A DNA stretch of 37,226 bases from assembly GCA_035498035.1 (NCBI GenBank), contig DATKAN010000007.1, forward strand, positions 1 to 37,226. The letters run 5' to 3'. Within the stretch, counting starts at the first letter, position 1. Each line of letters starts with the position of its first letter. The stretch is from Nitrospiria bacterium (lineage in GTDB: Bacteria > Nitrospirota > Nitrospiria > JACQBZ01). The translations under genes were made by a program, and so were the position numbers. Under the pieces are notes generated by a model, which did not search any database, was not told where the DNA came from, and saw only the letters and a list, made by a program, of their open reading frames with translations. Shown piece by piece: positions 1-37,226 of the stretch.

Positions 1-231
1 ATAGACAACATGGGTCCGGTCGGTGAGACCTCCCGAGATTCCGACCCGGATCAGCCGGTCGAGGCTTGCCAGAAAGGCGGCCAGCGTTTTACCCGAGCCG
101 GTGGGAGCGGCGATCAGCGTGTCGCGGCCTTCCACGATCGAAGGCCAGCCTAGACGCTGCGCCTCGGTCGGAACCGCAAACCGCTGCGCAAACCATTTGG
201 AGATAAGCGGATGAAACGATGGGGGAGACAT
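1..231 (-). CDS. lhr: Lhr-type DEAD/DEAH-box helicase, N-terminal fragment (runs off the left edge)
   Basis: The minus strand reads 77 codons from an ATG at 231 to the window edge without a stop. The product begins with an FHPLISKWF segment, then a Q-motif-like [10 protein letters not shown] (residues 21-30) and Walker A APTGSGKT (residues 42-49). This order is characteristic of Lhr (large helicase-related) superfamily-2 helicases, which unwind DNA/RNA hybrids 3'-5' and act in DNA repair. Only the first tenth or so of the protein is present, so the helicase core, winged helix and C-terminal domain cannot be checked. The ATP-dependent ligase gene lies just upstream in the same orientation, which fits a repair role. 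A perfect TATAAT lies 6 nt upstream of the ATG and there is no Shine-Dalgarno sequence, suggesting a leaderless mRNA. The ligase-associated DEXH helicase group is an alternative within the same superfamily. Confidence 0.85.
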
Positions 232-237
232 GGGACG

Positions 238-268
238 ATTATAACCCAGAGTGATAGCGGTCCTGCAA
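238..268 (-). promoter_or_regulatory. Putative promoter of the Lhr helicase gene (leaderless)
   Basis: On the minus strand a perfect -10 hexamer TATAAT occupies 243-238 and TTGCAG (-35-like, 4 of 6 matches) occupies 268-263, with a 19-nt spacer, slightly long. The ATG starts at 231, about where transcription should begin, so the message would have no 5' UTR. No Shine-Dalgarno sequence precedes the ATG, which agrees with this. Inferred from hexamers only. Confidence 0.45.
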
Positions 269-334
269 CTCGAATGGTGAAAAGGGGCTTCTTGTCGTTG
301 TTCAAATTTCCAAGCAAGGATTGGACTGTGGCCT

Positions 335-473
335 GAGCAGCGACCTTGGCTGCGGTCTGGGGACCCGACTCGGCAAAGGTCGCGGCCGGGTCATCGAGGC
401 CAATTTTGGGCGCTTCATCTTCGCAGAATTTAGCGGCCAAGCCATGGTCGGGTCAAAACGCAGCCGCCGAAGC
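335..473 (+). repeat. Dispersed intergenic repeat family 2, copy 1
   Basis: This segment of the 283-bp gap between the helicase and ligase genes resembles 30478-30611. Shared blocks include GAGCAGCGACCT, ACCCGNCTCGGC, CGCGGCC, AGCGGCCNAGCC, GGGTCAAAAC and CAGCCGCCG, in the same order, with an estimated 70-75% identity by eye. Short minus-strand reading frames here resemble the translation of copy 2, but the match jumps between frames, so it looks like a decayed or non-coding element rather than a gene. The rest of the gap (232-334, 474-514) holds nothing I can identify beyond the helicase promoter. Confidence 0.65.
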
Positions 474-514
474 AGCATAGGCCACAGGCCGATCGCAATC
501 AATCCCGGGGAAGG

Positions 515-2056
515 TTACTCCCGTTTCCTCCTAAAAATCTCGGCGACGGTCTGGATCGTGTCGGCCTCGGCGCCCGATTTGTCCGGCCGAAAACGTTTTA
601 CCCGGGCAAACCGGAGCGCCAGGCCGGCCGGATAGCGGGACGATTCCTGGATTTCGTTGAAGGCGACCTCGACCACCAGCTCCGGGCGAACATAGACCGC
701 CCAGTCATCCCGACTTGCCTCCAACGACAGAAGCTTTTCGGTTTGCCACTTCAGCATCTCGTCCGTGAGTCCCTTGAAGGTCTTTCCCAGCATGACAAAT
801 TGACCGCTTTCGGGGTCCCTGGCTCCGAGATGCAAATTCGAAAGCCAACCCTTGCGGCGGCCGCTCCCCCACTCCGCCGCGAGGATCACCAGATCCAGGG
901 TCTTGGCCGGCTTGAGCTTCAACCAATTAAGCCCCCGCTGACCGGCGGTATAGGGCGCGTCCAGGGCCTTGGCCATCGTCCCTTCATGCCCGACTTCCAA
1001 CGCGCGCCTTAAAAATCGCTCAGCCTCCGCGCGGTCTTTCGTCATTAAACTCTGGATGACTCTCTCGCTTGGGATCGTTTCGGTCAGGATCTTAAAGCGC
1101 CGACGATAGGGGAGGGTAAACAACGCGCCGTCGCCTTCACGATAGAGACAGTCGAAGTAAAAAGCGGCCAGTGGAATCTCCCGCCGCATCGCCTCGATAT
1201 TTTTGATCCGTCCGAACCGCCGCATCGTGACCTGAAAAGGGTGAGGCCGCCCATCGGGCCGGAGCGCGATCGCCTCCCCATCCAGAACGATCTCGCGTAC
1301 GAGCAGGGTCCGAGCCCATTCGACCAGCTCGGGCAGACGCTCTGTAACATCCTGAAGCCGCCGGGTGAAAATCCGGACTTCATCCCCTTCCTTGTGAACC
1401 TGGATTCGTGCGCCGTCCAGCTTGAATTCGAAGGCGGCGTCGCCCAGCCGCTCCAAGGCCTCGCCGACATCCTCCGCGGTATCGGCCAGCATCGGGGCTA
1501 CCGGGGTAAAGATCCGGAATCCCGTGCGGGACAGGGCGGGTGAACCCTCTTCCAAAGCGGCGCGGGCAATCGTTCCTATATTGCCGGTGAACATCATCGC
1601 CCGCCGAACTTCCGAAGAGGGAAGACCGGAGGCTTTGGCGATCGCTTCCAGGAGAAGGCCTTCCAGCGCCCCCTGTCTCAGTTCGCCCATTAAAAGATGC
1701 GAAAGGAAGCGCCGTTCGTCGATACGGGCCCGCTGGAAGAGCGACCGCAGCCTCGCAATCCTACGGTCACTCGACCCGGGGCCCTGATCGGAGGCGATCT
1801 GACTCATGACCTGATCGACCTCCGCCAACGTCAACGAAGATTCCGCCTGGGGCGCCCCAACCGTTGCGGATTCGATCGTGCTCCAACCGACGCCGATTTT
1901 TCCCTGCGTAAGACGGCCGCAGAGATACAGGGCCGCCAATTCTGTTTCTCGGCCCCGCGTCTGCTTGAGGAAGTCGGCCAGAAGCGCGATCTTCTCATTT
2001 TTCTTTGTGGCGGATTGAACCCGGGTAACCCGATCGACTAAATGAACCAGTTGCAT
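515..2056 (-). CDS. lig: ATP-dependent DNA ligase (archaeal/LigB type)
   Basis: This 513-residue ligase seals DNA nicks through an enzyme-AMP intermediate. Residues 1-175 form the helical DNA-binding domain (DNA_ligase_A_N). The adenylation domain carries motif I KLDGAR with the AMP-accepting Lys212, motif III-like FTRRLQDVT (230-238), and VLDGEA (257-262). The C-terminal third is the OB-fold, with a lysine-rich WLKLKP segment and a WGSGRRKG segment. Length and motif order match the archaeal-type enzymes also found in some bacteria in addition to NAD-dependent LigA. It lacks the polymerase and nuclease modules of LigD, and no Ku gene is visible, so non-homologous end joining is not indicated here. 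Neighbouring Lhr on the same strand supports a repair function. The ATG at 2056 is preceded by an AGGAC Shine-Dalgarno-like stretch. Confidence 0.93.
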   Translation of the reverse strand: MQLVHLVDRVTRVQSATKKNEKIALLADFLKQTRGRETELAALYLCGRLTQGKIGVGWSTIESATVGAPQAESSLTLAEVDQVMSQIASDQGPGSSDRRIARLRSLFQRARIDERRFLSHLLMGELRQGALEGLLLEAIAKASGLPSSEVRRAMMFTGNIGTIARAALEEGSPALSRTGFRIFTPVAPMLADTAEDVGEALERLGDAAFEFKLDGARIQVHKEGDEVRIFTRRLQDVTERLPELVEWARTLLVREIVLDGEAIALRPDGRPHPFQVTMRRFGRIKNIEAMRREIPLAAFYFDCLYREGDGALFTLPYRRRFKILTETIPSERVIQSLMTKDRAEAERFLRRALEVGHEGTMAKALDAPYTAGQRGLNWLKLKPAKTLDLVILAAEWGSGRRKGWLSNLHLGARDPESGQFVMLGKTFKGLTDEMLKWQTEKLLSLEASRDDWAVYVRPELVVEVAFNEIQESSRYPAGLALRFARVKRFRPDKSGAEADTIQTVAEIFRRKRE

Positions 2057-2090
2057 ACCGTCCTACCCGCGAAATAATGTAGATCGGCGA

Positions 2091-2260
2091 TACCCAGCGA
2101 GCCAAGCGAGCGAGAGGGGGAGGCTGAAAATTCCCCGCCAGGGGAATTCTCCCTATTTACTTCCCTCGGCGGGGAATTTTGGAGAATCGAAAATGGTAAA
2201 TCGAAAATAGGGAAACCGGCGAACTCAAACCCATAACGTATGGGGGCGACGCAAGGCCCT
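2091..2260 (+). repeat. Dispersed intergenic repeat family 1, copy A (interrupted)
   Basis: The head block 2091-2125 (tacccagcgag, aagcgagcg, agggggaggct) and the tail block 2239-2260 (gggggcgacgc, then ggccct) match copies at 20847-21003, 25321-25432 (inverted) and 29273-29337. Here head and tail are separated by about 110 bp containing a strong inverted repeat and lower-GC filler. The element lies between the divergently transcribed ligase and membrane-fusion genes and fills most of that 305-bp gap. No ORF is credible. It resembles a short non-autonomous palindromic element, but its family is not recognised. Confidence 0.6.
2127..2180. repeat. Inverted repeat with two competing hairpins
   Basis: AAAATTCCCCGCC at 2127-2139 is perfectly complementary to GGCGGGGAATTTT at 2168-2180 (13-bp stem, 28-nt loop). 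The left arm can instead pair locally: AATTCCCC (2129-2136) with GGGGAATT (2141-2148), across a 4-nt loop. The two structures are mutually exclusive. There is no T-tract typical of an intrinsic terminator. It lies inside repeat family 1 copy A, between divergent promoters. Confidence 0.75.
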
Positions 2261-2294
2261 GCCTTAGACCATATTACTACACCTTTCCGACGAT

Positions 2295-2324
2295 TTGCCA
2301 CAAGGCCGTTCAATGCCTTATGAT
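2295..2324 (+). promoter_or_regulatory. Putative promoter of the ABC export operon
   Basis: TTGCCA (2295-2300), an 18-nt spacer and TATGAT (2319-2324) form a plausible sigma-70 promoter ending 37 nt before the ATG of the membrane-fusion gene. No operator-like palindrome was noticed over it. Confidence 0.5.
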
Positions 2325-2361
2325 AGGGATTCCGTTTTGTTTAATTCTGAAGTGATAATCG

Positions 2362-3591
2362 ATGGAAACCCAAATCATGGATCTCTCCCAGCTAAAGATC
2401 GACCGGAAGGATTTCGGAGAACGGCCGGGTCCCCGGAGGAAGGGGGGGAAGACCGTATGGATTGCGATCACGGCCGTTCTGGTCATCGCATCAGTCATCC
2501 TATACCGTTTTCTTGCCGTCACGCCCGCGACAGTCGAGGTAACGACTGTTGCGGCCATGGATCCGGGCCTTCCGACCCCTATACTGAACGCCACGGGTTA
2601 TGCCGTCGCCCAGCGGCGCGCGGCCGTCGCATCCAAAGGAACAGGTCGTCTGGTGGAATTGAATGTGCGGGAGGGCGACCGTGTTAAAAAAGGCGAGGTG
2701 ATCGGCCGGCTGGAGAGCGCCGACATGGCCGCGGCGCTCGCCCGGGCCCGGGCGAACGGAACGGTGGCCGAGGCCGCGCTGGACGAGGCCAAGGCCGAAT
2801 TGAACGAAGCGACCCTGGCTTACGAACGGAAAAAGAAGCTGATCACAGACGGGATGATCTCCCAGGCCGATCTGGAAGTGGCCGAGGGCCGTTATCACCG
2901 CGCCGAAGCCTCCGTCGGCTCGGCCGAGGCCGGCATCAAGGCGGCCGAGGCGGCTGTGCGGTCGGCCGAGGTGGATCTGGAAAACACGATTATCCGTGCG
3001 CCCTTCGACGGAACGGTCCTGACCAAGAACGCCGACGTGGGCGAGGTGGTCGCCCCGTTCGGCTCGGCCGCATCGGCCAAGGCGGCCGTCGTCACGATGG
3101 CCGATATGGACTCCATCCAGATCGAGGCGGACGTCTCGGAATCGAACCTCGAGAAAGTCCGCACGGGTCAACGGTGCGAAATCACGCTGGACGCCTACCC
3201 GGACACAACGTACGAGGGGGTGGTCGAGGCGATCGTGCCCACAGTCGACCGGGCCAAGGCCACCGTCCTGGCCAAGATACGGTTCGTGAATCGGGACGAT
3301 CGCGTGCTGCCCGAGATGAGCTCGCGGGTCGCCTTTCTTTCCGAGCCGTCCGGCCGCGCGGATCAAAAACCTCTTATCGCGATTCCGACGGCGGCCGTTA
3401 TTACGCGCGGCGAACGAAGGATTGTTTTTGTCGTCCGGGGCGAGCGGGCCGAAGAAAAAACGGTCGAGCCTGGGGGACCGATCGGAAGCCGGATCGAGAT
3501 CAAAAGCGGCCTCCGGCCCGGCGAGCGCGTCGTGACGAATCCGCCCGAAGGGCTGCGCAACGGGGACCGAATACGGATCAAAACCCCCTAA
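2362..3591 (+). CDS. HlyD/MacA-type periplasmic adaptor (membrane-fusion protein) of an ABC exporter
   Basis: The 409-residue protein has a short basic cytoplasmic N-terminus, one transmembrane anchor (about residues 31-51), and then a periplasmic part. Half-lipoyl motifs are visible at NATGYAVAQRRAAVASK (about 75-91) and in the RAPFDGTV segment. They flank a long Ala/Glu-rich coiled-coil hairpin (about 125-205), followed by beta-barrel and membrane-proximal domains. This is the layout of adaptors that link an inner-membrane ABC pump to the outer membrane. Three ABC genes follow directly, so it is probably the adaptor of that pump. No outer-membrane TolC-like gene is in the window. The start at 2362 has a weak GAAGTG ribosome site; an in-frame ATG at 2377 is possible. 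The cargo is unknown: MacAB-like pumps export peptides, macrolides or lipoproteins. Confidence 0.88.
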   Translation: METQIMDLSQLKIDRKDFGERPGPRRKGGKTVWIAITAVLVIASVILYRFLAVTPATVEVTTVAAMDPGLPTPILNATGYAVAQRRAAVASKGTGRLVELNVREGDRVKKGEVIGRLESADMAAALARARANGTVAEAALDEAKAELNEATLAYERKKKLITDGMISQADLEVAEGRYHRAEASVGSAEAGIKAAEAAVRSAEVDLENTIIRAPFDGTVLTKNADVGEVVAPFGSAASAKAAVVTMADMDSIQIEADVSESNLEKVRTGQRCEITLDAYPDTTYEGVVEAIVPTVDRAKATVLAKIRFVNRDDRVLPEMSSRVAFLSEPSGRADQKPLIAIPTAAVITRGERRIVFVVRGERAEEKTVEPGGPIGSRIEIKSGLRPGERVVTNPPEGLRNGDRIRIKTP

Positions 3592-3601
3592 GGATGCCTC
3601 C

Positions 3602-4276
3602 GTGGCCGAACCCCTCATCGAGATCAAGGGAATCTCAAAATCCTACCGTCGCGATAGTCTCGCGATTCCCGTCCTTGAGAATATCTCGCTGACGGTGGGT
3701 GCGGGGGAATTTCTCGCGCTCATGGGCCCCTCCGGCTCCGGCAAGACCACGCTTCTGAACCTGATCGCCGGCATCGACCGCCCCGACCGCGGATCCATCC
3801 GGATCGGCGGGATAGAAATCGGCTCGTTGGGCGAGTCCGACCTGGCCCGGTGGCGGTCCCGCCATATCGGGTTCATCTTCCAGCTCTATAATCTGATCCC
3901 GGTGCTTACGGCCGTCGAGAATGTGGAGCTGCCCCTGCTTCTGACCCCGCTCTCAAAGCGGGAGCGACGGGAGCATGCCGAGCTCGCTCTGAACGTGGTC
4001 GGGCTTTCGGACCGGATGCGTCACTATCCCCGGCAGCTCTCCGGCGGGCAGGAACAGCGGGTCGGCATCGCCCGCGCGATCGTGACCGACCCCACGCTGC
4101 TGGTGGCCGATGAACCGACGGGCGACCTGGACAAGGCCTCGGCCGCTGAAGTCCTGGATCTTCTCGGGCGGCTGAACACCGGCTTCTCAAAAACGATCGT
4201 GATGGTCACGCACGATCCTCGGGCGGCCGAGGGGGCCCGGACCGTTCGCCATCTGGACAAGGGAATATTGGTCTAG
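3602..4276 (+). CDS. ABC transporter ATP-binding protein (LolD/MacB class)
   Basis: This 224-residue nucleotide-binding protein carries Walker A GPSGSGKTT (42-50), Q-loop Gln94, signature LSGGQ (146-150), Walker B LLVADEP (166-172) and H-loop His204. It belongs to the class that serves FtsX-like mechanotransmission permeases rather than classical importers. The GTG start at 3602 is 11 nt after the adaptor stop and has an AAGGA ribosome site at 3590-3594. It would energise the two permeases encoded immediately downstream. One oddity: the residue after the signature is Glu (LSGGQEQR, where LSGGQQQR is usual), a tolerated variation in this family. Confidence 0.93.
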   Translation: MAEPLIEIKGISKSYRRDSLAIPVLENISLTVGAGEFLALMGPSGSGKTTLLNLIAGIDRPDRGSIRIGGIEIGSLGESDLARWRSRHIGFIFQLYNLIPVLTAVENVELPLLLTPLSKRERREHAELALNVVGLSDRMRHYPRQLSGGQEQRVGIARAIVTDPTLLVADEPTGDLDKASAAEVLDLLGRLNTGFSKTIVMVTHDPRAAEGARTVRHLDKGILV

Positions 4277-4280
4277 GAAC

Positions 4281-5453
4281 GTGAACCTATTAAACCTCAT
4301 CCTTAGAAACCTGATGCGCCACAAGCTTCGGTCGCTCCTGACCATCGTCGGGATCGCGATCGCGATCCTGGCCTTCGGCATGATCCGGACCGTCATCGCG
4401 ATATGGTATTCCGGCATCGAGGCCTCCTCCCCGAACCGCTTGATCATCCGGAATTCCGTATCGCTGATCTTTCCCCTCCCGATCGCCTACCGGGAGGCGA
4501 TCCTTGCCGTCCCGGGGGTCTCCGAGGTTACGTACGCCCAATGGTTCGGGGGGATCTATATCGACGAGAAGCACTCCCAGTTTCCCCAATTGGCGGTAGA
4601 CGCGGCCACCTGGTTCTCGGTCGTGCCTGAAAACCGGGTCTCGGAGGCTGAGATGGCCGCTTTCCTGAGGGAGCGGAACGCCGCCATTGTGGGGGTTCAA
4701 CTGGTGCGGCGGTTCGGCTGGAAGGTCGGGGATGTCGTCCGGATGCGGAGCATGATCTTCCCGGGGGACTGGGACTTCGTGATCCGGGGAATCTATACCG
4801 GGGCGAAAAAAACGACGGATGAAACCTCCTTTTTTTTCCATTGGCGGTACCTTGACGAACAGGTGCGGCGACTGCAGCCCTGGAGCGCGGGAAATGTCGG
4901 GTGGTATGCGGTGAAGATCGCCGACCCCGATCGGGCGGCCTCCATCAGCGAGGCGATCGATCGCCGCTTTAAAAACTCGCTGGCCGAGACCCGCACCGAG
5001 ACGGAACAGGCTTTCGTGCAGGGCTTCATCTCGATGAGCGACACGATCCTGATCGCCCTGCGGATCGTTTCGATCGTGATCGTCGGAGTGATCCTCGCGG
5101 TGCTGTCCAACACGATGGCGATGACGGCCCGCGAACGTCTTTCGGAATACGCGCTGCTCAAGACGCTCGGCTTCAGGGCGCGTCACCTTGTTCTGTTGAT
5201 CGCGGGAGAGTCCCTCCTGATCGCGCTGATCGGGGGTGCCGCCGGAATTGCCCTGATCGGTCCGACGGTCGATGGGTTCGGCGCCGTGATGATGAGAACG
5301 GTGGGGGCGATGTTTCCGGTCCTCGGGGTCAGTGCGGCCACCCGAACGGTCAGTCTACTCATGGCCCTCGGCGTCGGCCTAGCCGCCGCGATCTTTCCGG
5401 CCTGGCGGGCGGCGACGTTGAGGATCGTGACCGGGCTTCGGCGAATCGGGTAA
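4281..5453 (+). CDS. FtsX-like ABC transporter permease (first of two)
   Basis: The 390-residue protein has one N-terminal transmembrane segment (about 17-37), a large extracytoplasmic domain of about 220 residues (MacB_PCD-like), and three C-terminal segments (around 262-285, 315-340 and 355-380). This is the FtsX/MacB/LolC-E permease topology. Its N-terminus, NLILRNLMRHKLRSLLT, is typical of the family. The GTG start lies 4 nt after the ATPase stop; the nearest AGGA is only 2 nt before the GTG, so expression probably depends on translational coupling. Together with the next permease it would form a heterodimer powered by the upstream ATPase. The substrate cannot be deduced from sequence. 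Confidence 0.88.
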   Translation: MNLLNLILRNLMRHKLRSLLTIVGIAIAILAFGMIRTVIAIWYSGIEASSPNRLIIRNSVSLIFPLPIAYREAILAVPGVSEVTYAQWFGGIYIDEKHSQFPQLAVDAATWFSVVPENRVSEAEMAAFLRERNAAIVGVQLVRRFGWKVGDVVRMRSMIFPGDWDFVIRGIYTGAKKTTDETSFFFHWRYLDEQVRRLQPWSAGNVGWYAVKIADPDRAASISEAIDRRFKNSLAETRTETEQAFVQGFISMSDTILIALRIVSIVIVGVILAVLSNTMAMTARERLSEYALLKTLGFRARHLVLLIAGESLLIALIGGAAGIALIGPTVDGFGAVMMRTVGAMFPVLGVSAATRTVSLLMALGVGLAAAIFPAWRAATLRIVTGLRRIG

Positions 5454-5470
5454 AAGGAAAGACGATCATT

Positions 5471-6640
5471 ATGATCACCATTCCCCTCAGCTACAGCCTT
5501 CGAAACCTCTGGACCCGGCGGCTGACCACCGTTCTGACGGCCGGAGGGATTGCGCTGGTGATTTTCGTCTTCGCGGCCGTCCTGATGCTGGCCTACGGCC
5601 TCGAAAAGACGCTGGTGGCGACCGGGTCCGACGACAACGCGATCGTGATTCGAAAAGGATCCCAGTCCGAGATGATGAGCCTCGTCGACCGCGCGGCGGT
5701 GAACGTCATTCGAACCCAACCCGAGATCGCGGCGGACCCCGAAGGAAAGCCGCTCGCCGCCGCCGAGGCGGTTGTCCTGATCAGCATGCCGAAGCGCGGA
5801 ACGGGGCAGGAGGCCCATGTTCAGACCCGGGGCATCGCCCCCGAATCGTTGGCGATGCGGCCGCAAGTTAAACTTGCGGCCGGTCGTCTCTTCCGTCCGG
5901 GACTGTCGGAAGTCATCGTCGGCGCGGCGGCCGAGCGGCGCTTCGAGGGAATCGGCCTGGGCCGGACGATCCGGTTCGCCATGCGGGACTGGACGGTCGT
6001 CGGCCTCTTCGAGGCGGAGGGATCCGGCTTCGAGTCCGAGATCTGGCTGGACTCGCAACAGTTGCTTCAGGCTTTTCGACGTCCGGTCTTCTCCTCCGTG
6101 ACCGTACGGCTTTCCGGCCCATCGTCTTTTTCCTCGCTGAAACAGCGGCTGGAGGGGGATCAGCGGTTCAATCTGGAGGTGAAACGGGAAAAGGCGTTTT
6201 ATGCCGACCAGTCGGCGATGATGGCGGCCTTCATCCGGGTCCTGGGCCTCTTCGTCACGGTGATCTTCAGCCTCGGGGCGATAATCGGGGCGATGATCAC
6301 GATGTACGCCGCGGTGGCGAACCGCACGACCGAGATCGGAACACTCCGCGCGCTGGGATTTCCCCGGCGCAGCATCCTGCTCGCCTTTCTGATCGAATCG
6401 CTTTTTCTCTCTCTCCTGGGAGGAAGCGTGGGTCTCGTCCTCGCCTCGCTCCTGCAGAACATGACCGTTTCCACCACCAACTTCTCCACCTTCTCCGAAC
6501 TGGCCTTCCGCTTTGCCCTCTCCCCGCCCATTGTGATGGAGTCGATCGCCTTTGCGCTCATCATGGGAATCCTGGGCGGCTTCCTCCCCGCGGTGCGCGC
6601 CGCCCGCCAGAACATCCTCCATTCGCTTCGCGCCGTTTAA
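5471..6640 (+). CDS. FtsX-like ABC transporter permease (second of two)
   Basis: This 389-residue partner of the previous permease has the same topology: a transmembrane segment near residues 16-38, a periplasmic domain of about 210 residues, and three C-terminal segments, the first followed by the family's TEIGTLRALGFPRRSIL cytoplasmic motif. An AAAGGA ribosome site precedes the ATG, and the gap from the first permease is 17 nt. The two permeases are clearly diverged, so the pump is probably heterodimeric, like LolCE rather than homodimeric MacB. It ends the export operon: the next gene has its own promoter and operator about 80 nt downstream. No intrinsic terminator was found in the gap. 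Confidence 0.88.
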   Translation: MITIPLSYSLRNLWTRRLTTVLTAGGIALVIFVFAAVLMLAYGLEKTLVATGSDDNAIVIRKGSQSEMMSLVDRAAVNVIRTQPEIAADPEGKPLAAAEAVVLISMPKRGTGQEAHVQTRGIAPESLAMRPQVKLAAGRLFRPGLSEVIVGAAAERRFEGIGLGRTIRFAMRDWTVVGLFEAEGSGFESEIWLDSQQLLQAFRRPVFSSVTVRLSGPSSFSSLKQRLEGDQRFNLEVKREKAFYADQSAMMAAFIRVLGLFVTVIFSLGAIIGAMITMYAAVANRTTEIGTLRALGFPRRSILLAFLIESLFLSLLGGSVGLVLASLLQNMTVSTTNFSTFSELAFRFALSPPIVMESIAFALIMGILGGFLPAVRAARQNILHSLRAV

Positions 6641-6649
6641 GACTTCGTA

Positions 6650-6673
6650 TAAGGGCGGCGTCGCAAGCCTCCC
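6650..6673 (+). repeat. Possible solo tail of repeat family 1
   Basis: The segment contains AAGGGCGGCGTCGCAAGCCT, which resembles the tail block of family 1 (ggcggcgacgcgagccct at 20985-21002). No head block is nearby, so this may be a remnant or a chance match. Confidence 0.3.
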
Positions 6674-6719
6674 ATCACCATTGGTCAATTTGGTTCCATC
6701 TTCGAACCCGACACAAGGC

Positions 6720-6763
6720 TTGACAAGAGATTTCCATGGCTGGTATTCTACCAACCGGTAGGT
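6720..6763 (+). promoter_or_regulatory. Promoter with TetR-type operator for the glycosylation operon
   Basis: A consensus TTGACA (6720-6725), an 18-nt spacer and an extended -10 (TGG then TATTCT, 6741-6749) are followed and partly overlapped by TACCAACCGGTAGGT (6749-6763). That 15-bp core is identical to the one in front of the TetR gene (9564-9578) and is palindromic apart from one mismatched pair. A repressor bound here would cover the -10 and start site. The TetR regulator encoded downstream at 9585 is the obvious candidate. Predicted from sequence only. Confidence 0.75.
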
Positions 6764-6785
6764 CCCCAACGCGGTGGGAATGACG

Positions 6786-6804
6786 CCGGGCCGGAACGGC
6801 CCGG
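6786..6804 (+). other. GC-rich hairpin in the leader of the glycosylation operon
   Basis: CCGGGCC (6786-6792) pairs perfectly with GGCCCGG (6798-6804) across a 5-nt loop. It lies in the roughly 95-nt untranslated leader between the operator and the ATG at 6851. There is no following T-run, so an intrinsic terminator is unlikely. It could affect mRNA stability or translation. Confidence 0.45.
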
Positions 6805-6850
6805 GTTGTATCCCTCATCAAAGATCGATTTAACACCGTTCGCGATAACG

Positions 6851-7618
6851 ATGGAAAATAAATCCTTTAACGCCGCAGAGCCTCCGGTATACTCTCTTGT
6901 GATTCCGATTTATAACGAAGAGGCGAACCTTCCTTTGCTGGTTCCCAGCCTCCCGCCTGTCATGGAAAAGCTGCGGGAGCCTTTTGAAATTATTCTCGTC
7001 GACGACGGGAGCACCGATGGGAGCTATCAACGGATGGTCCGTCTCTCCGAAACCTACCCGCAGCTGGTTTTGATCAAATTCCGCAGTCGCCGCGGACAGA
7101 CGGCGGCTTTTGATGCCGGCTTCCGCCTCGCCCGGGGGAAGGTCGTGATCACCATGGACGGCGATCTCCAGTACGATCCGGCCGACATCCTGAAAATGAT
7201 TCCCTGTCTTGAATCGGCCGATGTGGTCTGCGGCTGGCGGGAGCAACGGGCGGACACGCTGGTCCGACGCGCCTCCTCCGTGATCGCAAACGCCATCCGA
7301 AACTGGTTGAGTCAGGAGCAGATCCTTGATGTGGGCTGCTCGCTTCGGGTCTTCAAACGGGAAAGCCTGAAATCGTTAAAACTCTACAATGGGATGCACC
7401 GGTTCCTTCCGACCCTTCTGAAGCTGGATGGATTCAAGGTGGTGGAGGTGCCGGTGCAGCATTTCCCCCGGCGGTACGGAAAGTCGAAATACAACATCCG
7501 CAATCGGGCCATCCGGTCGTTCGTCGATCTATTGGCCGTCCGGTGGATGAAGCACCGCTGGCTTTCGTACGAGATCGAGGAGGTCAGACAATGCGGTGGG
7601 ACTTCTGGATCGCCTTAG
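6851..7618 (+). CDS. GT2 family glycosyltransferase, DPM1/ArnC-like, soluble form
   Basis: This 255-residue GT-A enzyme probably transfers a sugar from a nucleotide sugar to a polyprenyl phosphate. Visible motifs are IPIYNEE (18-24), VDDGSTDGS (50-58), the metal-binding DGDLQ (103-107) and the late RYGKSKY segment typical of dolichol-phosphate-mannose-like synthases. It lacks the two C-terminal membrane helices of ArnC, so it must bind the membrane peripherally or through its partners. The ATG at 6851 is chosen over a TTG at 6806, because homology begins shortly after it; neither has a good ribosome site. The gene overlaps the next by 28 bp and is co-transcribed with LAB_N and ArnT-like genes. 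Its lipid-linked product would be the donor for the ArnT-like enzyme. Confidence 0.88.
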   Translation: MENKSFNAAEPPVYSLVIPIYNEEANLPLLVPSLPPVMEKLREPFEIILVDDGSTDGSYQRMVRLSETYPQLVLIKFRSRRGQTAAFDAGFRLARGKVVITMDGDLQYDPADILKMIPCLESADVVCGWREQRADTLVRRASSVIANAIRNWLSQEQILDVGCSLRVFKRESLKSLKLYNGMHRFLPTLLKLDGFKVVEVPVQHFPRRYGKSKYNIRNRAIRSFVDLLAVRWMKHRWLSYEIEEVRQCGGTSGSP

Positions 7619-7854
7619 GGTTGGTGGCCCAGGCACTTTTTTTCAGTCGATTCCTCATCCAGTGGATGGTCTCGGAACATCGCGGCATGAGCGTCATCCC
7701 CCCGGCCTTCTGGTATCTAAGCCTGGGAGGAAGCTTCCTGCTCCTCGCCTATGCCGTGCACATCAAGGACCCCATCTTTATTCTGGGACAGGCCACGGGC
7801 TCGGTTGTGTATATCCGGAACCTCGTGCTGATCGCCCGGAATAACGCCACCTGA
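7591..7854 (+). CDS. LAB_N (lipid A biosynthesis N-terminal) domain membrane protein
   Basis: The 87-residue protein is almost entirely hydrophobic, with about three transmembrane helices. The FSRFLIQWMVSEH segment and the later PxxFWYLSLGGS motif are characteristic of the LAB_N family (PF07578). These proteins commonly sit beside polyprenyl-phosphate glycosyltransferases, and their biochemical role is not firmly established; a flippase or scaffold role in lipid-linked sugar handling is possible. The ATG at 7591 has a strong GAGGAGGT ribosome site and overlaps the end of the glycosyltransferase gene by 28 bp, indicating coupled translation. A longer in-frame start at 7543 lies deep inside the previous gene and is less likely. 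Confidence 0.85.
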   Translation: MRWDFWIALGLVAQALFFSRFLIQWMVSEHRGMSVIPPAFWYLSLGGSFLLLAYAVHIKDPIFILGQATGSVVYIRNLVLIARNNAT

Positions 7855-7858
7855 CCTA

Positions 7859-9496
7859 ATGTCTCCCTGGCCGATCGGAATCGCGGTCCTCTCCGCCTTT
7901 CTCCTTTTTTTCCCGCCCGGGGTCGAGCGACCCCCCATGTTTATGGAATATTTCTACCTGGAATCGGCGCGCGAGATGCTGGATCACGGGGACTGGATCA
8001 CCCCGATTTTCAACGAGACGAACCGCTTCGATAAACCGATCCTGTTTTACTGGATGGTGATGCTCGCCTTCAAAGTCCTGGGGACGGGCCTCGGGGCCGG
8101 GAGGCTCGTCTCGGCCGTTATGGCTTTGGGCGTCATCGGGCTGACCTACGGATTGGGGAAATCTCTCTATGGTATCCCCGCGGCCCGATGGGCCGTCCTC
8201 GTCCTGATTACGACGCCGCTGTTCGTCCTCTTCGCGCGGACGGCCATCCCGGACCTCACCCTCACTTTCTTCCTCACCCTGGCCTTGTTCGCCTTTCAAC
8301 GCGGGGTCGCGTCCTCCCCGCCCCGGCGGAGTTGGCTTTACCTTTTTTACGCCGCCGCGGCCCTGGCCACCCTGACGAAAGGCCCCCTGGCCATCCTGCT
8401 CCTGGGCCTCGTGATCGCGGGATTCTTCCTGGCCTGGAAGGAGCGGCCCTCCCTCCGGGCGCTCGCACCCGGGTCCGGAATCGGGATTTTTCTGGCCATC
8501 TTCCTTCCCTGGTTCGTCCTGATCGTTATGAAGCACGGTCAGGCTTATCTGGACTATATATGGAGTATCCAGCAGAAAGCAGCCGTGGGCGAGGCGCGAT
8601 ATGCCTGGCACTTTTACCTTCGGCATTTCTTCTGGGATTTTTTGCCCTGGAGTCCCCTTGTGGCGGCCGGGTTGGGTATCTTCTGGAGACACCGGCGCGA
8701 TCTGACCGCGGAAAAACAGCTTCCGGTTCCCTGGTTGATCTTCATCCTCGTCTTCTTCTCGCTCGTCAGTCTGAAAGCCATCCGTTACCTTCTGCCCCTA
8801 ACGCCGGCCTTCGCGCTTCTGGCCGGATGGTTCCTGGCCCGGGCCACGGGACCTTCCGGGACGTTTGAACCAAAGGCCCTTCGACTTGTCGCTTGGACCA
8901 CCGCCGGGCTCGGCCTTCTGGGCGGCGGTTTGCTCGCGGCACTGCTGACGTCCGGGGGGGAATGGACGGATCACGTTTCGGGCGCCGCATTTATCTGGCC
9001 CGTGTTGCTGGGGATCAACGCGGCCGCCGGGCTCGTCGCCGCGGCCCGCCAATCAACCCACGGACAGACCTTCGGAATTGCCGGCGTGGCGGCCGTGGGA
9101 CTGCTGGCCTACTTCAGCCTCGTTCCCGGATTGAGCGGACCATCGCCGGCCGCCGCTCTGGCGGGACGGATCAATTACGAACGTCCGCCTGGAACGTCGT
9201 TGGGCGTCTACCGTATGGAGGTCAATGAATGGGTCTATGAAGTCGGCCCGCCGGTCGTGTCCTTGACGGGCCCGCAAGATCTCGAACGTTTTCAGGCGGC
9301 CCACCCTTCCGCGTTGATTGTGATGACCCCGGCAGACTATGAAAAGGCCGGGGCCAAACGGACGGTGGTGGCGAAGGCCGCCCGCCCCAAACGACTCCGC
9401 TGGAAGGCGGACGCCTCCGGACCCCTCTTAAGCCGGCTGGAACAGGACCGGGAAGATTTTTATTTGACCGCCGGTCCGGTTCCAGTCGATCGCTGA
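7859..9496 (+). CDS. ArnT-like glycosyltransferase (PMT/GT83 superfamily)
   Basis: The 545-residue polytopic inner-membrane protein has about a dozen predicted helices. The first periplasmic loop carries MEYFYLESAREMLDHGDWI and then FDKPILFYW, which corresponds to the donor-binding region of ArnT and related lipid A or protein glycosyltransferases. A periplasmic C-terminal domain of about 120 residues follows the last helix. Such enzymes move a sugar from a polyprenyl-phosphate carrier to lipid A or another envelope acceptor on the outer face of the inner membrane. The ATG is 4 nt after the LAB_N stop, so the three genes form one operon under the operator at 6749. Whether the sugar is aminoarabinose is unknown: none of the ArnA, ArnB or ArnD genes is in the window. 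Confidence 0.87.
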   Translation: MSPWPIGIAVLSAFLLFFPPGVERPPMFMEYFYLESAREMLDHGDWITPIFNETNRFDKPILFYWMVMLAFKVLGTGLGAGRLVSAVMALGVIGLTYGLGKSLYGIPAARWAVLVLITTPLFVLFARTAIPDLTLTFFLTLALFAFQRGVASSPPRRSWLYLFYAAAALATLTKGPLAILLLGLVIAGFFLAWKERPSLRALAPGSGIGIFLAIFLPWFVLIVMKHGQAYLDYIWSIQQKAAVGEARYAWHFYLRHFFWDFLPWSPLVAAGLGIFWRHRRDLTAEKQLPVPWLIFILVFFSLVSLKAIRYLLPLTPAFALLAGWFLARATGPSGTFEPKALRLVAWTTAGLGLLGGGLLAALLTSGGEWTDHVSGAAFIWPVLLGINAAAGLVAAARQSTHGQTFGIAGVAAVGLLAYFSLVPGLSGPSPAAALAGRINYERPPGTSLGVYRMEVNEWVYEVGPPVVSLTGPQDLERFQAAHPSALIVMTPADYEKAGAKRTVVAKAARPKRLRWKADASGPLLSRLEQDREDFYLTAGPVPVDR

Positions 9497-9523
9497 AATC
9501 CGTTGCGCCTCCGGCCGCTCCCC

Positions 9524-9580
9524 TTGACAAGGCGCGTAGCGATCTGATAGAGTGGCATAAACATACCAACCGGTAGGTAT
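9524..9580 (+). promoter_or_regulatory. Promoter and operator of the TetR operon (autoregulation site)
   Basis: TTGACA (9524-9529), an 18-nt spacer and TAGAGT (9548-9553) make a sigma-70-like promoter. Just downstream lies the 18-bp near-palindrome ATACCAACCGGTAGGTAT (9563-9580), with a single mismatched pair. It covers the probable start site and includes the GGTAGG that would serve as ribosome site for the ATG at 9585. The core is identical to the one at 6749-6763. TetR-family repressors commonly bind such sites in front of their own genes. Confidence 0.8.
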
Positions 9581-9584
9581 TTAA

Positions 9585-10190
9585 ATGCGGACGCCCCAGA
9601 TGCAATCCCGCGCCCGGGAAAAACTTCTCCACGCGGCCCAGAGGCTGATGCTGGCCAAAGGCTACCCCGCGACCACGATCGACGAGATCTGCACGGCGTC
9701 CCGGTTGACGAAAGGGAGCTTCTTTCATTATTTTGAAAGCAAGGAGGACCTGGGAAAGGCGCTCCTGGATCGCTACGCCTCCTCCGGCCAGCGGACCGGA
9801 TGGAACGCTATCCCGATGAACAAACGCGATCCCCTGGAGCGGGTGTATGGCTACCTGGACTCCTCCGCCCGGCTCTATCAAGGCCGGTCCGGCCGGAACG
9901 GCTGTTTGTTGGGACACTTCGCCCAGGAGCTCTCGGATACGCATCCGGCGATCCGATCGTTGTGCGCCGAGCGCTTCGACGAGTGGGCCGCGATGTTTAA
10001 ACGGGCCCTGGACGAGGCCAAGATAAAACATCGGCCCAAAGCGGCCCTGGACACCCAGGGCCTTGCCGAGCATTTCATCGCCGTGCTGGAGGGCTCGCTC
10101 ATCCTGGGCAAGGCGCACCGGGATATGAGAATCGTCGGGAAAAATCTCCGCCGATTTAAGCAATATTTGAAACTGGTTTTTCAAAAATAA
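9585..10190 (+). CDS. TetR/AcrR family transcriptional regulator
   Basis: The 201-residue protein has an N-terminal TetR DNA-binding domain with a helix-turn-helix at about 31-51 (TTIDEICTASRLTKGSFFHYF), followed by an all-helical ligand and dimer domain that includes an RNGCLLGHFAQEL segment seen in AcuR/NemR-like regulators. It probably represses both its own operon and the upstream glycosylation operon, since both promoters carry the same near-palindrome. The ligand is unknown. Cysteines lie in the HTH (EICTAS) and in the ligand domain (NGCLLG and SLCAER), and reactive-electrophile sensing is conceivable because a pirin and a quinone oxidoreductase follow. The ATG is 4 nt after the operator. 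Three more genes follow at 33-41 nt spacing. Confidence 0.92.
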   Translation: MRTPQMQSRAREKLLHAAQRLMLAKGYPATTIDEICTASRLTKGSFFHYFESKEDLGKALLDRYASSGQRTGWNAIPMNKRDPLERVYGYLDSSARLYQGRSGRNGCLLGHFAQELSDTHPAIRSLCAERFDEWAAMFKRALDEAKIKHRPKAALDTQGLAEHFIAVLEGSLILGKAHRDMRIVGKNLRRFKQYLKLVFQK

Positions 10191-10223
10191 ACGCGATCGG
10201 GAAGCGACGGAAGGAGGGACCCC

Positions 10224-11291
10224 ATGACATCCGTACTCGAATGGATCTCCCAACATAAATCGAACGGCGGCCTTGAGACCGCCGAAAGGCTTCCTCAGGA
10301 GCCGTCTCCCGTTTTGGCTGACCCCCTGATGGACGCCTACTCGCGGGCGGTCGTCGGTGCGGCCGAATCGGTCAGTCCATCGGTGGTCAATATCGAGGTG
10401 CATCAAACGCCCAAGGCCGGACAACTGATCGATCCCCGCCGTCCCCGAGAGGCCCGGGGCACCGGTTCCGGTTTCCTCTTTACACAGGACGGCCTGATCC
10501 TGACGAACAGCCACGTGGTGCATCGCGCGGCCGAAATCGAAGTAATGCTTTCGGACGGCCGGCGATTTGTGGCCGACGTTGTGGGCGACGATCCCGGAAC
10601 GGATCTGGCCGTCATCCGGATCTCGGCCCCCAATCTGGTGCCCACCCGTCTCGGCGATTCCAAAACAATTCGGCCGGGCCAATTGGCGATCGCGATCGGC
10701 AATCCGTACGGCTTTCAGACCACCGTCACGGCCGGCGTCGTCAGCGCGCTCGGCCGATCGCTGCGGTCCCGATCCGGACGGCTGATCGACGACGTGATCC
10801 AAACGGACGCCGCGCTGAACCCGGGGAACTCGGGCGGTCCGCTCGTGAACTCGCGCGGCGAGGTGATCGGGGTGAACACGGCCGTGATCATGGGCGCCCA
10901 AGGGATCTGCTTCGCGATCGGAATCGACACGGCGAAGTTTATCGCGGCCCGTCTGATCAGGGACGGCCGGGTCCGCCGGGGCTACATCGGCGTGGCCGGC
11001 CAGAACGTCCCGTTGCACCGGCGTCTCGTGCGGTTTCACAACCTCCCGGTCGAAAACGGCGTGCTCGTGGTCTCGATCGAGCCGGCAAGCCCCGCCCGCC
11101 GGGCCGGTCTGATCGAGGGCGACCTGATCATCGGATACGATGGGCAGCCGATTGCCGGGATCGATGATCTGCACAAGGTCCTGACCGAAAAACAGGTCGG
11201 CGCCACGGCACCCTTGACGATTCTCCGTCGGACCGAAATGATCTCCCTCGACATCATTCCGGAAGAATCCAAATCCGCGCCGGAATCATGA
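10224..11291 (+). CDS. HtrA/DegP-like serine protease with PDZ domain, no signal peptide
   Basis: The 355-residue S1C protease has catalytic His97 (TNSHVV), Asp127 (GTDLAV) and Ser203 (GNSGGPL), and a single C-terminal PDZ domain (about 250-345). Members of this family degrade misfolded envelope proteins. Unusually, the N-terminus (MTSVLEWISQHKSNGG) has neither a signal peptide nor a transmembrane anchor, so as annotated the enzyme would be cytoplasmic. A strong GGAAGGAGG ribosome site precedes the ATG, supporting this start. It lies 33 nt after the TetR gene and 41 nt before pirin, so it is probably in the TetR-controlled operon. No substrate can be inferred. Confidence 0.9.
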   Translation: MTSVLEWISQHKSNGGLETAERLPQEPSPVLADPLMDAYSRAVVGAAESVSPSVVNIEVHQTPKAGQLIDPRRPREARGTGSGFLFTQDGLILTNSHVVHRAAEIEVMLSDGRRFVADVVGDDPGTDLAVIRISAPNLVPTRLGDSKTIRPGQLAIAIGNPYGFQTTVTAGVVSALGRSLRSRSGRLIDDVIQTDAALNPGNSGGPLVNSRGEVIGVNTAVIMGAQGICFAIGIDTAKFIAARLIRDGRVRRGYIGVAGQNVPLHRRLVRFHNLPVENGVLVVSIEPASPARRAGLIEGDLIIGYDGQPIAGIDDLHKVLTEKQVGATAPLTILRRTEMISLDIIPEESKSAPES

Positions 11292-11332
11292 CGCAACGGC
11301 AAGGTCCGCTGCAAATCTGAAAGGAGGTCGCC

Positions 11333-12196
11333 ATGAAATCATTGCCTCGCAAAATAGAGACGATTATTGAGCCGGAAGCGGTCGTGGAAGGCGCGGGGGT
11401 CCGGCTTAAACGAAGCATTGCGACACGAAGGCTGGACTATCTCGATCCATTCCTGTTGCTGGACCACTTTGCGTCCACCAATCCGCGTGATTACGAGGCC
11501 GGGTTCCCGCTGCATCCCCACCGAGGGATCGAAACGGTGACCTACATCCTGAAGGGCGAGGTCCGTCACAAGGATACCCTCGGAAACGCCGGGAGCATCG
11601 GCGCCGGTGACGTTCAGTGGATGACCGCCGGACGCGGCATCATGCACGAGGAGATGCCGCAGGCGCGTCCGGAAGGGATCGCCGGATTCCAGCTCTGGGT
11701 CAATCTGCCGGCGAAGCTCAAGATGACCCCGCCGCGCTACCAGGATATCCGGGCCCATGAGATTCCTGAAATCAAGCGCGACGACGGGGCGAGGATCCGG
11801 GTGATCACCGGGGCCGTGGAGGGGGCTCGGGGTCCCGTGACCGAAATCGCCGCCAATCCCATCTACCTGGATGTGTGTGTTCCCCCTCGCGCCTCGTTCG
11901 TCCAGCCGATCAAACGGGGCCATACCGCATTTGTTTACGTTTTCGAAGGCGAGGCCCAATTCGCCGGCGATGAGAAAGAAGCGGGAACAATGATCTCGAA
12001 CCCGAAACTGGTTGTGCTGGGCGACGGCGATGAACTGCGAGTGACGACGGGAGAGGCCCCGGTTCGCTTTTTGTTGGTTTCGGGAAAACCGTTGCACGAG
12101 CCGATCGCGCGGTATGGCCCCTTCGTGATGAACACCCAAGATGAGATCAAGCAAACCCTTTACGAACTCAGAATGGGAACCTTCGTCACGACCTGA
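11333..12196 (+). CDS. Pirin family protein
   Basis: This 287-residue bicupin has the pirin metal site in its N-terminal cupin: His61 and His63 in HPHRGIETVTY, and His105 and Glu107 in GIMHEEM, matching the iron ligands known for pirins. Bacterial pirins include quercetin 2,3-dioxygenases (YhhW-like) and regulators of metabolic enzymes; the sequence alone does not decide. The ATG has a consensus AAAGGAGGT ribosome site. Co-transcription with TetR, HtrA and a quinone oxidoreductase suggests a role in redox or electrophile stress. Confidence 0.92.
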   Translation: MKSLPRKIETIIEPEAVVEGAGVRLKRSIATRRLDYLDPFLLLDHFASTNPRDYEAGFPLHPHRGIETVTYILKGEVRHKDTLGNAGSIGAGDVQWMTAGRGIMHEEMPQARPEGIAGFQLWVNLPAKLKMTPPRYQDIRAHEIPEIKRDDGARIRVITGAVEGARGPVTEIAANPIYLDVCVPPRASFVQPIKRGHTAFVYVFEGEAQFAGDEKEAGTMISNPKLVVLGDGDELRVTTGEAPVRFLLVSGKPLHEPIARYGPFVMNTQDEIKQTLYELRMGTFVTT

Positions 12197-12230
12197 ACGG
12201 AAGACCAGGACGCATCGAGGAGAAACCACG

Positions 12231-13208
12231 ATGGCGCACGCGATCTTGATCGACCGCTACGGCGGTCCGGATGTCCTACAGTGGAAGGAGATTCCGGTTT
12301 CCTCTCCTGGCCCCGGCGAAACGCTCGTGCGGCAGACCGCCGTCGGTGTTAATTTCATCGATGTTTACCACCGACGGGGTCTCTATCCGCTCCCTTCCTT
12401 GCCCGCGGGGATCGGGTCGGAAGCCGCCGGGCTCGTGGAGGCGGTCGGACCGGGGGTGACCGAGGTGGCGGTGGGCGATCGGGTGGCCTATGCCGGGGGG
12501 CCGACGGGTGCCTATTGTGAAGCGCGGGTCCTTCCCGCGCACCGGCTGGTGAAGCTGCCGGACGGCGTTTCCGACCCGCAGGCCGCGGCGATGATGCTGA
12601 AGGGCATGACGGCCGAGTACCTCCTCCGTAGGGCGTTCTCCGTCAAACCGGGTGACGCCATCCTCTTCCATGCGGCCGCCGGGGGCGTAGGGACGATCGC
12701 CTGTCAGTGGGCCAAACAGCTCGGTGCGACCGTGATCGGCACGGTCGGAACTCGGAAGAAGGCGGCCATGGCATCCTCCCGCGGATGCGATCATGTGATC
12801 GTGACGGGTGAAGAAGACTTCGTCGTACGCGTGCGCGAGATCACCCGAGGCGAAGGGGTCCCTGTCGTCTACGACTCGGTCGGAAAAGACACCTTCATGC
12901 GCTCCCTGGACTGTTTGAGACCGCGGGGCATGCTGGTCAGCTTCGGACAATCCTCGGGGATGGTCCCTGCGCTGGACATCACGGTCCTGTCAGCCAAGGG
13001 GTCCCTGTTTCTCACCCGGCCCACGCTGATGCATTACACCGCCAGGCGAGAGGAGTTATTGTCGTGCGCCTCGGCGCTGTTCGATGTGGTTCAACGCGGC
13101 GCTGTGAAGATCGAGATCGGCCAAACCTATTCCCTTCGGGAGGCGGGCCGGGCTCACGCCGATCTCGAAGCCCGGAAAACGACCGGATCGACCGTGCTGC
13201 TTCCATAA
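12231..13208 (+). CDS. NADPH:quinone oxidoreductase (zinc-independent MDR family)
   Basis: The 325-residue medium-chain reductase opens with MAHAILIDRYGGPDVLQW, typical of the zeta-crystallin/QorA group. It carries the AAGGVGTIACQWAKQLGA nucleotide-binding loop (about 146-163) and lacks the zinc-ligand pattern of alcohol dehydrogenases. Such enzymes reduce quinones or enones with NADPH. The ATG at 12231 has a GAGGAG ribosome site and follows the pirin stop by 34 nt; a longer in-frame start at 12141 would lie inside pirin. It appears to be the last gene of the TetR operon. The next gene is convergent, and the 87-bp gap shows no clear terminator. Confidence 0.92.
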   Translation: MAHAILIDRYGGPDVLQWKEIPVSSPGPGETLVRQTAVGVNFIDVYHRRGLYPLPSLPAGIGSEAAGLVEAVGPGVTEVAVGDRVAYAGGPTGAYCEARVLPAHRLVKLPDGVSDPQAAAMMLKGMTAEYLLRRAFSVKPGDAILFHAAAGGVGTIACQWAKQLGATVIGTVGTRKKAAMASSRGCDHVIVTGEEDFVVRVREITRGEGVPVVYDSVGKDTFMRSLDCLRPRGMLVSFGQSSGMVPALDITVLSAKGSLFLTRPTLMHYTARREELLSCASALFDVVQRGAVKIEIGQTYSLREAGRAHADLEARKTTGSTVLLP

Positions 13209-13295
13209 CGGATGCCGCCCCGGTCTGGCTCAAACTTCCTCCCGCCTGTCTCAGCGATTGGGCCCGGTCTCGAACGAGCCCCAAACCATCCAATT

Positions 13296-13742
13296 TCAAA
13301 GTCTCAACGGTTTAATGGGGGCGAGGACGGCGGCGGGATCTTTTTTCCAGATCGACGGATCGGCGTCGACGTACAATTCGACTTCGTTTCCGTCCGGATC
13401 GAGGAGATAAAGACTCTGGCTCACGGTGTGATCACTCGCCCCGGTGATCGTCACCCCGGCCTTCTGCAGCTCCTTCAGCGCGGCGCGAAGCTCATTCAGG
13501 GAATCCCCGATCTTGATCCCGATATGATAAAGGCCGATCCGGTGTCCGGCCGGCGGGCGGGGCGCATCTCCGACTTCGATGAAAAGAAACTCATGATGCG
13601 TGCGTCCAGAAGTCAGCGCCGCCGCCTTCCCGTCAAAAATCCGTCCGACTTCTTTGAATCCCAACAGGTCGCGGTAAAACGCGAGCGACCGTTCAAGATT
13701 TTTTACGTAAAAGACTACATGTCCCAGATAATGCGCCTTCAT
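13296..13742 (-). CDS. VOC-family protein (glyoxalase/extradiol dioxygenase-like)
   Basis: The 148-residue protein has two beta-alpha-beta-beta-beta modules. Putative metal ligands are His8 (LGHVVFYV), His73 (LYHIGIKI) and Glu122 (NEVELYVD), the facial triad of catechol 2,3-dioxygenase-like VOC enzymes. The SDHTVSQSLYLLDPDGN segment is a hallmark of that subgroup. Substrates cannot be assigned. It is 17 nt downstream of bioB on the same strand, so it is likely the last gene of the long minus-strand operon. The ATG is at 13742. Confidence 0.87.
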   Translation of the reverse strand: MKAHYLGHVVFYVKNLERSLAFYRDLLGFKEVGRIFDGKAAALTSGRTHHEFLFIEVGDAPRPPAGHRIGLYHIGIKIGDSLNELRAALKELQKAGVTITGASDHTVSQSLYLLDPDGNEVELYVDADPSIWKKDPAAVLAPIKPLRL

Positions 13743-13759
13743 CGATTATTTCCAACGCC

Positions 13760-14749
13760 TTAGGGCTGAACCCGGATTCCGGCTTCTTCCACCTCAAAAC
13801 CCAGGTCCTCGATCATCCGCCAGGCCTCCTCCGGTCTTTGACCCGGAGTTGTGAGGTAACCGCCGACGAAGATCGAATCGCCGACGTAGAGCGCCTGGGC
13901 CTGAAGCGACCGCAGGTTGTGTTCGCGTCCGCCCGCGATCCGGATCTCGGTCGTCGGATGAAGAAAGCGGAAGAGACAGAGCACCTTCAGTCCGCGGGTC
14001 GGCGACGGGGGCGTCCGCGCGCCGAGCGGGGTGCCCTCGACGGGATGAAGGAAATTGATCGGAATCGAATCGGGCTCGAGCTCGCGGAGGGCAAACGCCA
14101 TCTCGATCAGATCCTCGTCGGATTCGCCCATTCCCACGATCCCGCCCGAGCAGAGCTCGAGTCCCGCCTCGCGCGCATTCCTGAGCGTCTGGATTCGATC
14201 CCCGTAGGTATGCGTGCTGCAGATTTCACTGTAAAACCGCTCGCTGGTGTTGAGATTGTGATTGACGCGATCCACGCCGGCCGCCTTGAGGGTTTTGGCA
14301 TCCTCCCGGGTCAACAGCCCCAACGAACAGCAGAGCGACAGCGGCGTTTCCCGCTTGATCGTCCGGACGGCCGACGCGATTTGGACCATCTCTTTCGGGC
14401 GCGGTCCGCGGCCGCTGATCACGATGCAGTACCGGAGCGCCTTGGCCGCTACCGCACGCCGGGCGCCGCCCAAAATATCTTTCTCCGATAGCAGGGGGTA
14501 GGACTCAACGTCGGCCGTCGAGGGGCGGGACTGGGAGCAGTAGTGGCAGTCCTCCTCGCAGAGGCCGCTTTTGGCGTTAATCAGCATATGGAGTTTGACC
14601 CGGCGGCCGGAATTCGCAAACCGAACTCTCCAGGCGGCCTGGATGAGATCGGGCACCCGGTCATCGGACGCCTTCAGAACGGTTCGGGCTTCTTCCCGGG
14701 TCAAACACTCGCCGCGCAAGGCTTTGTCCGCTAGGATTTGAAATATCAT
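13760..14749 (-). CDS. bioB: Biotin synthase
   Basis: This 329-residue radical-SAM enzyme inserts sulfur into dethiobiotin to make biotin. The [4Fe-4S]/SAM motif CEEDCHYC provides Cys64, Cys68 and Cys71. The expected ligands of the auxiliary [2Fe-2S] cluster are visible in RYCIVISGRG, LSLCCSLG and LELCSGGI, with the Arg in the IRIAGGREHNL segment. A good AAAAGGAGG ribosome site precedes the ATG. It sits 60 nt after the fused LapA-LapB gene and no other biotin gene is in the window, so its place here reflects operon drift rather than a biotin cluster. Confidence 0.95.
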   Translation of the reverse strand: MIFQILADKALRGECLTREEARTVLKASDDRVPDLIQAAWRVRFANSGRRVKLHMLINAKSGLCEEDCHYCSQSRPSTADVESYPLLSEKDILGGARRAVAAKALRYCIVISGRGPRPKEMVQIASAVRTIKRETPLSLCCSLGLLTREDAKTLKAAGVDRVNHNLNTSERFYSEICSTHTYGDRIQTLRNAREAGLELCSGGIVGMGESDEDLIEMAFALRELEPDSIPINFLHPVEGTPLGARTPPSPTRGLKVLCLFRFLHPTTEIRIAGGREHNLRSLQAQALYVGDSIFVGGYLTTPGQRPEEAWRMIEDLGFEVEEAGIRVQP

Positions 14750-14809
14750 TCGTCCTCCTTTTCTTGCGAAAATTCGATTCGAGATTGCGATCGCACGGTC
14801 ACCCGCGCG

Positions 14810-16159
14810 CTACACGGGCTCCGCCTTGGGTACAATTCGGGAAGGGGACCACTCGCCCATGATGGGTGAGGCCTCAAAACTGTTCCAGTGACCGCAGCGC
14901 GGACAACGGCCGGACCATTGGGGCGTGTGATAATCACAGAGCGGGCAGTAGTAGGGAACCAGCACGCGTTTTTTGAGACCGAGGGCTTTTTTAAACTCGT
15001 CCACGGCCGCTTCCACGTTTCCCTTCCGAAGATAAAGATTTCCCAGGAGCTTGTGGAGGTCGGGAATTTTGTCATGGCCGGGATCCAGGGCGACCAGGAT
15101 ATCAAAGGCCTCATCCACCATTTCAAGGCGGTAGTAAAGTTTCCCGAGATAAAACCGGAGGATTCGGTTTTCGGGGTCCCGGTTGACGGCCTCCTGGTAT
15201 AGATCGAGGACGCGGGCCGGTTGGTCCAACTCCAGATAAAGATCCTCCAACCGATGAAGCAGAAGGATGCTGGAGGTCATCTCGTAGGCCTTTTCCCAAA
15301 GCTCGCCGGCCTCCTTCAACTTGCCCTCGTCCACCAGAATCTCCCCCAGGCCCATGTAGCCGGGGATGAAACCGCGGTTCAGCTTGATCGCCCCCCGGAA
15401 ATATCGCCTGGCGCGGTCCCGCTCGCCCTTCCCAAGCAACTGGCGGCCGACCTCATACTTGATCCCTTCAAACCACGCCTGCTCGCCCTTCAATTCCCCC
15501 GGACGCAACGATCCTTGAAGGATCTTCTCCTGAACGTCATGGGCTTCCTCCCACCGGGCCAGCTTGACGAAAAGATCCCGGAGATGGATGAGCACGGTCA
15601 GGGCGTTCCCGGTTTGCCGCCGCATCTCCTGAAGCATCTGCACCGCCTCATCCAACCGCTTGGATTCCTCGAGATCCTTCGCCAGGGCCAGGAGGATCTC
15701 CATGTTGTTTTCCTCCAGGCTCCGGGCCTTGCGGTGAAGTCGGATCGCCTCGGTCAGGTTGCCCTGAGCGCGGTACAGATTCCCCAACCGCAGGAGGGCC
15801 GGGACGTGATTCGGATTTAACAAGAGGATTTTTTGAAACAGGCCGATCGCGTCTTCAAATCGCTTCGAGACCTTGGCATTGATCGCCGAGCGCAGCAGTT
15901 CGTGGATTCGGTCGTCCCGTTGCTTGATTCTCGCCTGTCGCCAGCCGCGGAACAGGTGTTTGATCTCGGCAAAACCGGCGGAGAGGATCGCAAACAGGCC
16001 CCCGAAGGCCATGGACAAAAGGACCAAGGCCACGGTTGGAACATCCAGGAATAATTCAGGTGAGAGACGGAGGGTCGTATGACCGGGATTAAAATAAGCC
16101 AGCCAGCCCACGCAGGCGGTTAAAAGGACAAAACCCAGACTTAAAACAATCAGACGCAT
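14810..16159 (-). CDS. lapB: Fused LapA-LapB protein: membrane domain plus TPR plus rubredoxin-type zinc domain
   Basis: The 449-residue protein starts with a LapA-like (DUF1049) domain: two transmembrane helices at about 4-22 and 42-62 joined by a short loop containing NPGHTTLRL. It continues with roughly nine TPR units (about 85-400) and ends in a rubredoxin-like zinc knuckle with Cys405, Cys408, Cys419 and Cys422 (CPLC, then CPRC). In E. coli LapA and LapB are separate adjacent genes; LapB, with FtsH, adjusts LpxC and therefore LPS synthesis. Here both are one polypeptide. The ATG is 3 nt after the rsfS stop and has an AAAGG ribosome site. By homology it would sit at the inner membrane facing the cytoplasm. 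Confidence 0.87.
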   Translation of the reverse strand: MRLIVLSLGFVLLTACVGWLAYFNPGHTTLRLSPELFLDVPTVALVLLSMAFGGLFAILSAGFAEIKHLFRGWRQARIKQRDDRIHELLRSAINAKVSKRFEDAIGLFQKILLLNPNHVPALLRLGNLYRAQGNLTEAIRLHRKARSLEENNMEILLALAKDLEESKRLDEAVQMLQEMRRQTGNALTVLIHLRDLFVKLARWEEAHDVQEKILQGSLRPGELKGEQAWFEGIKYEVGRQLLGKGERDRARRYFRGAIKLNRGFIPGYMGLGEILVDEGKLKEAGELWEKAYEMTSSILLLHRLEDLYLELDQPARVLDLYQEAVNRDPENRILRFYLGKLYYRLEMVDEAFDILVALDPGHDKIPDLHKLLGNLYLRKGNVEAAVDEFKKALGLKKRVLVPYYCPLCDYHTPQWSGRCPRCGHWNSFEASPIMGEWSPSRIVPKAEPV

Positions 16160-16162
16160 ACA

Positions 16163-16567
16163 TCAGCCTTTATTCGCGCGCAGCCTTCCTCCTCCTCTAG
16201 CCGCCTTCACCTTGCCGACGTGCCGTTCGAATCCCGCTTGAAGCTCCCTCTTCAAATCCAACCGGGGGGCGTCGCCCCACAGTCGCTCAAGGGCATAAAA
16301 GGACCGGATCTCCTCCTTGAATATATGAACGACAATATCGCTGTAGTCCATCAAGACCCAGCGGCCGGTCGCTTCGCCCTCCGTGCTGAAAAGATGGCAA
16401 CCCCGTTGAGACAGCGTGTCGTCAATATGATCCCGGATCGCCCGGACCTGTCGTTGGGAATCGGCCGAGCAAATCACGAAATAGTCCGCGACCGTCGTCA
16501 ATCCCCCGACCTTGAACACGATCAGATCGGACGCCTTTTTTTCCAGAGCGGCCTGGGCAGCCCGCAA
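16163..16567 (-). CDS. rsfS: Ribosomal silencing factor RsfS
   Basis: The 134-residue protein matches RsfS (Iojap), which binds ribosomal protein uL14 and blocks subunit joining under nutrient limitation. Core motifs are LTTVADYFVICSADSQRQV, EGEATGRWVLMDYSDIVVHIF and a terminal YALERLWGDAP. The only usable start is a TTG at 16567 with a weak ribosome site. The same frame stays open upstream into the end of nadD and encodes a plausible N-terminal DSREKS segment, but no ATG or GTG is present there. It lies 55 nt after nadD, a standard neighbour. The lysine/arginine-rich tail beyond about residue 112 is longer than usual. Confidence 0.92.
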   Translation of the reverse strand: MRAAQAALEKKASDLIVFKVGGLTTVADYFVICSADSQRQVRAIRDHIDDTLSQRGCHLFSTEGEATGRWVLMDYSDIVVHIFKEEIRSFYALERLWGDAPRLDLKRELQAGFERHVGKVKAARGGGRLRANKG

Positions 16568-16622
16568 ACTTTTTTCTCGAGAATCGACTGTCGATGCTCC
16601 GATGAACCCTGAAGATTTTTCT

Positions 16623-17315
16623 TCAGGACGAGTGGATAGCGCCTCCGTACAAATGATTTTTGATTATATAGGATTCGACGAGGGGTGGCAAGAGGTTTTT
16701 AAGCCGTTTTCCACCGGAAAGATGATCCCGAATCTGGGTGGCCGAGACGTCGTGAGCCTTCACGCGGATCAGGATCAGACGGGTGGCGGGAGTCAGGGGA
16801 AGGTCATACCGGTCTCGCCGCCCACGATCCAATGCTCGCAGAGGTTTTTGGTCGGGTCGGCGCAGATCGTTTGAACGAATCAAATCGGCGAAAAGAAAAC
16901 CGGGGCGCGAGACCACCACCAGATGGCATCGCGCCTTGAGTTCGTCCGGCGAGCGCCATGTGGAAAAGTCCAAAAACGCGTCCAGTCCCAGGATCAAGAA
17001 AAATTCGGTCCCTTGGGGATAATTCCGCTCCAAAGTTTTGACGGTATCGATCGTGTAGGATTTGCCTCGGCGTCTTACTTCCAGATCGGATACCCCCAGA
17101 TCGGGATGCCCCCGGACCGCAAGGCGGACCATTTCCAGGCGGTGTTTGGCCGACGGAATCATCTGGCCGGTCTTGTGCGGCGGGCGGCCGGCCGGAATCA
17201 GAAGGATGCGGTCCAACCCGACGGCTTTTCGAACTTCCTCCGCGATCGCCAGATGCCCCCGATGAATGGGATTAAAGGTTCCGCCGAAGATGCCGACGCG
17301 CAAGGCCCCTCTCAC
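16623..17315 (-). CDS. nadD: Nicotinate-nucleotide adenylyltransferase
   Basis: The 230-residue enzyme adenylates nicotinate mononucleotide in NAD synthesis. It shows the nucleotidyltransferase motif GGTFNPIHRGH (11-21), a KSYTIDTVKTL segment and the C-terminal SATQIR motif. A short basic insertion (about 157-170, DLRRPDQKPLRALDRGRR) separates the two halves. The GTG start overlaps the proA stop by 4 nt (GTGA), indicating translational coupling. Position between proA and rsfS is a widely conserved arrangement. Confidence 0.94.
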   Translation of the reverse strand: MRGALRVGIFGGTFNPIHRGHLAIAEEVRKAVGLDRILLIPAGRPPHKTGQMIPSAKHRLEMVRLAVRGHPDLGVSDLEVRRRGKSYTIDTVKTLERNYPQGTEFFLILGLDAFLDFSTWRSPDELKARCHLVVVSRPGFLFADLIRSNDLRRPDQKPLRALDRGRRDRYDLPLTPATRLILIRVKAHDVSATQIRDHLSGGKRLKNLLPPLVESYIIKNHLYGGAIHSS

Positions 17316-18568
17316 TCCCTCAACTGCCCTTCACCCAGCACGATATACTTTGTGGTGGTGAGCTCTTCCAGGCCCATCGGGCCTCGGGCATGGATCCGGC
17401 TGGTCGAGATCCCGATTTCGGCGCCCAGTCCGAACTGGTATCCATCGTTCAGCCGCGTTGAGGCGTTGACGAAGACGGCGCAGGCGTCCACCTCGTTCAG
17501 GAACCGTCGGGCCCGCCCGTAATCCCGCGTGACAATGGCTTCGGAATGCTGGGATCCGTACCGGGCGATGTGCTCCATCGCTTCATCGATGTTTTCGACG
17601 ACCCTCACCGATAGAATCAGATCCAGATATTCGGTCGTCCAGTCCTCTTCGCTCGCCTCCTTAATCCCGGAAACGATCGCGCGGGTCCTGGTGCAGCCGC
17701 GGACCTCAACCCCGGCTTCCTGAAACGATCGGACCATCCCGGGCAGGAAGGCCGACGCGACGCTTTCGTGCACCAGCAGGGTCTCCATCGCGTTGCAGGT
17801 ACCCGGCCGCTGGACCTTGGCGTTGAAGCAGATCGCCCGCGCCATCGAAAGGTCCGCGCCCTCGTCCACATACGTATGGCAAAGCCCTTTGTCATGCTTG
17901 ATGACGGGAATCCGGGAATGCTCCGTCACGGTCTTCATGAGAGCCTCCCCGCCGCGGGGAATGATAAGATCGATCAGCGCATCCAGTTTCAGCATCTCCA
18001 TCACGGCCTGTCGGTCCGGATGATCGAGAAATCCGATGCTCCCTTCGGGAAGCCCGACCTCGGTTCCGGTCTCGGAGAGGATTTGAACGATCGCCGCATT
18101 GGAATGAACCGCTTCGGAACCGCCGCGAAGCACCACGGCGTTGCCGGCCTTGAGGCAGAGGCTCGCGGCATCGGCCGTGACATTGGGCCGCGACTCATAC
18201 ACGATCCCGATCACCCCGATCGGAACGCGGACGCGACCCACTTGCATCCCGTTCGGGCGCCGGACCATTTTAACCGTTTCCCCGACCGGATCCGGAAGCG
18301 CCGCCACATCCCGAAGACCGGCGGCCATCTCGCCGATCCGTTTCGCGTTCATGGTCAGCCGATCAATCATGGTCTTGGAGAGCCCGCGGCGTTCCGCCTC
18401 GGCCAGGTCTTTGGCGTTGGCGCTTAGAAGCGCGGGTGTTTGGGCCGCCAGCGCGTCGGCCATTTTTAGAAGCGCGGCGTTCTTGAGGGTCGAAGAAACC
18501 GTGGCCAATCTTCGGGCCGCGGCCCGGGCCCTCGTCGCCTTCTCGGTCACATAGGCACGGATATCCAT
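17312..18568 (-). CDS. proA: Glutamate-5-semialdehyde dehydrogenase (gamma-glutamyl phosphate reductase)
   Basis: The 418-residue enzyme reduces gamma-glutamyl phosphate with NADPH, the second step of proline synthesis. The active-site cysteine is Cys258 in RPGTCNAME. The VPIGVIGIVYESRPNVTADA segment (116-135) and the late GLGAEIGISTSRIHARGPMGL stretch are family hallmarks. It starts 9 nt after proB, whose product makes its unstable substrate, and overlaps nadD downstream. Confidence 0.96.
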   Translation of the reverse strand: MDIRAYVTEKATRARAAARRLATVSSTLKNAALLKMADALAAQTPALLSANAKDLAEAERRGLSKTMIDRLTMNAKRIGEMAAGLRDVAALPDPVGETVKMVRRPNGMQVGRVRVPIGVIGIVYESRPNVTADAASLCLKAGNAVVLRGGSEAVHSNAAIVQILSETGTEVGLPEGSIGFLDHPDRQAVMEMLKLDALIDLIIPRGGEALMKTVTEHSRIPVIKHDKGLCHTYVDEGADLSMARAICFNAKVQRPGTCNAMETLLVHESVASAFLPGMVRSFQEAGVEVRGCTRTRAIVSGIKEASEEDWTTEYLDLILSVRVVENIDEAMEHIARYGSQHSEAIVTRDYGRARRFLNEVDACAVFVNASTRLNDGYQFGLGAEIGISTSRIHARGPMGLEELTTTKYIVLGEGQLRE

Positions 18569-18577
18569 GTATTCCCC

Positions 18578-19708
18578 CTACAATACCACCAGGTTGTCCC
18601 GATGGATCACTTCATCGTAATCGTTGCGTCCCAAGATCTTGGAAATCTCCGCCGTTTTAGCCCCTCGGATCTTTTCGACATCATCGGATGCATAATTGAC
18701 CAACCCCTTGGCCACTTCCCGCCCTTGCGGATCAACGCAGCTCACGGTATCTCCGGCCTTAAAACGGCCCTCCACGCGGACAATCCCGGAAGGGAGAAGG
18801 CTCTTTCCCTTGACGGCCAGGGCTTCCACCGCACCGGCATCGAGCGATAACCGTCCCTTGGTCCGGCTCGTAAAGGCGATCCAGTGCTTCCGACTGGTGC
18901 GCCGGCCCTGATGTGGAAGAAACAAGGTTCCGATCGGATTTCCTTTCAGGATTTCGGTCAGCACACCGGGCCGCCGGCCGCTTGCGATCACGGTCGCCAC
19001 CCCATAGGTCGCCACGTCGCGCGCCGTCTGAACCTTGGAGCGCATGCCGCCGGTTCCTTCCTGCGTCGATGTATCCTGGGCCCGTCGCACCGTTTCCGCA
19101 TCGACCTGATGGACGATCGGGATGAGCTGCGCATCGGGATCGCGGCGGGGATCATCGGTAAACAACCCCTCGACATCGGAGAGGATCACCAGGAGCTGCG
19201 CGTCGATCAGATGGGTCACCAGTCCGGCCAAGTTGTCGTTGTCCCCGAACTGTATCTCTTCCACCGCCACCGTGTCATTCTCATTGATGACGGGGATGAC
19301 GTCGTATTCCAACAGGGTCGTGAGTGTGTTGCGCGAATTTAGAAAACGTTTCCGGTCGGCGAGGTCTTCCTGGGTTAAAAGAACCTGGGCCACTTTCAAC
19401 CCTCGGGCCTCAAAGGCCTTTTCGTACGCCCAGATCAAGCGGCTCTGGCCGACCGCCGCGGCCGCTTGTTTGACCGGCAGGTTTTTGGGCCGCTGCGTTA
19501 TTCCCAGTTTCTCCAGTCCGGAAAGAATCGCGCCGGATGAGACGATCACAACCTCATACCCCTGGCGCTTGAGATCGGCCATCTCGTGGGCCAAGGTCTC
19601 CAGCCGATGGTGGTCCAGGCCGTGATCCCTCGAGGCGATCAGGCTGCTTCCGACCTTCACGACGAGCCGTCTGACAGTCCGGAGGTTATGGGTCCGATTT
19701 GGGTCCAT
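18578..19708 (-). CDS. proB: Glutamate 5-kinase
   Basis: The 376-residue enzyme phosphorylates glutamate at the start of proline synthesis and is normally feedback-inhibited by proline. An amino-acid-kinase domain fills about residues 14-260 (VVKVGSSLI, VSSGAI, INENDTVAVEE, FGDNDNLAG, GTGGMRSKV), and a C-terminal PUA domain about 285-365, as in the long E. coli-type enzymes. Its ATG overlaps the obgE stop by one base (TAATG), so the two are translationally coupled. Confidence 0.96.
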   Translation of the reverse strand: MDPNRTHNLRTVRRLVVKVGSSLIASRDHGLDHHRLETLAHEMADLKRQGYEVVIVSSGAILSGLEKLGITQRPKNLPVKQAAAAVGQSRLIWAYEKAFEARGLKVAQVLLTQEDLADRKRFLNSRNTLTTLLEYDVIPVINENDTVAVEEIQFGDNDNLAGLVTHLIDAQLLVILSDVEGLFTDDPRRDPDAQLIPIVHQVDAETVRRAQDTSTQEGTGGMRSKVQTARDVATYGVATVIASGRRPGVLTEILKGNPIGTLFLPHQGRRTSRKHWIAFTSRTKGRLSLDAGAVEALAVKGKSLLPSGIVRVEGRFKAGDTVSCVDPQGREVAKGLVNYASDDVEKIRGAKTAEISKILGRNDYDEVIHRDNLVVL

Positions 19709-20748
19709 TAGGCCTTCTCCGATGGGGACGTGGGGCCGGAAACCCGCATTCGCAAGGCCCGGACCCGGTCACCCAAAAATCGGATGAGATCGGGAATTCC
19801 CTGGCCGGTCACGGCCGACACGGGCCAGCAGGGATATTTTTTCCGCCGACAAAACGCGACAAGGTGCTTGAGCCGGTTTCCGTCTCCCCGAATGTCCAGC
19901 TTGGTCGCCGCGACCGCAAACGGCTTTTCCAGCAAATCCGGATTGTACGCCTTCAATTCCCGTCGGAGAATCTCGAAACTTTCCACGGGCTCCTTCTCGG
20001 CCGACTCCCCGATGTCGATCAGGTAGAGCAGAAAGACGTTGCGCTCGATATGCCGAAGGAACCGGTGGCCCAATCCCTTTCCGGTGTGAGCCCCTTCGAT
20101 CAAGCCGGGGATATCCGCCACGACGAAACTCCCGCGGTCCTCCTCGGACACCACGCCGAGTTGAGGGGTCAGGGTCGTGAACGGATAATCGGCGATCTTG
20201 GGTCGGGCCGATGAAATCCGCGAGATCAGCGTTGACTTTCCGGCATTGGGAAAACCGACTAGTCCCACATCCGCCAGAAGTTTGAGTTCCAGCAACAACC
20301 AGCGCTCTTCACCGGGCCTCCCCTTTTCCGCACGGCGGGGCGCACGATTCGTCGAGGTTGCGAAGGCCGCATTGCCCCGCCCGCCCCGACCGCCGCGGGC
20401 CACGATCCGTTCCTGGCCTTCTTCGGTCAGGTCGGCCTGCTCTTCCATGGACTCGGCATCCCGGACAACCGTCCCGCACGGCACCGGAATGATGAAGGGC
20501 GGACTGTTGCGACCGTGACGATTTTTGCCCTGGCCGTGCTCGGCATGCGGAACCAGGTAGTGCTGCTGATATCGCAGATCCAGAAGGGTTCGAAGCTGAC
20601 CGGTGGCGCGGAGAACAATATCCCCTCCGTCTCCGCCATCGCCGCCGTTGGGACCCCCCCGAGGGACGTATTTCTCCCGTCGGAAGCCGACGCAACCGTC
20701 GCCGCCATCCCCGGCCTTAACGAATATTTTGACCTGATCGACAAACAC
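19708..20748 (-). CDS. obgE: Obg family GTPase (CgtA), ribosome assembly
   Basis: The 346-residue GTPase associates with the 50S subunit and links ribosome assembly to stress signalling. The glycine-rich Obg fold spans about 1-158 (KAGDGGDGCVGFRREKYVP at 11-29). The G domain has G1 GFPNAGKST (165-173), G3 DIPGLIEGAH (212-221) and G4 TKLD (282-285). The C-terminal OCT domain of Firmicutes Obg is absent. The start is a GTG at 20748 with no obvious ribosome site. Its usual partners rplU and rpmA lie upstream, but a 278-bp gap with a repeat element separates them. Confidence 0.95.
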   Translation of the reverse strand: MFVDQVKIFVKAGDGGDGCVGFRREKYVPRGGPNGGDGGDGGDIVLRATGQLRTLLDLRYQQHYLVPHAEHGQGKNRHGRNSPPFIIPVPCGTVVRDAESMEEQADLTEEGQERIVARGGRGGRGNAAFATSTNRAPRRAEKGRPGEERWLLLELKLLADVGLVGFPNAGKSTLISRISSARPKIADYPFTTLTPQLGVVSEEDRGSFVVADIPGLIEGAHTGKGLGHRFLRHIERNVFLLYLIDIGESAEKEPVESFEILRRELKAYNPDLLEKPFAVAATKLDIRGDGNRLKHLVAFCRRKKYPCWPVSAVTGQGIPDLIRFLGDRVRALRMRVSGPTSPSEKA

Positions 20749-20846
20749 AAATTCAACGATGGGTCCAGGTTTTGGATGGGAACAGGAGGGGCCAAGTCCT
20801 GGATAGAGCCTCCGTCAAGTACATCCTGTGCAGGTCCATGGGTATC

Positions 20847-21003
20847 TACCCAGCGAGCAAGAGGGGGAGGCTCCATTGGGCTTCGCCTATGATTGCGGGG
20901 ATCGGGCTTGGCCCGGCCGAGCGCGAGGGGCGGGGGCATCGGAGGACAACCTCATGCCTTGCCGGACGGGCCTCCATAGATGATGGCGGCGACGCGAGCC
21001 CTT
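20847..21003 (+). repeat. Dispersed intergenic repeat family 1, copy B
   Basis: The head block at 20847-20874 (tacccagcgagcaag, agggggaggctcc) and the tail at 20985-21003 (ggcggcgacgcgagccct) match the other copies. The middle includes ATTGGGCTTCGCC, shared with the inverted copy at 25321-25432. It occupies most of the 278-bp gap between rpmA and obgE, where these genes are usually close together, so it looks inserted into the operon. The remainder of the gap shows no ORF of interest. Confidence 0.65.
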
Positions 21004-21026
21004 AAAACGGAAACCGGACGCGCGGT

Positions 21027-21296
21027 CTAACGGGCCGGTTCCGGTACCGGGTAGACGCTGATCTTTTTGCGATCCCCCGTCCGACTCTCAAACTTGACCA
21101 CCCCGGTCACCTTGGCAAATAGGGTGTGATCGCTTCCGGTGCCGACATTGAATCCCGGATGAAACCGTGTGCCCCGCTGCCGAACGAGAATGGTTCCCGC
21201 CGGAACCACCTGTCCTCCAAAGGCCTTGACGCCAAGGCGTTTGGATTGACTGTCACGGCCGTTCTGAGTGGATCCCTGTCCTTTCTTATGTGCCAT
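21027..21296 (-). CDS. rpmA: Large ribosomal subunit protein bL27
   Basis: The 89-residue protein begins [16 protein letters not shown], so it lacks the cleavable N-terminal extension of Firmicutes and already starts with the tail that reaches the peptidyl transferase centre. [11 protein letters not shown] and the late GVVKFE stretch are diagnostic. It follows rplU by 22 nt, the standard pair. Confidence 0.97.
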
Positions 21297-21318
21297 CGCT
21301 TAAAACTCCTCTCCGGTG

Positions 21319-21633
21319 TCAGGCCGACTGGATCTCGGTTATTTTGAGCCGCGTAAAGTCCTGACGATGCCCCTTCGTCCGCCGATAATTTTTCCGCCGC
21401 ATTTTTTTAAAAACCACCACCTTGGACTGGCGGCCCTGAGCCACCACTTCCGCCTTGACGACCGCCCCCGGAATCACCGGGGTCCCGATCCGGGGCCCCT
21501 TCTCCGCCTGCATCATCAGGACACGGGAAAGGGAAACGGTGTCGCCCACTTTTCCTTCCAAGGCTTCGACCTCCACGGTCTCACCCGGGGCCACCCGGTA
21601 CTGTTTACCGCCTGTTTCAATAATGGCATACAT
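21319..21633 (-). CDS. rplU: Large ribosomal subunit protein bL21
   Basis: The 104-residue protein starts MYAIIETGGKQYRVAPGE and contains KMRRKNYRRTKGHRQ near its C-terminus, both typical of bL21, which binds 23S rRNA. It is the first gene of the minus-strand operon and has a sigma-70-like promoter 30-60 nt upstream. Confidence 0.97.
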   Translation of the reverse strand: MYAIIETGGKQYRVAPGETVEVEALEGKVGDTVSLSRVLMMQAEKGPRIGTPVIPGAVVKAEVVAQGRQSKVVVFKKMRRKNYRRTKGHRQDFTRLKITEIQSA

Positions 21634-21662
21634 CGCACGACTCCATCAAATGGTGAACGAGT

Positions 21663-21692
21663 TTAATACCACAAAGCATCAAAGATTGTCAA
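21663..21692 (-). promoter_or_regulatory. Promoter of rplU-rpmA operon
   Basis: On the minus strand TTGACA (21692-21687), an 18-nt spacer and TATTAA (21668-21663) lie just before rplU. It is divergent from the ilvE promoter, the two sharing a 188-bp intergenic region. Confidence 0.65.
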
Positions 21693-21738
21693 GCGATTTG
21701 AATCAACTCCGTGTGAGTCCCTTCCAGAGCGTCCTATA

Positions 21739-21767
21739 TTGACAAACCCCTCCGGGGTTGTTATATT
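21739..21767 (+). promoter_or_regulatory. Strong promoter of ilvE with an inverted repeat in its spacer
   Basis: TTGACA (21739-21744) and TATATT (21762-21767) are 17 nt apart, close to the sigma-70 ideal. Within the spacer AACCCC (21745-21750) and GGGGTT (21754-21759) form a perfect 6-bp inverted repeat across 3 nt, which could be an operator. The start codon lies 55 nt downstream. Confidence 0.75.
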
Positions 21768-21821
21768 GGGCTTCATTCTTGTCGGGCGTTTCCGCTGATT
21801 TTTTCAATTCGAGGAACACGC

Positions 21822-22739
21822 GTGATTCAGGAAACATCCAAAATATGGATGGACGGGCGCTATATCGACTGGAAAGACGCCCAGGTCCATGTACTGACCC
21901 ACACGCTCCACTACGGTCTGGGGGTGTTCGAAGGCCTGCGCTGCTATAAAGGGCAAAAAGGCTCCGCGGTCTTTCGGTTGAAGGAGCATGTGAAACGGCT
22001 TTTCGACTCGGCCCAGATCGTCCAGATCAAGATCCCCTATTCCTCCAAGGAAATCGAGGAGGCCGTACTCGGTACGGTAAAGATCAACCGGCTTGAGGAG
22101 TGCTACATCCGGCCGATCGTCTTTATCGGTTATGGAGAGATGGGCCTTTATGTCCAGAACAATCCGATTCAAATCGCCATCGCCGCATGGCCTTGGGGCA
22201 CCTATCTCGGAGACGAGGGGATCCGCAACGGCATCCGCGCCAAGATCTCGTCCTTCACGCGGCACCACGTCAATATCAGTATGACGCGCGCCAAGGTCAC
22301 ATCCTATTACGCGAATTCTCAATGGGCCAAGCGGGAAGCCAAAGAGGCCGGTTACGACGAAGCGATCCTGCTGGATGCGGACGGCTACGTCGCCGAGGGA
22401 CCCGGGGAGAACATCTTTATCGTCCGGAACGGGACACTGAAGACGACACCGCTGACCTCCATCCTGGAGGGAATCACACGCAACAGCATCATCCAATTGG
22501 CGCAAGAAAAGGGTATTCCCGTGGCGCAGGAACGGTTCACTCGCGATGAGATCTATATCGCCGAGGAGGCGTTTTTCACGGGCACCGCGGCCGAGGTCAC
22601 TCCGATTCGCGAAGTGGACGGTCGGGTGATCGGCACCGGAAAACCGGGTGACGTGACCAAGCTTCTCCAAAATTTATTTTTTGACGCTGTGGCCGGCAAA
22701 GATCCGGTCCATCAATCCTGGTTGACGTACGTCGTCTGA
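21822..22739 (+). CDS. ilvE: Branched-chain amino acid aminotransferase
   Basis: The 305-residue class-IV PLP enzyme interconverts leucine, isoleucine and valine with their keto acids. The probable PLP lysine is in [12 protein letters not shown], and [10 protein letters not shown] and GTAAEVTPI are characteristic. The FEGLRCY segment near residue 40 is typical of bacterial IlvE. The GTG start at 21822 has a GAGGAA ribosome site. Ogt follows at a 22-nt distance and may be co-transcribed. Confidence 0.93.
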
Positions 22740-22761
22740 ACCAGTGGAGGGAGGTCATTCG

Positions 22762-23322
22762 GTGCAAAGGGCTTCTGGCCGTAAAACGCCGCCTTCCGCC
22801 ATCATCACCTACGCACTTTATTCCTCGCCAATCGGAACGATCGGGTTGGCCGCCACCCCAAAGGGCCTCTGCCGGCTCTCACTGAATGTCACCGGTGAAT
22901 CAGCCTTTCGCAGAAAACTTCGGCGCGAGTTTCGTCGTCCGATCCTCCGCCGTGATCATTCATTTCGGGATCTAGCGGCTCGACTGCAGGCCTATTTATC
23001 AGGGAAACCCGTGCGATTCAACACGAGAATCGACCTGTTGGAAGGAACCCCTTTTCAGCAAAAGGTCTGGCGATCGCTCCGGCGCATTCCCTACGGACAG
23101 ACACGCAGTTATCGATCGGTGGCCCAAAGCATCGGTCATCCCCGGAGCTCCCGTGCCGTGGGAGGTGCCTGCGGAAATAATCCGGTCGCGGTCTTGATTC
23201 CCTGCCACCGGGTCATCGGTGCCGATGGAAATCTCGGCGGTTTTACCGGGGGACTCCACATCAAACGCTGGCTGCTTCAGTCCGAAAGGAAAAAAAATCG
23301 CTGCGCTTGGATGGCCTCATAG
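22762..23322 (+). CDS. ogt: Methylated-DNA-protein-cysteine S-methyltransferase (O6-alkylguanine repair)
   Basis: The 186-residue suicide repair protein removes alkyl groups from O6-methylguanine onto Cys148 in the IPCHRVIGADG motif. The upstream helix-turn-helix region (FQQKVWRSLRRIPYGQTRSY) and the arginine finger (SSRAVGGACGNNP) are intact. There is no Ada-type N-terminal regulatory domain. The GTG at 22762 is preferred over one at 22744, because a GGAGGGAGG ribosome site lies between them at the right distance. Confidence 0.93.
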   Translation: MQRASGRKTPPSAIITYALYSSPIGTIGLAATPKGLCRLSLNVTGESAFRRKLRREFRRPILRRDHSFRDLAARLQAYLSGKPVRFNTRIDLLEGTPFQQKVWRSLRRIPYGQTRSYRSVAQSIGHPRSSRAVGGACGNNPVAVLIPCHRVIGADGNLGGFTGGLHIKRWLLQSERKKNRCAWMAS

Positions 23323-23335
23323 CAGTGGTTTGCCC

Positions 23336-23704
23336 ATGACTCAACAATCCGGCCGCGATCGAAGAAAGGATCCTCGCTTCGATGTCAAGATCAAGGTGGA
23401 TTTCTCGACAAAAGGCATCTTTGTTTCAAATTACGTGACCAACCTGAGCCGAGGAGGCGTCTTCATCGAGACCGCAACTCCCCTCCCCATCCAATCCCAG
23501 ATCCACCTCACTTTTATGCTGCCCGATATTAACGTCAGAATTGAAGCCACGGGAAAGGTGGTCTGGACTTATGATGTCAAAAAGGGAACCGGCAAAGTCG
23601 TATCCGGGATGGGAATCAAGTTCACAGACCTTCTCCCCCAGGACAAGGCGCAGATTGAAGAATACCTCATGAAATTACCTCCGTCATCGCCATCGACCCC
23701 CTAA
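23336..23704 (+). CDS. PilZ-domain protein (putative c-di-GMP receptor)
   Basis: The 122-residue single-domain protein carries both c-di-GMP-binding elements: R10xxxR14 in RRKDPRF and NLSRGG (an NxSxxG box), followed by the beta-barrel with GMGIKFTDL. Length and ending resemble the stand-alone PilZ proteins of Deltaproteobacteria, which affect motility or surface traits. The ATG at 23336 lies 13 nt after ogt and has no strong ribosome site. No cyclase or phosphodiesterase is in the window. Confidence 0.87.
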   Translation: MTQQSGRDRRKDPRFDVKIKVDFSTKGIFVSNYVTNLSRGGVFIETATPLPIQSQIHLTFMLPDINVRIEATGKVVWTYDVKKGTGKVVSGMGIKFTDLLPQDKAQIEEYLMKLPPSSPSTP

Positions 23705-23824
23705 TCCTTCGCACCCCTGTCATCGGATCATTGCGAGGATTCATTTCACTTGCCTTTCCAGGCTGCCGCTTGGTATCATCTACCCCTTAATTTTATTTCC
23801 CAGGTTCGAAGGATCCCCCAGAAT

Positions 23825-24298
23825 ATGGCCAAGCGGGACTGGTTTCTTAAAGTGATCATATGGGAGTTGAGCATCAAAGGCCTGCTCCTCATACTTCTCT
23901 CAGCCGGCCTGCTGAGCCTGATCAACAAAGACCTCGATCACCTGTCGAAGAAACTGGCCCAGGATCTGAATCTCGACGTGGACAAGCATTATATCAACCT
24001 CCTCCTCAGCAAGGCCGGAATGGTGAAGACCACCCTGTTGGTGGAGGTCTCGATCGGGATGTTTCTTTACGGAATCTTGAGTTGGGTGGAGGCCTACGGT
24101 CTCCATAAACGGAAACGGTGGGCGGAGTACCTAACGGCCATTGCAACCGGTTTATTGATTCCTTTGGAGATTTACGAAGTGGTTTTTCGGCCCTCGGTTG
24201 TCCGTGTCGCGGTCCTGATCCTCAATGTTGTCGTCGTTTATTATCTCATCAAGCACAAAGAACTGTTTTCTAACAAAGGGTTATCTCATGGAAAGTAA
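23825..24298 (+). CDS. DUF2127 family integral membrane protein
   Basis: The 157-residue protein has about four transmembrane helices (near 8-30, 65-88, 100-118 and 125-145). The KVIIWELSIKGLLLILLS start, an SWVEAYGL segment and the LTAIATGLLIPLEIYEV segment fit the DUF2127 family, whose function is unknown. The ATG at 23825 is preferred to an upstream TTG at 23750, because homology-like sequence starts there and an AAGGA lies upstream. The 120-bp gap from the PilZ gene holds no evident feature. Confidence 0.75.
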   Translation: MAKRDWFLKVIIWELSIKGLLLILLSAGLLSLINKDLDHLSKKLAQDLNLDVDKHYINLLLSKAGMVKTTLLVEVSIGMFLYGILSWVEAYGLHKRKRWAEYLTAIATGLLIPLEIYEVVFRPSVVRVAVLILNVVVVYYLIKHKELFSNKGLSHGK

Positions 24299-24315
24299 AT
24301 TTTTTCATTTTTTGC

Positions 24316-24345
24316 TTTACAACGGGTAATGAACTGTGCTATTCT
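24316..24345 (+). promoter_or_regulatory. Putative promoter of the lytic transglycosylase gene
   Basis: TTTACA (24316-24321), an 18-nt spacer and TATTCT (24340-24345) with an upstream TG form an extended -10 promoter in a locally AT-rich stretch. It would produce a leader of about 180 nt. Confidence 0.5.
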
Positions 24346-24529
24346 AATTTCCAGTTCAGGTATTCATTCTCTTTTGTCCTTTCCAGTGCCTCCTTCGTAC
24401 GTCATCTGATTCTTATCTTCTTTCTTCTTTTCTAATCGGTACAGATCGACAGGCGGGGTCTATTTATAGGGCCTCAGTCAGATGGTTTTACCAGGGGATG
24501 AAATCATCCCCTTCACGGAGGGAGCCACT
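24346..24529 (+). other. Long pyrimidine-rich 5' leader with hairpin before the ribosome site
   Basis: Between the putative promoter and the ATG at 24530 lies a leader of about 180 nt. Its first part (24362-24440) is strongly C/T-rich on the plus strand. Near the end GGGGATGA (24494-24501) pairs perfectly with TCATCCCC (24504-24511), only 5 nt before the GGAGGGAG ribosome site (24517-24524). I do not recognise any known riboswitch class. An in-frame ATG at 24482 lies just before the hairpin and could give a longer protein. Confidence 0.5.
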
Positions 24530-25318
24530 ATGAGCATGGCGGCCGGAAACAATCCATCGAGACCCAATTCGTTGCCGATTCGCACCGGTCTGTTTCTGGG
24601 CATCGTGATTCAGTCGATGATTTTGGTTGGATTGACCCAGGGTCGCCCGGTCCAGTCGGTACAATCTCCCGCGTTGTCATCTCCAAACGAGGCCGCGGCG
24701 GCGGCCTACTCCTTTTCCGATTGGTGGATCAACTACGACCGGGCGGCTATGACGGATCAGATCCGTCAGGCGAAGACCATTTCGCTTACGGAACCCACCG
24801 CCTTCAAGCGGATCTCCAAAATCCACCAGATCCTTCACGATTTTCATTCGGGACTCCCGGTTGAAGATGAAGAACGACTGGCCAAACTGATTTACCAAGA
24901 GAGTCTTCGATACGGTTACGCTCCTGAATTGATCGTTTCGTTGATCATGACCGAAAGCTCCTTTTATCGATGGGCGTACTCCCGTAAGGGCGCAATCGGT
25001 TTAATGCAGATTGAACCCTTGACGGGACAAGAGATGGCCGAGATCAATCAGATGCCCCTCCGAAGCGTGAAGTCCCTCTACGATCCCCAACTCAACATCA
25101 AGCTGGGAATCCAGTATCTCGCCTTGCTCCATCAGCGGTTCGGCGATCTGAGGCTGGCCCTGACCGCGTACAACTACGGGCCGACTCGCGTCGCGGCATT
25201 CATGGACCGGGGCGAAAACCTTCCACCCGGGTACACCCAAAAAATTCTTCATCAGTACAAACAACTTCTCCAAAAAAGCTCGGAGATTCCGCCCTCGGCC
25301 GACGACAGCCGATCTTGA
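24530..25318 (+). CDS. Lytic transglycosylase (SLT domain)
   Basis: The 262-residue protein has a short N-terminal region, one hydrophobic anchor or signal (about 20-38), a linker, and a C-terminal SLT domain. The catalytic Glu is in LIMTESSFYRWA, followed by GLMQI and, later, LTAYNYGP, all standard SLT motifs. Such enzymes cleave peptidoglycan between MurNAc and GlcNAc, forming 1,6-anhydro ends. The ATG at 24530 has a good GGAGGGAG ribosome site. It converges on nth, with a repeat element between the stops. Confidence 0.9.
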   Translation: MSMAAGNNPSRPNSLPIRTGLFLGIVIQSMILVGLTQGRPVQSVQSPALSSPNEAAAAAYSFSDWWINYDRAAMTDQIRQAKTISLTEPTAFKRISKIHQILHDFHSGLPVEDEERLAKLIYQESLRYGYAPELIVSLIMTESSFYRWAYSRKGAIGLMQIEPLTGQEMAEINQMPLRSVKSLYDPQLNIKLGIQYLALLHQRFGDLRLALTAYNYGPTRVAAFMDRGENLPPGYTQKILHQYKQLLQKSSEIPPSADDSRS

Positions 25319-25320
25319 TC

Positions 25321-25432
25321 CATCCTAGGGCCTCGGGTCTCCCCCTCAACGACTGCTGCAAACCGCAGAGGGCAGGCCGGCGAAGCCCGATGGGGCGTCC
25401 CCCTCAGGCTCGCGTTGCCCGCTGGGCAGATA
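25321..25432 (-). repeat. Dispersed intergenic repeat family 1, copy C (inverted)
   Basis: Read on the minus strand, the head (tatctgcccagcgggc, acgcgagcctgagggggac) and the tail (gagggggagacccgaggccct) align with the other copies, and the middle ATCGGGCTTCGCC matches copy B. It starts 2 nt after the transglycosylase stop and almost fills the 131-bp convergent gap before the end of nth. Its GC-rich arms could act as a bidirectional terminator. Confidence 0.6.
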
Positions 25433-25449
25433 CTTATAGAGGATAACCT

Positions 25450-26106
25450 TTACCGGCTGCGTCCGACCCCCACGCGATCGCAGTAGCTTGCAATCGTACA
25501 CCGGCTGCAGTAGGGCGAAATCGGCTTGCAAAGATTCTGCCCGTAGGTCACCAGAAGATCGTTAAAGATAATCCAATAGCGCTTGGGAAGTTTTTCCCGG
25601 AGGGCCATTTCGGTTTCTTCCGGGGTCTTCGTCTTCACATAGCCCAGTCGATTGCTGATTCGATGGACATGGGTGTCCACGCAGATCCCGTGTTTCCGAA
25701 ACCCCAGGGTTACAACCAGGTTTGCCGTCTTGCGCCCGACCCCCTTTAAGGTAAGCAGTTCCTCCAGTACATCCGGAACCCTCGCGTCATACCGCCGAAT
25801 GAGGTCCCGGCTGACCGAAAGGAGGGTCCGGGCCTTGGTCCGGTAAAAGCCGACGGGATAGATGGCCTTCCGTATCGTTTGGGGAGACAACCGGACCATT
25901 TCCTCCGGGGTCTTCGCCAGGCGAAACAAGCGCTCCGTCGCCTGCGCCGTCGTGCTGTCTTGTGTCCGAAGGCTCAAGAGACAGGAGATCAAGACCTGAT
26001 ACGGATCGTTCGATCGGTCGGCCACTACCCCGACGATGGGAACCCGCCACTTTCGGATCTCTCGTTTAAGAATTCGGACGATGGAATGAATGGCTTGATC
26101 GTTCAT
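25450..26106 (-). CDS. nth: Endonuclease III
   Basis: The 218-residue bifunctional glycosylase/AP lyase removes oxidised pyrimidines. It has the helix-hairpin-helix LKGVGRKTAN with catalytic Lys126, catalytic Asp144 in VDTHVHRI, and the C-terminal [4Fe-4S] ligands Cys193, Cys200, Cys203 and Cys209. These positions are offset by exactly six residues from the E. coli enzyme. The ATG is at 26106 with a weak ribosome site, and the gene is divergent from the small membrane protein gene. Confidence 0.95.
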   Translation of the reverse strand: MNDQAIHSIVRILKREIRKWRVPIVGVVADRSNDPYQVLISCLLSLRTQDSTTAQATERLFRLAKTPEEMVRLSPQTIRKAIYPVGFYRTKARTLLSVSRDLIRRYDARVPDVLEELLTLKGVGRKTANLVVTLGFRKHGICVDTHVHRISNRLGYVKTKTPEETEMALREKLPKRYWIIFNDLLVTYGQNLCKPISPYCSRCTIASYCDRVGVGRSR

Positions 26107-26170
26107 GTTGAGGCCACGATATTGTACACGATCGCGCGCCGGAATCCAAAAGGAATAAAGGACACGGCAG

Positions 26171-26199
26171 TTGAATTGGTCCTTTGAGAGTGGTACGAT
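26171..26199 (+). promoter_or_regulatory. Putative promoter for the small membrane protein and polA
   Basis: TTGAAT (26171-26176), a 17-nt spacer and TACGAT (26194-26199) with a preceding TGG (extended -10) lie 38 nt before the ATG at 26237. Confidence 0.6.
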
Positions 26200-26236
26200 A
26201 GGCCGGCATTTGATCGATGGGAGGAAACGGGCGCCG

Positions 26237-26494
26237 ATGATGGCCCTGGCCAGAAAAACCCTGATTCACTTGGTCGGATGGAGTTTTATCCTGCTCGGAA
26301 TTATCGGCCTCTTCCTGCCGGTTCTTCAAGGTATTTTATTTCTCCTGATCGGTCTTCTGGTGCTCTCAAAAGAGAACCGGTTTGCAAAGGACCTCCTCAA
26401 TCGGGTCGAGAAACGGTACCCGGACCAGTACCGGAAGATGCACGAGTTCAACGAACGACTGAAAAGCCAGATCCGGAGTCTTCTGAAGAAATAG
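26237..26494 (+). CDS. Small two-helix membrane protein, PGPGW-like
   Basis: The 85-residue protein has two closely spaced hydrophobic helices (about 8-28 and 30-46, broken by FLPVLQG) and a basic, charged C-terminal half (ENRFAKDLLNRVEKRYPDQYRK). This resembles small PGPGW-type transmembrane proteins, but the PGPGW signature itself is replaced by PVLQG, so the family call is tentative and function is unknown. A GGGAGGA ribosome site precedes the ATG pair at 26237/26240. It sits 32 nt before polA and probably shares its promoter. Confidence 0.65.
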   Translation: MMALARKTLIHLVGWSFILLGIIGLFLPVLQGILFLLIGLLVLSKENRFAKDLLNRVEKRYPDQYRKMHEFNERLKSQIRSLLKK

Positions 26495-26526
26495 CCTCAC
26501 CTGCCTGTCTCGTCCGGAGAATATCC

Positions 26527-29271
26527 ATGTCCGTCCAGACCGACCTCAAAGGAAGCAAACGGCCCCGCCTTTTTCTTATCGACGGCCACTCCTACATCTA
26601 CCGGGCCTACTTTGCCATTCGAAACCTCTCCACCTCGAAAGGCCTTCCGACCAACGCCATCTACGGCTTCACGACGATGCTGTTGAAAATCGTCCGCGAC
26701 CAACGGCCGGACTACCTCGCGGTGGCTTTCGACGCCAAAGGCCCCACCCTCCGGCACACGGAATACCGGGAATACAAGGCCCAGCGGCCGGAGATGCCCG
26801 ACTCTCTGAGCCGCCAGATCCCGTATATCCACCGCGTGGTGGAGGCCTTCCGCATCCCCGCCCTCCTTCAGGAGGGATTTGAGGCGGACGATCTGATCGG
26901 CACGCTGGCCCGCCAGGCGGAGGAGGCCGGACTGGACGTGACGATCGTCAGCGGCGACAAGGACATGTTCCAACTGATCTCAGGGCGGACCTCCGTGTAC
27001 GACACGATGAAGGAAAAGGTGTACCGGACGCCGGATGTTCAGGAACGTTTCGGGGTCGAGCCGGACCGGGTCGTCGAGATCATGGGACTGATGGGCGACT
27101 CGATCGACAACATCCCGGGCGTCCCGGGGATCGGGGAGAAAACGGCCGTGGATCTCATCCGGCGTTTCGGTTCGATCGAAAATCTACTGGCCCATCTTGA
27201 GGACCTTGAAAAACCCAAACTCCGCGAAAACCTTCGCGCGTTCGCCGAGCAGGCCCGCTTAAGCCGCCAGCTGGCGCAGATCAAACGGGACTGCCCGGTC
27301 GAGCTGAACCTCGACCGGTTTCATCGGACCGAAGCGGACACGGATGCGGTGACCCGGCTGTTTCTCGAGCTGGAGTTCGGCAGCCTGCTCAAACGGATCG
27401 AAGCGCCCGCCGACTCCGGCGAGCCCGGTCGGGCCGCTTCCGGGTCGGGCCGGGTGGAGATTCCCGGGTCCGACGAGTCGCTTGGCGAGATGATGCGCTT
27501 CTTATTCTCCGCAAAAGCCATCGGAGTCGGTTTCTGGACCCTTCCGGACGGTGCGGTCCCTTCGGCGGGAGGGACTTCCGGAACGAATCATGCTCCCGGT
27601 CGGGATCGGTCCGCGGTTCTCGGAATTTCCCTGGCGATATCGGACCGCGTTTATTATATCCCAATGAGCCATCACTATCTGGGGATCCCGACGACGCCGG
27701 CGAGTCGCGCCGTCATCGAACGGCTTCGACCTCTGCTTTCGGACCCCTCGATTCGAAAGGTCGGTCATGACCTCAAAGCCGCCCTGCTGACCTGCCATCA
27801 GAGCGGCCTCTCGATCGAAGGGCCGGCCTCCGACACCATGATCGAATCCTATCTTTTAAACCCCAATCGCCGGGACCACAGCCTTGAAACCGTCGCGATG
27901 GATCGACTCGGCCTCCGCTTGCCCGAACTGGACTCGCCTCTTACGCCGGAAACACCCGTCGAGCTCATGGCTGCGGCCGCGGGCGAGCGAACGTCGGCCC
28001 TTCTGCAACTGGACTTCACCCTCCGGCCGCTCCTTCACGAACAGGGTCTGGACCGCCTGTTTGACGAGATCGAGATGCCGCTGGTGCCGGTCCTGGCCGA
28101 GATGGAAGAGATCGGCATCAAGCTCGACGTCGACCGGCTTTCGGCCCTCTCAAAAGAACTGGAAACCCAACTCTCGGGAATGGTGGAGCGGATCCAAGCC
28201 CTGGCCGGAGCGGAATTTAATCTGAACTCCCCGAAACAGCTGGCCGAGATTCTTTTCGACCGGCTCGGTTTGAAACCCGTCAAGAAGACAAAAACGGGTT
28301 ACTCCACCAACGAAGAGGTCCTGCAGCAGCTCGCCCTTCAGCATGAGCTCCCGGCCGAGATTCTCAACTACCGGCAATTGACCAAGCTCAAATCGACCTA
28401 TATCGATGCGCTCCCTCGACTCGTCCATCCCGAGACCCGGCGTCTTCATACGTCGCTGAACCAGACCGTGGCCGCCACCGGCCGCCTCTCCAGCAGCGAG
28501 CCGAACCTCCAGAACATCCCGGTCAAGGGCGAATGGGGTCCGCGGATCCGCCGCGCCTTTATCGCGGAAAAAGGATGCCGACTGCTTTCGGCCGATTACA
28601 ACCAGGTCGAGCTCCGCATCCTGGCCCATCTTTCGGAGGACCCCAACCTCCTGTCGGCCTTTCAACGCGGGGAAGATATTCACACGACGACCGCGGTGCA
28701 GATCTTCGGATTGTCGCCGGACCAAATCACCCCCGAAATGCGGCGCACCGCCAAGACGGTGAATTTCGGGATCATCTACGGTATCAGCCCCTACGGCCTG
28801 TCCACAACGCTGGGCGTCTCCCAGTCGGAGGCCAAGCAATACATCGACCGGTATCTGGATCTCTACAGCGGGGTCCGCCGTTTCATCGAAAAGACGATCG
28901 GGGAGGCGAGGGAACGGGGCTACGTCACGACGATCTTCTCAAGACGCCGTCCGATTCCGGAGCTGGCCGGTGAAACGCCGGCCGTGCGGGGTCTGGGCGA
29001 GCGCACCGCGATCAACACGCCGATCCAAGGCAGCGCCGCCGATCTGATCAAGCTGGCGATGATTCGTATTGCTCATCGATTGAAAAAGGAAGGATATCGC
29101 GCCCGGATGCTGCTCCAGATCCATGATGAATTGATCTTCGAAGTTCCGGAAGGAGAAATCGAGCCGATCGAAGGGCTGGTGCGGGCCGAGATGGAGGGCG
29201 TGATGCCGCTGGCCGTGCCGCTCAAGGTCGACATCGGCGTCGGCGCCAACTGGGCCGAGGCGCATCCGTAG
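26527..29271 (+). CDS. polA: DNA polymerase I
   Basis: The 914-residue polymerase has a 5'-nuclease domain (LIDGHSYIYRAY, EADDLIGTLA, SGDKDMF, GDSIDNIPGVPGIGEKTA), a 3'-5' exonuclease-like fold and an intact polymerase domain. Motif A is SADYNQVELRI with Asp690, motif B RRTAKTVNFGIIYG, and motif C His866-Asp867-Glu868. The exonuclease-like part lacks the DxE of motif I (GVGFWTLPDG instead). Motif II reads GHDLKAAL, without the catalytic Asp, so proofreading is probably lost, as in Taq and Bacillus Pol I. The ATG at 26527 is well inside a longer open frame; the domain starts only there. Confidence 0.96.
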   Translation: MSVQTDLKGSKRPRLFLIDGHSYIYRAYFAIRNLSTSKGLPTNAIYGFTTMLLKIVRDQRPDYLAVAFDAKGPTLRHTEYREYKAQRPEMPDSLSRQIPYIHRVVEAFRIPALLQEGFEADDLIGTLARQAEEAGLDVTIVSGDKDMFQLISGRTSVYDTMKEKVYRTPDVQERFGVEPDRVVEIMGLMGDSIDNIPGVPGIGEKTAVDLIRRFGSIENLLAHLEDLEKPKLRENLRAFAEQARLSRQLAQIKRDCPVELNLDRFHRTEADTDAVTRLFLELEFGSLLKRIEAPADSGEPGRAASGSGRVEIPGSDESLGEMMRFLFSAKAIGVGFWTLPDGAVPSAGGTSGTNHAPGRDRSAVLGISLAISDRVYYIPMSHHYLGIPTTPASRAVIERLRPLLSDPSIRKVGHDLKAALLTCHQSGLSIEGPASDTMIESYLLNPNRRDHSLETVAMDRLGLRLPELDSPLTPETPVELMAAAAGERTSALLQLDFTLRPLLHEQGLDRLFDEIEMPLVPVLAEMEEIGIKLDVDRLSALSKELETQLSGMVERIQALAGAEFNLNSPKQLAEILFDRLGLKPVKKTKTGYSTNEEVLQQLALQHELPAEILNYRQLTKLKSTYIDALPRLVHPETRRLHTSLNQTVAATGRLSSSEPNLQNIPVKGEWGPRIRRAFIAEKGCRLLSADYNQVELRILAHLSEDPNLLSAFQRGEDIHTTTAVQIFGLSPDQITPEMRRTAKTVNFGIIYGISPYGLSTTLGVSQSEAKQYIDRYLDLYSGVRRFIEKTIGEARERGYVTTIFSRRRPIPELAGETPAVRGLGERTAINTPIQGSAADLIKLAMIRIAHRLKKEGYRARMLLQIHDELIFEVPEGEIEPIEGLVRAEMEGVMPLAVPLKVDIGVGANWAEAHP

Positions 29272-29272
29272 T

Positions 29273-29337
29273 TATCCAGCGAGCAAAGCGAGCGGGAGGG
29301 GGAGGCTCCGTTATCGGAGGGGGCGACGCGAGCCCCT
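29273..29337 (+). repeat. Dispersed intergenic repeat family 1, copy D (compact)
   Basis: Head (29273-29309: tatccagcgagc, aagcgagcgg, agggggaggctcc) and tail (29316-29337: ggagggggcgacgcgagcccct) are nearly adjacent here. CTCCG-TTAT-CGGAG (29306-29319) and GGGGC/GCCCC form small stems. It begins 1 nt after the polA stop and fills the gap to the convergent lipoprotein gene, so a terminator role is plausible. Confidence 0.65.
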
Positions 29338-29350
29338 ATGATGTCACCGA

Positions 29351-30460
29351 TTACTGAACCCTCAGCGTCGTCCAGGTCTGTCCGCCGTCGGTCGTTTTGA
29401 TGAACTGTCGATTGAATAGCGCGGCGTAAAAGGTGGTATGGTCGATATCGGTCTTCATGTAATCCGCCACCGCGAAGGCCGTGAGGCCGGGTTGAAGGAT
29501 TTCCAAAGGCGTCGAGCAGTCCAATAGGATACACCAAAAGCCCCCCCGATCCACGCTCCGAACGATCCCGTCGGAACCCGCGTAGAGGGTCAGGTCCGTC
29601 GTGTTGGGACCGATCAACGGCACCACAAAAAAGATCGTGAACTTGAATTTGGGATCGTAGGAAAGGTTAAAAGTGGTCCCCGAATCCGTGCTCTTGTAAA
29701 TCCCGCTGCCGCCCGAACCAGCCTCCCCCCCGCTCGTCCCCACGTACAGCTCGGACTCCAGTTGCGGATTCACGGCCAGAGAGACAATTTCCTCCTGCGT
29801 CAGCGCCTTCAGGCCGGGGGTGGCCTCGTTCCATTGGGCCTCGGTGGTTCCGCGACGGAAAAATCCGCCTCCATCCGTTCCGATATACAGATGGCTGCCG
29901 GTCGTATCTTGGATAAGGTTGGGATAAATAGCGATCGCGGTGACGGCCGGGTTGGGTAGGCTTTGATTGATTTGGGTGTAGGTGGACCCCCCATCAATGC
30001 TCCCCCAGACCCCGCTCGTCTGGCTGGCCACATAAATTCCCCGGCAGGGGGGTGAGTTGGCCGGACAGGAGTTACGGTCGATGACGATCCCGCGTATGTC
30101 CGTGATCGGGGTTGCCCCGACCGGAGCCGACCAGGTCTCTCCGGAATCAAAGCTTGAAAAAATTCCCCCGTTTTCCGTGCCGGCATAGATACGGGACGGC
30201 GTGAACCAGTCGATCGCCAGGGAGGTGACCTTGAGGTCGATCAGCCCGTTGTTGATCGGCGCCCAGGTACTGCCCCCGTCGGTGCTCTTGACGACGCCGC
30301 CGCCGTCGGTAGCCACATAGAGCGTGGTCGGCGTGACGGGATCAACCGCGATCGCCTTGAGGTCGAAGGTGCTCGAAATTTCGTTGGAGGGGGAACCCCA
30401 GCAGCCGGACAGGAGCGGGACGAGGATTAAAATCCGGAGAAGTCGCCGGCATGGCGACAC
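29351..30460 (-). CDS. Asp-box (BNR) seven-bladed beta-propeller lipoprotein
   Basis: From a GTG at 30460 the product has 369 residues: a short basic start, a hydrophobic stretch and lipobox LLSGC, so it is an exported lipoprotein. The mature part contains repeated Asp-box motifs (STDGGSTW, SFDSGETW, SIDGGSTY, STDSGTTF, SVDRGGFW, TTDGGQTW) plus one degenerate unit (GTTEAQW), consistent with seven blades. This resembles sialidase or photosystem-II-assembly-factor (Ycf48-like) propellers, but no sialidase catalytic residues are recognisable. The frame is open to an ATG at 30682 that overlaps the upstream stop (TAATG). That would add 74 residues encoded by repeat family 2 and bury the signal peptide, so the GTG is preferred despite a weak ribosome site. 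Confidence 0.8.
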   Translation of the reverse strand: MSPCRRLLRILILVPLLSGCWGSPSNEISSTFDLKAIAVDPVTPTTLYVATDGGGVVKSTDGGSTWAPINNGLIDLKVTSLAIDWFTPSRIYAGTENGGIFSSFDSGETWSAPVGATPITDIRGIVIDRNSCPANSPPCRGIYVASQTSGVWGSIDGGSTYTQINQSLPNPAVTAIAIYPNLIQDTTGSHLYIGTDGGGFFRRGTTEAQWNEATPGLKALTQEEIVSLAVNPQLESELYVGTSGGEAGSGGSGIYKSTDSGTTFNLSYDPKFKFTIFFVVPLIGPNTTDLTLYAGSDGIVRSVDRGGFWCILLDCSTPLEILQPGLTAFAVADYMKTDIDHTTFYAALFNRQFIKTTDGGQTWTTLRVQ

Positions 30461-30477
30461 TTGTTCAGCACCGGCCC

Positions 30478-30611
30478 GAGCAGCGACCTCGGCTGAGGTT
30501 TGGGCACCCGGCTCGGCGAAGGACGCGGCCCGAAGGGTCAATTTTCCGCTAAGCCCCTTCGGAAAATTGAGCGGCCGAGCCTTAGCCGGGTCAAAACTCA
30601 GCCGCCGGAGC
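30478..30611 (+). repeat. Dispersed intergenic repeat family 2, copy 2, with hairpin
   Basis: The segment aligns with 335-473 (same ordered blocks). It additionally carries a perfect 10-bp inverted repeat: CAATTTTCCG (30539-30548) and CGGAAAATTG (30560-30569) with an 11-nt loop. It lies directly upstream of the GTG of the Asp-box lipoprotein, in the 221-bp gap after the YVTN gene; the rest of that gap (30612-30681) shows nothing recognisable. Confidence 0.65.
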
Positions 30612-30681
30612 CGCGAAGGCCGCGCTGAACAATGTCGTCGATGTCCGATTCCGGAAGGGCTGAGAGAATCAATGGAGGCCA

Positions 30682-31752
30682 TTACATCAAGGGGATTCGG
30701 TAATGCTGCACCACCCGTTGTCCCGCGGTATCGATCACCGAGAGATTCTCCTCGCCGTAATTCGTGAGGAAGACGTTCTTCCCGTCGGCCGAAAGGGCGA
30801 TGGACCGCGGCGACGTACCCGCGTCCAGGGTCTTCCGGACCGTCCCGGTGGCCGTGTCGATCAGAGAAAGGGTGCTGGAGTGTTGGTTTAATACATAGGC
30901 GGTCTTCCCGTCCGGCGTGAGGGCGATTTCCATCGGCCCCTCTCCCACCGGGATGGACCGGGTGACCTCAAAGCTCGTCAGGTCCACGACCGCGACGCTG
31001 TTCGCCCCGTCGTTGGCGACGTAGGCCCGCCTTCCGTCCGGCGTCACGGCGACGGCCATGGGCGCCTGGCCGACCTCGACCCGCCGGAGGATTTTATCCG
31101 ACACGGTATCGATCACGGCCATGTCGGTGAACCCGTGATCGACGACGTAGGCGAAGCGGCCGTCTGGCGAAAAGGCGATCCCGCAGGGGCGGCTGCCCAC
31201 CGGGATGGTCCGGACGACCCGATTGGAGGCCGTATCGATGATGGAGAGATCATCCGATCCGTGGTTGCTGACGTAGAGAAATTTCCCGGAAGGGGTCAGG
31301 GCCGCACGCATCGGATTGCGCCCGACCGGGATCGTCGCCGTCACCCGTTGCGCGGCGAGGTCGACGACCGAGACCGAATCGGAAAGATGATTGGCCACGT
31401 AGCCCTCCTTCCCGTCGGCCGAGATCGCCATGAAGATCGGGGCGCTCCCCACGGCCACATGGCTCACCGCCTGCCGGGACCGACGGTCCACCTGCAAGAG
31501 CATCCCCTCGCCCGCCTTGGCCCGGAGGAGATAGAGCTGCTGGTCCGACGGACCCGCCACCACGCGAAGCGGCTCCTGACGGATCGCGCTCCACATCGCC
31601 TCATCCTTGTCGGCATCCGGGCCCTTCAGCATCCAGTTCTCGGACGCGTATGGCTTCTTCGCCGAATCGGAAGTCGTGCCGCAGCCGGCCAGCCCTCCAA
31701 CCGCAACCGTCAGGATGACGAGACTTGAAAAGATCAATTCGCCCCTTTTCAT
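30682..31752 (-). CDS. YVTN-family seven-bladed beta-propeller lipoprotein (paralogue 1)
   Basis: From ATG 31752 the product has 356 residues, with a signal peptide and lipobox LAGC. It holds seven YVTN/NHL-like blades of about 42 residues, recognisable by repeating PxxxAxSPDGxxxYVxNxxxxxxSVIDT units. Such proteins are typically exported and of unknown role; some bind metals or interact with redox partners. It is a paralogue of the next gene, blade by blade. Besides the lipobox cysteine it has one Cys, in blade 4 (VGSRPCGIAF). The start at 31752 has a GGGGGA ribosome site; an upstream in-frame ATG at 31767 is possible. Confidence 0.87.
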   Translation of the reverse strand: MKRGELIFSSLVILTVAVGGLAGCGTTSDSAKKPYASENWMLKGPDADKDEAMWSAIRQEPLRVVAGPSDQQLYLLRAKAGEGMLLQVDRRSRQAVSHVAVGSAPIFMAISADGKEGYVANHLSDSVSVVDLAAQRVTATIPVGRNPMRAALTPSGKFLYVSNHGSDDLSIIDTASNRVVRTIPVGSRPCGIAFSPDGRFAYVVDHGFTDMAVIDTVSDKILRRVEVGQAPMAVAVTPDGRRAYVANDGANSVAVVDLTSFEVTRSIPVGEGPMEIALTPDGKTAYVLNQHSSTLSLIDTATGTVRKTLDAGTSPRSIALSADGKNVFLTNYGEENLSVIDTAGQRVVQHYRIPLM

Positions 31753-31776
31753 TTTTCTTTCCCCCATCGATTACGC

Positions 31777-32901
31777 CTAAAGCGGAACCTTGTCGTATTG
31801 GCCGACCACGCTCTTCTTTTCGGTATCCATCAGGGTGACATCGCTCCGCCCCTCATGGGTGACATAGAGAAACCGGCCGTCGGCCGTCAGCGCCATCGAG
31901 CCCGGGAAATGACCCACCGGGAGCGTCGCGACCACCCGCCCTTCGTTCGTATCGATCACCGACAGGTCGTTGGACCGGGCATGGATGACATACGCGGCCT
32001 TCCCGTCCGGGCTGAAGCTCACCTCGACCGGACCTTCACCAACGGAAACGGTTTTCACGACTTCGAGCCGGGCCGTGTCCACGACCGAGATCGTATCGGA
32101 ACCCTCGTTCGCCACGAGGATCGTCCGGCCGTCCGGGGTGATTCCCAACCCCATCGGCATCTTTCCGACCTTGATGCGCTTGACGATCAGGGAGGTGGCG
32201 GTCTCGATCACCGCCATCTCCTGCCCGCCGTGATGAACGACGTAGGCGTACTTCCCCTCTGGATCAAAGACGATCCCGCAGGGCCAATGTCCGACCGGGA
32301 TTTCCCCGTCCACCAGATGGGTCGCCAGGTTCAGAATCGAGATGCTGTCCGACCCGTGATTCGTCACGTAGGCGTAGTCTCCCGACGGGGCGATCGCGAT
32401 CCGGATCGGGCGATGGCCGACCGGAATCGTCTGGATGACCTTTTGTGTCGCTGTATCCACCACTGATACGGTGTCCGACAAATGGTTCGCGACATACAGT
32501 TCTTTACCGTCGGGGGTCAGGGCCAGCGCGATCGGCACTTTTCCGATCTCTACCCGGCCGGTGATCCCGTAATTCACCCGATCCAGAATCAGGAGCGTCC
32601 CGTTATCGTCCGCCTTCGCGGTCCGAAGGAGATAGAGCGTGCGGTCGTCGGGAGAAAGGGCGACCTTCAGGGGACTCTGCCGCATGACACGGTAGATCCA
32701 GACCGCGTCTTCCGAATTATAATCATAAATTTTCTCTGAAAGCGGATGGTTTATTTCCTGATCCTCACCTTTTTCCTGGAATTGAGTAGGGGAACCCTCC
32801 GGCGCCGACGCGGAAGTTTGATTCCGCGATAATCCTCCGCAACCCATAATCATGTATAGGACCATACCAAGGATGGGCAAGGCGACCGTCTTTTTAATCA
32901 T
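31777..32901 (-). CDS. YVTN-family seven-bladed beta-propeller lipoprotein (paralogue 2)
   Basis: From ATG 32901 the product has 374 residues: signal peptide starting MIKKTVALPILG, a lipobox-like IMGC, a charged linker and seven YVTN blades. Sequence is clearly related to paralogue 1 over its full length (shared VANHLSD, VTNHGSD and GEGP blocks). It too has one non-lipidated Cys, in blade 4 (VGHWPCGIVF). An ATG at 32919, overlapping the preceding stop region (TAAATG), would add six residues. The downstream paralogue follows within 24 nt, so the two are co-transcribed. Confidence 0.87.
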   Translation of the reverse strand: MIKKTVALPILGMVLYMIMGCGGLSRNQTSASAPEGSPTQFQEKGEDQEINHPLSEKIYDYNSEDAVWIYRVMRQSPLKVALSPDDRTLYLLRTAKADDNGTLLILDRVNYGITGRVEIGKVPIALALTPDGKELYVANHLSDTVSVVDTATQKVIQTIPVGHRPIRIAIAPSGDYAYVTNHGSDSISILNLATHLVDGEIPVGHWPCGIVFDPEGKYAYVVHHGGQEMAVIETATSLIVKRIKVGKMPMGLGITPDGRTILVANEGSDTISVVDTARLEVVKTVSVGEGPVEVSFSPDGKAAYVIHARSNDLSVIDTNEGRVVATLPVGHFPGSMALTADGRFLYVTHEGRSDVTLMDTEKKSVVGQYDKVPL

Positions 32902-32919
32902 GACGAATCCCACCATCAT

Positions 32920-35900
32920 TTAAGGTCCCGTGGCGTAGAACACCCGGGTGGAATTGTCCAGGACGGACCACCCGAGGAAGAGCGACAAGGCATTTCCCGC
33001 CCCGCCTGTGCCGGGAAGACCGATGACAGGGTTGTAATAGGCACTTTCGCCCATCACGCCCCCATCCACATTTTCCGCCCCTTTCCAGCCGGTCGCGAGG
33101 GCCCCGCAAGTGTTCAGTACCACGATGTCGTTGGCATAGCAGTTGCTCTCGATCCGGAATTGGGTCCCGTCGTTCTGGGTCCAAACCGCCACACCGTTGC
33201 CCGCGTTGTCTACTGCGATCTGCGGCGCGTGCGCATCGCCACCTCCGGCGTCAATCTCCACGGGCCCAGACCAGGATGTACCGTCAAAACGATGCGCCTG
33301 GATGCCAAAGGTCGTTCCATCGTAAGTTTCGTAAACCGCGACGGCCGTCGCGCCCGCGCCCCCATCCGGCTCGATCGCAATCCGGGGATTGTTGAATTTG
33401 CAGTTGAGTATCACTCTCCCTGTCCCGGGGGTGCCGTCACCGTCGATCAAAATCCCGGAGGGACAGCCCCCGGCAAACGGCCCGATCCCGAAGGCCGTGG
33501 GGGTCGTTATGGAGGTTATATTATCCGGAGTTGTCACAACAGGATAAGTACCATAATTGGCCAGGCGGGCGAGAGACCAGCAGACTGGAACGTTGGCCTG
33601 GGTCCAGGATGGACAGGCACTTCCCAATGTGGCGATATCAAACTCCCGGCCCACGATCGCGGCACCCATATAGGCTTCAAATGCATTCTCATCAGGCAGA
33701 CAAGCCGAACCCGTATCTAGGTTGTTACAAGTCCCATTATTTAGAGGTGTTACCCCAAAGTCCTCGCTCAATCCCCAGGATGTTTTAATCAAAACAAAGG
33801 CCTTGCCCGTATTGTCCATGGCAAGATCATATTCATTGACGTTTATGCAGGCATCGGTGCTGCTGACATCTCCTCGAGTAGCCGGTCCCCCCGTGCTGGA
33901 CACGAAACAGATAAGTTGTTGTGGAAGGGCAACGCTCCCGGGGGTGCCGGGGGTGCTCCCGGTGCCGGCTAAATTGGTATCCGGATCAAGATCGATGGGA
34001 CTCTGCCAGCTCGTCCCGTCGAAAAGGTTGGCATGGAGCTCGGAGTCCATGCAATTGATTGCAGGGAGGGTCAAATTATAGTTGACGGTAATGGGGTCAA
34101 TGGTCGGTGTGGCAAAGCAGTCTGCCTGTTGAATCATTTGGATGAAGGTCGCGATCGCGCGCCCGGCGCTGTCCACCTTCACCCGTGGACTCAGGGTGGG
34201 TTGAACCACAAAGGCGGCCCCGCCGCTGATGTAACAGATGCCGTCATCCACGCCGCTTCCGGCGGGGCAGATGGTGTCGCTGGTGTCCCATCCAACGCCG
34301 TTCACAAACCGCCGGGCCACCGTCTGCCACCCAGCCGAAAATCTCCAGATATCCCCATCCTGACTCGAACCGTTCCCAAATCCCGCGTACAGCTCCCCGT
34401 CATACACGGCCAGGGAATGAACCGAATCATATTGGGCCGGCGTGTAGGGGGGCTGGCCATCATTGCGGACGTCGGTCCAGTCCGACGGTACCGGAGGGTC
34501 GCACACCCTGCACCGCTTGATATCCCCGTCACCACCAGCGGCCGCCGTACCCGGATTGCCTAAACCGATATATAAAAATCCATTATAAGAGATCATGGAA
34601 TTGACGGCTTGATAATTTTCCGGATAATTGGTTGCTTCAAACACCTGATTCATGTCGCCCAGCGTACCGTCGCATGCGGTGCAGCGCCAGATATCGCCAT
34701 TTCCGTTGGTCGCCTGGGTAAGATCGTCCCCGTAGCCGATATAAAGCTTGCCGTTGTGAACCGCCAAGGACAGGACGGCTCCGTACGTGCCCGAATTATC
34801 GATCACGTTGGTCCAATCCGACCCGTCGCAAATCGTGCAGCGTTTCACGTCGGCCGTATTGGTGGTAGCGGTTAGTCCGTTTCCAAACCCCGCATAGAGT
34901 TGAGGGCTGGGGCAGGTCGGGCATTGATAGACCGTCATGGCGCTTACACTGCCATAGAAATTTACATTAGGAGTTGGCGGACTGTTCCAGACCATTTGGA
35001 AGTCTCCCGGAGTAACACCGTCGCACACTGTGCAACGCCATATATCTCCATTGCCAGTAAACGGTGCCAGTCCATTCCCGTTTCCCATCCCGATGTAGAG
35101 TTGATTGTTGTAGACCGCCATCGACCGCACTGCGTTATAGGAGGAAGCGCCCCCCACGTTTGCGCAGGGGGGAGATCCGCCGCCGCACGACAAATTATTC
35201 GTGATCAATGTGGTCCACGTGGTTCCGTCAAAAACTCTAACATCCCCTTCAAAGTTCGTCGCATTACTTCCCAGTCCCGCGTATAATTTGCCGTTGTAAA
35301 TCGCCATGGATGTCACTAGTTCGTATCCATTTGTGGGGTCACCGTCATTAAAGGAATAGGACCACGCATTCGTGCCCTTGTTATAAACGTAGATATCAGC
35401 GTCTCCGCGTTGGATGCCGCCCATTCCGGCGAATAGTTGGTTTTGGTAAACGCCCACCATCGACGGGACCAGGGCACAATTATTATTCGCAAAACCCGGA
35501 CATTGCGCGGTCTGGTCGGTAATGATCGTGACCGTAACTCGATTAATGTTGAGCACTCCCGCCGCCGGATCCGTATCATTGTCCGATATCAAGACGCCAA
35601 ATGATGGGTTGGGGGACAGGGGGGTGCCGACATCGGTCGGCAGCCAGGATGATCCCCATTGATCATTCAGATCCCCCGTCGTGGTGGTCGTATCCGTGGT
35701 CTGGTTCATCTGGATGCCGGTCTTGCGAATGCCGTCCAACGTGCAACCGGTCTTTGTCAGCCCAATGCGGTACTGGCGATCCGTTGCGGTTCCGGATGCC
35801 CCGTTGCCTTGCACGCTTACAATAATGCCCTTGATATAGTTCGCCGTAATAACAAACCCGAAACCGGTAACACAGAGGTCATCCTGAGTTGTGCCACTGT

Positions 35901-36720
35901 ACGTAGCATAGAAAGTGTCCGAAGCATTCACGGCGTTGCTTAAAGTTCCGGATGGAGTGGCAGTCCAGTTTGTCCCCGATGCCACCGTAGGCGAACGGGG
36001 AGGAACAGGATTATTATTCGAATCGAATATTTGAGTCCAATCCTTTTCATTGAATTGCGACCAGGCTGCCATCGCGCTTCCGGCCGTCGGCGAAAGCGCG
36101 ATGGCCGGATCGCCCGCATCAAAGGCGGCATACTCGATCGAGTCATTGAGCTGCTGAAACGGCCCCCAGTTCTTGCTGCTGAAGCTGTACCGTCGAGCAT
36201 AGACCCGCATCGCCGTGCCGTCATGCTGCTGCCAGACCACGATCGCATCCCCGTTGGCGTCCATTGAGACCTTCGGTGACCAGGCGTCGTACTGCGCTTT
36301 GCCGGTATCAATCACGCAGACCCCGTCGTCCCCCGTAATGTCCGGATTGCCGAAGGGAGAGATGCCCGCCGGACAGATATTGTTGGTCGTATCCTTCGTG
36401 TCAAAGACCCCGCCCGTCCAATGCGCCGCGTAGAGATGATAGACCGCCGGAAAACTGTCCGCGGGGTCCAGGTCCACTTGCTTGACCCAGACTGCGACCG
36501 CGCCGCCTCCCCCATTCGGCTGGACTGCAATTTCCGGTGTCACATCCAAAAACGGACCGGAATCAAGCGGCGTGCCCGACGGCAACCAGACCCCGGCCCT
36601 GCGGGTGTCGGAGGAATTACCGGACGAGGTCGTGGTGCTCATCCCGCAGCCGGCCGCAAGGCATAGGCTCGCCAAAACGGCGATAAGGGCCACCGGGTTT
36701 AATGATTTGAGCGGTTTCAT
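32920..36720 (-). CDS. Large exported lipoprotein with a seven-unit repeat (CxxC-bearing propeller) and beta-sandwich domains
   Basis: The 1266-residue protein has a signal peptide with lipobox LAAGC (Cys25). Residues 55-225 contain beta-rich units of the type SPKVSMDANGDAIVVWQQ, and the same unit type recurs near the C-terminus (APQIAVDNAGNGVAVWTQ). Residues about 250-402 look like a jelly-roll module found in large secreted proteins (NAVNASDTFYATYSG, then LCVTGFGFVITANYIKGI). Residues about 420-800 hold seven tandem units built on xMAVYNGxLYxGxGN followed by GDIWRC-type strands, suggesting a seven-bladed propeller. Units 3-6 each carry a CxxC pair (563/566, 628/631, 680/683, 737/740). I recognise no established family; function is unknown. 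It is the first complete gene of the propeller cluster and has its own promoter. Confidence 0.75.
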   Translation of the reverse strand: MKPLKSLNPVALIAVLASLCLAAGCGMSTTTSSGNSSDTRRAGVWLPSGTPLDSGPFLDVTPEIAVQPNGGGGAVAVWVKQVDLDPADSFPAVYHLYAAHWTGGVFDTKDTTNNICPAGISPFGNPDITGDDGVCVIDTGKAQYDAWSPKVSMDANGDAIVVWQQHDGTAMRVYARRYSFSSKNWGPFQQLNDSIEYAAFDAGDPAIALSPTAGSAMAAWSQFNEKDWTQIFDSNNNPVPPRSPTVASGTNWTATPSGTLSNAVNASDTFYATYSGTTQDDLCVTGFGFVITANYIKGIIVSVQGNGASGTATDRQYRIGLTKTGCTLDGIRKTGIQMNQTTDTTTTTGDLNDQWGSSWLPTDVGTPLSPNPSFGVLISDNDTDPAAGVLNINRVTVTIITDQTAQCPGFANNNCALVPSMVGVYQNQLFAGMGGIQRGDADIYVYNKGTNAWSYSFNDGDPTNGYELVTSMAIYNGKLYAGLGSNATNFEGDVRVFDGTTWTTLITNNLSCGGGSPPCANVGGASSYNAVRSMAVYNNQLYIGMGNGNGLAPFTGNGDIWRCTVCDGVTPGDFQMVWNSPPTPNVNFYGSVSAMTVYQCPTCPSPQLYAGFGNGLTATTNTADVKRCTICDGSDWTNVIDNSGTYGAVLSLAVHNGKLYIGYGDDLTQATNGNGDIWRCTACDGTLGDMNQVFEATNYPENYQAVNSMISYNGFLYIGLGNPGTAAAGGDGDIKRCRVCDPPVPSDWTDVRNDGQPPYTPAQYDSVHSLAVYDGELYAGFGNGSSQDGDIWRFSAGWQTVARRFVNGVGWDTSDTICPAGSGVDDGICYISGGAAFVVQPTLSPRVKVDSAGRAIATFIQMIQQADCFATPTIDPITVNYNLTLPAINCMDSELHANLFDGTSWQSPIDLDPDTNLAGTGSTPGTPGSVALPQQLICFVSSTGGPATRGDVSSTDACINVNEYDLAMDNTGKAFVLIKTSWGLSEDFGVTPLNNGTCNNLDTGSACLPDENAFEAYMGAAIVGREFDIATLGSACPSWTQANVPVCWSLARLANYGTYPVVTTPDNITSITTPTAFGIGPFAGGCPSGILIDGDGTPGTGRVILNCKFNNPRIAIEPDGGAGATAVAVYETYDGTTFGIQAHRFDGTSWSGPVEIDAGGGDAHAPQIAVDNAGNGVAVWTQNDGTQFRIESNCYANDIVVLNTCGALATGWKGAENVDGGVMGESAYYNPVIGLPGTGGAGNALSLFLGWSVLDNSTRVFYATGP

Positions 36721-36786
36721 TTCATCCCCGTCCGCTTTCCTTACTGGCCTTAATGGCTATTGGTTCTTGATACAAATAAGGTCTTA

Positions 36787-36792
36787 ATTATA
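36787..36792 (-). promoter_or_regulatory. Perfect -10 element upstream of the large lipoprotein gene
   Basis: On the minus strand TATAAT occupies 36792-36787, 66 nt before the ATG at 36720, in the only AT-rich stretch of this region (36760-36835). No convincing -35 hexamer lies at the right distance, so an activator may be needed. Confidence 0.4.
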
Positions 36793-36835
36793 CTACGATC
36801 TCTCGGAATAGTATACCCGCAACAAGTTTTCAAAT

Positions 36836-37226
36836 TCAGTTCGACCTTGCAAAATAGATGTCGTTGCCTTCCTCTTCCGTACGCGAATCGGCATCGGGGG
36901 AAGATACAAAGGGATTGCCGCGTCCGTCCGTCCAGAGGAGGTAGGCCCTTCCCTCCCCATCCACCGCCAGGCTCGGGTGGTAGTGAAGGGCGCTGACGGT
37001 GTCATCATTCACCTTTTGGTTGGACCGGAGGCTCACCGGACCCGTACCGATCTGCGCGAAATAGATATCGGCCTGGCCGTTCCGGAAGTCTTCCCAGGCC
37101 AGGTCAATCCCGCCTCGCGGATCGAAGGCGACGGAGGGAAAGGCCTGCGGACGGCCCGTTCGGTCATCGTTCACCTGTATGGGCGGGCCAAAATGGCCGC
37201 CGCCGTCCGCGCTGACGGCCAGCTCG
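36836..37226 (-). CDS. Sialidase-like/Asp-box repeat protein, C-terminal fragment (runs off the right edge)
   Basis: The minus-strand frame is open from the window edge to a stop at 36836, giving 129 C-terminal residues (first full codon at 37225). It contains an Asp-box-like SADGGGHF and two repeats of the form PSVAFDPRGGIDLAWEDFRNGQADIYFA and PSLAVDGEGRAYLLWTDGRG, then NDIYFAR at the end. These are typical of exported sialidase-like propellers. The GTG at 37174 sometimes taken as a start is internal, since the frame and repeat pattern continue upstream. It is the fifth propeller gene in the cluster; its N-terminus is not visible. Confidence 0.75.
   Translation of the reverse strand, partial: ELAVSADGGGHFGPPIQVNDDRTGRPQAFPSVAFDPRGGIDLAWEDFRNGQADIYFAQIGTGPVSLRSNQKVNDDTVSALHYHPSLAVDGEGRAYLLWTDGRGNPFVSSPDADSRTEEEGNDIYFARSN

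Follow-up and report, generated by a model that had tools for sequence, protein, structure and literature searches.

A predicted TetR-family autorepressor of a Nitrospiria bacterium and its likely second target, a neighbouring envelope-sugar operon

TetR-family repressors and their operators

The closest described operators belong to TetR-type regulators of unrelated pathways. In Burkholderia cenocepacia, PaaR has the validated operators ACCGACCGGTCGGTT and ACCAACCGGTCGGTT and controls several operons through copies of this box (PMC2770484, PMC9493321). The TetR-family protein TTHB023 (PfmR) of Thermus thermophilus binds TACCGACCGGTYGG boxes with nanomolar affinity, two of them at its own promoter (PMC7022988). 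In Escherichia coli NemR, Cys106 reportedly suffices for the reactive chlorine response, with other cysteines proposed to respond to electrophiles (PMC8748444, PMC3739934). In a literature search at title and abstract level, no case emerged of a TetR regulator linking genes of the ArnT type with quinone-reductase genes.

The window considered here is the whole 37,226-nucleotide stretch of Nitrospiria DNA that was analysed. It contains a tetR-led operon that lies directly behind an operon for sugar transfer, and boxes of the PaaR/TTHB023 type, ACCNACCGGTNGGT by comparison with the published ones, are present at the promoters of both. Our reading, to which we give a probability of about 0.75, is that the regulator is an autorepressor that also controls the sugar operon, and that both are released jointly by a chemical signal.

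Genes of the two operons

The predicted genes of the two operons are as follows.

6851..7618, plus strand: family-2 glycosyltransferase, ArnC/PgfS-like (polyprenyl-phosphate sugar transferase type; Pfam PF00535, weak NCBIfam ArnC match)
7591..7854, plus strand: LAB_N small membrane protein (Pfam PF07578), overlapping the end of the glycosyltransferase gene
7859..9496, plus strand: ArnT/PMT-like (GT-C) membrane glycosyltransferase (PF13231/PF02366; NCBIfam ArnT model below cut-off)
9585..10190, plus strand: TetR regulator (TetR_N and TetR_C_13; NemR/YxaF-like), from Pfam, homologues, alignment and a structural model
10224..11291, plus strand: HtrA/DegS-like serine protease with a PDZ domain, 33 nt after tetR and adjoining it in the same-genus genome G001 too
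11333..12196, plus strand: pirin (cupin family; Pfam), kept in G001 and in G003 of the same family
12231..13208, plus strand: NADPH:quinone reductase, MDR family (QOR; NCBIfam NF008024 above cut-off)

Two further features of the window lie apart from these operons. The minus strand at 515-2056 encodes a DNA ligase of the ATP-dependent type, having N, M and C domains; such ligases are more usual in archaea and eukaryotes. Four adjacent minus-strand genes at 29351-36720 encode two YncE/lactonase-like beta-propellers, a Sortilin/BNR-like protein and a 1266-residue protein almost without Pfam match (weak Kelch); they are possibly a set of beta-propeller proteins.

Promoters and operators

The promoters and candidate operators of the two operons are given below.

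6720..6749, plus strand: promoter of the glycosyltransferase operon (consensus scan), TTGACA at 6720-6725, N18, TATTCT at 6744-6749, with TG before the -10
6750..6763, plus strand: candidate second operator, the core ACCAACCGGTAGGT directly adjoining the -10 and lacking the outer A/T arms; ranked second in the window by a matrix from outside orthologues
9524..9553, plus strand: tetR promoter (consensus scan), TTGACA at 9524-9529, N18, TAGAGT at 9548-9553; similar in orthologues
9563..9580, plus strand: primary operator, 18-bp dyad ATACCAACCGGTAGGTAT, downstream of the -10 and ahead of the start codon; identical 18-mer at the tetR orthologue of G008, a genome of another family

Both promoters are of the form TTGACA-N18-TANNNT with 10/12 consensus matches, and shuffles of the region give an expectation of ~0.1 equally good sites. 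The placement described in the sequence-only reading, over or just after the -10, can be refined: the operator core abuts TATTCT at 6750, and at tetR it begins 11 bp after TAGAGT, at 9565. In the leader predicted for the glycosyltransferase operon, a strong GC-rich hairpin (CCGGGCC-GGAAC-GGCCCGG) spans 6785-6815 and has no T-run; the fold z-score of this leader is about -2.1.

The sequence elements at the two sites, and their uniqueness, are directly seen. The 15-mer TACCAACCGGTAGGT lies at 6749-6763 and 9564-9578 with no third copy in the window, and an exact search of the 2.67-Mb genome assembly returns exactly 2 copies, as had been claimed for the window, against an expectation for both strands of the genome of 0.0046 (base composition) or 0.0007 (first-order Markov model). 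The degenerate core ACCNACCGGTNGGT was searched in the whole genome and falls at the same two places only, and the motif is not widespread at unrelated genes. One-mismatch sites occur at 20 further places in the genome, compared with 6 for a reversed control pattern; two of the 20 flank a TetR paralogue, and most lie within long ORFs (13 loci inspected).

The repeat had been described as a 15-bp near-palindrome. Its symmetry is real, but the dyad centres lie between 6756/6757 and between 9571/9572, half a base off the centre of the quoted 15-mer, and the symmetric core, ACCAACCGGTAGGT, is 14 bp long (6750-6763 and 9565-9578). At tetR the symmetry reaches 18 bp (9563-9580, with 16/18 positions symmetric), whereas the glycosyltransferase site has the 14-bp core only and has lost the outer A/T arms (CT...CC). 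The two operators are thus identical in their core and differ in their arms. The two copies match over exactly 15 bp and not one base further in either direction, and their flanks are otherwise unrelated; the sites are therefore not a duplicated promoter, and this origin is ruled out.

Conservation of the autoregulatory box

Orthologues of the regulator in six other genomes (79-80, 61, 56, 56, 54 and 52-54% identity) allow phylogenetic footprinting. In 6/6 of these outside orthologues, a box of the form ATACCAACYGGTNGGTWT precedes the regulator's own start codon and follows a TTGACA-like promoter, whose TTGACA-like element, with N17/18 spacing, stands at the corresponding place. There is some variation among the boxes: spacing is looser in G010, where the box centre is shifted by one base, and one half-site is degraded at tetR of G011. 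Conservation of this site is directly seen, and predicted autorepression through a box at the regulator's own promoter is well supported by the seven orthologues, including this one, in keeping with the earlier expectation that the protein binds before its own gene.

Genome G011 also has a second box (L073, C41, 6135-6148), located downstream of tetR and directly before an NmrA-like gene that is followed by an SDR gene. It provides a precedent among the orthologues for one regulator with more than one box, and suggests that reductases are the conserved target class.

A matrix was built from the six outside autoregulatory sites and the second G011 site, with the window genome excluded. It gives 30.1 bits for the tetR site, 18.4 bits for 6748-6765 and 12.0 bits for the third independent place in the window, while the best score in a simulated 2.67-Mb genome is 16.9 and none reaches 18.4. 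Because the second site ranks second by this matrix, has no equal in the random genome and shares its abutting -10/operator layout with the G011 tetR promoter, the same repressor very likely acts at 6750-6763. Its affinity there is predicted to be lower, since the outer arms are absent.

The specificity of these sites has to be considered together with a paralogue of the regulator. The window genome encodes, on another contig (L077, G000 C44), a TetR paralogue at about 41171-41806, with closely similar boxes at 41144 and 41827. The same type of box accompanies paralogues in other families of the class, and is therefore common to a wider TetR subgroup. This paralogue (G000 C44:41192, 35% identity) could bind at the second site in place of the regulator, or it could also bind one or both window boxes, in which case the regulon would be shared by two regulators. 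Such sharing would agree with the ACTAACCGGTCGGT and ACCGACTGGTCGGT boxes around the paralogue's own gene and with the documented cross-binding of Thermus TTHB023 and SbtR to overlapping boxes (PMC7022988), but we consider it unlikely: the paralogue's boxes have A or G with C at the inner bases where the window sites have A..A, the two proteins differ in their recognition helices, and both window cores have one and the same sequence, which is also that of the orthologue consensus. The shared regulon of the sequence-only reading is supported by the core match, its uniqueness, its promoter placement and its second matrix rank, but exclusive control by this regulator is uncertain, given the boxes of the paralogue.

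Neighbourhood in related genomes

In G001 the gene order is macB, tetR, htrA, pirin, an NmrA-like gene and QOR, with proteins 79-89% identical, and the glycosyltransferase/LAB_N/ArnT-like operon is absent between macB and tetR. In G003, htrA directly follows macB with no tetR between them. A G003 locus (L089, C4), from another genus, has DedA/rhodanese-like and SnoaL/NTF2-like genes (named by eye) separating htrA and pirin within 40-4353; past pirin, the contig edge carries a different TetR_C_13 fragment.

Homologues of the glycosyltransferase at 45-55% identity are present in many genomes of the phylum, and the order glycosyltransferase-LAB_N-ArnT is common elsewhere in it. Within the family, G001 to G004 have no glycosyltransferase homologue at E <= 1e-50, and ArnT-like proteins reach 34-36% identity at best. 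A search of genome contigs returned no close relatives of the ArnT-like protein. On these comparisons, the operon is a lineage-specific neighbour of tetR. The loci of homologous sugar operons inspected elsewhere show no good box and only scattered weak matches, with one single-mismatch box near an ArnT-like gene in G023. The proposed tie between envelope sugars and the redox and protease genes consequently does not stand as a conserved link, as G001 has no sugar operon there and no good box lies near the homologous operons inspected in other genomes. TetR control of the sugar operon is probably a local acquisition, not an old physiological link. No second genome with regulator and sugar operon side by side was found, a point against the main reading.

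These observations bear on two other accounts of the second site. The first is that regulation by this TetR protein is limited to its own gene and the operon behind it, with 6749-6763 a chance match or a relic that has no regulatory role. The missing outer arms, which count against joint control, would be expected in that case, as would a sister genome without a sugar operon beside tetR and the lack of a good box near sugar operons elsewhere; it is nevertheless very unlikely that an exact and unique 15-mer would come to lie against a promoter, at 2.8 kb from the regulator, by chance, and we regard this account as distinctly improbable. The second takes the repeat for a target-site duplication, or the scar of a recombination, made when the sugar operon inserted; the operon is indeed an insert relative to the sister genome and is flanked by the identical repeats. 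This is scarcely credible: the right-hand promoter and operator align with the sister tetR promoter and the left-hand ones do not, although after duplication at the operator the left copy would still carry the ancestral promoter; the repeat coincides exactly with an independently defined operator; and G001, which has no sugar operon, already has a tetR promoter matching the right-hand one.

Joint control by the regulator is accordingly preferred over these accounts. As to how it arose, we offer only tentatively, at rather less than even odds, that a conserved stress repressor captured an arriving envelope-sugar operon when a copy of the operator core formed on its promoter, such that glycan modification joined the electrophile/oxidant response in this genome only.

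The regulator and its putative signal

The regulator matches PF00440 and PF16925 above their Pfam cut-offs. Its model is all-helical (mean pLDDT 84) with TetR folds as best matches, and both sequence and fold place NemR and YxaF among its nearest solved relatives. Its best NCBIfam model is AcuR, at 91.3 bits; this lies far below the equivalog cut-off of 247, and the regulator is therefore not AcuR. No NemR model is present among the NCBIfam results for the protein, which resembles NemR without being assigned to it.

Cys107 aligns with NemR Cys106, at an overall identity to NemR of about 23%, and Cys107 and K176 are invariant in all eight aligned proteins; the NemR alignment ends before Lys175. 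With homology of only about 23% identity, retention of the NemR sensor cysteine suggests an electrophile or oxidant as the signal. A redox or electrophile response would fit the genes that follow tetR (QOR and pirin, an NmrA-like gene in G001, NmrA and SDR genes in G011).

Proposed joint control

Binding, repression, operon extents, the signal and joint induction are what we infer from these elements. A dimer of the regulator (9585-10190) would bind ATACCAACCGGTAGGTAT, between its own -10 and start codon, as an autorepressor, and binding there would hold down tetR-htrA-pirin-QOR. The same protein would bind the 14-bp core at 6750-6763, probably more weakly, and block RNA polymerase at the glycosyltransferase/LAB_N/ArnT-like promoter. 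Joint release of both operons would follow exposure to a reactive electrophile, quinone or oxidant, with Cys107 as its probable site of action by analogy with NemR; alternatively, the trigger could be a ligand in that pocket. TetR control of the second operon is likely, on sequence evidence from this one genome.

The phenomenon is ordinary regulation, in that a TetR autorepressor, using a box of known type, probably has a second target. The operator type is already known; the apparent new element is the lineage-specific envelope operon gained as a target. For one TetR orthologue group, the analysis provides a concrete proposal of a regulon of two operons, together with a definite operator consensus, ATACCAACYGGTNGGTWT. 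Should joint control be true, the locus would show cleanly, on a small scale, how a regulator acquires a target through the arrival of an operon next to it, with no duplication of the promoter.

Comparison with known systems

The PaaR operators are near-identical to the window box, a likeness at the level of the operator; PaaR differs in serving phenylacetate catabolism, and its boxes occupy the interval from -35 to -10, those here being placed just after the -10. TTHB023 differs in controlling fatty-acid genes and in its broader consensus. AcuR (acuR-acuI-dddL) is comparable in gene arrangement, as its TetR gene likewise leads an operon with an MDR-family reductase, but its operator, TAATAGAC-n6-GTCTATTA, is a different sequence from the window box (PMC3017554). 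YxaF, of the YxaF/LmrA type of Bacillus, is a solved relative of the window regulator. NemR of E. coli (nemR-nemA-gloA) controls an electrophile/quinone reductase, and its sensor cysteine aligns with Cys107 here; it differs in its low identity, and the predicted targets in the window are htrA, pirin, QOR and the sugar operon.
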